A DNA stretch of 64,000 bases from Chelativorans sp. (GTDB lineage Bacteria; Pseudomonadota; Alphaproteobacteria; Rhizobiales; Rhizobiaceae): assembly GCF_031180965.1 (NCBI RefSeq), contig NZ_JAPSLH010000014.1:1-64000 (forward strand), written 5' to 3'. The notes below the pieces were generated by a model, which did not search any database, was not told the DNA's origin, and saw nothing but the letters and a program-made list of their open reading frames with translations. The position numbers and the translations under genes were made by a program. Numbering within the stretch: position 1 is the stretch's first letter; each line of letters opens with the position of its first letter. Positions 1 through 64,000 of the stretch are shown one piece after another.

Positions 1-2
1 AT

Positions 3-140
3 GTCGGGGGGACGTCCAACGGCACCTTCACGCTTCTGGGCCACTTCACCTATGACGGCGACCCGGCGGTGGTTGGGGGCGCTTATGCCTACCGGCTCTA
101 CCAGGGCGGCGTGACCAATCCGAATGAAGCTGGCTGGAGA
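3..140 (+). pseudogene. Autotransporter fragment (partial at window edge)
   Basis: Frame 3 reads [22 protein letters not shown] and then [19 protein letters not shown], which resembles the end of the passenger of classical autotransporters, where such a segment is followed by a DWYLRS-type motif. Here the reading frame loses the resemblance after the Trp and no beta-barrel domain follows, so this is a fragment of a decayed gene whose 5' part lies outside the window. It is distinct from the intact autotransporter at 37.3 kb. The family call rests on motif recognition only. Confidence 0.55.
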
Positions 141-604
141 CCTTCCTTGCCCACGGCAGCGGGATTACCGAGCCAGAACTGGTCGATGAGGACTATGAGG
201 AGGAAAATCAAGCCTTTACGCAATGAAAGCCACTCCGGAGCGCCGAGAACTACACGCTCAGATATTTACCACTATTTCGCCGAGCGAAGACGGATAGTCC
301 CTAGACGTTGCGACACTCGTGAACACCGCCATTGCGGCGCTCTTGCTTGTCGGCATGCTCATGTCCCTTGGTCAGCGGCGACACAATCGGTGAGAGCCGA
401 ATTTCGCTAGATTAGCGCGCAAGGCGCTTGCGGGCCGATCCGCGGCATCCATTTCGATCGTGTCGTCGCCACGTTTGAACGTGTAAGATCAGGCCTGCGG
501 TGGTCAAGATTGCTGAGCGACTGGCCGCCAGAACGCCGATGCGAGCTTAGCCTGGTGAGATTCTTCGAACGCAAGAAACTGCCCCTCGCCACAGGCTACA
601 ATGA
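141..604. other. Degraded DNA without a recognisable gene
   Basis: About 460 bases with only short open frames. One frame reads [20 protein letters not shown] and ends at a TGA near 225; it looks protein-like but I do not recognise it. A further frame from about 450 to 668 is open and appears to run into the LacI-like remnant. No promoter, RNA gene or intact CDS is visible. Confidence 0.4.
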
Positions 605-1028
605 GGAGATTACCGCTGACACTGGGTCCGGCAGAGCACAGTCGGCCGCTGGGCTTTTGATAGGATAGTCACATGGTTTTCCTGCAAACGCCCACGAGCT
701 TGGAGCAGGGGCATGCGGCGATGTTCGAACTGCTTGAGAGCCCGCGCCCGCCGGACGCGGTGTTCTTCCAAACGGACAATCTCGCTCCTGGCGCGACGAT
801 GGCCTTCCTCTCGCGCGGCGTTGCCGTGCCATCCGAGGTGGCGATCGCCGGCTTCGGCGATCTTGCCATGTCAGCCCTCCTGCCGGTACTGCTTACAACT
901 GTGAAGGCGCGCCTTGAAGCGCATGGCCGTGAAGCGGCTTCGCTCATTCTTACGCAATTGCGGGCGAGAGGCCCATTTCACCAGTACACGACGTCGGTCA
1001 CGAGTTGCTGGTCCGGGAGAGCACATGA
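605..1028 (+). pseudogene. LacI-family regulator effector-domain remnant, frameshifted
   Basis: The open frame 673-960 encodes DAVFFQTDNLAPGATMAFLS, then VPSEVAIAGFGDLAMS and LTTVKARLEAHGREAASLIL, which match the C-terminal half of the periplasmic-binding-like effector domain of LacI/GalR (GntR-type) regulators. Two frame disruptions are visible. Just upstream another frame reads ADTGSGRAQSAAGLLIG, the expected preceding segment. After about 962 the frame must shift to recover ERPISPVHDVGHELLVREST followed by TGA, a typical LacI-family C terminus. The DNA-binding domain is absent. This is clearly a broken gene; its former target is unknown. Confidence 0.7.
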
Positions 1029-1186
1029 ACGCTTACGTGTGATCTTTGCCTGAACCGCTCTCTTATTCGTCATTCGCGTCAGGCTCGCCCCCTCTTTTTT
1101 CCATTTCTGGACATCTTCGATGCGCGATCCCTAAATCAGGCGGAGGTAAAATTTGGTTCACGGCCGTCGAGCTGCATTTACGGTCC

Positions 1187-1520
1187 TGGTCTGCCCCCAG
1201 AAAAGTGGTCCTCCTTGAAGTAGGCTGTTTAGCCTTAGAGAGGACTTTGGAATGCCCAGAAGGAGCACAAGCCGAAGAGAACGTTGCGAAGCTGCGCGAA
1301 CTGCTTAACGGTAAGATCTTCTAGCCTCGCCGAAGCGAAGGTCATCGTCGAGGCATGGCGGCGCTATAACACCGAGAGAGCGCACTGGTCGCTCGGATAT
1401 AAGCCACCGGCGCCGGAGGCAATCGTCATGCCCGCGGCACCACCCAGATCGCCTCCGGCATTGGCCCAGAAGCCGATAATGCACTAAGACTGAAACCGAA
1501 CCACCTCATAGGGCGGGTCA
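1187..1520 (+). mobile_element. IS3-family insertion sequence, internally deleted remnant
   Basis: A 334-bp residue of an IS3-family element. The left end starts TGGTCTGCCCCCAGAAAAGT and the right end, read on the other strand, starts TGACCCGCCC, giving imperfect terminal inverted repeats with a shared GTGGT further in. Between them are the first codons of OrfA joined directly to the last codons of OrfB, so more than 800 bp of a typical element are missing. I see no clear target-site duplication. The element interrupts a TetR-like gene on its right side and cannot be autonomously mobile. Confidence 0.65.
1252..1487 (+). pseudogene. IS3-family OrfA/OrfB transposase fusion remnant
   Basis: The 5' part contains an OrfA-like start (ATGCCCAGAAGG...; frame-shifted residues AEENVAKLREL, compare the EEIVAKLRQ motif common in IS3 OrfA). 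At about 1316 it jumps into SLAEAKVIVEAWRRYNTERA followed by HWSLGYKPPAPEA, the signature C-terminal end of the IS3 OrfB integrase (YN..RPHSSLGY). The DDE catalytic core is wholly absent. This is a deletion derivative, not a functional gene. Confidence 0.7.
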
Positions 1521-1741
1521 ACGAGCTGCTCCTGTGAGCCGAAATGATAGCTCACCGCAGACGCCGTTTTGCCGGCGACTTTAGCAACCCGGCGCGCGGT
1601 CAGCTCTTCGATGCTGCAGATCTCGCACAGGAGTTGCTCACATGCGTCTATGAGCCTGGTCTCCCATGGGGTTGACAGAGGACACCCAGGTGAAATTGTG
1701 ACCTGAAGGTAAGTTGCAAACATTGCTGCTGGATGACACAC
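1521..1741 (-). pseudogene. TetR-family regulator N-terminal stub, cut by IS remnant
   Basis: The minus-strand frame encodes TRLIDACEQLLCE, then SIEELTARRVAKVAGKTASA and VSYHFGSQEQLV, a recognisable TetR-family helix-turn-helix (the usual form ends YYHFGSKE.L). The frame runs directly into the right end of the IS3 remnant at 1520 and stops inside it, so the ligand-binding domain is missing. The true start is uncertain because the residues before the HTH do not look conserved. It is a truncated gene and probably non-functional. Confidence 0.6.
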
Positions 1742-2478
1742 GCGCCGGTCGAGTAGTCGGTCAAAACTATCCCGTAATCGCCATGTGTACGTGGCGCACG
1801 AAGTTCATCCTGCCTGGCATCCTGCCGCTCTTCCAGTCGGCAAGCTGGCTAGGCTGCGATAGCCACATTAAAACGTTTAACAAGCGGCTTGCTCGATGCA
1901 GCGGCGCGCATGCGCGGCTTGTATAGGTAACAGGCGAGGAAAACCGCACCTAGCGACGCAGAATGCGATACAAGCTGTGATACAGTTTCATGCGTGACGA
2001 AGAGAAAACACAATGAGTTCAGAGTTTATATAGGACATACCATTGCGTCTCGACCGCACCATCTAATCTCCACGCCATCGACATTGCTTCTCTTTTTTTT
2101 GGGCGTTTCCCCGCACCTGATGGTCAGGGTGCGGGCGTTGGGCGTTCTTGATCTTTTCAGAGGCGCCCTGCGAGCAGCATTCGGTCGCGCTGCGCGTGTA
2201 CAGGCTGGCCATGTTCCCGTGGCCGACCGAAGCGCGTCCAGCTCCGTCAGTCGCCTCCGCTTCGGTGGCTTACGTTGCTCCGATCTTGGGGGCGCCATGG
2301 GCTGACTTGCCTCCTTTATTACCTGCGCGGCGAAGAAGTTCCCGTCGGCGGGCACCTATCCCCCAACGATGAAGGCGAGATCACCAGTAGGTTCCTTCGC
2401 GAAGAGTTTCCTCGAGCGCGGGAAAGATCAGGATGCTAACCTCTATCTTGTCTTCTCGCTTCGGGCCGTTCCCGCCGG
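1742..2478. other. Intergenic/degraded region, nothing assignable
   Basis: About 740 bases between the TetR stub and the racemase-like gene. Open frames on both strands (for example 2026-2355 minus and 2148-2372 plus) have Arg/Pro/Ala-rich translations typical of non-coding GC-rich DNA. A short frame ending near 2435 reads LRGEEVPVGGHLSPNDEGEI and looks protein-like, possibly the tail of a lost gene, but I do not recognise it. A run of T lies at about 2092-2100 without a convincing stem. No RNA gene was recognised. Confidence 0.4.
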
Positions 2479-3138
2479 TCAGAGGTATTGTCCAAGCGAC
2501 TTGATGCAGAGGTCCGGACTGGACAGCACTGGAACAGGTGTCTCCTGCTGCAGGCGCTCGGCAAGATGCGCCAGGGAAGCCTGGGCAAGAACGATCACGT
2601 CGCATGTCTCCATCATGCGGCGCGCAGCATTGCTGGCGATGCGATCATGCTCATCCCTCTCTCCGCGCATGAGCGCATGGTATGCGTCCTGCTCCAGCGC
2701 CGTCACGATTTCCACCGTCCGCCCCAGGTCTTGCGCATGGGTGCGGATCAGCCCGGAGCTGGGCTCCACCGTGCTCGGCGTCGTGCAAAGCAGGCCGATG
2801 CGGTTGCCGCGGGCCGCGGCTTCACGCGCCATGGCGTCGTCGATCTTGACGATCGGTATGCCCACGGTCTTGCGGGCGGTGTCGATCGCCGGCGATGTCG
2901 AAGAGCAGGTGAAAAGAATCACCGTGGCGCCCGCCTTTTCCGCGAGCTGGGCATGTGCCGTGACGCGGGCGACCAGGCCAGGCGTCTGGCCGTGGCGGAT
3001 CAGGTCCTGCAGAAGGCTCTCATCCAGCATGTGAAAGGCGTCGGCGCCCGGATAGGCCTCCGCCAGCTTCTGCTTGAAGAGGGGAAGAAGGGTGCCGACG
3101 GTGTGCACAACCGCCAGCCGCGTGGTCTTCTCAGTCAT
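2479..3138 (-). CDS. Asp/Glu racemase superfamily protein
   Basis: A 219-residue protein with the two-domain Asp/Glu/hydantoin racemase fold pattern: N-terminal strand RLAVVHTVGTLLPLF and the first-domain catalytic cysteine in ILFTCSSTSPAI (Cys78). Where classical racemases have a second catalytic Cys, this protein has VIVLAQASLAHL (residues 182-193), so that Cys is missing, as in a subgroup of the family. A plain two-base amino acid racemase is therefore unlikely; an isomerase or decarboxylase-like role on an acid-sugar intermediate is my inference. It overlaps the 3' end of the upstream DeoR gene by 8 bases and is probably the last gene of the leftward operon that begins with the TRAP permeases. 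Confidence 0.75.
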   Translation of the reverse strand: MTEKTTRLAVVHTVGTLLPLFKQKLAEAYPGADAFHMLDESLLQDLIRHGQTPGLVARVTAHAQLAEKAGATVILFTCSSTSPAIDTARKTVGIPIVKIDDAMAREAAARGNRIGLLCTTPSTVEPSSGLIRTHAQDLGRTVEIVTALEQDAYHALMRGERDEHDRIASNAARRMMETCDVIVLAQASLAHLAERLQQETPVPVLSSPDLCIKSLGQYL

Positions 3139-3973
3139 CGTGTCGAGCCTCGCTTCTTGCCACTATGATTTCGACGCCCGCCCGGCGGAAAGGCTGAAGC
3201 ATCTCTTCCCTGGCGCCTTTGGATGTGACGAAAACGTCCACCTTCTCCGGTGTGGCGAAGGCCGCAAAGCCGCTGGTCGTGAGCTTCGTGTGATCCGCCA
3301 CCACCACCACCCGGCGCGCGATCGCCATCATGCCGCGCTTCAGTTCGGATTCGAACGGGTCCGGGCTGGTGAACCCGCCGGTTGCCGACACTCCCGCCGC
3401 GCCGAGGAAGGCGATGTCAACCGCCACGTTCTGCAGCCCTTGCACGGCGCTGAGGCCGACAAGGCTCATGGACAGGGGCGAAAGCTCGCCGCCGATGACA
3501 TGCACCCGCCAGCCCGGCCGGCGCCCGATCTCCTGCGCAACGAGAAGATTGTTCGTCACCACGGTCAGGTTGCGCCGGGGCTTCAAATGCCGGGCCACGG
3601 AAAGCGTCGTCGTGCCGCCGTCGAGAAGCACGACCTGGCCGTCGGCAACAAGCTCTGCCGCGTGCCGCCCGATCGCGTCCTTCTCCGCCTCATTGGAACG
3701 CACGCGGAACTCGACCGAGGGCAGCGCCTCGCCCTGCAGGGCGGGGGAGGTGCTGCTCCGGGCAAGGATCGCTCCGCCGCGTACGAGTTGCACCCTTCGG
3801 TCGGATGCGAGCAGCTTGAGGTCGCGGCGCACCGTCTCGGCCGAGACGCCGAAACGGGAAGCCGCGTCCGTCACCGTGATCCGCCCCTGCGTCTCGATCT
3901 CCGCCAGAACCGCGGCGAGCCGCTCGCTTTGCATGAGTGCTTTTGCGTCCAGGTTCACAGCGCCACCGTTCAA
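3131..3973 (-). CDS. DeoR/GlpR-family transcriptional regulator
   Basis: A 280-residue DeoR-family regulator. An N-terminal helix-turn-helix of the family type (GRITVTDAASRFGVSAETVR, then RDLKLL) occupies about residues 28-55, followed by the sugar-phosphate sensor domain with VVLLDGGTTTLSVARHL (the phosphate-binding DGGTT motif), LTVVTNNL and the late VVVVADHTKL segment. The family senses phosphorylated sugars or acid-sugar phosphates. Translation may start at MQSERL, about residue 14. It sits between the class II aldolase (6-base gap) and the racemase-like gene, so it is probably co-transcribed with them and controls the whole acid-sugar locus; the divergent 6.75-6.92 kb region is the expected operator zone. 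Confidence 0.85.
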   Translation of the reverse strand: MNGGAVNLDAKALMQSERLAAVLAEIETQGRITVTDAASRFGVSAETVRRDLKLLASDRRVQLVRGGAILARSSTSPALQGEALPSVEFRVRSNEAEKDAIGRHAAELVADGQVVLLDGGTTTLSVARHLKPRRNLTVVTNNLLVAQEIGRRPGWRVHVIGGELSPLSMSLVGLSAVQGLQNVAVDIAFLGAAGVSATGGFTSPDPFESELKRGMMAIARRVVVVADHTKLTTSGFAAFATPEKVDVFVTSKGAREEMLQPFRRAGVEIIVARSEARHDD

Positions 3974-3979
3974 CTTCCG

Positions 3980-4900
3980 TCAGCGGAAAAGATCTGCCTT
4001 GCCCGCGCTCAACAGGAAAGATTCGATCTTGTCCGCCACGACATCCTCCACCGCCTTTTCCGCTTTCCGGCGTTGCTCATCCGGGAGCGCGGAGCACTCG
4101 GCATTGCTCATCCGGCTCTCGCGGCCAAGCGCGGCGAGCAGGCCCGCCTCGAGATCGGTGGCAATGTTGACCTTGCTGATCCCGCCGCCGGGTAGCGCAA
4201 TGGCGCGCCGGATCATCTCCGCCGGGACGCCCGAGCCGCCATGCAGCACGAGCTGGACCGGCGTCGCCTCCCGGATGCGCCGGAGGCGCTCGAAATCGAT
4301 CTTCGGCTGGCGGACGATATAGTGCCCGTGCGCGGTGCCGACCGAGACGGCAAGCGCGTCGACCCCGGTCTGCTCTACGAAGTCGGCTGCCTCCTGAGGG
4401 TCCGTGTAGAGCTCGACATCGTCATCCGTCTCCACGTAATCCGTGGTCCCGATCTTTCCGAGTTCCGCCTCGATCGAGACGCCGCGGTCATGCGCCAGCT
4501 CCGCCGCTTCCCGAGAAACCGCGACATTCTCTTCGAACGGCTTGGCCGAGCCGTCCATCATCACGGATGTGAAGCCCGCGTCGATTGCCGCCGCGATGAC
4601 GCTCAGCTCGAACGTATGGTCGAGATGGAGCACGACGGGAACGGTGGGTTGCACCTCGTCCATCCCGCGCCGGAAGGCCTCGCCGAATTCGTGTGGCGTT
4701 ATCCCGTATCGCTCCATCTCCCGCTGCGAGATCTGGACGATTAGGGGCGAGTTGAGCTTTTCGCCGGCGCGCAGGATCGGGCGGATCATGCTCGTGTAGC
4801 GCGGGGCGAATGACCCGACCGCAAAGCCGTTCCTGCAGGCCGTGGCAAGGACCGGCGCCAGCGGAAGGACAGACGGTGCGGATGTGGCGGGAGTGGGCAT
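3980..4900 (-). CDS. Class II (zinc) ketose-bisphosphate aldolase family protein
   Basis: A 306-residue class II fructose/tagatose-bisphosphate aldolase family member. Diagnostic features in order: NGFAVGSFAPRY near the N terminus, the catalytic/zinc segment VVLHLDHTFE, the EAELGKIGTTD loop, SVGTAHGHY with a zinc-ligand His, QLVLHGGSGVP with a second, and ISKVNIATDLE. All zinc ligands seem present. The family cleaves ketose 1-phosphates or 1,6-bisphosphates to dihydroxyacetone phosphate plus an aldehyde. Its place between TRAP permeases and a DeoR regulator, opposite a PfkB kinase, suggests that it cleaves a phosphorylated acid sugar or ketose imported by the TRAP system. The exact substrate cannot be read from the sequence. 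Confidence 0.85.
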   Translation of the reverse strand: MPTPATSAPSVLPLAPVLATACRNGFAVGSFAPRYTSMIRPILRAGEKLNSPLIVQISQREMERYGITPHEFGEAFRRGMDEVQPTVPVVLHLDHTFELSVIAAAIDAGFTSVMMDGSAKPFEENVAVSREAAELAHDRGVSIEAELGKIGTTDYVETDDDVELYTDPQEAADFVEQTGVDALAVSVGTAHGHYIVRQPKIDFERLRRIREATPVQLVLHGGSGVPAEMIRRAIALPGGGISKVNIATDLEAGLLAALGRESRMSNAECSALPDEQRRKAEKAVEDVVADKIESFLLSAGKADLFR

Positions 4901-4917
4901 GGAAAACCTTCTGGCGG

Positions 4918-6198
4918 CTAGAGGAGGAGGTCGGGCAGGATCGTCACGATCTGCGGGAACAGGACCAGCAGCAGATCGACGATCAGCAGCGGGATCAGGA
5001 AGGGCAGGGTCGAGCGCACGATGGCGTGGAGCGGCAGGCCGGAGATGCGCGCCATCACGAACAACACCATGCCAAAGGGCGGCGTGAGCAGACCGATCAT
5101 CATGGTCAAGACGACGACGACGCCGAAAGCCAGCGGATCGATGCCCGCATTCAGCATGATCGGCAGGAGGACGGGCGTGAGGATGATAATGGCGGCGGTG
5201 CCCTCCAGAAAGCAGCCGACGATGAGGAGGAAGCCCACGATCAGCAGCCCGACGACCAGCGGGTCGCTTGAAATTGCGGCGATGCCGTCGACCATGGCAT
5301 CCGTGAGGCCGGCGCGGGTGACCAGATAACCGTAGATCATGGCCATCGATACGATGAGCATGATCGTGCCGGTGTCGACGGCGGTCTCCCGCATGATGCT
5401 GAGCACCTCGCGCCAGGTCGTGATGCGGTAGACGATGACGGCGAGGAAGGTCGCGTAGATGCAGGCGACCGCGGAGGCTTCCGTCGGCGTCGCCACGCCT
5501 GAGACGATGCCGCCGATGATGATCACAGGCGTGAGCAGCGCCGGCAGACCGTACCAGAAGCTCTCGGCGAGTTCGCGCACCTGGAAGCGCGAGCCTTCTG
5601 GAAGGCCGCGGATACGGGCATAGACGGCGATGTAGACCATCAACGCGGCGCCCATCAGCAGGCCTGGCAGCAGCCCTGCCAGAAGCATTCCCCCGACGGA
5701 GACGCCCGTCATCAGCGCATAGATCACCAATGGCACTGAGGGCGGGATGATCGGCCCGATGGTCGAGGAGGCGGCGATGACGGCAACCGAGAAATCATCC
5801 TTGTAGCCATTGTCGCGCATGCCCTTCAGTTCGACGGGACCCATGCCCGCCGCATCGGACACGGCGGTTCCTGTCATGCCGGCAAAGATGATGCTGGATA
5901 TCACGTTGACATGGGCGAGACCGCCTCGCACCTGGCCCACAAGCGCGTTGGCGAAGCGGAAGATCCGCAGCGTGATGCCTCCCGCATTCATGATCTTGCC
6001 GGTGTAGATGAAGAAGGGAACCGACAGCAGCAGGAAGTTGTCGAGCCCGGAGACCGCCCGCTGGACCATGAAGCCGGGATTGAAGTCGAAACCCCGCTCC
6101 ATGAGGGTGACCAGGATCGACGTGCCGGCGATCGAGAAGGCGACCGGAACAGTAAGCGCGAACAAGATGAAGAGATAGCCGACATAGGCAAGGCTCAT
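4918..6198 (-). CDS. TRAP transporter large permease (DctM-like)
   Basis: About 426 residues, strongly hydrophobic, with roughly a dozen membrane segments. Family hallmarks include VPFFIYTGKIMNAGGI, AGMTGTAVSDAAGMGPVELK and ASSTIGPIIPPSVPLVIYAL, plus the C-terminal FGVVVVLTMMIGLLTPPFGM typical of DctM. This subunit forms the sodium-driven transport channel of a tripartite ATP-independent periplasmic transporter. The ORF track starts upstream, but the ATG at 6198 overlaps the DctQ stop codon by four bases, the usual translational coupling, so I chose it. It works with the DctQ gene next to it and the divergent DctP gene at 6.9 kb. Confidence 0.93.
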   Translation of the reverse strand: MSLAYVGYLFILFALTVPVAFSIAGTSILVTLMERGFDFNPGFMVQRAVSGLDNFLLLSVPFFIYTGKIMNAGGITLRIFRFANALVGQVRGGLAHVNVISSIIFAGMTGTAVSDAAGMGPVELKGMRDNGYKDDFSVAVIAASSTIGPIIPPSVPLVIYALMTGVSVGGMLLAGLLPGLLMGAALMVYIAVYARIRGLPEGSRFQVRELAESFWYGLPALLTPVIIIGGIVSGVATPTEASAVACIYATFLAVIVYRITTWREVLSIMRETAVDTGTIMLIVSMAMIYGYLVTRAGLTDAMVDGIAAISSDPLVVGLLIVGFLLIVGCFLEGTAAIIILTPVLLPIMLNAGIDPLAFGVVVVLTMMIGLLTPPFGMVLFVMARISGLPLHAIVRSTLPFLIPLLIVDLLLVLFPQIVTILPDLLL

Positions 6199-6749
6199 GA
6201 TGCCGCCCTCCGGCCGATCAACCACAATGCCACATGCGCGCCGCTGTGCAGCAGCATCAATCCGAAGCTGATCGTGAAGGCCAGATAAGCCCAGCCATTC
6301 GAGATCCAGCTCACGGTGGGAAGCGAGGTGTTCCAGCTCGATGCCACCATCGGAATGCTGGCGTAGAAGAGGAAGGCGGTGACGAGGGCGGTTACCACGG
6401 ACGAGATCAGCGCCAGCCCTCCCGCGGTGCCCGGCCAGAGCGACGGCACGGTGTCGATCACGATCATGGCCCGCTCGTGGAATGCAGCCGAAGCGCCGAG
6501 ATAGACGACATAGATGAAGAGGAGCCGGCTCACGTCTTCCGTCCAGGGCACGGAGACCTGCAGCCCAAACCGGAAGAAGATCTGCGCGGTAACCAGGAGG
6601 AGCATTGCGCCGAAGAGGATACCGATCAGAGTCGATATCCAGCCGGCCACCGTGGCTATTCCGGCGGTGAGCGCATTGTGCGCCCTGCCTGCAGCCGCGC
6701 CGGCTCCGTTGATCCTGCCTGCGTCTGACAACCTGGTCCTCCCTCGCAT
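6195..6749 (-). CDS. TRAP transporter small permease (DctQ-like)
   Basis: A small membrane subunit with four hydrophobic segments. The characteristic FGLQVSVPWTEDVSRLLFIY stretch (WTEE/WTED-R motif of DctQ) and the following amphipathic AFHERAMIVIDTV are present. The ORF track extends to 7001, but the first part is not hydrophobic and crosses the probable promoter. The ATG at 6749 is a reasonable start; a TTG at 6731 preceded by GGGAGGAC, a strong ribosome-binding site, may be the true one. The gene heads the leftward operon DctQ-DctM-aldolase-DeoR-racemase. Confidence 0.85.
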   Translation of the reverse strand: MRGRTRLSDAGRINGAGAAAGRAHNALTAGIATVAGWISTLIGILFGAMLLLVTAQIFFRFGLQVSVPWTEDVSRLLFIYVVYLGASAAFHERAMIVIDTVPSLWPGTAGGLALISSVVTALVTAFLFYASIPMVASSWNTSLPTVSWISNGWAYLAFTISFGLMLLHSGAHVALWLIGRRAAS

Positions 6750-6821
6750 AATAACCCGTCCAGTGACGCTAATCTCACAAAAAACCACATAAAACAACAC
6801 ACGCCCGCGATAATTTGCCTG

Positions 6822-6833
6822 TACATGAATGTA
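6822..6833. promoter_or_regulatory. Candidate operator between divergent TRAP genes
   Basis: The AT-rich 170-bp gap between the divergent DctQ and DctP genes contains the inverted repeat TACATGAATGTA. It stands out from the GC-rich surroundings and lies where a DeoR-family regulator encoded in the same locus would be expected to act on both promoters. Binding by that protein is inference only. Confidence 0.35.
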
Positions 6834-6923
6834 AATGTTGCCTTTCGTGGATTCAGCGCCTAGAAGAGGACAGGCGCCACGGGAGGTGGCGTGCAATGCC
6901 CACGGGCTATCGGGAGGTGAAAT

Positions 6924-7913
6924 ATGAAGAGAGGATTCCTCAGGACGATCGGCGCGATCTGCCTTGCCGCCACAGCACTGGCAAGCATTGCCCAGGTGCA
7001 AGCTGCAGACGTGACGATCCGTGTGGCCAGCGCCTTCAATGACGGCACGGACATGATCCGCGCAGCCATGCGTTTCGGCGAAATCGTCGAAGAAAAGAGC
7101 GGAGGCGCGATCGACGTCCAGTTCTTCGCGAACGGCCAGATGGGCGGCGAAAAGGACAATCTGGAAGCCCTGAAGATCGGCGAGATCGAGATGGGCGTCT
7201 TCGGCACTTATCCGATCGTCACGCTGGCGCCCGCCTATTCATTTTTCGACGCGCCCTTCGTTTTCCGCGACAAGGACCACTTCTACGCCGTCTACAAGGG
7301 TGAGCTCGGCGACGGGGTAAGAAAGATATTCAAGGAGCAGAACGGCATCCACGAGCTCGGCATCATGGGCCGCGGCTATCGCCACATAACATCGAACAAG
7401 CCGATCGAATTCGTTGACGACCTGGCCGGCGTGAAGATGCGCATGGGGCAATCGAAGCCATTCATTGAAGCCTTTGCCGAAACCGGCGCGGTGGTGGTGC
7501 CGATTGCCCTGCCGGAGCTCTTTACTTCTCTGAAGCTCGGCGTGGTCTCCGCCTCCGAGGGGCCGTACGATCAGATCTACACATTCAAGCTGCACGAGGC
7601 CCAGAGCCATCTGGCAATCACAGGTCACCTCTATGCAACGTCGCTCTGGCTGATGAACCAGGAATTCTATGACGGGCTCTCGGAGGAGCACCGCAAGATT
7701 GTCGATGAGGCGGCAGCGGAGGCGCTCGCGCTGGGCGACAAGATGTCCGAGGAGAGCGCGGAGCAATTGCTGGCAAAGCTCCAGGAGGAGGGCATGACCG
7801 TCACCAAGCCGGACTATGCTGCTTTCATGCAGAAGGTACGCCCCGCCATCGACAGGCTGTTCGCCCAGGACTGGACGGTCACGACTGCGGCCGCAATCGA
7901 GGCGGTGAAGTAA
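6924..7913 (+). CDS. TRAP transporter solute-binding protein (DctP-like)
   Basis: A 329-residue secreted binding protein. A Sec signal peptide with a hydrophobic core and VQAA cleavage site (about residue 27) precedes DVTIRVASAFNDGTDM. DctP hallmarks are FFANGQMGGEKDNLEALKIG, the DLAGVKMRMGQS segment whose Arg is the usual carboxylate clamp, and LFTSLKLGVVSASEGP. A GGGAGGTG ribosome-binding site sits just upstream of the ATG. It delivers a carboxylated substrate to the DctQM permease encoded divergently. The neighbouring OtnK/OtnC genes suggest a tetronate or related sugar acid (inference). Confidence 0.93.
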   Translation: MKRGFLRTIGAICLAATALASIAQVQAADVTIRVASAFNDGTDMIRAAMRFGEIVEEKSGGAIDVQFFANGQMGGEKDNLEALKIGEIEMGVFGTYPIVTLAPAYSFFDAPFVFRDKDHFYAVYKGELGDGVRKIFKEQNGIHELGIMGRGYRHITSNKPIEFVDDLAGVKMRMGQSKPFIEAFAETGAVVVPIALPELFTSLKLGVVSASEGPYDQIYTFKLHEAQSHLAITGHLYATSLWLMNQEFYDGLSEEHRKIVDEAAAEALALGDKMSEESAEQLLAKLQEEGMTVTKPDYAAFMQKVRPAIDRLFAQDWTVTTAAAIEAVK

Positions 7914-7962
7914 CCCAAGGAGGCCGGTTGACGGGGATGGACGTGCTTTCCCGACGGGTCGC

Positions 7963-8904
7963 ATGATGCTGCGACGGCCGCTGCATCCAGCCCGCATCAT
8001 GTGCCTCGGAGGCATGACGCTCGATCGAGTCTTCCTCGTCGAGACGCTTCCTTCGGGACCCTCCAAAACGATTGCGCACGATTTCATCGAGCGTGGCGGG
8101 GGAATGGCTGCGACCGCCGCAGTGGCGGTCGCAGCTCTCGGGGGAGCCGTCAGGCTTCTGAGCCGGGTGGGCGAAGACCTGGCCGGCCAGGCGCTCGTGA
8201 CCGAACTGGAACGGATTGGGGTCGACACGAGGGGTGTCCTGCGCGTTCAGGGGGGCAGGACCTCCACCTCCGCGGTTCACATCGATTCCGCCGGCGAAAG
8301 AATGCTGACGAATTTTCCCGGCGATCTCCCGAGGGATGCCGATTGGCTGCCGCTTTCGGACGTGGCCGCCCAGTCGGCCGTGCTCGCGGATATCCGCTGG
8401 CTTGAAGGCGCCGAAGCGCTGCTCGACGCGGCGCGGCGCTGCCGCGTCCCGAGCGTGCTCGATGCGGATGCGGGCGACCCCGCCAGCCTGCGCCGCCTTT
8501 GCGCGCGTGCAAACCACGCGGTCTTCTCCGAACAGGGGCTGCGGCAGCTTAGCGGATCGGACGATCCGGAAACGGGTCTCCGCAAGGTGCTGGCAGATGC
8601 AGAGCAGGTTATTGGCGTCACCCTCGGCGACCGGGGTTCGCTATGGGTTGCAGGCGGCGACCTGTTTCACGTTCCGGCGCTGAAAGTCGAGGCGATCAAT
8701 TCCAACGGCGTTGGCGACGTCTTTCACGGCGCCTATACTCTCGCGATCGGGGAGGGCGCCACCGTGCGTGAAGCTGCACGTTTCGCCACTCTTGCCGCAG
8801 CGGTCAAGTGCCGGGACATCAGGGGGTGGAACGGAATGCCGAGCCGAGCCGACATCGAGGAACTGCAGGCTGCTCGCGCCGGTGTTGACTGGGCTTCCCC
8901 GTGA
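7963..8904 (+). CDS. PfkB-family carbohydrate kinase
   Basis: A 313-residue ribokinase/PfkB superfamily kinase. The N-terminal GGMTLDRVFLVETLP, the RGGGMAATAAVAVAALGGAV glycine-rich segment, LLSRVGEDLAGQ and the C-terminal NSNGVGDVFHGAYTLAI (the family's DTxGAGD signature with the catalytic Asp kept and the first Gly-Ala replaced by Gly-Val) support this. It phosphorylates a sugar or sugar derivative using ATP. It follows the TRAP binding protein by 50 bases and precedes otnK by 14, so it belongs to the acid-sugar operon. Related genes are often annotated as sulfofructose kinase or ribokinase; the substrate is not decided here. Confidence 0.85.
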   Translation: MMLRRPLHPARIMCLGGMTLDRVFLVETLPSGPSKTIAHDFIERGGGMAATAAVAVAALGGAVRLLSRVGEDLAGQALVTELERIGVDTRGVLRVQGGRTSTSAVHIDSAGERMLTNFPGDLPRDADWLPLSDVAAQSAVLADIRWLEGAEALLDAARRCRVPSVLDADAGDPASLRRLCARANHAVFSEQGLRQLSGSDDPETGLRKVLADAEQVIGVTLGDRGSLWVAGGDLFHVPALKVEAINSNGVGDVFHGAYTLAIGEGATVREAARFATLAAAVKCRDIRGWNGMPSRADIEELQAARAGVDWASP

Positions 8905-8918
8905 TAGAGAGCTAAACC

Positions 8919-10175
8919 ATGCTGCTTGGCTGCATCGGCGACGACTTCACCGGCTCTTCCGACCTCGCCAACACCTTGGCAAAGGGCGGTATGCGCACCG
9001 TGCAGTATACCCGGATTCCGACCGAAAGGGCTCTGCCCGGGGCGCAGGCCGCAGTCATTTCGCTGAAATCGCGCACATGCCCGCCCCCGGAGGCAGTGGC
9101 GATGTCGTTGGCAGCCTTGCAATGGCTGCAGGAGCAGGGCTGCCGCCAGTTCTTCTTCAAATATTGCTCCACCTTCGATTCGACGCCGGACGGCAATATC
9201 GGCCCGGTGGTCGAGGCGCTTGCGGACCGACTTGGCGTCGACCGCACCATCATCTGCCCCGCTTTTCCCGCGACCGGGCGGACGCTTTACCACGGTCACC
9301 TCTTCGTCGGTGACCGTCTGCTCAGCGAGTCGGGGATGGAGCGCCATCCGCTGACGCCGATGACGGATTCCGACATCAGGCGCTGGCTCGCGCGCCAATC
9401 CCGCAGCGGGGTTGGTCATATCGACCACAGCATTGTTTCCCAGGGCGCAGAGGCGATCGAGGCCGCACTCGAAGCGCAAGCGCGGAAGGGGCGTCGGCTG
9501 ATTGTAGTGGACGCCCTTCAGGACAGCCACCTGATGGCCATCGGCGCGGCCTCCAGGAACCTGCGCCTGGTAACCGGCGGCTCAGGCGCGGCTCTGGGCT
9601 TGCCGATGAACTTCCGCCGAGCCGGGCTTTTAGGAGAGGGTGGCTCCCGCGCATGGGCAGGAACGCCCGGACCAGCCGCCGTCCTGTCGGGCTCCTGTTC
9701 GACGGCCACCCGCAAGCAGATCGCAAGTCACAAGGCCGCATGCCAGCCGACATTCGCGATCAGCGTAGACCAGATCATGGCCGGATCTCTCGAGGCCCAG
9801 CATCTGGCCTCCTGGTTCGCCCGCCACCAGGATGCGGTACCGCTTGCTTATTCTTCCGCTGAACCCGATGCGGTGGCCGAAGTGCAAGCCAGATATGGCA
9901 GGGAAGCTGCGGCCTCGAAGCTGGAGGCGTTCTTCGCCGACACGGCGAAGCATCTCGTCGCGCAGGGAATCAGGCGGCTCGTAGTGGCTGGCGGCGAAAC
10001 CTCCGGAGCGGTGGTCGGCGCCATTGCCGGCGAGACGCTCGAGATCGGACCGGAAATCGATCCCGGCGTTCCCATCCTGAAAGTCAGCGGCGCCACCCTT
10101 TCCCTGGCGCTCAAGTCCGGGAACTTCGGCAGCGACGACTTCTTCATCAAGGCGGCGGAGATGATGGCGGGATGA
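8919..10175 (+). CDS. otnK: Four-carbon acid sugar kinase (3-oxo-tetronate 4-kinase family)
   Basis: A 418-residue member of the former DUF1537 kinase family. The N terminus LGCIGDDFTGSSDLANTLAK is the family signature for acid-sugar binding, followed by AAVISLKSRTCPP and FFKYCSTFDSTPDGNIGPV (highly conserved). The C-terminal nucleotide-binding part contains VAGGETSGAVVGAI and LALKSGNFGSDDFF. Known members phosphorylate 3-oxo-tetronates (OtnK) or D-threonate. The next gene, an OtnC-type decarboxylase overlapping by four bases, favours the OtnK assignment, in which the product is decarboxylated to dihydroxyacetone phosphate. Confidence 0.9.
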   Translation: MLLGCIGDDFTGSSDLANTLAKGGMRTVQYTRIPTERALPGAQAAVISLKSRTCPPPEAVAMSLAALQWLQEQGCRQFFFKYCSTFDSTPDGNIGPVVEALADRLGVDRTIICPAFPATGRTLYHGHLFVGDRLLSESGMERHPLTPMTDSDIRRWLARQSRSGVGHIDHSIVSQGAEAIEAALEAQARKGRRLIVVDALQDSHLMAIGAASRNLRLVTGGSGAALGLPMNFRRAGLLGEGGSRAWAGTPGPAAVLSGSCSTATRKQIASHKAACQPTFAISVDQIMAGSLEAQHLASWFARHQDAVPLAYSSAEPDAVAEVQARYGREAAASKLEAFFADTAKHLVAQGIRRLVVAGGETSGAVVGAIAGETLEIGPEIDPGVPILKVSGATLSLALKSGNFGSDDFFIKAAEMMAG

Positions 10176-10813
10176 CGAGCGAAGTCACAAGGCTGCGGGA
10201 AGAGATCTGCCTTCTTGCACGATCCATGTTCGACCGCGGCCTGACGCACGGGTCTACCGGCAATATCAGCGCGCGGCTCGCAGACGGCGGCCTGTTGGTT
10301 ACACCGACGGGGTCATCGTTCGGCAGGCTCGATCCGGCCCGCTTGTCCCGCTTTGACGCGAACGGCCGCCTCGTTGACGGCGACCCGCCGACCAAGGAGA
10401 TGCCGCTTCACACCGCCTTCTACGAAACGACCGCCGCCGGCGCGGTCGTTCATCTCCACGCGACTCATTCCGTCGCGCTCTCGATCCTTCCCAATACCGA
10501 TCCCGATGATGTCCTGCCGCCGCTGACGGCGTATTCGGTGATGAAGCTCGGCAAGGTCAAACTGCTGCCGTTCTTCGCGCCCGGCGATCCCCAGATGGGG
10601 GCCGCGATCCGCGAGCTCGCCGGCCGCCATCCGGCCGTGCTCCTTGCCCACCATGGCCCGGTCGTCGCCGCCGGCGATCTCAGCGCCGCAGTGGAGGCGA
10701 TGGAGGAGCTGGAGGCTACCGCGCGTCTGGTCCTCCTGTGCCACGGCCTGAATCCGCGGCGGCTTGCACCCGAACAGATCGACGCCGTGCGCGCCAGGGC
10801 TTCGGGTCTCTAG
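10172..10813 (+). CDS. otnC: 3-oxo-tetronate 4-phosphate decarboxylase (class II aldolase family)
   Basis: A 213-residue class II aldolase/adducin-fold protein. Visible signatures are RGLTHGSTGNISARL (phosphate-binding loop), VTPTGSSFGRLDPARLS, the metal-binding VVHLHATHSVALS and the later LLAHHGPVVAA; the catalytic Glu is in TKEMPLHTAFYE. With otnK, whose stop codon it overlaps, it would complete conversion of a 3-oxo-tetronate to dihydroxyacetone phosphate and CO2. The dehydrogenase and isomerase that normally make the 3-oxo acid in tetronate pathways are not in this window. Confidence 0.87.
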   Translation: MTSEVTRLREEICLLARSMFDRGLTHGSTGNISARLADGGLLVTPTGSSFGRLDPARLSRFDANGRLVDGDPPTKEMPLHTAFYETTAAGAVVHLHATHSVALSILPNTDPDDVLPPLTAYSVMKLGKVKLLPFFAPGDPQMGAAIRELAGRHPAVLLAHHGPVVAAGDLSAAVEAMEELEATARLVLLCHGLNPRRLAPEQIDAVRARASGL

Positions 10814-10911
10814 GCGCGATCGGAGCGCGCCGTGGGTGCCTGAGGGAAAGGGACGCTGGCCGCAATGAGTACTGCGGCGGTCAGTAGAATGCGTAGCAGG
10901 ATGCCTCTCAT
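10810..10911 (-). CDS. Possible 33-aa signal-peptide-like peptide
   Basis: A minus-strand ORF too short for the track: MRGILLRILLTAAVLIAASV followed by PFPQAPTARSDRA and a TAG that overlaps the otnC stop on the other strand. It has an AGGGGACA ribosome-binding-like sequence at a suitable distance, a charged N terminus and one hydrophobic stretch. It could be a real small exported or membrane peptide, a remnant of a longer secreted protein, or chance. I do not recognise a family. Confidence 0.25.
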   Translation of the reverse strand: MRGILLRILLTAAVLIAASVPFPQAPTARSDRA

Positions 10912-11038
10912 TGTCCCCTTCGCACTTGCTTTCTTCGGATCGTATCGCCCTGGACCCGGGCCGTACTGTGCAGTCACTTCCAACCGAATGTGGCCGCCTC
11001 GGAGGAGTGAGCCGATGTTGCCTCCCTAGGGGAAGCGC

Positions 11039-12571
11039 TCAGGGGACCGGCTGCGACAGAATTCGCCGCAGCCCAGCGTCGGCTGCGGCACCCCAGTCCT
11101 CTAGCTCTGGTGGCGCAGCCAGATCGGGTCGAACTTTCTCCTTGCCGGGAAGGAATTCATAATAGCGCGTCGAGACGCTGACGCCGAGGCCGGAATTGGG
11201 CAGGTGGAAACGGCGGACCTCCTGCCAATTGTTTGGCGCCGCGCCGGCTGCTTCGCCCACAAGCAGTGCATTGGTCGTGCGCATGAAGTCGACGGCATTC
11301 GTCATGGCCGCCGAGAAAGTCGACCGCCCGATGATGACATACAGAACGCCCCGTCTGTTGAGCCACGGTCGGCGCGCGATCTGATCTATGAAGGCCCGTC
11401 CCTTGCTGTAGTCGCCGCCGCTGTTGTCGCGAAGATCGATGATCAGCCGGCGCGGGTGTTCTCCGTCGAGGCCCCGCAACAAAGCTTCCGCCTCGCTCGC
11501 CAGATTGCCATAGGAGCGCCAGTTCACGTAGACGCTGCCGTCAGCGAGCCCCTCGGTCCAGAATCCCTGCCCAGCGTTGCGACGCCACAAGGGTAGTCGG
11601 GGCTGCGGCGTCGCCAACAGCTTGACTTGGGGTTTCAATTGCAGACGGGTGCTGGTGCCGCCGGGCTTTTCCAACGTGAGCCGCACCGGTCCCGTGCCGC
11701 CTGCTCGTACCCCCTCGAGAATCTCGGGGTTGCTCAGCAGACCGGGAATCTCGGCGCGGACATGCTGCCGCGTTTCACCCTGCGGGATGAACGCGCGCAT
11801 GCGTTCGATCACCTGCGCGATAGGCACGCCGTTCACGGCGATCAAACGCGAGCCCAGCAGGCTTTGATGTGGCGCCGAGATGCCGACAATCCGCACCCCA
11901 TCCTCGAACCAGTAGAATTCGACCGGCAGGCGTACCGTCCCACTTGGCAGCGCGACCGCGGTATGGCCATCCCCTATGAGGGCGCCGAGCTTGCGAAACT
12001 CCAATGCAACTTGGACGCCGCTGAGTCGCGGAATCGCGTTTCGAACGCGTTCCAGCTCGCGCTCGAACTCCTTGCGTGATATGCGGTGAAAGGGCGATCC
12101 GTGCTTAGATCGCAAAATTGCGGCCAGGCGATCCAGATCCTCCAGCCATTGCGCACTGGAAATCGTCAGGTTCTGTTCAGGAGCAGCAAAGAACGTTTTG
12201 GCGTCAACCGTGGTGAGCCGGGCGGAGATGGTCCCTGGCGCACCGTCCAAGTCGAACGTCCCGGTCAGCGTCGATCCATCGATCCGTAAGAATACCACGC
12301 CGCTGCCGCCAACCCCGCGGAACCGTCCTACAATAGTGTCGCCGCCCTGAGCCTCCAGCAGCTCGAACGTGGCATCGGGTATGGACAGCCTTCCAGTGAC
12401 GGCTTCATCGGATTGGTGTAGCTCGACATGCAACGGCAATGGCGGCAGGGACAAGATTTGCGCTGTGCCCCCGAAGCGAGTGGTGCCGTTCATCTCACCC
12501 TGCGCGATAGCGGGATTCGTTACCTTCGAAACGAGCGCAAGAAGTGCCGTCACGGCAATGACGATACGCAA
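11039..12571 (-). CDS. Exported S41-family (C-terminal-processing-like) peptidase
   Basis: A 510-residue protein with an N-terminal hydrophobic signal (ITALLALVSKVTNPAIAQ). Residues about 25-130 form a beta-rich region with LTGTFDLDGAPG-type repeats, as seen in small lipocalin-like domains. After it, the helical QWLEDLDRLAAILRSKHGSP segment and a PDZ-like part (SRLIAVNGVPIAQVIERM) precede the S41 core: RLIIDLRDNSGGDYSKG and YVIIGRSTFSAAMTNAVDFM, whose Ser is the likely nucleophile. The substrate is unknown; related proteins are annotated as peptidase S41 family. It is transcribed divergently from the LytTR regulator gene about 200 bases away. Confidence 0.75.
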   Translation of the reverse strand: MRIVIAVTALLALVSKVTNPAIAQGEMNGTTRFGGTAQILSLPPLPLHVELHQSDEAVTGRLSIPDATFELLEAQGGDTIVGRFRGVGGSGVVFLRIDGSTLTGTFDLDGAPGTISARLTTVDAKTFFAAPEQNLTISSAQWLEDLDRLAAILRSKHGSPFHRISRKEFERELERVRNAIPRLSGVQVALEFRKLGALIGDGHTAVALPSGTVRLPVEFYWFEDGVRIVGISAPHQSLLGSRLIAVNGVPIAQVIERMRAFIPQGETRQHVRAEIPGLLSNPEILEGVRAGGTGPVRLTLEKPGGTSTRLQLKPQVKLLATPQPRLPLWRRNAGQGFWTEGLADGSVYVNWRSYGNLASEAEALLRGLDGEHPRRLIIDLRDNSGGDYSKGRAFIDQIARRPWLNRRGVLYVIIGRSTFSAAMTNAVDFMRTTNALLVGEAAGAAPNNWQEVRRFHLPNSGLGVSVSTRYYEFLPGKEKVRPDLAAPPELEDWGAAADAGLRRILSQPVP

Positions 12572-12776
12572 ACAACCCTCCTACTTTGTGCTGTGGCATC
12601 GATCATCCGGCAACTGCCGCGATCATCGCCCTCCTGATTGATGGAAACTCGGTGCTCTTACCCGACCATTGCAGGGCGCCCTGCGGTTTGTGCAGCAGGG
12701 ACTAAGGATTCGTGATGAGAGGCCCTGGTGGAGTAGATAATCCCTCAGGCTGGGATCATGCCTCCAGCCATTATTC

Positions 12777-13643
12777 GTGAATGGGCCAATGGGCGCGCAC
12801 GAGCTGGCGAATGGACAGGCACGGTCGACTATGACGCGTCAAAGAATTGATCGCCTCAATTCTCTTCAGGGGTGGGCGGCCGACATGGCCGCGTGCATCG
12901 TGGCCGGCCTCGCATTTGGCATCGTGGGGCCGTTTGGCACGTTCTTGAACGGGTCTCTCCCAACAGTCATGGCCTATTGGACGGCTGTCCTGATGCTCAG
13001 CGGCATCGTGCTAGGTCTCTTCGTAAGGTTTGCCTGCGCGTGGGCTCATTACCGGCGGCTACCCCCCTGGATCTGGATGGCAGGCATACTGATCGTGTCC
13101 GCGCCGCCGCTGGCCATCATGAGCCGGACGCTGGCGGTCACGTTGTGGCCGGAAGTAGACACGTCGGTCGGTTGGATCGAGTGGCACGGACAGACCTTGG
13201 CCATAAGCGCAATCTGCCTGTTACTGTATGTCGCCTTTCGTTTCCGGACGTTATGGCCACTGCCCAGCCGAGAGGGAGTAGCAGTCGCCCCCCATTGGAC
13301 CGCGCGCCTGTCGCCTCAACTGCGGCGTAGCGTAATCTGTCTTCAGATGGAGGATCACTACGTCCGCTTTCATACGCGAAGCGGTTCGAAATTGCTGCTC
13401 ATGCCGCTCGGCCAGGCGATCGCTCAATTGGACGCGGTTGACGGCCTGCAAGTTCACCGATCATGGTGGGTGGCGCGCCATGCTGTCGAGGGCGTCATCC
13501 GTGACGGACGCAACCTGCGCCTCCGCCTGACGACAGGCATCGAAGCACCTGTCGCACGCGCGAAAGTTGCCACGCTGCGCTCGGCGGGCTGGCTCCCGCC
13601 TGTCCTTCCTATGAGCAACCACCAGGAACGTGACACGGCCTGA
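12777..13643 (+). CDS. Membrane-anchored LytTR-domain transcriptional regulator
   Basis: About 288 residues (270 if translation begins at MTRQRI, 12831). The N-terminal half has four hydrophobic segments, e.g. MAACIVAGLAFGIVGPFGTF and AVLMLSGIVLGLFVRFACAW. The C-terminal third is a LytTR DNA-binding domain: VICLQMEDHYVRFHTRSGSK (the EAEDHYV motif), MPLGQAIAQLD and VHRSWWVARHAVEGV. This membrane-LytTR architecture is common in alphaproteobacteria. Targets are unknown; the divergent S41 peptidase is the closest candidate. Confidence 0.85.
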   Translation: MNGPMGAHELANGQARSTMTRQRIDRLNSLQGWAADMAACIVAGLAFGIVGPFGTFLNGSLPTVMAYWTAVLMLSGIVLGLFVRFACAWAHYRRLPPWIWMAGILIVSAPPLAIMSRTLAVTLWPEVDTSVGWIEWHGQTLAISAICLLLYVAFRFRTLWPLPSREGVAVAPHWTARLSPQLRRSVICLQMEDHYVRFHTRSGSKLLLMPLGQAIAQLDAVDGLQVHRSWWVARHAVEGVIRDGRNLRLRLTTGIEAPVARAKVATLRSAGWLPPVLPMSNHQERDTA

Positions 13644-13693
13644 CTGCTCATGCACGAGTGACCGCCAGCCGGGCAATCGAGAGACGATCCGCA

Positions 13694-15250
13694 TCAATCT
13701 CCCGTCACCATAGTCCGAGCGAAGGTCTCGGCTATGGCGAGAACGGCCGCGTGAATGGGCCCTGCGGTGAGGCTGGGCATGACCGAAGCATCCACGACAA
13801 ACAGATTGTCGAGCGCCTTTAGCCGCAGATTCGCATCCACGACGGCGTCTGCATCCCTACCCATCCTGCAGGTACCGCAGGGGTGATGGTGTGTGATGGC
13901 CGCCTGCGCGATGAAGTCGTCCATCTCGGCCGCGTTGTTGAGGGTTCCTGGCAGGAGTTCCCGCTCTCGCCAATCGGCGAGCTCGTCTCGATGCCCGATT
14001 GCCCGCGCCGCCTGGAGAGCTTGGCGAAACAGCTCGCGGTCCCGGCGGGTTTGCAAGTAGGCGGGATTGATAATCAGTCGGTCCCCGAGTTCCGGCCCAC
14101 TTATGCGCACGCTGCCGCGGCTTGTGGGGTGGGTGATCCCAAATAGCAGCGAATAGGCCGAGCCGACAGCAGGGGCCTGAAAGCGCTCAGACACGATCGG
14201 GGCTATGCCGCAACCGACGACGATTTCAGGCTGCCCTGTAGCGGTGAAGTCGGCAGCGCGCATATAGGCCATCGACTCCGAGTGCTGGAGACGCGATGGA
14301 GGAACAGGCCTGCGGGCCGCATAAAGATTACCAGCGCCGAGCAAGTGGTCCTGAAGGTTGCTGCCTATGTCCGGTACATGAATCAGGCAATCAACGCCTG
14401 CCTTGCTCAGCACAACTTGCGGCCCGATGCCCGAGCGCATCAACAAGGCGGGACTTTCCAGCGCGCCTGCGGATAAGACAATCTGGTCTGCAAAGACATT
14501 GACCAAACCTTCTCGCCCCACGACTTCGACGCTGCGGACCCGACTGCCATCGAGCTTAACTCGTCGCGCCCGGGATCCCGTGACGATGCGCAGGTTATCG
14601 CGCGCCCGAACGGCCGGCGTCAGCCAGGCATCCGCTGCCGTTACGCGCCGCCCGTTGCTGATGTTCAGGGAATTGGGGGTGACGCCGATCATCTCTCCGC
14701 CGTTGTGACCTCCAAGGCGGGGCAGCCCCAGAGAAGCGCCTGCCTCCATGAAGGCTCGTGCGACCGGGCTTACTTCTTCCGCCGGCACATGAACGGGCAT
14801 TGGCCCGCCCTTGCCGTAAAGGCCGTTGCCGCCAAGAGGGTGGTCTTCGATCGCCCGGAAAGCAGGCAGAAGTTCCTCCCAGCTCCATCGGGAATCGCCG
14901 GTTGCGTCGACCCAAGCCAGGAAGTCCGAAGGGTGGCCGCGCATATAACCCATCGCGTGCAGGCAACTCGATCCGCCGATCACCCGCCCGCGAGCCCAGT
15001 GATGCACCCGGCCCGCGGTTCCGGCTTGCGGCTCCGTGCGATAATCCCAATCGTAACTGCGGCCCTGAAGCGCCGGCCATGCAGCGGGCTTCCAGATGTC
15101 GGGGTCGCTCGCCTCTTCGCCTGCCTCGATCAACAGGACGCGACGAGCCGGCTCCTCGCTCAATCGCCCTGCAAGCAAAGCGCCAGCCGAGCCGCCGCCG
15201 ATGATGACGACATCGGCAGTCATTTTGCTTTCAACCTCAGCCTTGGTCAT
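13694..15250 (-). CDS. Pyridoxine 4-oxidase (GMC flavoprotein), PNOX
   Basis: About 518 residues from the ATG at 15250, which has a GGGTGG ribosome-binding site; the track start at 15346 adds a non-conserved leader. The FAD-binding VVIIGGGSAGALLAGRLSEE, the GMC signature ARGRVIGGSSCLHAMGYMRG and the C-terminal THHHPCGTCRMG with the catalytic His are clear. At the second active-site position the protein reads TAGPIHAAV, with a Pro where most GMC enzymes have Asn or His; I recall a Pro there in the M. loti enzyme. It would oxidise pyridoxine to pyridoxal with O2. The assignment rests on the gene's position beside the GntR regulator and AAMS hydrolase genes, matching the M. loti mll6785-mlr6788 order. 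Without that context it would only be called a GMC oxidoreductase. Confidence 0.8.
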   Translation of the reverse strand: MTKAEVESKMTADVVIIGGGSAGALLAGRLSEEPARRVLLIEAGEEASDPDIWKPAAWPALQGRSYDWDYRTEPQAGTAGRVHHWARGRVIGGSSCLHAMGYMRGHPSDFLAWVDATGDSRWSWEELLPAFRAIEDHPLGGNGLYGKGGPMPVHVPAEEVSPVARAFMEAGASLGLPRLGGHNGGEMIGVTPNSLNISNGRRVTAADAWLTPAVRARDNLRIVTGSRARRVKLDGSRVRSVEVVGREGLVNVFADQIVLSAGALESPALLMRSGIGPQVVLSKAGVDCLIHVPDIGSNLQDHLLGAGNLYAARRPVPPSRLQHSESMAYMRAADFTATGQPEIVVGCGIAPIVSERFQAPAVGSAYSLLFGITHPTSRGSVRISGPELGDRLIINPAYLQTRRDRELFRQALQAARAIGHRDELADWRERELLPGTLNNAAEMDDFIAQAAITHHHPCGTCRMGRDADAVVDANLRLKALDNLFVVDASVMPSLTAGPIHAAVLAIAETFARTMVTGD

Positions 15251-15398
15251 CGCCACCCTATACGGCACGTGCCGGTTTCGATGTCCGGATGTTCGACACG
15301 GAAAGAAGCCCCGCGGTGATTTATGCTCGTCGGTCACCTCGTTCAAAACGTCATGAAGGATTTGGAACCCTTCAAACGAGCACCGCCTTCCGGAAAGA

Positions 15399-16070
15399 CT
15401 AGGCGCCGCCTTCCATGGATTTCTTCGCCGCCGCTTTCGCCCTTAAGAGGTGCTTCTTCGAAGCTTTGCGCGCGGCCTTTTCGTCGCCAGCGGCGATGGC
15501 TTCGAAGATCTCCCTCATCTCAGCCAGGCTGCTTTGTGCTCTGCCTTCCAATGACATCGACCGTCCGCGAAAGAAGCTGATTCTGGCTACGAGACCGCGG
15601 TGGACTTCCTCCAGGACAGGGTTTCCGCAATTGCCGAGTATGGTCGAATAGAAGTCTGCGGCGGTCATGACTTGGGCCAGGCTGTCATTGCTGGATGCCG
15701 CCGCTTCGAACGCCAAAAGGGACTTCTCAAGTTCATGCAGCTGCTCCGCGGAAATCCTCAACGCGCATCGTCCAGCAGCCTCCACTTCCAGCAGCTCTCG
15801 AACCTCGTAGATGGCTGTTGCCTCCTCCCACGAAAGCGCCGGTATCGACGGACCGCGATTGGGTACAATTTCGATCAGGCGTTCAGCTTCAAGGCTACGC
15901 AGCGCCTCCCTTAATGAGGGGCGGCTGACGCCGAGTTGCGCACATAACTGACTTTCGACAAGGCGGCTTCCCGGCGGGAATATTCCAGAAAAGATGGCGA
16001 ACCGTAGCTTGTCGACGGTCTCCTGCTGCACCGTTCTTGGTGAAATCCGCAAATTCAAACCTGGCGTCAT
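15399..16070 (-). CDS. GntR-family (FCD) repressor of vitamin B6 degradation
   Basis: A 223-residue FadR-type GntR regulator. The winged helix occupies about residues 12-75 (TVQQETVDKLRFAIFSG, PPGSRLVESQLCAQLGVSRP and LREALRSLEAERLIEI). The helical FCD ligand domain follows (YEVRELLEVEAAGRCALRIS ... ADFYSTIL). The M. loti homologue mll6786, as I recall, represses the B6 degradation genes and is relieved by a pathway compound. Here the gene lies between the pyridoxine oxidase gene (same strand, about 150 bases downstream) and the divergent lower-pathway operon, the expected position for a local repressor. Confidence 0.85.
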   Translation of the reverse strand: MTPGLNLRISPRTVQQETVDKLRFAIFSGIFPPGSRLVESQLCAQLGVSRPSLREALRSLEAERLIEIVPNRGPSIPALSWEEATAIYEVRELLEVEAAGRCALRISAEQLHELEKSLLAFEAAASSNDSLAQVMTAADFYSTILGNCGNPVLEEVHRGLVARISFFRGRSMSLEGRAQSSLAEMREIFEAIAAGDEKAARKASKKHLLRAKAAAKKSMEGGA

Positions 16071-16152
16071 CGGTCGAATCTCGTGGGCTCCCGCGTCGCA
16101 ATCTATCGCATCTTACGCGACGCCGCAGCAAATGGACATCAGCGAACCAGTA

Positions 16153-16191
16153 GATTGTCAATTATCAAGATTGAAAGACTGTCAGACAATC
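16153..16191. promoter_or_regulatory. Candidate GntR operator in divergent promoter region
   Basis: The 156-bp gap between the GntR gene and AAMS hydrolase gene holds nested dyads. GATTGTC (16153-16159) and GACAATC (16185-16191) form a perfect 7-base inverted repeat with 25 bases between. The second arm overlaps the 9-base palindrome TGTCAGACA (16180-16188), and the inner TCAAGATTGA is also dyadic. FCD-type GntR proteins commonly bind short NGTNNNACN-like palindromes, which TGTCAGACA fits. Binding is inferred, not shown. Confidence 0.45.
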
Positions 16192-16226
16192 CTGTTGACG
16201 CGCTGCGGGGAATGTGATCCCTTGGG

Positions 16227-17090
16227 ATGAGAGGGGAAACGGTCTGGGGGGCGTTGAACTTGGCGGCAAATGCATCTTATGGCCAATTGAACTCGCGACG
16301 GATCGATACGGGTGGAATCACCTTGAACGTCCGCGAGGCCGGCAACGGCCCTTTGATGCTGTTCTTTCATGGCATCACCGCCAACTCCGCCGTCTTTGCA
16401 CCCTTGATGACTCGGCTCTCGTATCGCTTCACCACCATAGCGGTTGATCAAAGGGGCCATGGCAAGAGCGGTAAGCCGGAAAGCGGCTACAACGCGGACG
16501 ATTTCGCAAACGACATCGCTGCCCTGATACGCAGTCTCGACAAAGGTCCTGCCATTCTCGTGGGACATTCGCTGGGTGCGAGAAACTCGGTCACGGCTGC
16601 CGCGAAATACCCGGACCTGGTGCGGTCGGTCATAGCAATCGACTTCACGCCATATATCGAGCCTGAAGTGTTCGACGCGTTGGAGGCCCGTGTAAACGCT
16701 GGAGATCAGCTTTTCGAGAATTTACAGGCCGTCGAGGCATATCTGGCCAACCGGTATCCGAACATTCCCGCCGATGCCATCAGAATTCGGGCCGAAAGCG
16801 GATATCAGCCGGTCGATGGCGGGCTGCGTCCACTGGCGTCGCCCACTGCCATGGCTCAAACCGCCAAGGGCCTGCGATCAGACCTGACGCCTGCCTATCG
16901 CGAAGTGAAGAAGCCCGTCCTCATCATCCGCGGTGAACTCAGCAAGTTGGTTTCGGCCGCGGCGCTGGCAAAGACAAGCCGGCTGCGCCCGGACCTGCCT
17001 GTGGTCGTCGTCCCGAACGCTGATCACTACGTCAATGAGGTGTCTCCCGACATCACGCTGAAAGCGATCACGAATTTCATCGATGCCTGA
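16227..17090 (+). CDS. Alpha-(N-acetylaminomethylene)succinic acid (AAMS) hydrolase
   Basis: An alpha/beta-hydrolase of 287 residues from the ATG, or 278 from an in-frame TTG at 16254 preceded by a GGGGGG ribosome-binding-like run. The shorter form brings the catalytic triad to Ser106 (GHSLGA), Asp130 (AIDF) and His258 (NADHY), the numbering I recall for the 278-residue M. loti enzyme, so TTG is probably the true start. The oxyanion-hole HGITANS segment is present. The enzyme hydrolyses the ring-opened product of MHPCO to succinic semialdehyde, acetate, ammonia and CO2, the last step of B6 degradation pathway I. It is the first gene of the lower-pathway operon, 42 bases before MHPCO. Confidence 0.87.
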   Translation: MRGETVWGALNLAANASYGQLNSRRIDTGGITLNVREAGNGPLMLFFHGITANSAVFAPLMTRLSYRFTTIAVDQRGHGKSGKPESGYNADDFANDIAALIRSLDKGPAILVGHSLGARNSVTAAAKYPDLVRSVIAIDFTPYIEPEVFDALEARVNAGDQLFENLQAVEAYLANRYPNIPADAIRIRAESGYQPVDGGLRPLASPTAMAQTAKGLRSDLTPAYREVKKPVLIIRGELSKLVSAAALAKTSRLRPDLPVVVVPNADHYVNEVSPDITLKAITNFIDA

Positions 17091-17132
17091 CGGCCGATCA
17101 CGCCGTCTTCTTGTACGCAATAGGATCTGAAA

Positions 17133-18272
17133 ATGGCCAATGTGAACAAAACATCCGGCAAGTCGCGTCGCGCGGAAGTCGCGGGTGGCGGCTTTGCGGG
17201 TCTGACAGCCGCCATCGCTCTGAGGCAGAACGGTTGGGATGTCAGGTTGCACGAGAAGAGCTCAGAACTGCGGGCATTCGGCGCAGGCATCTACCTCTGG
17301 CACAACGGGCTTCGCGTGCTCGAAGGCATAGGCGCCCTGGACGACGTTCTCCAGGGCTCCCACACGCCTCCAACCTATGAGACCTGGCTGCACAACAAGT
17401 CGATCTCGAAGGAGACGTTCAACGGTCTTCCCTGGCGCATCATGACCCGGAGTCACCTGCACAATGCATTGGTTGCTCGTGCCCGTGCCGTGGGTGTCGA
17501 TATCCGCGTGAATTCGGAGGCCGTTGCCGCCGACCCGGAAGGGCGCCTGACCCTCCAGACTGGAGAGGTTCTCGAAGCCGATTTGATTGTCGGCGCCGAC
17601 GGTGTTGGATCCAAGGTCAGGGATTCCATCGGTTTCGAGCAGGACCGGTGGATTTCCATAGACGGTCTGATCCGACTGATTGTCCCACGCAAGAAGAAGG
17701 AACTTGGCCATGGCGAGTGGGATAACACCATCGACATGTGGAACTTCTGGCCGCGCGTGCAGCGGATTCTCTATTCTCCCTGCAATGAGAACGAGCTCTA
17801 TCTGGGCCTCATGGCCCCGGCCGCGGATCCACGCGGATCGCGGGTCCCGATCGACCTGGAAGTCTGGGTCGAGATGTTCCCCTTTCTGGAGCCGTGCCTG
17901 ATCGAGGCGGCGAAGCTGGAAACTGCCAGATACGATAAGTACGAAACGACCAAGCTGGCTAGCTGGACGAGGGGCAAGGTCGCCCTTGTGGGAGATGCCG
18001 CACATGCAATGTGCCCGGCTCTTGCCCAAGGCGCCGGCTGCGCGATGGTGAACGCTTTCAGCCTGTCGCAAGACTTGGAAACAGGCTCCTCCGTCGAAGA
18101 CGCGTTGGTCGATTGGGAAAAGCGCATTCGCCCGATCACGGATCGCTGCCAGGCCCTGTCTGGCGAATATGCGGCGAACCGTTCGCTCTCGAAGGGAAAC
18201 ATGTTCACGCCGGCAGCCTTGGAGGCTGCTCGTTACGATCCGCTGCGCCGCGTGTTCTCATGGCCCCAGTAG
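17133..18272 (+). CDS. 2-methyl-3-hydroxypyridine-5-carboxylate oxygenase (MHPCO)
   Basis: A 379-residue single-component flavin monooxygenase, the length I recall for M. loti MHPCO. The Rossmann motif is AEVAGGGFAGLTAAIAL (residues 14-30), the DG motif LIVGADGVGSKVR (151-163) and the GD motif ALVGDAAHAMCPALAQGAG (284-302). The residues I recall from the MHPCO active site, Tyr82, Arg181, Arg211, Tyr223 and Tyr270, all fall at the same numbers. The enzyme hydroxylates and cleaves the pyridine ring of MHPC, using NADH and O2, to give AAMS, the substrate of the preceding gene's hydrolase. This is the most diagnostic gene of the B6 island. Confidence 0.95.
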   Translation: MANVNKTSGKSRRAEVAGGGFAGLTAAIALRQNGWDVRLHEKSSELRAFGAGIYLWHNGLRVLEGIGALDDVLQGSHTPPTYETWLHNKSISKETFNGLPWRIMTRSHLHNALVARARAVGVDIRVNSEAVAADPEGRLTLQTGEVLEADLIVGADGVGSKVRDSIGFEQDRWISIDGLIRLIVPRKKKELGHGEWDNTIDMWNFWPRVQRILYSPCNENELYLGLMAPAADPRGSRVPIDLEVWVEMFPFLEPCLIEAAKLETARYDKYETTKLASWTRGKVALVGDAAHAMCPALAQGAGCAMVNAFSLSQDLETGSSVEDALVDWEKRIRPITDRCQALSGEYAANRSLSKGNMFTPAALEAARYDPLRRVFSWPQ

Positions 18273-18338
18273 CGTCGGTCAGCCGCTCAACAAATGAATT
18301 GGCGCGCGCGGGAGCTGCGCTCTGCCTAGGAGATGAGA

Positions 18339-18947
18339 ATGGACTATTCGGCTGAAGTTGAAAAACACTATGAGGTGCGCGGCTGGTATTCGACCGTTCA
18401 TGAAATCCGGCATGACGGCGGACAACCTGGCGATACCCTCGTCAAGGCGGCGGTGGGCGTCGTCATACGCAATCCTTTTGCTGGCAAATTCGTCGCCGAT
18501 TTGTCCCCTCTCATAGATCCCAGTCCGGCCATCGGTCATGCGCTCGGCCAGCGAGTCGTGGCCCTGCTCGGCAACAGGCCGGTCGAAAGCTATGGCAAGG
18601 GCGGTATCGCCGGCACAGCCGGTGAGCAGGAGCATGTCGTCGCCTGCATCACCACCGCGTTTGGAAACCCACTGCGGGAACAGGTAGGTGGCGGGAAGGC
18701 CTGGATCTCGTCGGCCAGCAAAGTGGCCGCCGCCGGCGCATCCATCGACATACCGCTCGCCCACAAGGATGAGCTCTACATCCGTTCCCACTATGACGCC
18801 GTCACCTTCTCCGTACCGGATAGCCCGCGCCCGAATGAGCTTTTGATCTGCGTCGCCGCCGCAACCGGCCCGCGCGTGCATCAGCGCGTCGGCGGCAAAT
18901 CCGTCGCTGACCTAAGGCCGCCATCTAGTTCGATCGGAACCTATTAA
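18339..18947 (+). CDS. DUF1185-type 'amino acid synthesis' family protein
   Basis: A 202-residue soluble protein. ATG 18339 was chosen because AGGAG ends six bases before it, whereas the track start at 18333 abuts that site. Conserved-looking blocks are YEVRGWYSTVHEIRHDGGQP, VVIRNPFAGKFVADLSPLID, GKGGIAGTAGEQEHVVACIT and RSHYDAVTFSVPDSPRPNEL. I associate these with the Pfam amino-acid-synthesis family (former DUF1185), which is often found beside amidohydrolase or heterocycle-degrading genes. No catalytic role is established to my knowledge. Its position inside the lower-pathway operon suggests a function in B6 catabolism, perhaps with the unstable ring-cleavage product or a lactam or amide intermediate (inference). 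Confidence 0.75.
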   Translation: MDYSAEVEKHYEVRGWYSTVHEIRHDGGQPGDTLVKAAVGVVIRNPFAGKFVADLSPLIDPSPAIGHALGQRVVALLGNRPVESYGKGGIAGTAGEQEHVVACITTAFGNPLREQVGGGKAWISSASKVAAAGASIDIPLAHKDELYIRSHYDAVTFSVPDSPRPNELLICVAAATGPRVHQRVGGKSVADLRPPSSSIGTY

Positions 18948-18959
18948 AGGACCAATTCC

Positions 18960-19418
18960 ATGCCTCTGAACATCAAGGACCTCAAGATTACATCCGCTGA
19001 TTTCCAGCCGCTCGGGAAAATGCGGGATGAGCATGCCGGCGACAAGGGCAACGTCCTGCCCAAGCTGACGATAAGCGGCGTCCCGGCGGGTGCAAAAGAA
19101 CTCGCGGTTATTTGCCATGACCCCGACGCGCCCTTGCCCAACGGCTTCACGCATTGGGTCGTCTACGGCATCGATCCGTCGACGACCGATCTTTCTGACG
19201 CGCAGGAGAAGTTTCGCGTGGGACCCAATGGCGTCGGCGACAAGCAGTACTACGGGCCTCAGCCGCCGGCCGGCCACGGAGTGCATCACTATTATTTCTG
19301 GGTCTACGCCCTGGACACAAAGGTCGAGGGAACGCCTACCCGCGAGGAATTCCTCCAGAAATATGCCGGAAACATCATCGAGCAGAACCGGATTGTCGGC
19401 ACTTACGAGAACAAATGA
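18960..19418 (+). CDS. YbhB/YbcL-type PEBP (Raf-kinase-inhibitor-like) protein
   Basis: A 152-residue phosphatidylethanolamine-binding-protein family member without a signal peptide. The family's ligand-pocket blocks are present: LAVICHDPDAPLPNGFTHWV (the DPDAP motif), VVYGIDPSTTDL, GPQPPAGHGVHHYYFWVYAL and TREEFLQKYAGNIIEQNRIV. It lies 12 bases after the DUF1185-type gene and before the HMPDC decarboxylase gene, in the B6 lower operon. Bacterial members have no settled physiological role; a PEBP protein in a catabolic operon might bind an anionic aromatic intermediate, but this is speculation. Confidence 0.85.
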   Translation: MPLNIKDLKITSADFQPLGKMRDEHAGDKGNVLPKLTISGVPAGAKELAVICHDPDAPLPNGFTHWVVYGIDPSTTDLSDAQEKFRVGPNGVGDKQYYGPQPPAGHGVHHYYFWVYALDTKVEGTPTREEFLQKYAGNIIEQNRIVGTYENK

Positions 19419-19490
19419 AAGCAGCGGCCGCAGCGATCAATAACAAGAACAAGAACGAACGTGCTCGCTGTGCAATGGGAGAATTCGAGA

Positions 19491-20213
19491 GTGACAAACA
19501 GCAACTCCGCTCGCCAGACGATCTTCGAGGAGCTGGTGACAGCGACGAAGATCCTGCTAAACGAGGGCATCCTCGATACGTTCGGGCACATCAGTGCCCG
19601 TGACCCCGAGGATCCCCAGAGCTTCTATCTGGCGCAGAAGCTTGCTCCGAGCCTGATCACGGCCGATGACATCCTGCGTTTCAACCTCGATGGTGAGACG
19701 ACGGACAATCGGCCGGCCTACCTGGAACGCTATATTCACAGCGAGATCTACAAGGCACGGCCGGACGTTCATTGCGTTCTGCACAGCCATTCTCCGGCCG
19801 TCCTGCCCTATTGTTTCACCGATCAGCCGCTGCGGCCCGTGACCCATATGGGCGCGTTTCTGGGCGAACGGGTTCCCGTGTACGAAATACGCGACAAGCA
19901 CGGTGATGAGACCGACCTCTTCGGCGGTGGCCGCGATGTCTGCCGGGATATCGCCGAAAGCCTGGGCGATCAGGCCGTTGTTCTCATGGCGCGCCATGGC
20001 GTCGTGAATGTCGGGAAGTCGATCCGGGAAGTGGTCTTTCGCGCCTTCTACACGGAACAGAACGCTGCGGCGCAGACGGTTGGCCTGCAGATCGGCAACA
20101 TCAAGTATTTGTCGCCGGGCGAGATCAAGACCGCAGGCAAGCTCGTCGGCGCCCAGATCGATCGGGGATGGGATCACTGGTCGCAACGCCTCAAGGAGGC
20201 AGGGTTGGCCTAG
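19491..20213 (+). CDS. 3-hydroxy-2-methylpyridine-4,5-dicarboxylate 4-decarboxylase (HMPDdc)
   Basis: A class II aldolase/adducin-fold protein of 240 residues from the GTG at 19491, which has GGGAGA eight bases upstream; the track start at 19461 is also a GTG but lacks one. Metal ligands lie in [13 protein letters not shown] (His98, His100) and MARHGVV (His169), with [11 protein letters not shown] holding the family's acidic residue. The fold is shared with fuculose-phosphate aldolase, so a generic annotation would be aldolase. The placement next to the 4-pyridoxate and FHMPC dehydrogenases matches M. loti mlr6791-6793, where the product decarboxylates HMPDC to MHPC. It is probably Mn-dependent, as in M. 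loti. Confidence 0.87.
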
Positions 20214-20288
20214 GGCCGAAGGACCATGAGAGACGCCGGAGAACGCCGGTTCGGCGCGAGGCGTTGGAGGAAGGCGGCCAAGCGTAAC

Positions 20289-21914
20289 ATGCAGCACGCG
20301 GAAAGCTACGACTACATCATCGTTGGGGCCGGATCGGCCGGCTGCGTGCTCGCCAACCGGCTGAGCGCGGATCCCAGATGTTCGGTGCTGCTGCTCGAGG
20401 CCGGCGGCTGGGACCGTGACCCCATGATCCATATTCCGCTCGGATGGGGCAAGATTCTGACCGAGCGTCGCCACGACTGGATGTATTTCTGCGAGCCTGA
20501 AGACAATGTCGGCGGACGCAGGGTCGAGTGCGCGCGCGGCAAGGTCATCGGCGGATCATCCTCGACCAACGCCATGGCCTATGTGCGGGGCAATCGCGGC
20601 GACTACGACCGCTGGGCAGCAAGCGGGCTCAGCGACTGGTCGTATGAGAAGGTCCTGCCCTATTTCCGCAAGCAGGAAAGCTGGGAGGGGGGCGAAAGCC
20701 ACTATCGCGGCGGCTCCGGACCACTCAACACCCAGTTCTGCCGCTACAAGGACACGCTGATCGACGCCTTTGCGCAGGCCAGCGAGCAGGCGGGCTATCC
20801 GCAGACAAAGGACTACAACGGCGAGCAGCAGGAAGGCTTTGGGCGCCTGCAGATGACGATCTCGAAAGGCCGTCGGTGCTCAACCGCGTCCGCCTATCTG
20901 CGGCCGGTCCTGAAGCGGTCGAACCTGACCGTCCTGACGGGAGCGATGGCGACGAAGATCGTTATGGAGGGCACGCGCGCCACCGGCATCACGATGTGCC
21001 ATCGCGGCGCCGAACGCACGGTTCTCGCCCGCAGGGAAGTTCTGCTCGCAGGCGGCGTGATCAACACGCCGCAACTCCTGATGCTCTCCGGCATAGGCGC
21101 GCCGGAGGAGCTTGCGGCCCATGGCATTCAGACGCGAGTCAATCTGCCGGCCGTCGGCAAGAACCTGCAGGATCACGTCTCGGTCATCCTCATGTACCGG
21201 CGCCGGAGTCCCGGCCCCTTCCTGCGCAAGATGCGTGCGGATCGGATCGCGTTCGATTTCCTGAAGACCTACCTTACCGGAACGGGGTTTTCGGCAGACG
21301 TCCCCGGCGGCGTGGTGGCATTCCTGAAAAGCGGGCCTGAGCGGCCGTTGCCGGATGTGCAGCTTCTCTTCACGGCTGCTCCGCTCGCTGCCTGGCCTTA
21401 TTTCAAGCCCTTCAAGGAGCCCTTCCCGGATGGCTTTGCGACCCGGGTGGTGGCGACACAGCCCGAAAGCCGGGGGGCGGTGAAGCTCGCCTCGGCCGAT
21501 CCTGCCGCCGCACCGCTGATCCATCAGAACTTCCTCGCCTCGCCCAAAGATTGGGAATCACTGCGGGCCGGCTTTCGGGTGGCAAGGGATCTCGCGGCCC
21601 AGCCCGCCATGCAGCCCTTCATCCAGGCGGAATTCTTTCCTGGCACAAAATGCCAGAGCGATGACGAGATCGACGAGCATATCCGCCAGACCTCCATCAC
21701 CGTGCATCATCCGGCAGGGACCTGCCGGATGGGGGCGGACGCGGCCTCGGTCGTCGACCCGGAGCTGCGCGTTCGCGGCGTTGGCGGCCTCAGAGTGGTT
21801 GACGCCTCCGTCATGCCCGACCTGGTCTGCGGAAACATAAACGCGGCAGTCATCATGATTGCCGAGAAAGCCGCCGACCTCATCGCCACATCAAAAGCAA
21901 GCGGGGCAGCGTGA
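20289..21914 (+). CDS. 4-pyridoxate dehydrogenase (GMC family)
   Basis: A GMC oxidoreductase of 541 residues from the ATG at 20289; the track start at 20226 adds an Arg-rich leader and GGAGGAAGG lies just upstream of the chosen start. Motifs: [56 protein letters not shown] and [11 protein letters not shown], with [18 protein letters not shown] at the second active-site position. In M. loti the membrane-associated, FAD-dependent enzyme from the syntenic gene mlr6792 oxidises the 5-hydroxymethyl of 4-pyridoxic acid to FHMPC and passes electrons to the respiratory chain. Synteny, not motif, separates it from choline dehydrogenase-like enzymes. It overlaps the next gene's start region. Confidence 0.85.
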
Positions 21915-22843
21915 TGATCCAGCGCATCGCCATTATCGGTCTGGGTACCATGGGGCCGGGCATGGCCGCCAGGCTCGCCAGAGGTGGCCTCCAGGTTACC
22001 GCCTGCGATGTCGCCCCGGCGGCCATCGAGCGCGCGAAAACGATGTTGAGCGCGGCAGAGACCGTTCTCGACGCGTTGGGGATCGCCACACCGGCAACGG
22101 GTGCAGGAACGGTGCGCTTCACCGGCGATATCGCCGAGGCGGTTGCCGGCGCCGACCTCGTCATCGAGAACGTTCCGGAAAACCTTTCGATCAAGGCCGA
22201 TGTCTATCGCGCGATCGACGGCCTGATCGCGGCGGACACGATCGTTGCATCGGACACCTCGGGCATTCCGATCACGCAGCTGCAGGCGCACATCTCAAAT
22301 CCTGCACGGATGGTCGGCATGCACTGGTCGAACCCGCCGCACATCATCCCGATGATCGAGGTCATCGGCGGCGAACAAACCGCTCCGGAGACGGTGCAGA
22401 CCATTCGTGACCTCATTCGCTCGCTCGGTCTCCTGCCGGTCGTGGTGAAAAAGGACGTTCCGGGCTTCGTCGAGAACCGGGTGCTCTATGCGCTGCTTCG
22501 CGAGGTGGTCGACCTCGTCGAGCGCGGCGTGATCGAGCCTGAGGACATCGACACCTGTGTGTCCTGGGGCATCGGCTACAAGCTCGCCGTCGTCGGGCCG
22601 ATGGCGCTGCTCGATATGGCCGGGCTCGACATCTACAACTCGGTTTCCTCGTTCCTCAATGCGGACCTTTCCGACCGCAAGGATGTCGCGCCTATGATTG
22701 GCCGGAAGATCGCGGCCGGCACGCTTGGGATCAAGTCGGGCGAAGGGATCTACGCCTACACGCCCGAGCGCATCGCCGAACTCCAGCGCGAACGCGCGCG
22801 CAAGCTGGTCGCCATCCGGCGCATCCTTGAGGGACGTGACTGA
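21914..22843 (+). CDS. FHMPC 5-dehydrogenase (3-hydroxyacyl-CoA-dehydrogenase-like)
   Basis: A 309-residue NAD-dependent dehydrogenase. It has a Rossmann motif IAIIGLGTMGPGMAARLA, IENVPENLSIKADVYR, VASDTSGIPIT, the catalytic GMHWSNPPHIIPMIEVI block and KDVPGFVENRVLYALLREVV. With the ATG at 21914 the catalytic His is residue 137, the number I recall for the M. loti enzyme; the track used a GTG one codon earlier. The fold resembles 3-hydroxyacyl-CoA dehydrogenase, but synteny with mlr6793 points to 5-formyl-3-hydroxy-2-methylpyridine-4-carboxylate 5-dehydrogenase, which produces HMPDC. It directly overlaps the 4-pyridoxate dehydrogenase stop codon. Confidence 0.88.
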   Translation: MIQRIAIIGLGTMGPGMAARLARGGLQVTACDVAPAAIERAKTMLSAAETVLDALGIATPATGAGTVRFTGDIAEAVAGADLVIENVPENLSIKADVYRAIDGLIAADTIVASDTSGIPITQLQAHISNPARMVGMHWSNPPHIIPMIEVIGGEQTAPETVQTIRDLIRSLGLLPVVVKKDVPGFVENRVLYALLREVVDLVERGVIEPEDIDTCVSWGIGYKLAVVGPMALLDMAGLDIYNSVSSFLNADLSDRKDVAPMIGRKIAAGTLGIKSGEGIYAYTPERIAELQRERARKLVAIRRILEGRD

Positions 22844-22847
22844 CGCC

Positions 22848-23399
22848 ATGGCGATCGAAGGCGAGCCTCTGAAGCAGACAGCACGGGAAACTGCCCCGTC
22901 GCGTTTGACCGGGTGGGCGATGAACTCGCTGCACACTTTGCTCGGCCTGACCCTGCTGTTCGTTGTTGGCGTCAACGTGGTGAATGCCGTCAGCCGCTAC
23001 CTGTTCGGCATCTCGCCAGTAGGGGCCGACGAGCTGATGGTCTACGTGGTGATCTGGGCAGTCATGATTGCCGCCATCCTCTCGTTGATCCTGCGGTCCC
23101 ACATCAACGTCAACCTGCTGCCTTTGTACACCAAGGGGCGGGTGCGCCACCTGCTTCACGTCATCCATGATGGCGCGGCGATCCTCGCCTGCGGATACGC
23201 GACCTACGCGTCCTGGCTCTTCATCGGCCGAATCGCGAAACTGGGTGTCACGAGCATGGGGCTCGGTCTGCCGATGACCGTCCCGCACGCGGCGCTGCTG
23301 ATTGGCTTTGCAGGGCTCACTGCGGTGGGAGCCCTAATGCTGGCGCGCGATCTTATGGCGCTGATCCGCAATGCGCCGGATGCGGAGGCGGAGCAGTGA
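22848..23399 (+). CDS. TRAP transporter small permease (DctQ-like), B6 operon
   Basis: A 183-residue membrane subunit starting at ATG 22848, four bases after the FHMPC dehydrogenase stop; the earlier track start lies inside that gene. Four hydrophobic segments are seen, with VNAVSRYLFGISPVGADELM (the DctQ RY-W.EE-type motif in a divergent form) and LSLILRSHINVNLLP. The tight spacing puts it in the lower-pathway operon. It would partner the DctM and DctP proteins encoded next. Confidence 0.88.
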   Translation: MAIEGEPLKQTARETAPSRLTGWAMNSLHTLLGLTLLFVVGVNVVNAVSRYLFGISPVGADELMVYVVIWAVMIAAILSLILRSHINVNLLPLYTKGRVRHLLHVIHDGAAILACGYATYASWLFIGRIAKLGVTSMGLGLPMTVPHAALLIGFAGLTAVGALMLARDLMALIRNAPDAEAEQ

Positions 23400-24667
23400 T
23401 TGCGTCCCTCGCCCTCCTCCCGCTGCTTCTCCTCGCAGTTGGAACGCCGGTTTTCATCGTGTTCCTGACGGCGGCCGCGGTGACGATGATGTTCGTCACG
23501 CCTCTGCCGCCCGTAACCCTGCAGCAGGTCCTCTTTGGCGGCCTCGACAATTACGCGCTGCTGGCAATTCCCTTCTTCGTGTTCGCCGGCGAATTGATGA
23601 GCACAAGCGGCATCGCGCATCGATTGATCAACTGGACGATGGCAATGGTCGGCCGCGTGCCGGGCAGCCTGGGGGTCGCCACCGTCGGCGCCTCGACCGC
23701 GATCGGTGCGATCAGCGGATCGAGCGTGGCAGCGGTCGCAGCACTCGGCAAGACGCTTTACCCGAAGCTGGTGGCCTCGGGCTACGGCAAGGAGCGGGCT
23801 GGCGGGCTGCTTGCTTCTGCCGGAGCGATCGACATCGTCATTCCGCCCAGCATCGCCATGATCCTCTACGGCTTGGCGGCGGAGCAATCCATTCCGAGGC
23901 TCTTCATGGCCGGGGTGCTTCCCGGCGTTTTGATGGCCGCGATGATGGCAGGGTTCGTGGTCCTCGTTGCGGTGCGGCGCGGCATCCCGAGCGAAGGCCG
24001 CTTCGAACCCAGCCTCGCCTTGCGAGCGACAAAAGAGGCGTTCTGGGCGCTGCTGATGCCGATTTTCGTGCTTGGCGGCATCTATTTCGGCATGTTCTCT
24101 CCGACGGAGGCGGGCGGGTTCGCCTGCGTCTACGCGATTCTGATAGCGCTGTTTGTTTACCGGACGATGACAGTTCTCCAGGTCATCAAAGCGGCCGGCA
24201 ATGCGGCGATCCTCTCGGGCCAGATCCTGATCATCGTGGCGGCCGCCAGCGTCATTACCTGGATGTTGACGACGCAAGGCGTGCCTCAGGCGATCACCGC
24301 GGGCATCAATGCAATGCAGCTCGACGCGCTGACCTTCCTGCTTGCCGTTAACGTCGTCCTGCTGGTGATCGGCTGCTTCCTCGACCCGACCTCCGCCATC
24401 CTTGTCTTCGCGCCGCTGCTGGTTCCGATTGCGATTTCGCTCGGGATCGATCCGATACACTTCGGCATCGTCATGACGGTAAACCTGGCCATCGGCATGT
24501 TCACACCACCCTTCGGCCTGAACATCTTCGTGGCGCAGTCCGTCACGGGCCTTCCGGCTCACTCGCTCTACCGCGGCGTAGCGCCCTTTGTCCTGGTGCT
24601 CGTGCTGGCGCTGCTCATCATCACCTACGTCCCGGCGTTGTCGCTCACGCTTGGTTCGCAACTCTAG
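23396..24667 (+). CDS. TRAP transporter large permease (DctM-like), B6 operon
   Basis: A 423-residue polytopic membrane protein. It starts at a GTG overlapping the DctQ stop codon by four bases. Family blocks are AIPFFVFAGELMSTSGIAHR, STAIGAISGSSVAAVAALGK, ASAGAIDIVIPPSIAMILYG and VMTVNLAIGMFTPPFGLNIF. It is the transport subunit of a sodium-coupled TRAP system. Placed between B6-degradation enzymes and its own binding-protein gene, its substrate is likely a carboxylated pathway compound (see findings). Confidence 0.92.
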   Translation: MIASLALLPLLLLAVGTPVFIVFLTAAAVTMMFVTPLPPVTLQQVLFGGLDNYALLAIPFFVFAGELMSTSGIAHRLINWTMAMVGRVPGSLGVATVGASTAIGAISGSSVAAVAALGKTLYPKLVASGYGKERAGGLLASAGAIDIVIPPSIAMILYGLAAEQSIPRLFMAGVLPGVLMAAMMAGFVVLVAVRRGIPSEGRFEPSLALRATKEAFWALLMPIFVLGGIYFGMFSPTEAGGFACVYAILIALFVYRTMTVLQVIKAAGNAAILSGQILIIVAAASVITWMLTTQGVPQAITAGINAMQLDALTFLLAVNVVLLVIGCFLDPTSAILVFAPLLVPIAISLGIDPIHFGIVMTVNLAIGMFTPPFGLNIFVAQSVTGLPAHSLYRGVAPFVLVLVLALLIITYVPALSLTLGSQL

Positions 24668-24681
24668 AAAAGGGGAACCCG

Positions 24682-25686
24682 ATGCTTTCCAGATTTCTCA
24701 AAGCCGCGGCGCTGACCACCGCACTCGTGCTGGCGCCATTCGCAGCCGCGCATGCGCAGTCGACAATGAAGCTCGCATCGGCAACGATCAATGACGTCCA
24801 GCATGAATGGCAGAAGGTATTTGCCAGGGAACTTGAGGCGCGTGTCGGCGGTGCGGTGAAAACTGAGATCTATCCCGCAAGCCAGCTCGGTGCGATTCCC
24901 CGTCTGGCGGAGGGTGTGTTGCTCGGCACCATCGAGGCCTTCACGACACCCACTTCCTTCATGACCAATGTCGACCCTCGCTTCCAGGCCTTCGATGTCC
25001 CTGGGCTCTTCAAGACGCCGCAGGATGTGCAAGCGGCCATTCACAATCCGGAATACCGCCAGCATCTGGAGGAAATGTTCCTGGACAAGGGCCTGCGCGT
25101 CATCGGCGCGATCTATAACAGTCCCACTGTCGTGTTCACGATGAAGGAAGTGACGACGCTTGCCGGCCTGCGCGGGCTGAAGATCCGCACCTTCGCCTCG
25201 CCATTGCAGATCAAGCCGATGGAACTGGTGGGCGCCACGCCTCTACCGCTGGCTCTGACCGAGGTCATCCCGCAGCTCGAATCCGGCGGCCTGGATGGAA
25301 TGCTGGTGGGCATGCCGATCCTGACCGCCTTCAAATACTACGACGTCGGCAAGAACATCCTCGACCTGCGCTTCGCCGAGATCGTCTCCGTGACCGTTGT
25401 CAACGACGATTGGTTCCAGGCGCAGACCGACGAGGTCAAGGCCGCCATCATCGAAGCCGGCCGCGCCGCCGAGACGCAGGTTTTCCCTTGGGGCGTCGAG
25501 AACGTCGAGAAAACCTACAAGGTCTGGACCGACAATGGCGGCAAGGTGAACAAGCTGTCGCCCGAGGAGCAGGCCAAGATGGAAGCCGACTTCGCGAAGC
25601 TTGCCGCTGACCTGTTGGCGCAGGAGCCGGAGGTGAAGGCTGAGTACGACCGGCTGCTCGAATTGGTTGAAAAGGCGAAGCAGTGA
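24682..25686 (+). CDS. TRAP solute-binding protein (DctP-like), candidate 4-pyridoxate receptor
   Basis: A 334-residue secreted binding protein with a signal peptide ending AAAHAQ (about residue 26). DctP features are EIYPASQLGAIPRLAEGVLL, AFDVPGLFKTP, the LAGLRGLKIRTFASPLQIKP segment with the Arg that usually pairs with the ligand carboxylate, and LTEVIPQLESGGLDGML. It ends the operon that encodes the lower B6 pathway. 4-Pyridoxic acid is a small aromatic carboxylate excreted by animals as the main B6 catabolite, which makes it a plausible ligand; this is inference from context and the Arg, with no direct evidence. Confidence 0.9.
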   Translation: MLSRFLKAAALTTALVLAPFAAAHAQSTMKLASATINDVQHEWQKVFARELEARVGGAVKTEIYPASQLGAIPRLAEGVLLGTIEAFTTPTSFMTNVDPRFQAFDVPGLFKTPQDVQAAIHNPEYRQHLEEMFLDKGLRVIGAIYNSPTVVFTMKEVTTLAGLRGLKIRTFASPLQIKPMELVGATPLPLALTEVIPQLESGGLDGMLVGMPILTAFKYYDVGKNILDLRFAEIVSVTVVNDDWFQAQTDEVKAAIIEAGRAAETQVFPWGVENVEKTYKVWTDNGGKVNKLSPEEQAKMEADFAKLAADLLAQEPEVKAEYDRLLELVEKAKQ

Positions 25687-25706
25687 GCGCGGTCGACCGT
25701 CTCGGC

Positions 25707-26111
25707 TCAGCGGCAGCTCAGTCCTGCGCTTTCGGCGCGGCAGTCAAGCTGTTGGGGCTGCGGGCGGGATCGGCCGAGCTTGAGATCCCAGCGCGTCTCA
25801 TATGCGTGGCCTTCGACGCCGCACCATGCGCGCTCGACCGGAAGGGCCTCGCCCCGGGCGTTCATGGCCGCCCAGGTTCCGCTTTGCGTGTCGAAACGCA
25901 GATCGAGGCTGGCATTCTCGCCCGGTGGAATTCGGGCGAGATCGAGAGAGAACCAATGCGCGATCTCGGCCTGGCACAGGATCGGTGCGGAGCCCGAATT
26001 GCGGACATCTATGGGCATGGCAACCAGGCTGTCGGCATCGACGGTTTTTCCGCCAGCCGCCGGAACGGCAAGGCCCAGGAATATGGAAGTGCAGAGGAGG
26101 AATGATCTCAT
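25707..26111 (-). CDS. Small exported protein of unknown function
   Basis: About 134 residues from the ATG at 26111; the longer track ORF would overlap the start of the next operon. A signal peptide (RSFLLCTSIFLGLAVPAAGG) precedes a beta-rich domain with DSLVAMPIDVRNSGSAPILC, AHWFSLDLARIPPGENASLD and a pair of cysteines (PILCQAE and ERAWCGVEG) that could form a disulfide. I do not recognise a named family. It lies antisense to both flanking operons, between the TRAP binding-protein gene and the BMP-type binding-protein gene of the B6 island. Confidence 0.6.
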   Translation of the reverse strand: MRSFLLCTSIFLGLAVPAAGGKTVDADSLVAMPIDVRNSGSAPILCQAEIAHWFSLDLARIPPGENASLDLRFDTQSGTWAAMNARGEALPVERAWCGVEGHAYETRWDLKLGRSRPQPQQLDCRAESAGLSCR

Positions 26112-26199
26112 AAAGCAAGGACCCCAGAGCCAGTTCACGCTGAAAAGAACAACACTGGTGAAGACATATCGGGAATAATCAAGCAACGGGAGAAGTGAA

Positions 26200-27237
26200 A
26201 TGACAGGTTTGATCAAACGCAGCATGCTGGCTGCGCTGGCTGCGACCTTCCTGGCAGGAGCCGCGGTTGCGGCCGAGGTGAAGTCGATTGCCATCCTGAC
26301 GCCCGAGGAAGGCACCGACTTCGGCTGGAATCAGCAGGGCGTCGACGCGGCAAAGGCAGCCGCCGAGGCGGCCGGCATAGAGGTTATCGTGGCGTCCGGT
26401 CTTGGCTACGGTGACGTTCGCCCGGCCATGCGCGAGATCGCTGCCGACGGGGCGAGCTTGATCATCGCCCATGCCAGCGGCTACGCGACCTCGGCGCCGG
26501 AAATCGCCGCAGAAACGAACGTGCCGGTGGCGATCGTCGACTCTCCGCAGGCGCTGCAGGCGGGTCTCGTTGCCGATTACACGCTGAGCGGTCATGAAGG
26601 TGCCTATCTGGCCGGCCGCCTCGCAGCGAAGATGAGCCGCTCCAAACATGTGGGCATTGTGGTGTCGGGCGAGCCGCCGTCCTGGAACTCGCAGTCGGCC
26701 GGCTTCGCCGAGGGCGTAAAGGCCGAGAACCCGGATGTGAAGATCACCTACGCGGTGATCGGACCTGCCGCCTACAGCGACGCTGCCGGTGGCCGTCGCG
26801 TGACCGAAAGCGTCATCGCGGCGGGCGCCGATATCATCTTCGGCCAGGGCAACGGATCGAGCTTCGGCATGCTGCAGGCCGTCGAGACGACCAAGGCTGC
26901 CGATGGCGGCAAGGTGCTGTTCATCGACGTGATCGGCGACAAGACGTCCGTGGGCAAAGGGTTCCTGCTCAGCTCCGTCGTCTGGGACATCACGCCCGTC
27001 TACTCGGCCATGATCAAGGATCTGCAGGACGATACCTTCGGCACCAAGCGATACGCGATCGGCCTCGCCGACGACTCGGTGAAACTGCTCAAGACCGACC
27101 AGATCCCGGACAATGTGTGGGGCGAGGTCCAGAAGATTCGCGAGCAGATGATCTCCGGTGAGATCAAGGTGGAGCCCGTTTTCGAGGCCACCGCTGTGCG
27201 CGCGCTGATGACCGACGTCTCGGCGGCGGCCCAGTAG
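26200..27237 (+). CDS. BMP-family ABC transporter substrate-binding protein
   Basis: A 345-residue binding protein of the BMP/PnrA (nucleoside receptor) family. The signal peptide ends GAAVAAEV (about residue 24). Family features are ILTPEEGTDFGWNQQGVDAA, IIAHASGYATSAPEIAAETN, HEGAYLAGRLAAKMSRSKHV and DIIFGQGNGSSFGMLQAVET. A GGGAGAAG ribosome-binding site precedes the ATG. It heads the operon that continues with ATPase, two permeases, 4-pyridoxolactonase, PPAT and pyridoxal dehydrogenase, so its ligand is probably a B6 vitamer such as pyridoxine or pyridoxamine, chemically comparable to a nucleobase derivative. Ligand assignment is by context only. Confidence 0.9.
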   Translation: MTGLIKRSMLAALAATFLAGAAVAAEVKSIAILTPEEGTDFGWNQQGVDAAKAAAEAAGIEVIVASGLGYGDVRPAMREIAADGASLIIAHASGYATSAPEIAAETNVPVAIVDSPQALQAGLVADYTLSGHEGAYLAGRLAAKMSRSKHVGIVVSGEPPSWNSQSAGFAEGVKAENPDVKITYAVIGPAAYSDAAGGRRVTESVIAAGADIIFGQGNGSSFGMLQAVETTKAADGGKVLFIDVIGDKTSVGKGFLLSSVVWDITPVYSAMIKDLQDDTFGTKRYAIGLADDSVKLLKTDQIPDNVWGEVQKIREQMISGEIKVEPVFEATAVRALMTDVSAAAQ

Positions 27238-27249
27238 GGGGCCGACTCG

Positions 27250-27275
27250 CGGAAGGGGTCCGAAGACCCCTTCCG
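27250..27275 (+). promoter_or_regulatory. Perfect intercistronic hairpin after the binding-protein gene
   Basis: CGGAAGGGGTC and GACCCCTTCCG form an 11-bp perfect stem around a CGAA loop, 13 bases after the binding-protein stop. There is no T-run afterwards, so it is not a classical terminator. A stable stem directly behind a binding-protein gene and before the ABC subunits is a known way to protect the upstream mRNA and give more binding protein than permease; that role is inferred. Confidence 0.6.
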
Positions 27276-27302
27276 CCGTCCGGTGCCAGGTGGAGCGGAA
27301 CG

Positions 27303-28856
27303 ATGGAACCCATCAAGGATCATTCAGGACCGGCGATCGTGACGCTTGACGGCGTGACGAAGCGCTTCCCCGGCATCGTTGCCAACGACAGGATCGATCT
27401 TGAAATCCGCGCCGGCGAAGTGCACGTCCTCCTTGGTGAGAATGGTGCCGGCAAGTCGACGCTCATCGGCATGCTGTCAGGTCTCCAGCAGCCGGACGAA
27501 GGCCGCATCCTGGTTGACGGCAGGGAGATGCCGATCCGCTCGCCCAGCCATGCCTTGTCGCTCGGCATCGGTACCGTATTCCAGCACAACATGCTCGTGC
27601 CGACGCTCACCGTTGCGGAAAACCTCGCGCTGGGCGGCCGATGGTGGCAGCGGCCGAAGATTGCCGAGCTTGCCGCGCGTGTGGCCGACATCTCCCGGCC
27701 GCTCGGTATCGAGATCAATCTTGCCGCGCGGGTGTCCGAACTCTCGCTTGGCGAACAGCAGCAGGTGGAGATCGTCCGCGCGCTGCTGCGCGAAAGCCGC
27801 CTCCTGATCCTCGACGAAGCGACCTCCATGCTGACGCCCCAGGGTATCGCGGAACTCGGCGCGCTCATGCGGCGCCTGGTGGAACGCGGACTTGCCGTGG
27901 TCTTCATCACGCACAAGCTGGGCGAGGCAGCCGATTTTGGCGACCGTGTCTCGGTGCTCAAGCTTGGCCGCAAGGTGGGCGAGATCCCGCCGGAACACCT
28001 GCGCACCCGCGATCGAGCCGAGTTGATCGATGAGATCGTCGCCATGATGTTCGGGCGGCAGGCAGGTGACGACGCGGTTTCCGTTCCGCTGCGCGCCGCC
28101 AATGACGACGGTCTGCTTGAGGTGCGTAACCTCAGCGTGACGCCAACCGCAGATGCGCAGGGTCTCGACGCGGTCTCGCTCTCGGTCGGGTCCGGCGAGA
28201 TCCTGGGCATCGCCGGCATCGATGGCAACGGCCAGAAGCAGCTGGCCGAAGCGCTTGCCGGACAGCGGCCTGCCACCGGCGGCAGCGTGATGCTCGCAGG
28301 ACAGCCACTCGATGACCTGGACGTCGGCGGGCGCCGCAGGCAGGGACTGCGCTATCTCACCGACGACAGGCTGGGCGAAGGGACAGTGGGTGCCTTCCCC
28401 GTCTCGGTCAACTATTTCCTCAAGCAGATAGGCGAGCCGCCGCTCTGGCGCTCCGGCATCGAGCGCTCCGGCGAAATAGTAGCACGCGCCCAGGACCTGA
28501 CGCGGCTCTATGATGTCCGCACACCGGCCGTCTCGACACCGGTTGGCAGGCTTTCCGGCGGCAATATCCAGAAGGTGCTCATCGCCCGCGAACTTGCCGA
28601 CGGCGCTCGAGCCGTCATCTTCAACAAGCCGACCTATGGCCTCGACCTCGCCAACACGCTGGCCACGCGCCAGCGCATCCGTGACATCGCCGGGCAAGGC
28701 CTCGCGGTGCTCCTGATCTCAACCGACCTGGAGGAACTGCTCAGCATGTGCCACCGCATCGCCGTCATCTCGCAGGGGCGCCTGGTGGGCATCGTCCCGA
28801 ACGGCGCCGGCGCGGGGGAACGGGTGGGCCGCCTCATGATCGGACTTGCAGCATGA
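27303..28856 (+). CDS. ABC transporter ATPase (two nucleotide-binding domains), BMP-linked
   Basis: A 517-residue ATPase with two fused ABC domains of the sugar/nucleoside (RbsA/NupA) type. Domain 1 carries the Walker A GENGAGKSTLIGMLSG, signature LSLGEQQQVEIVRALL and Walker B LLILDEATSML. Domain 2 has a degenerate Walker A (GIAGIDGNGQKQLAEALAG, with Gln where Lys is usual) and the signature LSGGNIQKVLIARELAD with a modified Walker B AVIFNKPTYGLD. Such asymmetry is normal for the family. It energises the two permeases that follow, and its stop overlaps the first permease start by four bases. Confidence 0.93.
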   Translation: MEPIKDHSGPAIVTLDGVTKRFPGIVANDRIDLEIRAGEVHVLLGENGAGKSTLIGMLSGLQQPDEGRILVDGREMPIRSPSHALSLGIGTVFQHNMLVPTLTVAENLALGGRWWQRPKIAELAARVADISRPLGIEINLAARVSELSLGEQQQVEIVRALLRESRLLILDEATSMLTPQGIAELGALMRRLVERGLAVVFITHKLGEAADFGDRVSVLKLGRKVGEIPPEHLRTRDRAELIDEIVAMMFGRQAGDDAVSVPLRAANDDGLLEVRNLSVTPTADAQGLDAVSLSVGSGEILGIAGIDGNGQKQLAEALAGQRPATGGSVMLAGQPLDDLDVGGRRRQGLRYLTDDRLGEGTVGAFPVSVNYFLKQIGEPPLWRSGIERSGEIVARAQDLTRLYDVRTPAVSTPVGRLSGGNIQKVLIARELADGARAVIFNKPTYGLDLANTLATRQRIRDIAGQGLAVLLISTDLEELLSMCHRIAVISQGRLVGIVPNGAGAGERVGRLMIGLAA

Positions 28857-29941
28857 GTGGGGAAGCCGTACGCGCTGCCACCCTCGACGGCTCCGGAAAA
28901 GATGCCAGCCGCCGCGACATCAGACGCCGGCTTGCGATCACGCTCGGACCTCTCCTGGTCTCGCTTGTGCTTGCCGGATGCGTGCTCCTCGTTCTGGGTG
29001 TCGATCCCCTCGCCTATTATGGGTTTGTCCTTGATCGGGGACTCCTGTCGCCGCTCGGCGTCCAGCAGACGTTGACGCGCATGGCGCCGCTGCTTTTCAT
29101 CGCGGCCGGCCTCATCGTCGCCTTCCGCGCGGGCATGTGGAATCTTGGCGGCGACGGTCAGTTCCTGCTTGGCGCTGTCACCGCAGCCGCAAGCGCGCCG
29201 CTGCTCGTCCAGGCGCTGCCGCACTGGCTTGCGCTGCTCGTGGCATTCCTCATTGCAACATCCGTCGCCATGCTCTGGTCGCTCGTGCCGGCATTGCTGC
29301 GCGCATACCAGGGAGTCAATGAGATCATCACAACGCTGATGATGTCCTTCCTTGGGGTCTCGCTGGCGAACGTGCTCGTCAAGCTCCTCTTCCTGGACCC
29401 TGCCACGACTGTGCCGCAAACGCGGACGCTGGCGGTTCCCGACCGACTGCCGCGCCTGTTTGAGACGACCATCACCAGCGGCCTGGTTTTCGGGCTGGCG
29501 GCCATCGTCATCGTCCACTTTGTGATGACGCGGACGGCGTTCGGCTTGAAGCTGAGGACCGTTGGCGCCAATCCGCGCGCAGCGATTCATGCCGGTCTGA
29601 ACGTGCCGCTGCTGACAGTCGCCGTTTTCGCCATTTCAGCCGGGCTGATCGGCATCGGCGGTGCGGTGGACATCATCGGTATCCAGGGCAATGTCCGGGC
29701 TGACTGGAATCCCGCCTACGGCCTGGCCGTGATCCCGGTCGTCTTCCTGGCGCGCATGAACGGCTTGGCCGCGATCGCCTTCGTCTTCCTTCTGTCGGTA
29801 CTGTCGATCGGCGGCGAGAGCGCGGCGCGGCGGCTCGGCGTTCCACAGCATTTCACGATGGTTCTTGTCGCGATTGTCCTGATCACGCTGGCGATTGCCG
29901 AATATCTCGACCACCGGTTCAACCAGGCACGGAAGGTCTGA
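28853..29941 (+). CDS. ABC transporter permease, nucleoside/BMP type, subunit 1
   Basis: About 362 residues starting at the ATG that overlaps the ATPase stop (28853); the track start lies inside the ATPase gene. It is a BPD_transp_2-type permease: MAPLLFIAAGLIVAFRAGMW, NLGGDGQFLLGAVTAAASAP, YQGVNEIITTLMMSFLGVSL and the GLKLRTVGANPRAAIHAGLN motif that contacts the ATPase. It pairs with the shorter permease 3 bases downstream to form the heterodimeric channel. Confidence 0.92.
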   Translation: MSGEAVRAATLDGSGKDASRRDIRRRLAITLGPLLVSLVLAGCVLLVLGVDPLAYYGFVLDRGLLSPLGVQQTLTRMAPLLFIAAGLIVAFRAGMWNLGGDGQFLLGAVTAAASAPLLVQALPHWLALLVAFLIATSVAMLWSLVPALLRAYQGVNEIITTLMMSFLGVSLANVLVKLLFLDPATTVPQTRTLAVPDRLPRLFETTITSGLVFGLAAIVIVHFVMTRTAFGLKLRTVGANPRAAIHAGLNVPLLTVAVFAISAGLIGIGGAVDIIGIQGNVRADWNPAYGLAVIPVVFLARMNGLAAIAFVFLLSVLSIGGESAARRLGVPQHFTMVLVAIVLITLAIAEYLDHRFNQARKV

Positions 29942-29944
29942 TCG

Positions 29945-30880
29945 ATGGGCGGCTTCCTCAGCGACACCTTCCTTGCAGCTCTGCTTTTCGGCGCGGTGAC
30001 GGCGGCGGTTCCGCTGCTTCTGGCCGGACTCGGCGAGCAGATGTCGGAAAAAGCCGGGGTGCTCAACATCGGCATTGAAGGCATGATGATCACGGGTGCC
30101 TATCTCGGCTTCGTCGGAGCCTACTACTCCGGCTCTTTCTGGCTTGGCTTTCTCACCGGCGCTGCCGGCGGCATCGCGGTTGCTGCCCTGATGGCGCTGC
30201 TGTGCGTCCGTATCGGATTGAACCAGATCGTGATCGGCATAGCGTTGACCCTCGGGCTGGATGGCCTGACAGCGCTTCTGCACCATTTCCAGTTCTCGCG
30301 CAGCTATCCGCGGCTGCCGGCTGCCGAGGTCACGCCCATCCCGCTGCTGGCAGACATCCCGGTGCTCGGGCCGGCGCTGTTTCGCCATCACCTGATCGTC
30401 TACCTCGCGGTCGCGATGGTTGGCATCATGATCTGGGTCTACAGGCGTACACAGCTCGGCCTCAATCTGCAGGCGGCAGGCGACAAGCCGGCGGCTCTCG
30501 ATGTGGCAGGCATCGACGTGATCCGCACCCGCACGGTGGCTGTGCTCTTTACCGGCGGCATGGCGGGTCTGGGCGGCGCTTATCTCGCCAATGTCGGCGC
30601 AGGGCTCTTCATTCCCTTCATCACCAATGGCGCCGGTTTCCTCGGCATCGTGCTGGCGATGCTGGCCCGCGGCCGGCCGCTCTGGGTACTCGTCGGCGCG
30701 CTTATTTTCGGCGGCTGCCTTTCGATGACGACGGCGGCGCAGGTGGCTGGTATCAATATTCCGACCGACGTCATCCAGATGCTGCCCTTCCTGGTGGTGA
30801 TGGCAATGCTGGTCCTTTTCGGGCGCCGCGCCAGCCTGCCGGCCGCCCTTGGAATTCCCTACGAGCGCGGTGCGCGCTGA
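29945..30880 (+). CDS. ABC transporter permease, nucleoside/BMP type, subunit 2
   Basis: A 311-residue BPD_transp_2 permease. The hallmark GEQMSEKAGVLNIGIEGMMI appears in the first quarter, followed by RIGLNQIVIGIALTLGLDGL and GLNLQAAGDKPAALDVAGID (ATPase-contact loop), then LGIVLAMLARGRPLWVLVGA. It completes the importer encoded from 26.2 kb and is followed after 21 bases by the 4-pyridoxolactonase gene, linking import and degradation transcriptionally. Confidence 0.92.
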   Translation: MGGFLSDTFLAALLFGAVTAAVPLLLAGLGEQMSEKAGVLNIGIEGMMITGAYLGFVGAYYSGSFWLGFLTGAAGGIAVAALMALLCVRIGLNQIVIGIALTLGLDGLTALLHHFQFSRSYPRLPAAEVTPIPLLADIPVLGPALFRHHLIVYLAVAMVGIMIWVYRRTQLGLNLQAAGDKPAALDVAGIDVIRTRTVAVLFTGGMAGLGGAYLANVGAGLFIPFITNGAGFLGIVLAMLARGRPLWVLVGALIFGGCLSMTTAAQVAGINIPTDVIQMLPFLVVMAMLVLFGRRASLPAALGIPYERGAR

Positions 30881-31708
<828 letters not shown>

Positions 31709-31715
31709 GGATCGG

Positions 31716-33672
<1,957 letters not shown>

Positions 33673-33953
33673 TTCGCAGTCGCGACACAAACGCGCAGGC
33701 GGGCTGGGAGGCGTAGCAAAAAGCGCCGCTCGGCTTCCGTAGGAAGTCCGGCGACAGGCGCGCGGAGGCGTTGACGCTTACGCGACGCTGATGCCGATTG
33801 CGCGCCCCCGTGCGCGGGTAGGCGCGACCTGTTCTGGAGAAGCAGCTGGACCTGCCGTGGCGGGCTCGATCGCGCGGCCCGATAGTTGCTGCCGGCGAGG
33901 GGCCGTCGTGCTTCGCATCTCTAGCGCCCTCCTCTGCGATGGCGGCGGGACCA

Positions 33954-34868
33954 CTACAGGCCGAGACCTGCAACGGCCGCAACGATCATCTTGCGCAGCC
34001 AGATATGTCTCGGGGCGTCGTGATGGCGCGCATGCCAAGCGAGGCTTATGACTACGTTGCCCAAATCGAGTGGCGGCGGCGCCATCACAAAGCGCCGCAT
34101 GTCGGCGGCTGTTCGAGCAAGGCTGGACGGCAGCGTCATAACCAGATCCGAGCGCGCGGCGATCTCGACTGCCGCGAAGAAGCTCGGCACCCGTACCTTG
34201 ACCCGGCGTTGCCTGCCCGAACGAGCGAGGATTTCGTCGACCCACGCCCGGCCACTTCCAGTGATGCTGACGACGACATGATCCAGTTCAAGGAACCGTT
34301 CCAAGGTGAGTGCCTTGCGCGCGGCAGGATGTTCGGCGCGCATCAGGGTTACGAAGTCGTCCTGGTATAGGCTGCGTTTCCGGATTCCGGCGGGCGCGTC
34401 TTCGACGACGCCGATCAGAACATCCACGGCGTCGGCTTCAAGTGCCTCGAGGGGTCGCGGACCTGGCGGCACCACCTGAAGATCGACAGACGGCGCCTGC
34501 TCCGCAAGTCTGGCGATCAGCCGCGGGGCGAGGACGGCTGCCTCAAGGTCCAGCATCAAGAGGCGCACTGGTCCGTTCGCCCGCATCGGATCGAACGTCC
34601 TGCCTTCCAGAAGTTCGCTGACACCTGCCAGGGTGTTGCGCAGCAAGGGGCGCATCTCCTCGGCGCGCGCGGTAAGCAGGTATCCGCCGGTTCCGTCCAC
34701 CAGAAGCGCATCGGAGAAAAGAACCCGCAGACGCGCAAGCGCCCGGCTGGCAGCGGGTTGGCTCATGCCGAGCCGTGTGGCAGCCCGCGTCACGCTCCTC
34801 TCGTCGAGCAGCGCATTGAGCACGACGAGCAGGTTGAGGTCGGCATTTCTCAAATCCACTTCACGCAT
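33954..34868 (-). CDS. LysR-family transcriptional regulator
   Basis: About 304 residues from ATG 34868 (MREVDLRNADLNLLV); the track start adds 12 residues that cross the divergent promoter. The winged HTH is LLDERSVTRAATRLGMSQPA then ASRALARLRVLF, typical of NodD/LinR-like LysR regulators, followed by the substrate-binding domain (VRLLMLDLEAAVLAPRLIAR). It is divergent from an NAD(P)-binding NmrA-like reductase gene 80 bases away and probably regulates it. Confidence 0.92.
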   Translation of the reverse strand: MREVDLRNADLNLLVVLNALLDERSVTRAATRLGMSQPAASRALARLRVLFSDALLVDGTGGYLLTARAEEMRPLLRNTLAGVSELLEGRTFDPMRANGPVRLLMLDLEAAVLAPRLIARLAEQAPSVDLQVVPPGPRPLEALEADAVDVLIGVVEDAPAGIRKRSLYQDDFVTLMRAEHPAARKALTLERFLELDHVVVSITGSGRAWVDEILARSGRQRRVKVRVPSFFAAVEIAARSDLVMTLPSSLARTAADMRRFVMAPPPLDLGNVVISLAWHARHHDAPRHIWLRKMIVAAVAGLGL

Positions 34869-34884
34869 GCTGGCAATATAGCTC

Positions 34885-34899
34885 ATGCATTCGACGCAT
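34885..34899. promoter_or_regulatory. LysR-type T-N11-A box
   Basis: The dyad ATGCATTCGACGCAT (ATGC...GCAT) lies in the gap between the divergent LysR and NmrA-like genes and fits the T-N11-A pattern of LysR-family sites. It is a candidate activator and autoregulation site. Confidence 0.45.
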
Positions 34900-34947
34900 A
34901 ACAATCCGCGCCGTAGTCTCCTGGGGTATCAACCAGAGAGAAGTGAC

Positions 34948-35838
34948 ATGTACGTAGTGCTTGGAGCAAACGGGCGAGCCGGGAGCGATACCGCTCATGC
35001 CTTGATCGAAATGCGCAAGCCTGTCCGTGTTGTCCTACGGCGACCGGAGCAGGCCGAAAAGTGGAGAAAGCTCGGCGCGGACGTCGCAATCGGAAGCATC
35101 GAAGATGTGCCTAGCCTCGCTGCGGCGTTGAAGGACGCGTCGGGTGCCTTCCTGCTATCCCCTCCGCCCGTGAGCGGCGATCCTTATAGACGCGCGGAGG
35201 AGGTCGGCAGAGCGCTTGCGGAGGCGGTGCATCAAGCCAGGGCGCCGAAGATCGTCGCCCTGTCCTCCGTCGGAGCCCAGCACGAAACGGGTACAGGCAT
35301 TATCGCGACGCTCAAAAGGTTGGAGAAACATCTCGATGGAGCTGCGCCTTCAACCACCTTCCTGCGGCCAGGCTATTTCGTCGAGACCTGGGGCGAGGTA
35401 GCAGCGGCAGTCATCGCCGATGGCGTGCTTCCGAGCTTTCTCGATCCCTCGAAGAAGATCCCGATGGTGAGCACGATCGACGTCGGACGCACCGCTGCCC
35501 GTCTGCTCAGCGACGATTTCATCGGCAAGCGGGTCATTGAACTGCGGGGTCCGCAGGACTGGAGCGCGGACGATGTCGCGGCCGCATTCAGCTGGGTGCT
35601 CGACCGCCCTGTGGAGACGGCATTCGTTCCGCCGGAGGCTCGCGCTGCGGTGCTCGCAAAGGAAGGAGTGCCTGCGGAAGTCGCCGATGCGCTGCTCGGG
35701 ATGTATGACGGCATTGCCAACGGCAGGGTCGAGCACGAAGAAGGGAACGAACAACGCCGCGGCTCCGTGGCATTGGCCGACGCGGTCGAAAGAATTGTGA
35801 GGAGAATGAAAAAGGATGCCGGCAACCTGGCTGCTTGA
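34948..35838 (+). CDS. NmrA-like NAD(P)-binding protein
   Basis: About 296 residues starting at MYVVLGANGRAGSDTAHALI (the GANGRAG nucleotide-binding loop); the track start is upstream in the promoter. Further blocks are VAIGSIEDVPSLAAALKDAS, GAFLLSPPPVSGDPY, IVALSSVGAQHETGTGII and TTFLRPGYFVETWGE. These match atypical short-chain dehydrogenases of the NmrA/QOR2 type, which bind NAD(P)H or NAD(P)-linked quinones and act as redox sensors or quinone reductases. The divergent LysR gene is the probable regulator. Confidence 0.87.
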   Translation: MYVVLGANGRAGSDTAHALIEMRKPVRVVLRRPEQAEKWRKLGADVAIGSIEDVPSLAAALKDASGAFLLSPPPVSGDPYRRAEEVGRALAEAVHQARAPKIVALSSVGAQHETGTGIIATLKRLEKHLDGAAPSTTFLRPGYFVETWGEVAAAVIADGVLPSFLDPSKKIPMVSTIDVGRTAARLLSDDFIGKRVIELRGPQDWSADDVAAAFSWVLDRPVETAFVPPEARAAVLAKEGVPAEVADALLGMYDGIANGRVEHEEGNEQRRGSVALADAVERIVRRMKKDAGNLAA

Positions 35839-36232
35839 GCCCGCGCTGCCTCAACAAACATCGGATATCCTACCGAAATGCCGAAGACACGATCAAGCTC
35901 GTGAACGAAGCAGAAACCGCATATCGTTCCATCTCAGAAGCGGCCGGCGTGCAGAAGGCGTCGCAGTAGGCGAGACGACAGGGACGCGCTCCCCCATCCC
36001 GGCTCGACAGAAACGGCGGGCAAAGCCCGCCTTTTTTGCGCATAGCACACAAAAACGGCTCGATTGGAACCGAAAGCAGACGGGCGGCTCCCAGCTTCCG
36101 GAGAGCGATGACAGACATTCAGCCCGACGGTACTGAAGTCTCTGACCAATTGACACACATGGGCGCCCCGCCGAAGATGCCTGCACATCTGCCGAGTTAT
36201 GCAGGCAGCAAGTCGTAGACAGGGGCTACAAG
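35839..36232. other. Intergenic region, no assignable gene
   Basis: About 390 bases between the NmrA-like gene and the AraC regulator gene. It contains one clear terminator (separate entry). A short open frame ending at about 35968 reads DTIKLVNEAETAYRSISEAA and looks protein-like, but its start is unclear and I do not recognise it. The rest shows no coding signature. Confidence 0.4.
36015..36037 (+). terminator. Rho-independent terminator
   Basis: GGCGGGC and GCCCGCC form a 7-bp perfect GC stem with an AAA loop followed by six T. It lies about 175 bases downstream of the NmrA-like gene and would end rightward transcription before the AraC gene. Confidence 0.85.
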
Positions 36233-37201
36233 ATGGGCCTGCAGCATTTCTCGACAGCCGATATCCCGGCCGAAGATGCCGTCGCTTCGGTTCAGGACAC
36301 GTTCGAATCAATTATCAACATGTTCATTGACACGGTTGATGACAGCCCACTTACCGTCCACATGTCGGTGCGGGTTCTGCCGAATGCGGCGGCTGCTTCG
36401 AGCACATTTTCTCCGCTGAAAGGTACGCGCACACCTTCGCGGATCGCTGCCGATGGAAACGACGATTTCACGCTGATCATTCTGAACAGCGGGCGGATGC
36501 ACTTTTCCCAGGCCGGCCGCCACGAGGTCGTGCTTCGTCCAGGCGAGGCCTATCTGTGGGACAACGACCGGCCGGGGACTGGTACCTCCGACCGACTCTC
36601 GTCGGCGGTGAACGTGGTGGTCCCCCGGAATGTGCTCTCCTCGGCGGTCTCTGATCTGGACCCGCTGCTGGAGAACGGTCTCCCCGCGACGGCCGGCCTG
36701 AAGCTGCTTGCCGGCTATGCACAGACCTTGTCGCGCGATGTAGGCGTTCTCTCGGCAGCCGAAGAGGCAATAGCCGCTGCTCACCTGTACGACCTCACCG
36801 CGCTTGCGCTGGGAGCAGCACGCGATATCGGAGCCGCCGCAGGACGAGGGCTGCGCGCCGCGCGACTCAGAGCGATCAAGGATGACATCATTGCCAACCT
36901 CGCCGACGAGAGCCTGTCGCTGGAGGTGATCGCGCGGCGGCACGGGATCTCGCCGCGCTACGTGCGGGCCCTCTTCGAGACGGAGGAGACCAGCTTTACC
37001 GAGTTTGTGCTGAACGCACGCCTTGCGCGGGCATACCGGATGCTAACCGACCATCGTTTGGCGCGGCACGCGATCAGCACTATCGCTTTCGATGCGGGGT
37101 TCAACGACCTGACCTATTTCGGGCGGACATTTCGCCGGCGCTACGGCATGACCCCTTCGGATGTAAGGGCGCAGGCGATCGGTGGCCGCGGCGGAGCATA
37201 G
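36233..37201 (+). CDS. AraC-family transcriptional regulator
   Basis: A 322-residue regulator. The N-terminal half looks like the AraC-ligand-binding (AraC_binding_2) domain with LIILNSGRMHFSQAGRHEVV and LRPGEAYLWDNDRPG. The C-terminal 100 residues form the double HTH: LADESLSLEVIARRHGISPR, YVRALFETEETSFTEFVLNA and HAISTIAFDAGFNDLTYFGR then TFRRRYGMTPSDVR. No gene beside it points to a target; it precedes the autotransporter gene by 120 bases on the same strand and might activate it. Confidence 0.9.
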   Translation: MGLQHFSTADIPAEDAVASVQDTFESIINMFIDTVDDSPLTVHMSVRVLPNAAAASSTFSPLKGTRTPSRIAADGNDDFTLIILNSGRMHFSQAGRHEVVLRPGEAYLWDNDRPGTGTSDRLSSAVNVVVPRNVLSSAVSDLDPLLENGLPATAGLKLLAGYAQTLSRDVGVLSAAEEAIAAAHLYDLTALALGAARDIGAAAGRGLRAARLRAIKDDIIANLADESLSLEVIARRHGISPRYVRALFETEETSFTEFVLNARLARAYRMLTDHRLARHAISTIAFDAGFNDLTYFGRTFRRRYGMTPSDVRAQAIGGRGGA

Positions 37202-37321
37202 GACCCCGCACGCGTACACGCGTCGTTTGTACCTTTCCGTCCTAGAGTTTGTGGCGCTCAAGCCGAGCCGAGGAGCCGTTCTCACCGCTAGAAGGATGCC
37301 CAAGCTGGGGGATTCTTCGCG

Positions 37322-40300
37322 ATGAGAGACAGTGTGACTTCGGCTGCACGCGCGGCACTTCAGATGAGTACATCCGTCGCGGTTGTTGCTTTGGCCGCCT
37401 CGACATCGCCTGCTCTGGCTCAGACGGTCTGGACCGGCGCTGTTTCGGAAAATTGGTTCGATAACAGCAACTGGACCAATGGAGTCCCAGTTAACATACA
37501 AGACGTGATCATAGACATTACTGATCCGGCTTTCCCTGTTCTGGACAATCAAAACGCCTCCGCCGGTGATCTAACCGTAGGGGAAAGCGGCTGGGGGCGA
37601 TTGATCGTCCACAACACCAGCAATTTGCAAACCCAGACGATTAATCTTGGAGGCAACGAGGGCTCGCGCGGTGAACTCTACGTCAACTTCGGCTCGACCT
37701 TAAACGTCGACGTCTTGACTGTCGGGGAATCGGGTGAAGGAGTGCTCGGTTCCACCGACGGACACATTATTAGCGAGCAGTCGGTTCTTGGGTCGGACCC
37801 TGGTTCGATTGGGTTCTTCGGGCTTCACGATGGCGCCCTTTGGGAGAGTGGCTCGTACCTCGTGGTTGGCGAGAGAGGCCAAGGCAATCTGACGATCGAG
37901 GGCAGCAGCGTCGTTGTGACGGATGGCGACGCTACGTTGGCCGAATATGCTGGCTCCGCCGGCTCGGTTAACCTTTTTGGCCTCGGCTCAGCGTGGAATG
38001 TCTCGAATCTGCTGACGGTCGGCTACGGTGGGACTGCCTCGCTGAGGATCGGCTCCGGCGCCGAGGTGAACAGCGCCGCGGGCATCATAGGGACAGAAAT
38101 CGGCTCTCTTGGACAGGCATATGTCCACGGCGGCGAATGGAACACGACCAGCCTCTTTAGGCTCGGTGTATTCGGACGGGGCGAGTTGTACATCTCGGGC
38201 GAAGGAACAGTCATTAGCGACGGCCTAGATATCGGCCTTCAAGGCGGGTCAGGATTTCTCAGGGTTCGGCATCTGGCATCTTCGTTGGAGAGCACCGCTG
38301 ATCTGACAGTCGGCTTCGACGGAACGGGAACGATGGTCATTGACGAGGGTGGTCGTGTCCAAAACGTCAATGGGTATCTTGGCTACTCTGCTGGAAGCAC
38401 GGGCCAGGTAACCATCGCCGGTATTGGCTCGCGCTGGGACAACTTCAACGAACTAACCGTTGGACGCGAAGGTAGCGGCCATCTTGAGGTCACGGGCGGC
38501 GGTCTTCTGAACAGCGCCTGGACGGCGCTTGGACACCTTGAAAGTGGCGTAGGCTCCCTCACAGTAAGCGGCGCCGGATCTACATGGAACACCGGCAGCG
38601 ACGTCAGCGTAGGATACGAGGGCCTCGGCACCCTGACAGTCACAGACGGCGCTGAGATTAGTACATCTCATACATTCATTGGCCGGTCGGCACGTTCGCA
38701 AGGGCACGTCACCATTGATGGCCCGAATACCACCTGGACCAACATCTCAACCCTGACCGTCGGGAATGAAGGCAGAGGGAGCCTCCTGATAACCGGTGGC
38801 GCAACGGTTACGGATCAGGCAGCCATGATCGGCCGCCATCTCGGCTCGGAAGGCTCTGTTCTCGTCGGTGCTGGTTCGACCTGGAATACTGGCGATCTTC
38901 TCGTTGGGCAATTCGGGAGCGGCTCGCTGATCGTTGGCGCGGGGGGGATGGTCACAGCGAATGCAGTGTCGATTGCTGCTGAGCCTGGTTCCGCAGGGTG
39001 GCTGCTTCTGAACGGAACGCTTGCTGGTACTGGTGGATTGGCGGTTCAGGCAGGCGGCTGGCTTGGCGGCAACGGAACCGCGGCGGCAGATGCGGTCTTG
39101 TCCGGCGTGCTGGCACCCGGCGAGAACGGGATCGGCACTTTGCATGTAAATGGCAGCTTCACGGCCGAGGCTGGCTCCCGTTACCAGGTAGAACTAGGTG
39201 CGGGCGGATCCTCGGACCTCGTCCAGATAACGGACGCCGCAACTTTGAACGGTGGTACCGTCGCGGTGTTGCCGCTGCCAAACCTCTCCCCCTCCGCGAC
39301 ATACACCATCCTCACTGCGGCCGGCGGGGTCACAGGCAACTTCGATGAAGTTTTGGAGAATTTCTATTTCCTCTCGGCGGAACTTTCCTATCAGCCAACC
39401 AGCGTGCTTTTGTCCTTCCAATTGGATCACACTCTTGAGTCGGCCGCTCTCACGCCCAACCAAAAGGGGGCCGCGGCGGGAATTGAAAGCTTGGGGCCGG
39501 GGGCAGAGCTTTGGAACGCCGTCGCGCTGCTTGGCTCGCCAGAGGAGGCAAGGGAAGCCTTCGACGCGACCTCGGGTGAAATTCACGGTTCTGCCAAAAC
39601 GGCATTGATCGAAGATGCGCGCTTTGTTCGGGAAGCAATGCTTGCCAGGGTCGCCGCGGCATTCGATGGGGATGTCGGCAACGGGCTCCCCGTGATGGGC
39701 TACGGGGCTGGGGGCCCGGAAAGAATTGGCGCGGAGACGGAACGTTTCGGCCTGTGGGCGCACGGTTTCGGAGCTTGGGGAAAGATCGACAGCGATGGCA
39801 ATGCGGCTGAACTTGAGCGTTCGACGGGCGGCTTCCTTGTGGGTGGCGATGCACCCGTAGGTGAAAGCTGGCGCCTCGGCCTAGTCACGGGCTACAGCCG
39901 CTCGAGCTTCGACGTAGATGGACGCGCTTCGTCTGGCGACAGCAGCAATCTTCATTTTGGCCTATACGGTGGCGGTGATTTCGGCGCGATCGGCTTGCGG
40001 TTCGGTGCTGCACATAGCTGGCATGACATTGAAACCTCGCGGGCTGTCGCATTTACCGGTTTTGCGGACACGGTCACGTCAGAGTACGATGCCGCGACGG
40101 CACAGCTTTTTGGCGAGGTGGGCTACAAACTGTCGATGGGCTCCGTCGCGCTCGAGCCGTTTGCGGGCGTCGCATATGTGAACCTGGACACCGACGGATT
40201 CACTGAAAGGGGAGGCGCGGCAACGGTGTCGAGCCCGGGAGGAACGACAGAGGCGACCTTTTCCACGCTGGGACTGCGCGGCTCGGCTGACCTGGCACTT

Positions 40301-40564
40301 GGCGGGATAGATGCTACGGCTCGCGCGATGCTAGGCTGGCGCCACGCCTTCGGCGACATCACCCCGGAATCCATTCATGCCTTCGCCGGTGGCGAGCCGT
40401 TTACCATCTACGGTGTGCCAATCGCAGAGGATGCGATTTTGCTGGAGGCCGGGCTCGACTTCAGCCTTACCGAAGCGGCTACCCTTGCCATCTCGTACCA
40501 TGGCCAGCTTGCATCCGAGGGCAACTATCACGGCGCCCGTGCCACGCTCGGACTAAGATTCTAG
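37322..40564 (+). CDS. Autotransporter (type V secretion) with repeat passenger
   Basis: A 1080-residue autotransporter. An extended signal peptide ends SPALAQ (about residue 34). It is followed by VWTGAVSENWFDNSNWTNGV, the entry motif of many alphaproteobacterial autotransporters, then a passenger of about 11 imperfect 45-55-residue units built on L.VG..G.G.L.V..GG (residues 82-545). A junction region around 560-800 includes the autotransporter-associated strand LAPGENGIGTLHVNGSFTAE. The last 270 residues are the beta-barrel, ending ATLGLRF with the terminal Phe needed by the BAM machinery. It is likely a surface adhesin or matrix protein. No protease triad was recognised in the passenger. 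Confidence 0.92.
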   Translation: MRDSVTSAARAALQMSTSVAVVALAASTSPALAQTVWTGAVSENWFDNSNWTNGVPVNIQDVIIDITDPAFPVLDNQNASAGDLTVGESGWGRLIVHNTSNLQTQTINLGGNEGSRGELYVNFGSTLNVDVLTVGESGEGVLGSTDGHIISEQSVLGSDPGSIGFFGLHDGALWESGSYLVVGERGQGNLTIEGSSVVVTDGDATLAEYAGSAGSVNLFGLGSAWNVSNLLTVGYGGTASLRIGSGAEVNSAAGIIGTEIGSLGQAYVHGGEWNTTSLFRLGVFGRGELYISGEGTVISDGLDIGLQGGSGFLRVRHLASSLESTADLTVGFDGTGTMVIDEGGRVQNVNGYLGYSAGSTGQVTIAGIGSRWDNFNELTVGREGSGHLEVTGGGLLNSAWTALGHLESGVGSLTVSGAGSTWNTGSDVSVGYEGLGTLTVTDGAEISTSHTFIGRSARSQGHVTIDGPNTTWTNISTLTVGNEGRGSLLITGGATVTDQAAMIGRHLGSEGSVLVGAGSTWNTGDLLVGQFGSGSLIVGAGGMVTANAVSIAAEPGSAGWLLLNGTLAGTGGLAVQAGGWLGGNGTAAADAVLSGVLAPGENGIGTLHVNGSFTAEAGSRYQVELGAGGSSDLVQITDAATLNGGTVAVLPLPNLSPSATYTILTAAGGVTGNFDEVLENFYFLSAELSYQPTSVLLSFQLDHTLESAALTPNQKGAAAGIESLGPGAELWNAVALLGSPEEAREAFDATSGEIHGSAKTALIEDARFVREAMLARVAAAFDGDVGNGLPVMGYGAGGPERIGAETERFGLWAHGFGAWGKIDSDGNAAELERSTGGFLVGGDAPVGESWRLGLVTGYSRSSFDVDGRASSGDSSNLHFGLYGGGDFGAIGLRFGAAHSWHDIETSRAVAFTGFADTVTSEYDAATAQLFGEVGYKLSMGSVALEPFAGVAYVNLDTDGFTERGGAATVSSPGGTTEATFSTLGLRGSADLALGGIDATARAMLGWRHAFGDITPESIHAFAGGEPFTIYGVPIAEDAILLEAGLDFSLTEAATLAISYHGQLASEGNYHGARATLGLRF
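37565..38952 (+). repeat. Passenger-domain tandem repeats of the autotransporter
   Basis: About 11 degenerate units share the protein pattern LTVG-x-x-G-x-G-x-L-x-V-x-x-GG. Examples are LTVGESGWGRLIVHN, LVVGERGQGNLTIEG, LTVGFDGTGTMVIDEGG, LTVGREGSGHLEVTGGG, VSVGYEGLGTLTVTDGA and LTVGNEGRGSLLITGGA. Unit length is about 45-55 residues, fitting a parallel beta-helix. The DNA repeats are diverged, so recent expansion is unlikely. Confidence 0.75.
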
Positions 40565-40591
40565 GGAAGGCGGAAGTTTGCAGCAGCTGTG

Positions 40592-40987
40592 CTATTCCGC
40601 AGGAAGCGCTCTCGGCGAGGGCTCTCGGCTGTAGACGATGACGGCGAACATCAGGACGCCAAGCAAAATAACCAGGGAGCTTATCGCAGTCAACGGTTCG
40701 AACGCGGTGTAGCCGAGATAGAGCAGGTACAACGACGGTACCATCACCACGACGCCTGCGGTATAGACCCAGTATTGAAGCTGTGCCAGCTTGCTTTCGG
40801 CCTTCGAAGGATTGAGCGCGTAGTAGCCGCCGAAGATCGCCATGGTCACCCAGCCCAGAAGATTTGCGTGAGTATGGGCGGCGATGACGTTGTGGTTGCC
40901 CGAGATTGCCATCTGCAGGCCCATCGCGATGCCGATGATCAGGATGACGATTGCAGTCTTGAAATAAAGCGAAGCTATGTGTGGCAT
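40592..40987 (-). CDS. Small membrane protein resembling heme-copper oxidase subunit I N terminus
   Basis: A 131-residue membrane protein with four hydrophobic segments. The segment NHNVIAAHTHANLLGWVTMA resembles the first heme-ligand helix of cbb3/NorB-type oxidases (AHxHxxLxGW), and small proteins of this kind are often annotated as cytochrome-c oxidase-like. No catalytic subunit accompanies it, so it is not a working oxidase by itself. A heme-binding or sensor role is conceivable, but its function is unknown. Confidence 0.7.
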   Translation of the reverse strand: MPHIASLYFKTAIVILIIGIAMGLQMAISGNHNVIAAHTHANLLGWVTMAIFGGYYALNPSKAESKLAQLQYWVYTAGVVVMVPSLYLLYLGYTAFEPLTAISSLVILLGVLMFAVIVYSREPSPRALPAE

Positions 40988-41286
40988 TGTATTCCCCCAA
41001 TGACCTCTTCCCCTCGAAGAGAGAGGACATTGTACTTCAAAACCCGGTCAGCGGAAAGCGCGTGGCTGCTCAAGCTCAGCACTTGATACGCGCAAGAGGG
41101 AAGCACGGTCACGCAAAAAAGGATGAGCCGCCTCAGGACTAACCGGGCGGCTTCATTTCTCATGCAGAAAGGCTCGGCTCTACTCGGGCCCATGCTGAAC
41201 CTGGGAGTAGCTTAGCGTGCCTCGATTTGCCGCCGTCTAAGCGAATGCGGCATGAAGCGGAAGCCGAAGCGATCTTGAGCGGCTCA

Positions 41287-41706
41287 CTAGTGACTCACCT
41301 CGAATGAGAGGGCCTTGCCTGTGTCGGGGTCCAATCGGCAGGTGAAGGTGAAGTCGTCCCAGTCACTTCCTACCCTCACCTGGCCCGAGCCGGTGAGCGT
41401 TTGGCTCGACGTCATCTCGAGCGTGCTTGGATCGTCCGTGCCGAGGAAAACCCGGTCAGCCTCCTTTTTCCACTTGCGGAGTTCCTGCAGCGCCAATGGC
41501 CGACAGATGAATTCCGCGACCTTCTTCGCGTCGCTCCAGGACGAGGCCATCTCTCGCTCCTCATTTGACCGAAGCTCGGCAATCTGCGCAGCGATGACGT
41601 CCTGTTGCGCCTTCGAGAGCAGGGTGGCGGCGACGGCGGATTGACCAGTAAGAATGAGCATCAGAAATATCGCCCAGCCGCAGCTGGCTCTAGATTGTCG
41701 ATGCAT
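41287..41706 (-). CDS. Exported hypothetical protein
   Basis: A 139-residue protein with a signal peptide (WAIFLMLILTGQSAVAA). The mature part begins with a helical LLSKAQQDVIAAQIAELRSN stretch and ends with beta-rich QTLTGSGQVRVGSDWDDFTF then TCRLDPDTGKALSFEV. Two cysteines (EFICRP and FTCRL) could pair. The C-terminal FTCxLDP...V.SFE pattern is reminiscent of DUF930-like secreted proteins of rhizobia, but I would not assign the family firmly. Confidence 0.6.
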   Translation of the reverse strand: MHRQSRASCGWAIFLMLILTGQSAVAATLLSKAQQDVIAAQIAELRSNEEREMASSWSDAKKVAEFICRPLALQELRKWKKEADRVFLGTDDPSTLEMTSSQTLTGSGQVRVGSDWDDFTFTCRLDPDTGKALSFEVSH

Positions 41707-41968
41707 ATGGCCCTCCTTCGGGTGCTAGGGTGCGATGGTGAGGGCCAACTGTTAAGATTGGTTGATCGCGGGATGTAAAATCTTCGGGGCTGTTGATCGC
41801 TGGCCCGGAGAACTGGTTTGTCTCGCCTGCCTCGGGAGCAGGAAATCGGTCCTCAATCCGGCCACCGCAGCCGGATCGTTAGTGATGAAGGCGCTAGCGG
41901 ACGGTGTCGAGGTTCCATTCCACAGTGGCCGGCATGCAACCGCCAGCGCTCAGCCACGTTGTAGCAGC

Positions 41969-42067
41969 ATGTTCTTCTTTTTCTCCAATCGCCTCGGGTG
42001 CCTTGGCTCGGTCGTTGTTTCCATCGCCATCACGGTTGTCGTGCTTGCACTGCTCGGGGTGTTCTAA
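41969..42067 (+). CDS. 32-aa single-pass membrane miniprotein
   Basis: MFFFFSNRLGCLGSVVVSIA followed by ITVVVLALLGVF is a 32-residue peptide with a short SNRLGCLGS head and one hydrophobic segment. Similar head-plus-helix small proteins (SNRLGCLGSL...) are, from memory, widespread small hypotheticals in bacteria, which favours a real gene. The track ORF begins 69 codons earlier, but that part is not conserved-looking. The stop codon overlaps the stop of the convergent DUF2306-type gene by four bases. Function is unknown. Confidence 0.6.
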   Translation: MFFFFSNRLGCLGSVVVSIAITVVVLALLGVF

Positions 42068-42459
42068 CCAAAGACGACCGAGTGCATTATCCGCCCGGGA
42101 AGCAGTGTGAACAGTCCAGTCAGGATTAACGCCAGACCATACAGTTTGATCATCCCGGCGCGGTGCTTGTCCACGCGGTGCTGATGAGCGTTCCAAACGC
42201 CTATAGGCACGGCAACGAGCACGAGCATTGAGAGCAGGTGGATCGGGCTCCAAGGCCCGAGAAGGCGCCACTCGTGGATCCAAAGGCTACTGCCGGCGAC
42301 GACGAGCATCAAAATAGCCCACGAATAACCGAAGAGCCGGTGGGACGCGGTCCCCTTGGTTCTGAAGAGCTGAATGGCGCCCAGCAATATTGCAGCCATC
42401 GCAGCGATGGCGTGAACGCGGATTACCAGTGGCGCATCGTATAGAGGCTCAAGCGACAT
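42064..42459 (-). CDS. DUF2306-type small membrane protein
   Basis: About 131 residues starting at MSLEPLYDAPLVIRVHAIAA (42459), with four membrane segments. Blocks VIRVHAIAAMAAILLGAIQL, KGTASHRLFGYSWAILMLVV, GPWSPIHLLSMLVLVAVPIG and QHRVDKHRAGMIKLYGLALI contain regularly placed His residues, as in DUF2306/YozB-like membrane proteins that may bind heme. It converges with the 32-aa miniprotein gene. Function is unknown. Confidence 0.8.
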   Translation of the reverse strand: MSLEPLYDAPLVIRVHAIAAMAAILLGAIQLFRTKGTASHRLFGYSWAILMLVVAGSSLWIHEWRLLGPWSPIHLLSMLVLVAVPIGVWNAHQHRVDKHRAGMIKLYGLALILTGLFTLLPGRIMHSVVFG

Positions 42460-42740
42460 GTACGTCGTCCCCCGCGGCCGGGGCATCTTTCCTTATGTTG
42501 CCCGAGCTGACAAGGCTTGAACAAGGAGATCGTGGGCGCGCTGCTGGCGGCAGGGAAGGGCGCAGTGGCGCAGTGTACTTACAATCCCCGGCACTTCAGG
42601 GGAGCAACACCGCGACGGGCTGTTAAGGCCCGAGACTGTCAGTGCAAACCGAAGCAGTGACAACCTGTCATCAGACATAAGCGAGCCGAGGTCATTCGGC
42701 GAGAATGACCTCGGGCTAGAGCTGATCCATCCGGGATGCG

Positions 42741-43283
42741 CTATCGACTATAGGGGGACACGCACTGCCGCCGCGGACCGTTGTTGGGCTGATATGTGTT
42801 GTCCGATGCGCGATACGACCGCCATCGATCATAGCACCACTGGACGTGAGCGTTGCCGGAAGGTCGGACTGCCTGCTGGCTCATGGTCCCGCCAATGATG
42901 GCCCCGAGGGCAAAGGCGGCAGGTGGAAACCACCAGCCGTCGTGGTAGCGGTATCCCGGGCGGCGATCGCGAAAGCCCCGATGACCGCGCCAATGCCTGC
43001 TGCCGGCTCGACGTTCAAAATGATCACGGTCCCGGTCCCGATCCCAGCCCCGATTGCCCCGGCGGTCGCGATCCCAGTGCCGCTCCAGATCGCGGCGATC
43101 AAAGTTCCGGTCGTTGTCGCGAAGCAACCGGCGCCACGCGTCTTCCTGTACGCGCAAGACTTGCGGTGTGGCTTCAGGCGCCTTGGGCGGAACCAATGGA
43201 GCGCTGGCCGCTGAACCCATGGTGGCCAAGGCGGTCGCAAGGGCAATAGCGGCGCAGAGCGGCTTACTTTTGCTGAGTTTCAT
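42741..43283 (-). CDS. BA14K-family exported protein
   Basis: A 180-residue protein with a signal peptide ([17 protein letters not shown]). A long basic/acidic stretch rich in Arg, Asp and His ([20 protein letters not shown] and so on) spans about residues 55-110. It is followed by a hydrophobic Gly-rich segment ([11 protein letters not shown]) and the BA14K signature [20 protein letters not shown]...CVSPY. BA14K proteins are immunoreactive, lectin-like surface proteins of Brucella and rhizobia. The family call is secure; the role in this organism is not. Confidence 0.88.
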
Positions 43284-43495
43284 TTTGGCGCCTCAAGTTG
43301 GACGGTTTACACGCAAACCAGCACCGTGCCCGTAATGTTCCGAAAACGGGGGCAGGCTCGGAGCCGATCCTGGCGTTCCTCCCGTCTGGTTGGCGAATGG
43401 TACGGCGTCCGCCTGCACACGCAATCTACATGGCGCTCGCCTTGGTGGTGTTCCGATCCTTCTTCCACTTCCGTCGTAGTGGTTGCCCCGTGGCA

Positions 43496-43798
43496 TCATC
43501 GCTGGCGTTCTGCAAATTTGGTGGACAGGCAGACTCCAAGCTGGCCGCTGACATCGCTGATGAAGGTAACGCCCAAGCCTTCGAAGACAGACCTGAATGT
43601 CCGCACCACATCTTCGGGGCAGGATGTATTGCCGTTCTCAAAACGCGTGACGGTGAGGCCGGAAACTCCGGCCAACTTGGCGAACTCCCGGACCGACAGC
43701 CCCAAGCCCGCCCTTGCCATGCGGCATTGAACGGGCGAGATCAGTTTTGAGGTATGGATGGACGCCTTGCTATTGGGAGCACCTCTATCGAGAGCCAT
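43496..43798 (-). CDS. XRE-type helix-turn-helix regulator linked to RND efflux operon
   Basis: About 100 residues from the ATG at 43798; the track used a TTG two codons earlier. A Cro/CI-type HTH is clear: PVQCRMARAGLGLSVREFAK then LAGVSGLTVTRFENG, followed by a C-terminal tail VVRTFRSVFEGLGVTFISD. The gene begins only a few bases after the RND pump stop codon on the same strand, so it is the probable last gene of the efflux operon. Single-domain XRE proteins usually control their own or nearby genes. Confidence 0.82.
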   Translation of the reverse strand: MALDRGAPNSKASIHTSKLISPVQCRMARAGLGLSVREFAKLAGVSGLTVTRFENGNTSCPEDVVRTFRSVFEGLGVTFISDVSGQLGVCLSTKFAERQR

Positions 43799-43800
43799 CG

Positions 43801-46800
43801 TCAAGCGCCCAACGCCGCAGGAGCCTCCCCCTCATCGTGGCGCAGCAGCGTCTTGCTGGCGATGAAGGTGTAGAACATCGGGACGACGAAGAGCGTGAAC
43901 ATTGTTCCAATCAGAATCCCCGAAAAGATGACGAGGCCCATGGAGTAGCGTGCGGCCGCACCGGCGCCGCCTGCAAGGATGAGCGGCACCACGCCAAGCG
44001 ACATCGCCGCCGTGGTCATGAGGATGGGGCGAAGGCGGACTTTCGCCGAGGCGACAATCGCCTCGCGCCGCGAGAGATGGTGCAGTTCGCGCTGCTGGTT
44101 TGCGAACTCCACCAGCAGGATGCCGTGCTTCGTGATGAGGCCGATGAGCGTGATGAGGCCCACCTGCGTATAGATGTTCAGCGTGCCGAGCCCCAGATTG
44201 AGCGGAATTATTGCGCCGAAGATCGACAGTGGGACCGACATCATGATGATCAGCGGATCGCGGAAGCTCTCGAACTGCGCCGCCAGCACCAGATAAATCA
44301 CGATCAACGCCATTGCGAAGGCGATGAGGATGGTGTTTCCCTGCTCCTTCTCAAGCCGCGACTGCCCCGAATAGTCGACGAAGAACCCCTCGGGCAGGGT
44401 CTGCCGGGCAATGTCCTCGATCGTCTGCAGGCCGGTGCCGGTGGTGACGCCTGGCAGCGGCAGCGCCGAGATCGTTGCCGCGTTCAGCTGGTTGAACTGC
44501 TCGATCGAGGCAGGTGAGGCAGCGGTCGAGATGGAGACCACCGCCGAGAGCGGCACCATGTCACCCGTGGTGCTGCGCACGAAATAATGCCCGAGGCTCT
44601 CCGGGTTGGCGCGATAGCGCTCCGGCACCTGGGTGATGATGTCGTAGCTGTTGGAGTCACGGTCGAATTGCGCAACGGCGCCGCCGCCCACCAATACGCC
44701 GAGCGTGGTGCCGATGTCGCGTGCGGGGATGTTCAGAGCCGCTGCGCGGTCGCGATCGACGGTGATGGTCACCTGCGGCGCGTCGAAGGCAAGTGAGTTC
44801 TGCACCACGATGAAGCGGCCGCTCGCCTGCGCCTTCTGCCTGATCTCCTCGGCGATCTCGTACACTTGGCTCGGATCGCCGGTCGACTGGATAACGACCG
44901 AGATTGGCAGCCCACCGCCGGCGCCTGGGAGCGAGGGCGGCGCAAAGACCAGCGCCTCAACGCCCGCCACCTTGGTCAGGCGTTGCTGGATATCGGCCTG
45001 GATCTCCTTTTGGGAGCGGTCGCGTTCGGCCCAGTCGTTGAAAGCCCAAAGCGCGATCGCGCTGTTGGTCTGGCCGCCGAAGCCGACGATGGAGAAGTTG
45101 GTGCGCAACTCAGGGAGGTCCAGCGTCAGTTCGCGCATCTGATCCGTATAGAGCTTCGTGTATTCGGAGGTTGCATAGCGCGGCGCGTTCACCAGCGAAA
45201 ATAGCGCTCCCTGGTCCTCCTCTGGGGCCAATTCGCTTGACGTTTTCATGAAGAGAAAACCCGTCAGCGCAACCAGCGAAAGGACGACGAGCAGCGTGAC
45301 TGGGCGGTAGTTGAGGGAGCCGGAAACCAGCCTCTCGTACCGGTTTTCGATACGCGTGAAGGTGCGGTCGACAGCGGTCTGGAACCTGCTGTGGACGCCG
45401 GCTTTCAGGATGCGCGCACTCATCATCGGCGTGATCGTGAGCGCCACGACGCCAGAGATGATCACCGCGCCGGCCAGGGTGAAGGCGAATTCGCGGAAAA
45501 GCGAGCCGGTAAGCCCGCCGGTGAAGGCAAGCGGCGCGAACACGGCTGCAAGCGTGATCGTCATTGCGATGACCGCTGTCGAGATTTCCGCCATTCCGGT
45601 GAACGCCGCCTGGCGCGGGGTCATCCCTTCCTCCATGTGGCGGTGGATGTTCTCCACCACCACGATCGCGTCGTCGACCACCAAGCCGATGGCAAGCACC
45701 ATGGCCAGCAGCGACAGGAGGTTGATGGAGAAGCCCACCAGATAAAGCAGGAAGCACACTCCGATTAGCGAGAGGGGGATGGTCACGATCGGCATCAGGA
45801 CCGAGCGGAACGAGCCCAGGAACAACAGGATGACCAGGACGACGATCACCACCGCCTCGGCGATGGTCTTAAAGACCTCCTCGATTGAAGCGCTGATGGA
45901 ATCGGTCGCGTCATAGACCATCTCCATCGTCATCCCTTCCGGCAGCGTTGCCTGGATGGCGGGCATTTCGGCAAGCACGGCCGCAGAGGTGTCCAGCGGG
46001 TTTGCCGCCGGCGTCGGGAAAATGCCGATGAAGGTGCCCGGATTGCCGTCAAAAGTCACGATCGTGTCGGTGCTCTCCGCCGCAAGCTCGACATCCGCCA
46101 CATCGCGCAGCCGCACCACCTCGTCACCTTCGGATTTGAGGGGCAGGGCGCCGAACGCTTCCGGCGTCTGCAGCGTCGTCTGCGTGGTGATCGCGTAGGC
46201 GACATATTCGTTCTTCGTCTTGCCGGGCGCCGAGAGGAAGTTCGAGGAGTTGATCGCGCTCACCAGTTCGGCCGCCGTGACGCCGCGCGCGGCGAGCCGC
46301 ACAGGATCAACCCACACCCGCATGGCATAATTTGCGGCGCCCAGAACCTGGACTTCCGCCACGCCTTCGATCGTCGACATGCGCGGCCGGATCACGCGCT
46401 CGATATATTCGGTGAGCTGCTCGGCCGTCATGTTGGGGTTCTGCAAGGCGATGTACATGATCGCGAATTGCATGCCAGTGCCCTTGACGATCGTCGGGTC
46501 CTCGGCCTCGGAAGGAAGCTGCCCACGCACCTGCTGGACCTTGGACATGACCTCGGTTAAGGCGGTGTCAGGGTTGGAGCCGAGCTGCATCTGCACCGTC
46601 ACCACGCTGGCCGAAGGGCGGCTCTGGGAAGACACATATTCAATATTCTCGGTCGTCGAGACGGCAGCGGCGATCGGAGACGTGATGAAGCCCTGGATCA
46701 GGTCAGCGCTTGCGCCGGGGTAGGTGGTGGTGATGGTGATGACCGTCTCCTCCACCTCCGGATATTGCCGGACAGGCAGATTGAACAGGCCCTGGAAGCC

Positions 46801-46872
46801 CAGCAGCAGGATCAGGAGGCCGAGAACGGTCGATAGGACGGGCCGCCGGATGAAAAGCGCCGAGATGCTCAT
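43801..46872 (-). CDS. RND-family efflux pump inner-membrane transporter (HAE1)
   Basis: A 1023-residue AcrB/MexF-like pump. The N terminus ALFIRRPVLSTVLGLLILLL with PVRQYPEVEETVITITTTYPGA is typical. The proton-relay motif GLVVDDAIVVVENIHRHMEE in TM4 keeps both Asp residues, and the C-terminal repeat has GLITKHGILLVEFAN. It exports hydrophobic drugs, dyes or plant phenolics by proton antiport. Its start overlaps the stop of the upstream adaptor gene by four bases. No outer-membrane channel gene is present, so it must use a TolC-like protein encoded elsewhere. Confidence 0.95.
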   Translation of the reverse strand: MSISALFIRRPVLSTVLGLLILLLGFQGLFNLPVRQYPEVEETVITITTTYPGASADLIQGFITSPIAAAVSTTENIEYVSSQSRPSASVVTVQMQLGSNPDTALTEVMSKVQQVRGQLPSEAEDPTIVKGTGMQFAIMYIALQNPNMTAEQLTEYIERVIRPRMSTIEGVAEVQVLGAANYAMRVWVDPVRLAARGVTAAELVSAINSSNFLSAPGKTKNEYVAYAITTQTTLQTPEAFGALPLKSEGDEVVRLRDVADVELAAESTDTIVTFDGNPGTFIGIFPTPAANPLDTSAAVLAEMPAIQATLPEGMTMEMVYDATDSISASIEEVFKTIAEAVVIVVLVILLFLGSFRSVLMPIVTIPLSLIGVCFLLYLVGFSINLLSLLAMVLAIGLVVDDAIVVVENIHRHMEEGMTPRQAAFTGMAEISTAVIAMTITLAAVFAPLAFTGGLTGSLFREFAFTLAGAVIISGVVALTITPMMSARILKAGVHSRFQTAVDRTFTRIENRYERLVSGSLNYRPVTLLVVLSLVALTGFLFMKTSSELAPEEDQGALFSLVNAPRYATSEYTKLYTDQMRELTLDLPELRTNFSIVGFGGQTNSAIALWAFNDWAERDRSQKEIQADIQQRLTKVAGVEALVFAPPSLPGAGGGLPISVVIQSTGDPSQVYEIAEEIRQKAQASGRFIVVQNSLAFDAPQVTITVDRDRAAALNIPARDIGTTLGVLVGGGAVAQFDRDSNSYDIITQVPERYRANPESLGHYFVRSTTGDMVPLSAVVSISTAASPASIEQFNQLNAATISALPLPGVTTGTGLQTIEDIARQTLPEGFFVDYSGQSRLEKEQGNTILIAFAMALIVIYLVLAAQFESFRDPLIIMMSVPLSIFGAIIPLNLGLGTLNIYTQVGLITLIGLITKHGILLVEFANQQRELHHLSRREAIVASAKVRLRPILMTTAAMSLGVVPLILAGGAGAAARYSMGLVIFSGILIGTMFTLFVVPMFYTFIASKTLLRHDEGEAPAALGA

Positions 46873-48155
46873 GGTACGGTGCTCCCCACCTGTAGCGGCT
46901 GAACTGTGTTGTCGATCGTGACCTGCGCGCCATTCGTCAGGCGGTTCTGCCCTGCATTCACGACGAGGTCGCCCGCGGAGAGGCCCCTCTTGATCTCGAC
47001 GGAGCCCTCGCTGCGCCTCCCAACCTCAACAAAGACCTGTTCGATCACATAAACCTTAGGGGCCGCGCCCGGCTGCGCCGCGGCTTTAGCGGCGGCTGAG
47101 CCCGGCTGTTTCTCCGCGGCAGGCTCGCTTCGCTGGGCCAGCTTTGGCGTGGCAGGCTCCGCTCCGGACTGGGACGCATCCGGTTCCTCCTGTGGCCCTG
47201 CGGAAGGCGCCGCCGCTTCAGCCGGCGCTGGGTTGGCTCCTTCCCCCTGGGGGCGGAGGCGATAGACATAGTCGCCGTAAAGGCTGGTCACGACGGCGGT
47301 CTGCGGCACCGCCAGGACATCCTGCTCGGCGGGAAGCTCGATCATCACCCGAACGAACTGTCCTGGGTTCAACCTGCCTTCCGGATTTGCGATCTCCGCC
47401 CGGACCGAGACCAGCCGTGTCGACGGGTTGACCTTGGGGTCGATGCCGATGATCGCGCCCGTGAAGGGCATATCGCTGTCCGTCAGTCCGGCCCGCACGG
47501 GCTGCCCGATCTTTAACGCCTGGAGCTCTTGCTCAGGAACGGTGAAATTGACCCGCATCCGTTCCAGATCCTGCAACGTGGCTACAATGGTGCCCGGCGT
47601 GAGATACTGGCCAAGCTCGACCTGTGGAATGCCGATCGTTCCGTTGAACGGCGCCCGCAGCTGTTTCTGGCTTAATGCTGCGCCGGCCTTCATGACCTGC
47701 GCGGCCGAAGCCGATGCCGCCGCTTCGGCCGATTCCAGATCAGATGTGGTGCCGACGCCGCGCCGCTGCAGCTCGCGCGCGCGCTCCAAGGTTTGCTGAT
47801 CCAGCGCCGCCTGCGTTTGGGCCGCCGCAAGGTCGGCCTTCTGCATCTCGTCATCGAGCCGCACGAGCACATCTCCCTGCTTCACCCGCCCGTTCGGGGC
47901 GAAGGTGATCTCCTCCACGAGGCCGGACGTTTCGACGGCGAGATCGACGCCGTTGGCCGCGCTCACCGTACCGATCGCCGCAATGCTGGGCTTCCATTCG
48001 ATCGGTTCAACGATGGTCGTGGAGACGGTGAGAGTCGGCGTCGGCATGTTCGCGAAATACTGTTCGATCATGCGATCGCGAAACATGTTGTAACCAACCA
48101 ACCCCCCGGCGATTAAAGCAACGAGAACGAAGGCAATGATGAAGCGGACGATCAT
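46869..48155 (-). CDS. RND efflux periplasmic adaptor (membrane fusion protein)
   Basis: A 428-residue HlyD/AcrA-type adaptor with one N-terminal membrane anchor (FIIAFVLVALIAGGLVGYNM). The lipoyl half-motifs VDLAVETSGLVEEITFAPNG and LSQKQLRAPFNGTIG flank the helical hairpin. The barrel domains follow (NFTVPEQELQALKIGQPVRA, VAEIANPEGRLNPGQFVRVM). An unusual Ala/Pro/Glu-rich insertion of about 70 residues (AEAAAPSAGPQEEPDASQSG...) interrupts the C-terminal membrane-proximal domain. It is divergent from a TetR regulator gene. Confidence 0.93.
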   Translation of the reverse strand: MIVRFIIAFVLVALIAGGLVGYNMFRDRMIEQYFANMPTPTLTVSTTIVEPIEWKPSIAAIGTVSAANGVDLAVETSGLVEEITFAPNGRVKQGDVLVRLDDEMQKADLAAAQTQAALDQQTLERARELQRRGVGTTSDLESAEAAASASAAQVMKAGAALSQKQLRAPFNGTIGIPQVELGQYLTPGTIVATLQDLERMRVNFTVPEQELQALKIGQPVRAGLTDSDMPFTGAIIGIDPKVNPSTRLVSVRAEIANPEGRLNPGQFVRVMIELPAEQDVLAVPQTAVVTSLYGDYVYRLRPQGEGANPAPAEAAAPSAGPQEEPDASQSGAEPATPKLAQRSEPAAEKQPGSAAAKAAAQPGAAPKVYVIEQVFVEVGRRSEGSVEIKRGLSAGDLVVNAGQNRLTNGAQVTIDNTVQPLQVGSTVP

Positions 48156-48255
48156 GGAGAATGGTTTTCCGTTGCGGACACAGGCCTATGCGCGTCCCCA
48201 GCCGCCGAATCCGCAGGTCCCGACCGGCATGTTGCGGGAACGAGGCAGTTACTGT

Positions 48256-48269
48256 ACCGTCCGGACGGT
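48256..48269. promoter_or_regulatory. TetR operator palindrome
   Basis: ACCGTCCGGACGGT is a perfect 14-base palindrome, 27 bases upstream of the TetR start and between the divergent efflux operon and regulator gene. ACCGNCCGG-type dyads are typical of AcrR/NfxB-like TetR operators. It probably represses both directions until a pump substrate binds the regulator. Confidence 0.7.
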
Positions 48270-48295
48270 TATGTCAATCCCGGCGACCAGGTCTG

Positions 48296-48826
48296 ATGCC
48301 CCGCAGTGCGAACTCAAAGCAGAGAATACTAGATGCCGCTTCCGAGCTCGCACGAACGGAAGGTTCGGCGCACCTTTCTCTCGATGCCGTTGCGGCGCGG
48401 GCAGGTATCTCCAAAGGGGGCCTTCTCTATAATTTCCCGACAAAGACCGCACTGCTCAAAGCGCTGGTGCAGCAGTTCATTGAGCATTTCGAAGCGACAT
48501 TGAACGCGGTCGGCAACGCTGCCGGCGGTGGTCCGCTGGCCAGGGACTATTTCGAGGTGGCCTTGGAGGATCTCCAGAATGCGAGACCGCCGTCCTCTGG
48601 CTTGCTCGCCGCGCTTTCGGAGGATCCAGAGCTGCTTTCGCCGGTACGACAGTTCAATCGCAAGCTGCTCGACAGGATGAAATCAGGATCGACGGACTAC
48701 ACCGCCGTCCTCATGCTCTTCATGGTCTTGGAGGGGATGCGCTGCCAAAAATTGCTCGGCACAGAAGTTCTCACCGCTGATGAACGCAATAACCTCCTAA
48801 AGAGGCTCGAGGCAATGCTGGGGTAA
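48296..48826 (+). CDS. TetR-family regulator of the RND efflux operon
   Basis: About 176 residues starting at MPRSANSKQRILDAASELAR (48296); the track start 45 codons earlier crosses the operator. The HTH reads LSLDAVAARAGISKGGLLYN then FPTKTALLKALV, and the C-terminal ligand domain resembles the TetR_C_37 type (DPELLSPVRQFNRKLLDRMK). It is divergent from the adaptor and pump genes, with the palindrome ACCGTCCGGACGGT between them, so local repression is the natural inference. Confidence 0.9.
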   Translation: MPRSANSKQRILDAASELARTEGSAHLSLDAVAARAGISKGGLLYNFPTKTALLKALVQQFIEHFEATLNAVGNAAGGGPLARDYFEVALEDLQNARPPSSGLLAALSEDPELLSPVRQFNRKLLDRMKSGSTDYTAVLMLFMVLEGMRCQKLLGTEVLTADERNNLLKRLEAMLG

Positions 48827-49010
48827 GTAGCGCTTCCCAAAGGTGGAGCAGCTGGACGCTCGCATAGAAGGCTACCGGTGGATTGGCAGAAGTTGCCGTA
48901 TCTTTGTCATTTCTGCCGTAAGAACCGACTGCTAGGTTCAATCGTCCGTCGGAAGCGCGACGGGCTCTGCAAGCGCCATCAACTCCCAGGCACAAAACGG
49001 GCCGGTGCAT

Positions 49011-49424
49011 ATGACAAAGGCAATCGCAATCCTTGTGGCCCGCCTGATCTTTGGCGGCGCATTCCTCCTGGCGACCTCCATGAAATTCACCGGTATGGAC
49101 GCAACAGCGGGCTATATCGCCTCCATCGGGCTTCCGTTCCCGCTCTTCTTCGCTTGGGCCGCCGCCGTGTTTGAGCTTGGCCTCGCGCTGGCATTCTTCA
49201 CGGGAGCGTTCTTCGCCGAGGCAGCGATCCTCGCCATCGTCTACGTGTTCTTCTTGGCGTTTGCGTTTCATGGGCCGTCGCGATGGGAGGAAAACCCGAT
49301 GGAGTTCGGCTTCTTCATCGACCACTTCACCCTCATTGCGGGACTTCTGTTTGCCGCGGTTCATGGACCTGGCGAGAAGCTGGCGCTCGACTGGCGCCTG
49401 TCTCGCGCTCGCCGCAGCGGCTGA
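49011..49424 (+). CDS. DoxX-family membrane protein
   Basis: About 137 residues from ATG 49011, with four hydrophobic segments. ILVARLIFGGAFLLATSMKF, AGYIASIGLPFPLFFAWAAA and VFELGLALAFFTGAFFAEAA match the DoxX pattern, and HGPSRWEENPMEFGFFIDHF with GLLFAAVHGPGE are conserved. DoxX-type proteins of heterotrophs have been linked to oxidative and thiol stress; the role here is unknown. Confidence 0.85.
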   Translation: MTKAIAILVARLIFGGAFLLATSMKFTGMDATAGYIASIGLPFPLFFAWAAAVFELGLALAFFTGAFFAEAAILAIVYVFFLAFAFHGPSRWEENPMEFGFFIDHFTLIAGLLFAAVHGPGEKLALDWRLSRARRSG

Positions 49425-49503
49425 CGGAGGCGACGATGACGATGACTAGGATCGACGTCGCAGCGCTTGCGCCGGCGGTGGCAACCATTCACGAAGAAAG
49501 GAC

Positions 49504-49953
49504 ATGAACATGCCAAGCACTATCAAGCTGCACCGCGTTCTCGCCACGCGGCCCGAGAAGGTCTTTAGGGCCTTCGTCGAACCTGATGCCGTTGCGAGCT
49601 GGCTTCCGCCTAACGGGTTCACCTGCACTGTTCACGAGCTCGACGCCGCGGTCGGCGGCGCTCACCGGATGTCGTTCCGCAATTTCACGACCGGTGGCAG
49701 CCATTCCTTTGGGGGCACCTACACGGAGCTCGTTCCCGGCGAGCGGCTCGTCTACACGGACAGTTTCGACGATCCCAACCTGCCCGGGGAGATGACGACG
49801 ACCGTGGTGCTGAAAGCCGTTTCGGTTGGCACCGAGGTAAGCATTGAGCAGCAGGGAATTCCAGACCTGATTCCGCCCGAGGCCTGCTACCTCGGCTGGC
49901 AGGAATCCCTTCGCAAGCTTGCGAAACTCGTCGAGCCGGAGATCAACCAGTAG
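49504..49953 (+). CDS. SRPBCC (AHSA1/Aha1-type) domain protein
   Basis: A 149-residue START/Bet v1-like protein. IKLHRVLATRPEKVFRAFVE, DAVASWLPPNGFTCTVHELD, GGAHRMSFRNFTTGGSHSFG and CYLGWQESLRKLAKLVEPEI are the usual AHSA1 blocks. Such proteins bind hydrophobic ligands in a deep cavity; many are annotated as activator of Hsp90 ATPase homologues, though they are not Hsp90 cofactors in bacteria. It is about 80 bases after the DoxX gene on the same strand. Confidence 0.88.
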   Translation: MNMPSTIKLHRVLATRPEKVFRAFVEPDAVASWLPPNGFTCTVHELDAAVGGAHRMSFRNFTTGGSHSFGGTYTELVPGERLVYTDSFDDPNLPGEMTTTVVLKAVSVGTEVSIEQQGIPDLIPPEACYLGWQESLRKLAKLVEPEINQ

Positions 49954-50235
49954 GTCGGGAATGGCCTCGATCAACTTGCTCCACCAGCGCGGCATCGCCC
50001 CAAGGCAGTCCGTTACGCCAGAACCTTCCGCCGTGGAACTGGAGAGCCGCGCCGATGGCCGATCGGAGCGACCACCCGTCATCCATCCGATCCATCATCA
50101 TCTCCAAGACTACCTCGCGACCGGCGGCAAACCGGAAAAATCGTCGCGATCTTCCCAATCACTGTCGAATTCGCTGGCTGTTGTTCGTCATAGAAGCAAG
50201 CGCGAAGGGCGCGCACTCTCAAAGGGGGGAATGAT

Positions 50236-50658
50236 ATGAACACATCCGCAATGCTCTGGACCGGCCGTGTCCTGACGGGTCTCTTTGCCCTATTCATGCT
50301 GGGCGCATCGATCGCGCCGAAGCTGCTCGGAATGCCCATAGCCGAAGAGACCATGGCGCAGCTCGGCTGGCCCGAAGGCTATGCTTTTCTGATTGGAGTC
50401 ATCGAGCTGACGTGCCTCGTGCTCTACCTCATTACCCGCACCAGCTTGCTAGGGGCAATCCTAATGATGGGACTGCTCGGAGGCGCGATGGCGACGCAGA
50501 TCCGAGTGGAGAACCCGCTCTTCAGCCATATTTTGTTCAGTGTCTATCTCGGGCTGTTCATGTGGGGCGGCCTGTGGCTTCGCGATCAGCGCCTTCGGGC
50601 GCTGTTTCCGGTCGCCCGCGAGAGCGGCGAAACGGGCAGCCAGCCGGCTGCACCCTAA
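50236..50658 (+). CDS. DoxX-like family membrane protein
   Basis: A 140-residue protein with four membrane segments: MLWTGRVLTGLFALFMLGAS, MAQLGWPEGYAFLIGVIELT, LLGAILMMGLLGGAMATQIR and FSHILFSVYLGLFMWGGLWL. The G.R.L..L..LFML.G..K pattern with LGWP is typical of DoxX-like (DUF4260-type) proteins. An AAAGGGGGGAATG context supports the start at 50236. No specific function is known. Confidence 0.85.
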   Translation: MNTSAMLWTGRVLTGLFALFMLGASIAPKLLGMPIAEETMAQLGWPEGYAFLIGVIELTCLVLYLITRTSLLGAILMMGLLGGAMATQIRVENPLFSHILFSVYLGLFMWGGLWLRDQRLRALFPVARESGETGSQPAAP

Positions 50659-50846
50659 CAGGCAGTCCTAACCCGCGCAGATGCAGAAGCGGAATACTTT
50701 CCTTGTGAGGTACGGCGTTCCGAAAGAATATTCCAGACCGTTGTCATCTCCCGCTAGGGTGTACTGCGACTTTGCGCCCCGCGAGGAGTAGAACGAACGA
50801 CAAAGGCTTTCCGCTGAAGCTCGACAATACAATAGGAGTCCATTCA

Positions 50847-51758
50847 ATGCGCGTTGCGCCTCTGGCATTTTCGCTGTCCCTCCTGGCCGGGTCCGCACTT
50901 GCAGCCGATATTCGTCCCCTGGTCGATGCCGAGTGGGTGAAGGCAAATGCCGGAAAGGATAACGTCGTCGTGCTCGACATTCGCGACAAGATCGCGGAGA
51001 CCGATCTCGGCGAAAAGCCCTACATCGAGGGTGCTGTCGTCGCGCCCTACGCCACGGCCGGCTGGCGTACCGAGTTGAACGGCGTGCCGGGTATGCTTCC
51101 GCCGCTCGAGCAGATCACAAAACTGATCGGTGATCTCGGCATCGATGATGACGATCACGTGGTCATCGTCCCGTGGGGCACTGACTCCAGCGAGGTGGGC
51201 GGCGCGACCCGCGTCTACTGGACTTTCAAATATCTCGGCCACGACGAGGTCTCGATCCTCGACGGCGGCTGGCGTCAGTATGACGCCGCCGGCGGACCGC
51301 GTTCGCTCGAGCCGGCCAAGCCGGAGCCCGCCAAGTTTACCGCGGCGCCGCGCGAGGAACTGCTCGCCACGACCGACGAAGTCGCCGAGGCGCTGAAATC
51401 CGGCGTGAAGCTGGTCGACGGCCGTCCCACCGACCAATACGAGGGCAGGGCGAAGAGCCCTGTCGTCGCCGCCCATGGAACTCTTCCGGGTTCGGTGAAC
51501 ATTGAGCATTCCAAGCTCTACAGTGCAGAGTACGCGCTCTTTGCCCGGCCCGAGACGGTGAAGGCGCTGACTGAGGCTGTCGGTCTCAGCGCTGACGAAA
51601 AGAACATCGCATTCTGCAACACTGGCCACTGGGCGTCGGTCGCATGGTTCGGCCTCTCCGAGGTGCTGGGCAACAAGAACACCAGCATGTATGACGGCTC
51701 AATGGCCGAGTGGACCGCCGATCCTTCGCGTCCCGTCGAGAACAAGTCGGGTACCTGA
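50847..51758 (+). CDS. Periplasmic two-domain rhodanese (thiosulfate sulfurtransferase)
   Basis: About 303 residues from ATG 50847, with a signal peptide (LAFSLSLLAGSALAAD) that the longer track start would disrupt. The first rhodanese domain (VVVLDIRDKIAETD ... VVIVPWGTDSSEVGGATRVY) lacks the active Cys. The second contains the catalytic loop IAFCNTGHWASVAWF. It would transfer sulfane sulfur from thiosulfate or a persulfide in the periplasm. About 110 bases, with two hairpins, separate it from a YeeE/YedE transporter gene, suggesting thiosulfate capture and uptake. Confidence 0.88.
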   Translation: MRVAPLAFSLSLLAGSALAADIRPLVDAEWVKANAGKDNVVVLDIRDKIAETDLGEKPYIEGAVVAPYATAGWRTELNGVPGMLPPLEQITKLIGDLGIDDDDHVVIVPWGTDSSEVGGATRVYWTFKYLGHDEVSILDGGWRQYDAAGGPRSLEPAKPEPAKFTAAPREELLATTDEVAEALKSGVKLVDGRPTDQYEGRAKSPVVAAHGTLPGSVNIEHSKLYSAEYALFARPETVKALTEAVGLSADEKNIAFCNTGHWASVAWFGLSEVLGNKNTSMYDGSMAEWTADPSRPVENKSGT

Positions 51759-51774
51759 TTTGCGCTGACGGGGT

Positions 51775-51804
51775 CCTGTTTTCCGGAGACCGAAGGGAAA
51801 CAGG
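51775..51804 (+). promoter_or_regulatory. Intercistronic hairpin 1 (rhodanese-YeeE gap)
   Basis: CCTGTTTTCC and GGGAAACAGG form a 10-bp stem with one G-T pair, starting 17 bases after the rhodanese stop. No T-run follows. With the next entry it forms a tandem pair that may stabilise or attenuate the mRNA. Confidence 0.45.
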
Positions 51805-51805
51805 T

Positions 51806-51831
51806 GAATGTCCGGATCCTTCCGGACATTC
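51806..51831 (+). promoter_or_regulatory. Intercistronic hairpin 2 (rhodanese-YeeE gap)
   Basis: GAATGTCCGGA and TCCGGACATTC form an 11-bp perfect stem with a TCCT loop, directly after hairpin 1. A weak CCGTTTGA follows, so it is not a strong intrinsic terminator. The GTCCGGA...TCCGGAC arms could alternatively be a protein-binding dyad. Confidence 0.5.
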
Positions 51832-51871
51832 GCCGTTTGAGAAGGGTCGCTGACAGCGGCCGGAATGAAAA

Positions 51872-53086
51872 ATGAGTGACATCTCCTTTGACCGTCCCAA
51901 ATACCTGCCGCTGGCGGTGATCGACCGTGCCCCGGCATTTGTTGCAGGCGGCGCCCTGCTGGTCGGATTCTTTGCAATCGCGCAACTGATCGACCTGCGG
52001 CAGGCTGCCTTGTTTCTTGTGGGCGGGCTGCTGGGCGCTGCTCTCTATCACGGCTCCTTCGGCTTCACGGGCGGCTGGCGCCGCTTGGTCGTCGAGCGCC
52101 GCGGGCGCGGAGTGCGCGCCCAGATGCTTATGATTGGCGTCGCGGCGGTGGCGATGATCCCGCTGCTCTCGGCCGGCAGCCTCGGCGGCCAGCCGCTGGT
52201 CGGCGCGCTGGCGCCGGTCGGCGTCTCCGTCCTTGTGGGTGCAGCCATGTTCGGGCTGGGCATGCAGCTCGGCGGCGGCTGCGGCTCTGGCACGCTGTTC
52301 ACCGTGGGCGGCGGCTCCTCGCGCATGCTGGTAACCCTGGTCTTTTTCATCATTGGCGCGTTGGTCGGTACGGCCCATCTGCCCTGGTGGTTGGAGCTGC
52401 CGTCTTACGGGACGATTGACCTCGGCCGGCAGTTCGGCGTCGGCACCGCCATCCTCGCCACGGTTTGCGCGCTTGGCCTCGTCGCGCTGGTGACGGCGCT
52501 GATCGAACGTCGCGCGCATGGCGATATCGAGCGCGAGCCGGCGCCCTCGCGTCCGGGCTGGACCTGGTTGCTCTACGGCCCGTGGCCGCTGGTCGGGGCG
52601 GGGCTGCTGCTCGCTCTGCTCAACATTGCCACTCTGCTCCTTGCCGGCCACCCCTGGTCGGTTACCTTCGGCTTCGGCTTGTGGGGCGCCAAGGCCGCGC
52701 AGGCGGTCGGCGTGCCGGTCGAGACTTGGGCGTTTTGGAACTGGCCCGGCCCGCGGACGGCGCTGCAGTCGAGCGTGCTCGCAGACGTCACCTCGGTGAT
52801 GAACTTCGGCATCATCTTGGGCGCCGCGCTAGCAGCCAGCCTTGCCGGCAAGTTCGCGCCGAAGGCAAAGATCCCGCTCGGCTCCTTCCTGGCGGCCGTC
52901 ATAGGGGGCCTGCTGATGGGCTACGGCGCCCGGCTCTCCTTCGGCTGCAACATCGGCGCGCTGTTCTCCGGCATCGCCTCGGGCAGCCTGCACGGCTGGC
53001 TGTGGTTCGCCGCCGCCTTCGCCGGTTCCTTCATCGGCATCTGGGCACGCCGGCTTTTCGGTCTCGACGGGTTCGCGAAGAAATGA
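51872..53086 (+). CDS. YeeE/YedE-family transporter (TsuA-like thiosulfate importer)
   Basis: A 404-residue polytopic membrane protein made of two related halves. The conserved cysteine motifs are GMQLGGGCGSGTLFTVGGGS in the first half and ARLSFGCNIGALFSGIASGS in the second. These are the Cys positions that guide thiosulfate through TsuA (YeeE) of the family; the additional N-terminal Cys of E. coli-type TsuA is not seen here. It probably imports thiosulfate or another sulfane-sulfur compound. It overlaps the next gene's start by four bases. Confidence 0.87.
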   Translation: MSDISFDRPKYLPLAVIDRAPAFVAGGALLVGFFAIAQLIDLRQAALFLVGGLLGAALYHGSFGFTGGWRRLVVERRGRGVRAQMLMIGVAAVAMIPLLSAGSLGGQPLVGALAPVGVSVLVGAAMFGLGMQLGGGCGSGTLFTVGGGSSRMLVTLVFFIIGALVGTAHLPWWLELPSYGTIDLGRQFGVGTAILATVCALGLVALVTALIERRAHGDIEREPAPSRPGWTWLLYGPWPLVGAGLLLALLNIATLLLAGHPWSVTFGFGLWGAKAAQAVGVPVETWAFWNWPGPRTALQSSVLADVTSVMNFGIILGAALAASLAGKFAPKAKIPLGSFLAAVIGGLLMGYGARLSFGCNIGALFSGIASGSLHGWLWFAAAFAGSFIGIWARRLFGLDGFAKK

Positions 53087-53502
53087 GCACCGCGCGCAAC
53101 ACACTCCTCTTCGGCGCCGCGCTTGCCGCCGCAACCGCCGCTGTCGCCGTCGATCACTACTCCAATCCGGTGCCGCGCGCAGGCACGGCGGCGGCTACCG
53201 CGTCGGTCTCCGCCGCACCCTGTTCGGCAGCGGCCCCGTGCTCTGCTGGAGCCCCTGCGGCGGCTCCGGCAACGAGCGAGGCCGCTCCAGTCGCGGCTCC
53301 CACGGCACCCTGCGCTGCCGGCGCGCCATGTTCGGCAGCGGCACCGAAGCTCGCGCCGCCGGCTCCCCCTGCAGCGCCGCCGGCCAGGCGGGCAAAGCTT
53401 GCTCCGCCTCCGCCGCCGGCTCCGCTTCCCTCCGAGACGAAAAAGCTCCCGCCGCCTCCGCCGCCGGCGCCACTGCCGGCAAAAGGCCAGGTGAATGGCT
53501 GA
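53083..53502 (+). CDS. Ala/Pro-rich protein with paired cysteines, sulfur cluster
   Basis: A 139-residue protein, too compositionally biased for the track to call correctly; it starts at the ATG overlapping the YeeE stop. An N-terminal hydrophobic helix (TLLFGAALAAATAAVAV) may be a signal or anchor. The middle repeats PCSAAAPCSAGAP and PCAAGAPCSAAAP, two pairs of cysteines each spaced by six residues. The tail has two copies of PPPPPAPLP separated by a lysine-bearing linker. I know no named family. Translational coupling to a thiosulfate transporter suggests a periplasmic sulfur or metal carrier (inference). Confidence 0.65.
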   Translation: MSTARNTLLFGAALAAATAAVAVDHYSNPVPRAGTAAATASVSAAPCSAAAPCSAGAPAAAPATSEAAPVAAPTAPCAAGAPCSAAAPKLAPPAPPAAPPARRAKLAPPPPPAPLPSETKKLPPPPPPAPLPAKGQVNG

Positions 53503-54082
53503 AAGTCATAAGGAAATCGCGCTGCGCGAGATCGCATTCTGCGAGAGCCTGCTCGCCAAGGGCGGGCTCAACATGCTCAGCGAGACGTTCCGCGGCACGG
53601 ACGAGATCACCGCTTGGCAACACTATCCGCCAGGCGACGTCTTCGACCCGGTCAGCGGTGCGCAGTGGTTCTACCACTGCCATCCTTCCGATGAGGGCGC
53701 GGTGGAACATGGCCACTTCCACTGCTTTCTGCGCCCACAGGGGATCGAGGGCCCGATCCATCACCTAGCGGCGGTGGGAGTAGACGCTTATGGGCGCGTT
53801 CGGCGGATATTCACCGTGAACCAGTGGGTCGTCGGTGACGACTGGCTGGACGCCGAAGGTACAATCCCGCTGCTAGCGCGTTTCGACGTCCAGATGCCGC
53901 GTCCGTCCTATCTCGTTAATCGCTGGTTGACAGCAATCTTTACGGCTTATGAGGGAGAGATCGCCGGATTGGTCCGCAAGCGTGACACGGTGCTTGCAGC
54001 GCACCGTCCGCCGGACGGTGTTGATACGCGTCAGGACCGGGCACTCGAGGTCGTTTCCGAGTTCAGGTTCCCGGATTTATAG
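53495..54082 (+). CDS. Conserved hypothetical protein, His-rich, sulfur cluster
   Basis: A 195-residue soluble protein whose start overlaps the preceding gene by eight bases. The central FYHCHPSDEGAVEHGHFHCF carries five His and two Cys in 20 residues and looks like a metal site. Other blocks are ITAWQHYPPGDVFDPVSGAQ, HHLAAVGVDAYGRVRRIFTV and NQWVVGDDWLDAEG. I think this belongs to a domain of unknown function (possibly DUF6969), but I cannot confirm it. It completes the rhodanese-YeeE-Cys protein cluster. Confidence 0.7.
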   Translation: MAESHKEIALREIAFCESLLAKGGLNMLSETFRGTDEITAWQHYPPGDVFDPVSGAQWFYHCHPSDEGAVEHGHFHCFLRPQGIEGPIHHLAAVGVDAYGRVRRIFTVNQWVVGDDWLDAEGTIPLLARFDVQMPRPSYLVNRWLTAIFTAYEGEIAGLVRKRDTVLAAHRPPDGVDTRQDRALEVVSEFRFPDL

Positions 54083-54563
54083 GTGCGACCGACGGGGCCG
54101 TGGCAGGCGAACACGAAGTTGGTATCGTAGATGAATGCGTAGTGGTATCCTATTTGGGTACGGCAACCGGGCGCCTGATGGCGGCACGAGACGTACTGGT
54201 TGAGTTCTAGTCATAGCGACGGGTGCCCAACCGATCATGGCTGTAGTCCTTGCCCGCGTGACGAGCGAGATCATGCCTACCACCAGCAGCCCCGCAGTTT
54301 AGCGGCGTCTCCCGCCGCGAGATCCGGCTGTCGGTTGGCCGCCTCACAGCCTCACAAATCTTTAAAAGATTGGCCTTCGTCTTGCTCGCTTCACAGAGAG
54401 GTTGAAGTAGGTTGGCGGCATCAGCCGCACCTCGTGGCCAGCTTTGTAGCCAGCACGCAGAATGAGGTGAATTGGGCGGCAGCGGTGACGTCACGCCGCC
54501 CTTTTCCGGCATGCAGCGTTCCACGCAGGTAACAATCCGCGCCAGTGCGCTCTCCGATGCTGC
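54083..54563. other. Intergenic region, nothing assignable
   Basis: About 480 bases between convergent genes. Minus-strand frames 54077-54283 and 54207-54524 are open, but their translations are Arg/Thr/Pro-rich and unrecognised. The only notable spot is AATCTTTAAAAGATT at about 54357, a perfect AT-rich dyad without a following T-run. No tRNA or terminator was found. Confidence 0.4.
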
Positions 54564-55475
54564 CTATTCGGCCGCCCGCAACGTGACAGGCCTCAGCGAA
54601 GCAAGTTCCCGCGCCTTGGCGAGGCTTGCGGGCAGTTCCCGGCGGTAGCGCCGGCCAATCTCCATCATGAGCACGGTATCGGGCAGGAAATCGAGCTCGG
54701 CAAAGATGTCGTCCCAGGCAATGTTCCCCCAACCAAGCGGCATGTGCAGATCCCCCAGCCCCAGCGCGGTCGCTTCCTGCGGGTAGTGGAATTTCGAATG
54801 GCCGGTCGGCAGGCCGAAGGAATCGTGCACATGGAGATGGCCTGTGACGGGCGCCATGGCGCGCAACTCCGCTTGGAAGTCGAGCCCGCGGAAGGTGCTC
54901 TCGATATAGGCGTGGCTGAAATCGATGAGCGCGACCAGATTGGGATGGTTCACCGCCTTCACCGTCGCCGCCACCTCGGTGGGCGTCTGCCGATATTGGC
55001 CGAAATCGGTGGTGAAGATGTTTTCCAGTGCAATCCGAACGCCATAGGGCCTTGCGAATTCGGCGAGCTCGAAGAGAGCGTCCCGTTCGCGCTTCTCCGC
55101 CTCGGCGCGGTCGGCGACCTGATCGGCGCGCAGGAAGCCGCTATGTTGCACGATGACGCGCGCATCGACGCGGTCGCAAAGCTCGACCAGAGCCTTGGCG
55201 GCGGCGAGCTGGTAGCGCACCGTAACAGGATCCATGAAGTTCGAGGAGACGAGCCCGTGCACCGTGTAACGGAAGGGGTATTTCTTGGTGAGCGCCACGA
55301 GCGTCTCGGCGCGCTCTTCGACGATGCGGCCGCCGGCAACGACATCAAGGCTGGTCAGGCCGAGTTCGACCGTATCGACCCCAATCTCGGCCAAATAGCG
55401 CAGGTCCGATTCAAAACTTTCCAGTTCTCCGTCCACCGACCCTGCGGTAAAGCCGACACCCGTAATATTGCTCAT
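54564..55475 (-). CDS. Sugar phosphate isomerase/epimerase (xylose isomerase-like TIM barrel)
   Basis: About 303 residues starting at MSNITGVGFTAGSVDGELES (55475, after GAGGAGAAGAAG); the track start at 55514 overlaps the ATPase gene. AP-endonuclease-2-type TIM-barrel blocks are VDTVELGLTSLDVVAGG, RVIVQHSGFLRADQ, GVRIALENIFTTDFGQY, VALIDFSHAYIES, VTGHLHVHDSFGLPTGHSKF and VLMMEIGRRYRREL, with the metal-binding Glu/Asp/His/Glu spread normal for the family. It is the last gene of the Ugp-like operon, where a phosphodiesterase (UgpQ) might be expected, so it may process the imported compound. Confidence 0.85.
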   Translation of the reverse strand: MSNITGVGFTAGSVDGELESFESDLRYLAEIGVDTVELGLTSLDVVAGGRIVEERAETLVALTKKYPFRYTVHGLVSSNFMDPVTVRYQLAAAKALVELCDRVDARVIVQHSGFLRADQVADRAEAEKRERDALFELAEFARPYGVRIALENIFTTDFGQYRQTPTEVAATVKAVNHPNLVALIDFSHAYIESTFRGLDFQAELRAMAPVTGHLHVHDSFGLPTGHSKFHYPQEATALGLGDLHMPLGWGNIAWDDIFAELDFLPDTVLMMEIGRRYRRELPASLAKARELASLRPVTLRAAE

Positions 55476-55510
55476 CTTCTTCTCCTCGATTGAGCTGGGA
55501 ATTCTTGAAT

Positions 55511-56593
55511 TCACGCATGCGCGTCGATGCGGCGGCCGTCCTCTGCTGAGAAGACGTGCAGGGCATCGTCGTTGAATTCCAGGTGCACCGGAGCGCCGGA
55601 AGGGATATCGACATTCTCGGTCTCGACGGCGACGATGCGCGTTCCGCTTGCATCGGCATGGATGAGCCGAGCAGCGCCGAGCTCCTCGATATACTCCACC
55701 AGAGCCGGAATTGCCCCCGGCTTTTGCTCGTTCGTCCGGCGCACGGCTTCCGGGCGTACGCCAAGCACGAGTTTGCGCCCTGGCCTGCGCTGGCCGTTGA
55801 GGGGCTCGGCGGCAAGCCGGCCGCCGCGGCCATAGACGAAGTGGCCCTGCTCATCGAACATGCCTTCGATGAGGTTCATGGCTGGTGAGCCGATGAAGTC
55901 CGCTACGAAGCGGCTGGCCGGACGGTTGTAGACCTCCGACGGCTTTCCGATCTGCTCAACGCGTCCGGCATTCATAATGATGAGCCGGTCCGCGAGCGTC
56001 ATGGCCTCCGTCTGGTCGTGGGTGACGAAGACCGAGGTGACGCCGAGGTCGCGATGGAGCCTGCGCACCTCTGCCCGCATGGCGACGCGAAGCTTGGCAT
56101 CGAGATTGGAGAATGGCTCGTCGAACAGGAAAACCTTGGGCTCGCGCACCATTGCGCGCGCCATGGCCACGCGCTGCCGCTGTCCGCCCGAAAGCTGTCC
56201 CGGTCGCCGGTCGAGATAATCTTCAAGGCCGACGGACTTCGCCACGGCGCGGACACGCTCGTCGCGCTGCGCCCGCGGCACGCCGGCCACTTTCAGCGAA
56301 TAGCCGATATTCTGCGCCACCGTCATGTGCGGATAGAGCGCGTAGTTCTGGAACACCATGGCGCAGCCTCGGTCACGCGGCTCCACCTGGTTCACAAGCC
56401 GATCGCCGATATGGATCTCGCCTGCGGTGACTTCCTCCAGGCCGGCGATCATGCGCAGAAGCGTGGACTTGCCGCAGCCCGACGGGCCGAGGATGACGAT
56501 GAACTCTCCAGCCTCGATCTCCACGTTCACACCGTGGATCACCGGCGTTTTGCCGTAGTTCTTCTTGACGGACTTCAGCGTGATAGCAGCCAT
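55511..56593 (-). CDS. ABC transporter ATPase (UgpC/MalK-type)
   Basis: About 360 residues from ATG 56593. Walker [21 protein letters not shown], signature [20 protein letters not shown], Walker [17 protein letters not shown] and the H-loop [16 protein letters not shown] are intact. The C-terminal TOBE/OB-fold region ([20 protein letters not shown]) is of the UgpC/MalK type. It drives import by the two permeases upstream. MalK-type C-terminal domains can also take part in regulation. Confidence 0.94.
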
Positions 56594-56605
56594 TTTTCGA
56601 TCCAT

Positions 56606-57523
56606 TCACTTGTCGCGGGAGATGAGGCCGCGCACGAACCAGCGCTGCGCAAGCGCAACGATGACGAGCGGCGGCAGCATGATGATCAAGGCACCCGCCA
56701 TGGTGACGTTCCAGTCCGGCGTGCCGTTCTGGGCCGGGATCAGCGCCTTCAACTGCATCACCACCGTGCCGTAGTTCTCACGGTCCGTAGTGACCAGGAG
56801 CGGCCATAAATACTGGTTCCAGGACGACACGAACATGATGGTGGCGAGCGCCAGCATGTTGGTCCGGGAAAGCGGGATGAGTACGTCGAAAAAGAAGCGC
56901 ATCGGCCCGGAGCCGTCCATCTTCGAGGCCTCTACCAGTTCGTCGGGCACGGTCATGAAGAACTGGCGGTAGAGGAAGGTGCCGGTCGCCGTGGCCACCA
57001 GCGGCAGGATCAGCCCGGTATAGGAGTTGAGGAGGTTCCAGTTGAGGCTCACTTCCACACCAGTGAGCGCTGAGATGAGGCCCGTCAGGCCCAGCGTATC
57101 GAGCAGGGTCTGAAAGGGCGAGAGCGCGTTGGCGGCGATCGAGTAGGTCGGCACGATTCGCACTTCCAGCGGCAGCATCAAGGTGACGAAGATCATCCAG
57201 AAACAGACCATCCGCGCCCGATAGTTGAAGAAGACGATCGAGAAGGCGGAAAGGGCGGCAATGGTGATCTTGCCGAAGGTCACGCCCAGCGCCACGATCA
57301 GGCTGTTCAGCAGTTTCGGACCCAGATCCGCCCGGTTCCAAGCAGCCTCAATGTTCTCCCAAAGGTGGGCGCTCGGCCAGAGGCTCATCGGCACCCGGGC
57401 GATCTCGGAAAGCGACTGCGAAGCGGCCACCAGGACGACCCAGAAGGGGGTGACGACGATGAGAAAGCCGATCACCATCATCGCATAGCTGATCGCGTTG
57501 AAGAGGGGGGAGCGCTCGATCAT
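56606..57523 (-). CDS. ABC transporter permease (UgpE-like)
   Basis: A 305-residue MalG/UgpE-type permease with six membrane segments. The EAA loop DELVEASKMDGSGPMRFFFDVLIPLSR is clear near residue 200 and ends with the long periplasmic region typical of UgpE. It overlaps no neighbour but sits 12 bases from the ATPase gene and 9 from the first permease gene. It forms the channel with the UgpA-like protein. Confidence 0.92.
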   Translation of the reverse strand: MIERSPLFNAISYAMMVIGFLIVVTPFWVVLVAASQSLSEIARVPMSLWPSAHLWENIEAAWNRADLGPKLLNSLIVALGVTFGKITIAALSAFSIVFFNYRARMVCFWMIFVTLMLPLEVRIVPTYSIAANALSPFQTLLDTLGLTGLISALTGVEVSLNWNLLNSYTGLILPLVATATGTFLYRQFFMTVPDELVEASKMDGSGPMRFFFDVLIPLSRTNMLALATIMFVSSWNQYLWPLLVTTDRENYGTVVMQLKALIPAQNGTPDWNVTMAGALIIMLPPLVIVALAQRWFVRGLISRDK

Positions 57524-57532
57524 CGTCTTCTC

Positions 57533-58417
57533 CTACGCGTAGTGGATCCGCCGCTCGATCCATTTGAACTGGACGAAAGTGAGCGCCATCACGAGCAGCA
57601 TGAGCACGATGCTCTGAGCGGCGGCCCCCGAATAATCGAGGCCCCTGAACCCGTCGAAATAGATCTTGTAGACCATCACCTCCGTGCTTCCGACAGGACC
57701 GCCCTCAGTCATCACGTCGATCAGCCCGAAGCTGTCGGTGAAGCTCGAGATGATGTTCATGATCAGAAGGAAGAAGGTGGTGGGAGCTATCAGCGGCAGC
57801 TGCAGGTCGATCATGCGTCGCGCCGGGCCGGCGCCGTCCATGGCGCCTGCCTCGAACATCGAGCGCGGGATCATCTGCAGGGCGGCGAGGAAGAAGATGA
57901 AATTGTAGCCGATGCCGAGCCAGGCATGGCAGACGATGACCATCAGCAGGGCATGAGCGCCGTTGGTCGCCGGATTCCAGATGCCGGGCCACATTCCGTT
58001 GAGCGTTCCGACAAGGCCGGCCTCGGGCGAGAAGATGAACCGGAAGGCCACGCCCGCCGCCGGCGCCGCAATTGCGTAGGGCCAGATATACACGTCTTGG
58101 AATATCTTAGTGCCACGCAAAGACCGGTCGACAAAGAGCGCGAGGACGAGCGCCAGGGTCATGGAAATGCCGGTCGCCGCGAGCGCGTAGAGGCCGCTGC
58201 GCATAACCGTGTTCCAGTACCTGGCGTCGCCAAATACCTGGCGAAAATTATCGAAACCCACCCAGACATTGCCTCCGCCCCAGGCCTGTTCCAGCGTGAA
58301 GGCCCAATAGAGCGCCTGCGAGGCCGGCCAGTAGAAGAAGACGAAGATCAAGATGAGCTGTGGCGCGATCAGCAGCCAGGGCAAGAGCCGGTTCCGGTAG
58401 TATGCGCGTCGTTCCAT
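57533..58417 (-). CDS. ABC transporter permease (UgpA-like)
   Basis: About 294 residues from ATG 58417 (MERRAYYRNRLLPWLLIAPQ). It is a MalF/UgpA-type permease with the segment LILIFVFFYWPASQALYWAF, the WVGFDNFRQVFGDARYW periplasmic entry motif and the EAA loop RSMFEAGAMDGAGPARRMIDLQLPLI. It pairs with the UgpE-like subunit. Confidence 0.92.
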   Translation of the reverse strand: MERRAYYRNRLLPWLLIAPQLILIFVFFYWPASQALYWAFTLEQAWGGGNVWVGFDNFRQVFGDARYWNTVMRSGLYALAATGISMTLALVLALFVDRSLRGTKIFQDVYIWPYAIAAPAAGVAFRFIFSPEAGLVGTLNGMWPGIWNPATNGAHALLMVIVCHAWLGIGYNFIFFLAALQMIPRSMFEAGAMDGAGPARRMIDLQLPLIAPTTFFLLIMNIISSFTDSFGLIDVMTEGGPVGSTEVMVYKIYFDGFRGLDYSGAAAQSIVLMLLVMALTFVQFKWIERRIHYA

Positions 58418-58488
58418 AGGGCTGCGGTCCCGAACGTTCGATGATGAGCGAGGGGCATGGGCGGGAATGCAGCCATACCCCATCTTCG

Positions 58489-59832
58489 CTAGTTCAGCTG
58501 AGCGCCCTGATAGGTCTTCTCAAAACGGCGCAGCACCGCGTTGCTGCGTTCGGCAGCGCCGTCCAATGCCTCCTGCACAGGCACGTTCTGGAACAGCACC
58601 TGCTGGATCGTGTCCCCCATCTCCTTGCGGATGGCGGTGAAGTTGCCGAGACGGATGCCGCGCGTATATTCCGTCGGCGGTGTGTAGGTCAGGCTCTCGA
58701 TCGCTAGCTCGCGGCCCTTGTAAGGAGCCTTGTCATAGAAGCCCTTGGCCTTCATCGCCTGGAAGCCGGTATTGGTGACCGGAATGTAACCGGTGACGGT
58801 GGACCACCATTCCACCTGGTCCGGCTGGGCGATGAAGTTGTAGAAGGCGGCCGCGCCCTTGTATTCCTCGTCCGATTTGCCCTTGAGCGTCCAGAGCGAC
58901 GCGCCGCCCACCAGCGAGTTCTTCCGCTCGGTGCCGGCCCAGATGGGCAGCATCGCCACTTCCCAGTTCATGCCTTCGACCGCCTGCTTGGCGAAGGTGC
59001 CGTGGTCGGCGATCGAGCTGCTCACGATCTGGCACTTGGCGTTGACGAAGGCAGCGTTCGACGTCTCGCCCGTCGCCTTGCTCTTGTGGACCAACAGGCC
59101 TTCGTCATGCAGCTTCTTCAGCCAGGTGAGCTGGTCGACGAATTTTGTCTTGTTGAACACCACCTCGGCATCGAGGCCCTCATAGCCGTTGCCCTTGGTC
59201 GCGATCGGCTGGTTATGGATGGCGGAGAATTGCTCGAACCACTGCCAGACACCGGTGGGATCGAAAGCGATCGGGCAGTCATAGCCGGCGCCCTTCATGG
59301 CGCGCGCGACCTGTTCCACTTCTTCCCAGGTCTCCGGCAGGCCTTCGAAGCCGACCTTCTTCAGCGCGTCCGTGTTGTAATAGATCATCGCCGTCGAAGA
59401 GTTGAAGGGGAAGGAGAGCAGCTCTCCCTGGCTGGTCGAATAGTAGCTGGCGATGCCGGAGAAGTAATTGCTCCAGTCGATCTGGTGCCCATTCTTCTCC
59501 ATCAGCTCGCGCGCCGGCACATAGGCACCCGAAAGCATCAGGTCCAGCGTCCCGCCGTCATAGATCTGGGCAATGGCCGGCTGCTTGTTGGCGCGGAAAG
59601 CGGCGATCGTGTTCTGGAGGGTCGCCTCATAGGTGTCATGGCCGACGCAGACGATCTCGTACTCGTTCTGGGAGTCGTTGAAGCGCTTGCACATCTCCTG
59701 GACCCGTTCGCCGAGATCGCCGCTCAGGCCGTACCAGAATTCGAACTTGGTGGAGGCCGCAAAGGCCGGTGATGCGGTGAGCGCCGAAACGCTTGCTGCT
59801 AGGGCCGCAGCGAGCAGCCTGGTAAATGTCAT
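58489..59832 (-). CDS. ABC transporter binding protein (UgpB-like)
   Basis: About 447 residues from ATG 59832, with a signal peptide (LLAAALAASVSALTASPAFA); the track ORF begins 40 codons earlier in the promoter. UgpB-type blocks: FEFWYGLSGDLGERVQEMCK, FRANKQPAIAQIYDGGTLDL, LLSFPFNSSTAMIYYNTDAL, NSLVGGASLWTLKGKSDEEY, YTPPTEYTRGIRLGNFTAIR and DGAAERSNAVLRRFE. E. coli UgpB binds glycerol-3-phosphate and glycerophosphodiesters, which makes a glycerophosphoryl-type or sugar ligand likely. It is the most upstream structural gene of the transporter operon. Confidence 0.92.
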   Translation of the reverse strand: MTFTRLLAAALAASVSALTASPAFAASTKFEFWYGLSGDLGERVQEMCKRFNDSQNEYEIVCVGHDTYEATLQNTIAAFRANKQPAIAQIYDGGTLDLMLSGAYVPARELMEKNGHQIDWSNYFSGIASYYSTSQGELLSFPFNSSTAMIYYNTDALKKVGFEGLPETWEEVEQVARAMKGAGYDCPIAFDPTGVWQWFEQFSAIHNQPIATKGNGYEGLDAEVVFNKTKFVDQLTWLKKLHDEGLLVHKSKATGETSNAAFVNAKCQIVSSSIADHGTFAKQAVEGMNWEVAMLPIWAGTERKNSLVGGASLWTLKGKSDEEYKGAAAFYNFIAQPDQVEWWSTVTGYIPVTNTGFQAMKAKGFYDKAPYKGRELAIESLTYTPPTEYTRGIRLGNFTAIRKEMGDTIQQVLFQNVPVQEALDGAAERSNAVLRRFEKTYQGAQLN

Positions 59833-59848
59833 CTGCCGTTCTCCCGTG

Positions 59849-59918
59849 TGGACGTGAACGCCTTCCCTTCGAGGCAGGCACCCACTAGCGGGCGAAGATG
59901 ACGTTTGCTTCACGTCCA
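59849..59918. promoter_or_regulatory. Wide-spaced inverted repeat upstream of UgpB-like gene
   Basis: TGGACGTGAA (59849-59858) and TTCACGTCCA (59909-59918) are perfect 10-base inverted copies about 60 bases apart, 17 bases upstream of the UgpB-like start. The spacing of about six helical turns suits loop-forming dimeric regulators. Next to the distal arm, read on the minus strand, TGTCATCCGAGCTTCAT is a weak Pho-box-like direct repeat (Ugp operons are often PhoB-controlled). Both are tentative. Confidence 0.35.
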
Positions 59919-60007
59919 GATGAAGCTCGGATGACATTTGTGGATGAGGCACGCTGCCAGCCGCGCGAAGCGCAGCGGGTGCCGCAGCACCAGCCGCGCT
60001 GATCGCA

Positions 60008-60700
60008 CTACTCTGCGGCTTCTCTCATCGGGATCAGCCGCCGTTCCACCTGCTGGAGATGCAGGCGCATCGCCGTCGCGGCGCCGGAAAGGTCGCGCTC
60101 GGCAATTGCCTGCACGATGCGCTCGTGGTCCTCAAAGCTGTGATGGTCATCCGGCGGCCGCGCGCCTTCCGAGCGCAGGCGGCCCCACACAACTGTCCGG
60201 CGTACGGCATTGAGCACGTCGAAGAGACCAAGCAGCACGCTGTTTCGGCTTGCCTGCGCAATCTGCCGGTGCAGGAGGTTGTCGAAATTCTCGTATTGGC
60301 GCCAGGTCTCCGCCGCGCGCGTCTGTGCCATCGACTGCCGCATGGTGGCGATATCATCGAGCGTGGCGTGCAGCGCCGCCTCCCGCGCGATCTCCGGCTC
60401 GATGATGAGCCGCGCCCGCATCACGTCGGCGGGGCTGGTGCGGCCGGCAATCTCGGAAATGCCGATCGTCTCCTCGACGGGGCCGCTGCCCACGAACGTG
60501 CCTTTGCCGACATGGCGCCAAATGCGCCCGTCCTTCTCCAGCACCGCGAGCGCCTTGCGCAGGTCACCGCGCGAGACACCCAGGCCCTCGCACAGCTCGC
60601 GTTCTGGCGGCAGCCGCGTTTCGCCCGACAGGTCCATCTGCGCCAAATACGCCTGTAGCTGCACCAAGGCAGCGTGGCCGCCGCTTCCCAACCTGTCCAT
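60008..60700 (-). CDS. GntR-family (FadR/FCD-type) transcriptional regulator
   Basis: About 230 residues if started at MDRLGSGGHAALVQLQAYLA (60700). HTH: GETRLPPERELCEGLGVSRG then DLRKALAVLEKDGRIWRHVG. The FCD-type C-terminal domain has VMRARLIIEPEIAREAALHA, NFDNLLHRQIAQAS and HERIVQAIAERDLSGAATAM. It precedes the UgpB-like gene on the same strand by 175 bases and is divergent from the NMT1-type ABC operon. The operator TGGTTTAACCA overlaps its start, so autoregulation and control of the divergent operon are likely. Confidence 0.9.
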   Translation of the reverse strand: MDRLGSGGHAALVQLQAYLAQMDLSGETRLPPERELCEGLGVSRGDLRKALAVLEKDGRIWRHVGKGTFVGSGPVEETIGISEIAGRTSPADVMRARLIIEPEIAREAALHATLDDIATMRQSMAQTRAAETWRQYENFDNLLHRQIAQASRNSVLLGLFDVLNAVRRTVVWGRLRSEGARPPDDHHSFEDHERIVQAIAERDLSGAATAMRLHLQQVERRLIPMREAAE

Positions 60701-60713
60701 TGGTTTAACCAAT
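60699..60713. promoter_or_regulatory. FadR-type operator overlapping the GntR start
   Basis: ATTGGTTTAACCAAT is a perfect 15-base palindrome with the TGGT-N3-ACCA core typical of FadR-subfamily GntR operators. It overlaps the start codon of the GntR gene read from the minus strand, so binding would block its own translation start region or transcription. Confidence 0.75.
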
Positions 60714-60836
60714 CGCCACGTGATTTTCCTCATCTGCCTCTAGACGCAACCAGCCGCTTCGTCAATCTCACCACGGTTTTCGCCCTGCGAGGCACTTGCT
60801 TCAGATTTGCCGCTTGACCAATGCTGTTCGGAAGCC

Positions 60837-60858
60837 TAACCATTTTGAAGATTGGTTA
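60837..60858. promoter_or_regulatory. Second GntR half-site pair at the divergent operon
   Basis: TAACCA and TTGGTTA are inverted with 9 bases between and repeat the half-sites of the 60699-60713 operator in reversed orientation. They lie 16 bases before the start of the binding-protein gene, over its likely promoter or leader, consistent with control by the divergent GntR protein. Confidence 0.5.
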
Positions 60859-60873
60859 TAGGGAGGAGATACC

Positions 60874-61863
60874 ATGACCATGATGTTCAAACGTGCCGTA
60901 CTTGCTGGCGCTATTGCTGCCGTGGTGGGAAGCGTTTCTGCCGAGGCGGAAGCGGGGGATATGAGGATCGCCTTCGGCGACCTTCCGGGCATCGAGTCGA
61001 TCCAGACGCTCGCCGCCATCGAGCGCGCCAAGGAGCGCGGCGTCAATGTCGAGCTAATCGTGCTCAATGATGAGGATCTCGCTGCGCAGGCCATCGTCGG
61101 CGGCCAGGCCGATGTCGGCATCGGCGCGCCCTACACACTCATCCAGAAGGTCGGGGTGCCGATCCGCATCTTTGCCCAGATTTCCACGCTGCGCTTCTTC
61201 CCCGTCGTCAACAGCGAGTTCTACAAGGACTGGAAGGATCTCGACGGCCAGGAGGTGGCCGTGCAGGCGCGCGGCTCCGGCACGGAGGCCGTCATGGTCA
61301 TGATGGCCGAAAAGCACGGGATAAAGCTCGGCAATATCAGCTATGTCCCGGGTTCCGAGGTCCGCCGCAACGCGCTTCTGCAGGGCACGCTCAAGGCCTC
61401 GATCGTCGACGCCGCCAATCGCCGCGCGCTGGAAGCCGAGGCGCCTGGAAAGTTCATCGTCCTTCCGGTCGAGGACCTCGGCGCTTCGGACGAAGCTGTC
61501 TTTGCCACCGTCGAGTATCTGGAGAACAACGCGGCCGATGTCGACATGTTGGTGGAGGAACTGCTTAAGACCGGTCGCGAAATCACCGAGAATCCGGCCG
61601 CCGCGGTCGAGCTGCGCAATAAATACAAGCTCCTGCCTGACCTCGGCGCCGAAGCCGACAAGGAAATCGAGGAATATTACAAAGAGACCGCGGAGGCAGG
61701 AGCGCTGGCGCTCAATGGCGGCGGAGCGGAAGCGGCGGCCGACGATTTCGCGTTCTTCAGCCTCTCCGGACAGCTGGAGGGCGACCCAGCCTCCCTGAAA
61801 GTCGAGGACTTCTGGCATCTGGCGGCGCTCGACCGGGCGCTCGCCAAGCTCGGCAAGAAATAG
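60874..61863 (+). CDS. ABC transporter substrate-binding protein (NMT1/TauA-like)
   Basis: A 329-residue secreted protein behind a GGGAGGAG ribosome-binding site, with signal peptide VLAGAIAAVVGSVSAEAEAG. The fold pattern is SsuA/THI5/NMT1-like: MRIAFGDLPGIESIQTLAAI, ERAKERGVNVELIVLNDEDL, AIVGGQADVGIGAPYTLIQK and WKDLDGQEVAVQARGSGTEA. Ligands in this family include sulfonates, nitrate, pyrimidine precursors and aromatic acids; nothing in the sequence chooses between them. It starts an operon of permease, ATPase and second permease. Confidence 0.87.
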   Translation: MTMMFKRAVLAGAIAAVVGSVSAEAEAGDMRIAFGDLPGIESIQTLAAIERAKERGVNVELIVLNDEDLAAQAIVGGQADVGIGAPYTLIQKVGVPIRIFAQISTLRFFPVVNSEFYKDWKDLDGQEVAVQARGSGTEAVMVMMAEKHGIKLGNISYVPGSEVRRNALLQGTLKASIVDAANRRALEAEAPGKFIVLPVEDLGASDEAVFATVEYLENNAADVDMLVEELLKTGREITENPAAAVELRNKYKLLPDLGAEADKEIEEYYKETAEAGALALNGGGAEAAADDFAFFSLSGQLEGDPASLKVEDFWHLAALDRALAKLGKK

Positions 61864-61874
61864 GCGCGCGGCTG

Positions 61875-62699
61875 ATGGCGACCAACATCAGACTTGAGGG
61901 GGAGGCAGGGGGGCTCGCTTTGCCTCTACGGCGCGATGCGGTGGGGTGGCAGGACCGCCCCATTCTTCTCCGCCTCATCTCCATCGCCCTTTTCGCCGCC
62001 ATCTGGGAGATCGCAGGGCTCATTCCGGTGAGCTTTGCCTTCCCAACCTTCTCCGACACGCTTGTCGCCTTTTTCGGCCTGCTCGCCGACGGCAGCCTGC
62101 CCTCTGCTTATCTTTCGACGCTGCAGCCGCTCGTCGTCGGTGTCGTGCTCTCTGCCTTCCTGGGCGTCGGCATCGGCACGATCTGCGGCCTCTCGCGCAC
62201 GGGAGAATGGCTGATCGTCCCGGTCTTCATCGTCCTCCAGTCGGCGCCTGTCGCGGCCTTCATTCCGCTCGTCACCTTCGTCTACGGCATCGGCATGACG
62301 GCAAAGGTGCTCGCGGTCATGATCCTGGCGCTGCCGGTCATCGTGCTCAACACCTACAAGGCCGTGCGCAACGTCAACGGATCGCTTCTGTCAATGTGCC
62401 GCTCCTTCCTGGGCACGCGCTGGCAGAGCATTTCCAAGATCATCCTTCCGGATGCGAGCCCAGTCATCTTCGCCGGCCTGCGCCTCGGCGTGGCGGCCGG
62501 CTTTGTGGGCGTCGTGCTCGCCGAGCTTCTGATCACGCCGACCGGCATCGGCGACGTCATCACCTTCCACCGCTCCCGCGCCGACTACGCCGAGATGTAC
62601 GCAACCATCGCTTCAATCATCGCGCTTTCCACCCTCACTCTCGTCTTCCTGCAGTGGGTGGAGGTGCGCGTCTTCAGGCCCGAGAAGAGGGGACGCTGA
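61875..62699 (+). CDS. ABC transporter permease (SsuC/TauC-like), subunit 1
   Basis: A 274-residue BPD_transp_1 permease with six membrane segments. The EAA-type loop MCRSFLGTRWQSISKIILPD then ASPVIFAGLRLGVAAGF and GIGDVITFHRSRADYAEMYA are characteristic. It follows the binding-protein gene by 11 bases. The operon has a second permease gene at the window edge, so the channel is probably a heterodimer, less common for this family. Confidence 0.92.
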   Translation: MATNIRLEGEAGGLALPLRRDAVGWQDRPILLRLISIALFAAIWEIAGLIPVSFAFPTFSDTLVAFFGLLADGSLPSAYLSTLQPLVVGVVLSAFLGVGIGTICGLSRTGEWLIVPVFIVLQSAPVAAFIPLVTFVYGIGMTAKVLAVMILALPVIVLNTYKAVRNVNGSLLSMCRSFLGTRWQSISKIILPDASPVIFAGLRLGVAAGFVGVVLAELLITPTGIGDVITFHRSRADYAEMYATIASIIALSTLTLVFLQWVEVRVFRPEKRGR

Positions 62700-62700
62700 C

Positions 62701-63504
62701 ATGGGCGCCACAGCACTGCGAAACAAACCCGCGCCCGTCTCAGCACCGAACGACGCGATCGTCGAGGTGAGGGGCATTTGCAAGACCTACGGCAATGTGG
62801 AAGCACTGCGGGGCGTGGACCTCGACTTCCCGCGCGGCAAGCTCACCTCGCTGCTCGGCCCCAGCGGCTGCGGCAAGACCACGCTCCTGAAGATCATCGC
62901 AGGGCTGATCGAGGCCGATGCGGGCACCGTCACCATTGACGGAAAGCCTGTGAAAGGGCCCGGTCCCGAGCGCGCCTTTGTCTTCCAGGATTTCGCGCTG
63001 ATGCCCTGGGCGACCGTTCTGCGCAACGTGGCCTTCGGCCTGGAGCTGCGGAGAAGGGCAAGGGCGGAGCGCGAGGAAATCGCCCGGCGCTATATCGCCC
63101 AGGTCGGCCTCGCCGGCTTCGAGGACAAATACCCGCACGAACTTTCGGGCGGCATGCGCCAGCGCGTCGGGCTCGCCCGCGCGCTCTCGGTCGATGCCGA
63201 GGTGCTTCTGCTCGACGAACCCTTTTCGGCCGTCGACGAGCAGAACCGGCGGAAGTTCCAGGAGGACTTGATCCGCCTGCGCACGCAGGAAAACAAGACC
63301 TTCATCTTCGTCACCCATTCCATCGAGGAGGCGGTCTACATCTCCGACCGGATCGTGCTGCTTTCGCCGCGGCCTGGCCGTGTCTCACGCATTATCGAGC
63401 CGGAGATCGACCGCTCGGGCGACCCCGACCGTATCCATCGCGACAAGCACTATCTCGATACGGTCGAGGAGATCTGGCAGGGGCTCAAGCAATATGTGGA
63501 GTGA
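62701..63504 (+). CDS. ABC transporter ATPase (SsuB/TauB-like)
   Basis: A 267-residue ATPase. Walker [22 protein letters not shown]-loop VFQDFALMPWATVLRNVAFG, signature LSGGMRQRVGLARALSVDAE, Walker B VLLLDEPFSAVDEQNR and H-loop FIFVTHSIEEAVYISDR are intact. It lacks a MalK-like regulatory extension. It starts one base after the permease stop and energises uptake of the unknown ligand. Confidence 0.94.
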   Translation: MGATALRNKPAPVSAPNDAIVEVRGICKTYGNVEALRGVDLDFPRGKLTSLLGPSGCGKTTLLKIIAGLIEADAGTVTIDGKPVKGPGPERAFVFQDFALMPWATVLRNVAFGLELRRRARAEREEIARRYIAQVGLAGFEDKYPHELSGGMRQRVGLARALSVDAEVLLLDEPFSAVDEQNRRKFQEDLIRLRTQENKTFIFVTHSIEEAVYISDRIVLLSPRPGRVSRIIEPEIDRSGDPDRIHRDKHYLDTVEEIWQGLKQYVE

Positions 63505-63510
63505 CCGGCC

Positions 63511-64000
63511 ATGACCATCTTAGGTTATCGCATCCCCATGATGGCATCGCTCGTCGTGTGGTGCCTCGTCTGGGAGGTTCTGGGCAGGACGGGGCTCATC
63601 TTCATTCTCCCGCCCTTTTCGGACGTGCTCGCAGCCGCCGTCCAACTGGTGCAGACAGCCTCATGGCAGAGCGCCACGGTCACCACGCTGCGCGCCTTTG
63701 CGATCGGGATGGTGCTCGCAATCCTCTGCGGCGTGCCTCTTGGCATCCTCATGGGCCGGGTGAAGCTTGCCGACGATCTCCTGGGCATGTGGGTGAACAT
63801 CTTCTCCAGCGCGCCCCTTTCGGCCCTGGTGCCCGTGCTCATGATCCTCTTCGGCTTCGGCGAGAAGACCATAATCGCAGCGGTCTTCCTCTTCGCGATC
63901 TGGATCATCGTGCTGGACACGCGCGCAGGCGTGCGCCACATTTCGCCCTCGCTTATGGAGATGGCGCGCTCCTACGGCGCCTCGCAGCCGGCGCTCTACG
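63511..64000 (+). CDS. ABC transporter permease (SsuC/TauC-like), subunit 2, partial
   Basis: An open frame from ATG 63511 (MTILGYRIPMMASLVVWCLV) to the window edge gives 163 residues without a stop. It has membrane segments such as AIGMVLAILCGVPLGILMGR, LSALVPVLMILFGFGEKTII and AAVFLFAIWIIVLDTRAGVR, and ends in MEMARSYGASQPALY, the beginning of the EAA loop. The 3' end lies outside the window. Only antisense frames were listed by the track here; the plus-strand frame is the real one. Confidence 0.9.
   Translation, partial: MTILGYRIPMMASLVVWCLVWEVLGRTGLIFILPPFSDVLAAAVQLVQTASWQSATVTTLRAFAIGMVLAILCGVPLGILMGRVKLADDLLGMWVNIFSSAPLSALVPVLMILFGFGEKTIIAAVFLFAIWIIVLDTRAGVRHISPSLMEMARSYGASQPALY

Follow-up and report, generated by a model that had tools for sequence, protein, structure and literature searches.

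A DUF1185 and PEBP gene pair accompanies the ring-opening enzymes of vitamin B6 degradation

Introduction

The closest described counterpart of the locus presented here is pyridoxine degradation pathway I of Mesorhizobium loti. In this chemistry the flavin oxygenase MHPCO opens the ring to give the enamide AAMS, and AAMS hydrolase strips the acetyl group, reactions that are established for both families; when produced in E. coli, the two enzymes are active in vitro by themselves. The substrate of enamidase, like AAMS and the trigonelline intermediate, is an enamide of a beta-enamino acid. Hydrolysis of such an enamide gives the beta-enamino acid, which has to turn into an aldehyde, and the succinates subsequently lose CO2 to form succinic semialdehyde. 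To our knowledge, no role has been assigned to the DUF1185 and PEBP genes of the M. loti pathway, and we found no mention of mlr6788-6791 in the literature searched.

The DUF1185 (PF06684) family has a member, TgnF, in the trigonelline pathway of Acinetobacter baylyi ADP1, and the original TgnF paper is said to describe a hydrolase substrate, N-acyl-aminomethylene succinate, that is much like AAMS and yields succinic semialdehyde. TgnF is reported to stimulate the oxidation of succinic semialdehyde by TgnE, an effect that concerns the dehydrogenase step and not a defined substrate (PMC7913881). Stimulation was also sought for HcdD, a DUF1185 homolog, and could not be shown; the 7-hydroxycoumarin operon holds a DUF1185 gene, and its lactone needs opening by an unidentified protein (PMC7913881). 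The TgnF effect is the sole biochemical effect that we found reported for the PF06684 family.

PEBP/YbhB proteins are relatives of florigen and RKIP. The cavity of the family is lined by two Asp, two His and an Arg, and its members have been argued to be probably enzymes, with conserved residues that resemble an active centre; their enzymatic nature is considered an open question (PMC8793217).

Results

A complete B6 operon with two additional genes

The window analysed here (64,000 nucleotides of a Chelativorans sp. contig) carries a complete pathway-I B6 operon on the plus strand, at 16227-22843. It has the same enzymes in the same order as the M. loti pathway, of which it is a further example, and M. 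loti strains (L054 and L064) also carry the DUF1185 and PEBP pair. The first gene encodes AAMS hydrolase, an enamide hydrolase of the alpha/beta hydrolase type (16227..17090, +; PDB 3kxp, E 2.4e-145), and is followed by that of the ring-opening MHPCO (17133..18272, +), which matches PDB 3alj/3gmb/4h2n over its full length (E about 1e-247) and aligns with 3alj/3gmb across 379/379 residues. Next come the genes of the DUF1185/PF06684 (AA_synth) protein (18339..18947, +) and of the PEBP/YbhB-type protein (18960..19418, +). The operon continues with HMPDC decarboxylase, of the class II aldolase family (19461..20213, +; identified by PF00596 and its place in the cluster), a GMC oxidoreductase (20226..21914, +; PF00732 and PF05199) and FHMPC dehydrogenase (21911..22843, +; NF042925, 572 bits against a cut-off of 500). 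The GMC oxidoreductase is kept in full B6 clusters and is probably the 4-pyridoxate oxidoreductase, its exact substrate at the 4-pyridoxate stage being the probable part of this assignment. A GntR/FCD regulator (15399..16070, -; PF07729 and PF00392) diverges from the operon; it is found at most MHPCO loci, the reduced modules L096, L098, L099 and L102 (see below) included.

Several features make the B6 identity of the operon firm: MHPCO, AAMS hydrolase and FHMPC dehydrogenase are all present together in the window, and three genes downstream, at 26200-30880, pass the NCBIfam "putative B6 ABC transporter" equivalog models. The two genes therefore do lie between MHPCO and HMPDC decarboxylase in a B6 operon, all on the plus strand, as the initial annotation had described.

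Both are real open reading frames with good ribosome-binding sites. The DUF1185 frame is open from 18333 or 18339 through 18947, and position 18339 is the likelier start because an AGGAG at 18328-18332 sits 6 nt upstream of it and the orthologs start with MDYS or MNYS.

The pair is linked to MHPCO

An alignment scan for MHPCO, run on one genome per species and not taking in pathway II B6 clusters, returned 59 true relatives, at 66-95% identity, plus a single chance match. Both DUF1185 and PEBP were present within the fetched DNA at 58 of these 59 loci, in keeping with the earlier proposal that the pair belongs to the pathway; since the genomes are related, these loci cannot be taken as 59 separate events and the counts overstate independence. 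The order MHPCO-DUF1185-PEBP was kept at 57 loci, with gaps of 29-105 and 3-22 bp, respectively. The loci span about two dozen genera, mostly alphaproteobacterial, including Mesorhizobium, Phyllobacterium, Hoeflea, Martelella, Aureimonas, Jiella, Labrenzia, Roseovarius, Pseudooceanicola and Pseudolabrys. This range, which reaches Roseovarius and Pseudooceanicola, rules out that the pair is conserved merely because only Mesorhizobium was sampled. The linkage of MHPCO, DUF1185 and PEBP is beyond chance.

Among five full clusters, pN/pS was 0.05-0.14 for PEBP, 0.06-0.13 for MHPCO, 0.15-0.22 for DUF1185 and 0.20-0.23 for AAMS hydrolase. These ratios point to strong constraint on both genes, with PEBP constrained to the level of MHPCO itself.

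The single exception, L093 (Bradyrhizobium dw_411), has MHPCO and AAMS hydrolase without DUF1185 and PEBP, and homologs of the two elsewhere in its genome reach just 46-47%. This locus, a natural null for the pair, also carries an NMT1-type ABC binding protein and a gene with an asparaginase domain. Another locus, L103 (titled Marinicella sp. W31), has genes that look split by frameshifts and are most like those of Martelella loci; the assembly is possibly mislabelled or error-rich.

The pair follows the ring-opening step

Two kinds of incomplete cluster separate the steps of the pathway. Three reduced clusters (L096, L098, L099) retain the GntR regulator, AAMS hydrolase, MHPCO, DUF1185 and PEBP, and have no HMPDC decarboxylase, 4-pyridoxate enzyme or FHMPC dehydrogenase nearby; transporter-type genes separate AAMS hydrolase from MHPCO in them, an ABC permease being confirmed in L098. 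Conversely, a survey of 398 genomes of the order found 12 with FHMPC dehydrogenase (11 above the model cut-off and one just below). Half of these carry the MHPCO/AAMS hydrolase module, including DUF1185 and PEBP. The other six comprise five complete clusters (L036, L038, L041, L042, L043) and one cut by the contig start (L040), and encode FHMPC dehydrogenase together with the 4-pyridoxate-type GMC enzyme wherever the contig extends far enough. In the five complete clusters MHPCO, AAMS hydrolase, HMPDC decarboxylase, DUF1185 and PEBP were not found nearby, and orthologs of AAMS hydrolase, DUF1185 and PEBP were absent genome-wide in all six. Instead, these five carry a gentisate-1,2-dioxygenase-like cupin, an LVIVD beta-propeller protein and a GST (L040 only the GST). 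This may be a third route of B6 breakdown, in which the salicylate-like HMPDC ring is cleaved directly.

The pair is thus kept without the upper genes and lost without MHPCO and AAMS hydrolase, and so follows these two enzymes. This double dissociation places it at the ring-opening/AAMS stage. The clusters that have the upper genes and lack the pair rule out a tie to the upper B6 pathway. Conservation in other B6 clusters, on which the initial annotation had staked its proposal, accordingly held in part: the pair is present in clusters that use MHPCO and absent where another ring-cleavage set is used, so that it is part of the MHPCO/AAMS hydrolase module and not of B6 degradation as such.

In the MHPC module of L102 (Tardiphaga), the DUF1185 gene that adjoins the regulator falls in the enamidase-context clade described below (support 96/86). 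MHPC modules have therefore recruited PF06684 at least twice.

The DUF1185 protein

The window DUF1185 protein scores 208 bits against the PF06684 gathering score of 27 (E 8.5e-62), covering positions 1-175 of 175. Its AlphaFold2 model (pLDDT 85), a monomer prediction, matches the fold of 3byq (TM 0.81, E 1e-18), and it thus shares the BCM-like fold of BB2672 (3BYQ) and SPO0826 (2QTP). A hexamer (trimer of dimers) is a trait of the family. The conserved interface and cavity residues of BB2672 (Glu/His/Arg/Tyr) can be traced onto it: E98, E100, H101, H153, R181 and R185 correspond to Glu90, Glu92, His93, His144, Arg172 and Arg176 and are invariant across 19 aligned proteins, and the full conserved set of BB2672 and SPO0826, which also includes His174, is likewise kept. 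The crystallographers saw in the conserved charged residues chiefly salt bridges of the interface and a histidine cluster, and proposed a role of the family in amino acid synthesis (PMC2954203). The latter is not supported by the catabolic contexts found here.

RidA (YjgF) had been considered as a ground for enamine chemistry of DUF1185. The fold search gave this no support, with no RidA entry among the best 50 Foldseek matches listed for the window protein; what the two share is just the general idea.

A second PF06684 gene in the window genome (G000:C12:96959-97483, L044) groups with the 6-hydroxynicotinate-reductase clade; its neighbours are hydantoinase-like genes, a MarR regulator and nucleoside-type transport genes.

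PF06684 genes beside other enamide hydrolases

The PF06684 survey drew on 249 genomes sampled from the phylum, 34 of which have the family; outside MHPCO modules it took in 40 additional loci and a number of annotated plasmid records. Ten loci hold a cassette of DUF1185, an alpha/beta hydrolase, a flavin reductase, a luciferase-like oxygenase and an ALDH, which by its gene content we take to be trigonelline-type; named records with it are L181 (Ruegeria) and L182 (S. meliloti pSymA). Here, as in the B6 operon, the DUF1185 gene adjoins an alpha/beta hydrolase, and TgnF is of the same PF06684 family; unlike the B6 module, these cassettes have a DUF1185 of another clade, a two-component luciferase-like ring-opening oxygenase, their own ALDH and no PEBP.

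Other PF06684 genes adjoin homologs of enamidase (PDB 2vun, E 1e-105 and 1e-109), with a flavin monooxygenase next in three loci and SSADH also in one (L184, Mariluticola). The chemistry of enamidase (enamide to alpha-formyl dicarboxylate) is analogous to AAMS hydrolysis; the nicotinate fermentation enzyme (2VUN) has an amidohydrolase fold, whereas the hydrolase of the B6 operon has an alpha/beta fold. The DUF1185 partners of enamidase are the closest PF06684 relatives outside MHPCO modules. A Burkholderia plasmid (L189) combines DUF1185 with an alpha/beta hydrolase, an MhpA-type monooxygenase and SSADH, and a large group (e.g. L139, L195) lies with 6-hydroxynicotinate reductase and a molybdenum hydroxylase, often together with an enamidase-type amidohydrolase. 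A smaller group sits beside FAH-like enzymes, a family name that comes from reading the sequences; these FAH clusters and L044 have no obvious enamide hydrolase in their context. PF06684 thus accompanies enamide hydrolases in several pathways, although these hydrolases have two unrelated folds, a pattern that suggests a reaction shared across contexts.

On the PF06684 tree the pathway contexts cluster (9 changes, against 44 in shuffles). The B6 DUF1185 clade is nearer to the enamidase and flavin monooxygenase clades than to the trigonelline-type clade, which is separate (100/100).

A quinolone cluster (L191) has a 41% MHPCO homolog and an alpha/beta hydrolase, with neither gene of the pair among the listed neighbours. 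This cluster, plasmid loci with MHPCO homologs (L192-L194) and the PF06684 clusters without such an enzyme weaken the idea that the pair is a general accessory of flavin monooxygenases.

Several loci (L139, L141, L142, L145, L195) hold tandem PF06684 genes from two clades, as if forming hetero-oligomers or splitting two reactions. At L139 and L195 a UPF0280-type protein, another uncharacterised companion of the reductive pathway, is encoded between 6-hydroxynicotinate reductase and DUF1185, and at L184 and L187 an uncharacterised DUF4286 protein lies close to the enamidase, DUF1185 and monooxygenase genes.

The PEBP protein

The window PEBP scores 119.6 bits against 24 for PF01161 (E 1.5e-34) and 92.8 against 57.75 for TIGR00481, the model of YbhB/YbcL-type PEBPs, whose Asp/His site (D54, D56, H65, H109) it keeps. 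D54, D56, H65, H109 and H110 are invariant in 58 sequences. Judged by sequence, four of the five cavity residues are conserved, and the usual Arg after the second His is H110. The MHPCO-linked proteins form a tight group (69-95% identity), whereas genes of the YbhB/YbcL family rarely lie in conserved operons (PMC8793217).

No PEBP gene was found beside the other DUF1185 loci tested. PEBP is therefore specific to MHPCO modules and serves something special to them. Generic PEBP relatives (L175-L177 and a Nostoc match, L185) had no catabolic context and gave no clue to a substrate.

Discussion

We give an even chance to a reading in which DUF1185 and PEBP belong, as dedicated components, to a ring-opening module of four genes (AAMS hydrolase, MHPCO, DUF1185, PEBP), DUF1185 acting after hydrolysis and PEBP on an MHPCO-specific compound. 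The initial annotation had seen no vacant step in the pathway. This holds on paper alone: the one EC reaction assigned to AAMS hydrolase covers three changes at once (amide hydrolysis, enamine/imine hydrolysis and decarboxylation), and the pathway as drawn skips the chemistry from AAMS to succinic semialdehyde. DUF1185 would act on the pool of beta-enamino acid and alpha-formyl dicarboxylate (2-aminomethylenesuccinate, 2-formylsuccinate) that follows AAMS hydrolysis; we place it there because the TgnF effect on succinic semialdehyde oxidation falls at this stage. It would speed the conversion of this pool to free succinic semialdehyde and ammonia, or rescue cyclised forms, candidate reactions being enamine/imine hydrolysis, tautomerisation, decarboxylation and the opening of a cyclised form. 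Acid-base chemistry might take place at the conserved E98, E100, H101, Y149, R151, H153, R181 and R185, which may be catalytic or structural.

The suggestion for PEBP is weaker. Context and residue conservation are the pointers to its substrate, and the conserved Asp/His anion site may receive a compound of the MHPCO module; binding, isomerisation or protection of AAMS are the simplest guesses, made with low confidence. PEBP may bind an anionic intermediate, as the initial annotation had proposed, the conserved site being what speaks for it. Neither protein is strictly required, since MHPCO and AAMS hydrolase function in vitro when produced in E. coli, from which PF06684 was absent in our control genomes. 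Also counting against the main reading are L093, which does without the pair, the failure to show stimulation by HcdD, the PF06684 contexts that lack an obvious enamide hydrolase, and the crystallographers' view of the charged residues as chiefly structural.

That DUF1185 acts on something arising from ring cleavage or AAMS, as had been suggested, is supported by the reduced modules and by the PF06684 genes beside other enamide hydrolases. To call it an orphan was an overstatement; it is a member of a known family in a new context. The statement that its role here would be the first known for the family in B6 degradation also needs qualifying, because an effect is reported for TgnF of the chemically parallel trigonelline pathway (PMC7913881).

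DUF1185 might instead open or hydrolyse cyclic (lactol, lactone, lactam) intermediates, such as the 5-hydroxybutyrolactone derived from succinic semialdehyde or a pyrrolinone derived from 2-aminomethylenesuccinate; it would then clear side products rather than serve the main line. Its dispensability in vitro is consistent with this; against it, the enamidase clusters pass through 2-formylglutarate, where we know of no lactone. The help that TgnF gives to semialdehyde oxidation and the DUF1185 gene of the 7-hydroxycoumarin operon, which requires lactone opening, fit such a role, but effects of HcdD were looked for and none was observed (PMC7913881). On balance we consider it unlikely.

It is somewhat more doubtful that both proteins are partners of MHPCO itself, in complex assembly, substrate delivery or product release. 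Both genes lie directly 3' of MHPCO, the constraint on PEBP equals that on MHPCO, and related DUF1185 lineages adjoin other group A flavin monooxygenases. However, PF06684 also occurs with luciferase-like oxygenases and in reductive clusters without such a monooxygenase, so that the hydrolase is the more constant partner, and the MHPCO crystal structures are of the enzyme by itself. For PEBP alone, partnership with MHPCO is about as likely as the role in the four-gene module proposed above.

A regulatory or sensing function, in which the two proteins as ligand-binding, pH-sensitive oligomers tune the pathway without catalysis, seems improbable to us. Environmental sensing was proposed in the PF06684 structure paper (PMC2954203) and PEBPs are classed as binding proteins, but the operon already has its own GntR regulator, the association follows hydrolases and no single regulator type, and the conserved PEBP residues are argued to look like an active centre (PMC8793217). 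That the genes are passengers, kept through shared operon ancestry with no role in the pathway, is very improbable: most loci are from related Hyphomicrobiales and L093 lacks both genes, but both have low pN/pS, both are retained in rearranged modules, a second DUF1185 was recruited independently in L102, and the pair is missing where a B6 cluster uses another ring-cleavage set.

Returning to a catalytic role in the ring-opening module, the contexts of PF06684 indicate that the family takes part in breaking down ring-opened N-heterocycles, and they give assays a definite class of substrates to start from; the database label "amino acid synthesis" is thinly based. Because PEBP is locked to a module of two enzymes, for which few metabolites come into consideration, the enzyme question is directly testable; should the MHPCO-linked PEBP prove catalytic, that one case would decide whether PEBPs of the YbhB type can be enzymes. 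Only tentatively do we propose the two together: PF06684 as a catalyst for beta-enamino acids and alpha-formyl dicarboxylates that acts after hydrolysis in several N-heterocycle pathways, hidden within an EC number, and the MHPCO-linked PEBP as an enzyme with a definable substrate.

Other genes of the window

TRAP genes at 23396-25686, together with the ABC transporter genes at 26200-30880, make two uptake systems near one operon. Upstream, at 7963-10813, a PfkB kinase, a 3-oxo-tetronate kinase and a 3-oxo-tetronate 4-phosphate decarboxylase form an ordinary four-carbon acid-sugar cluster.
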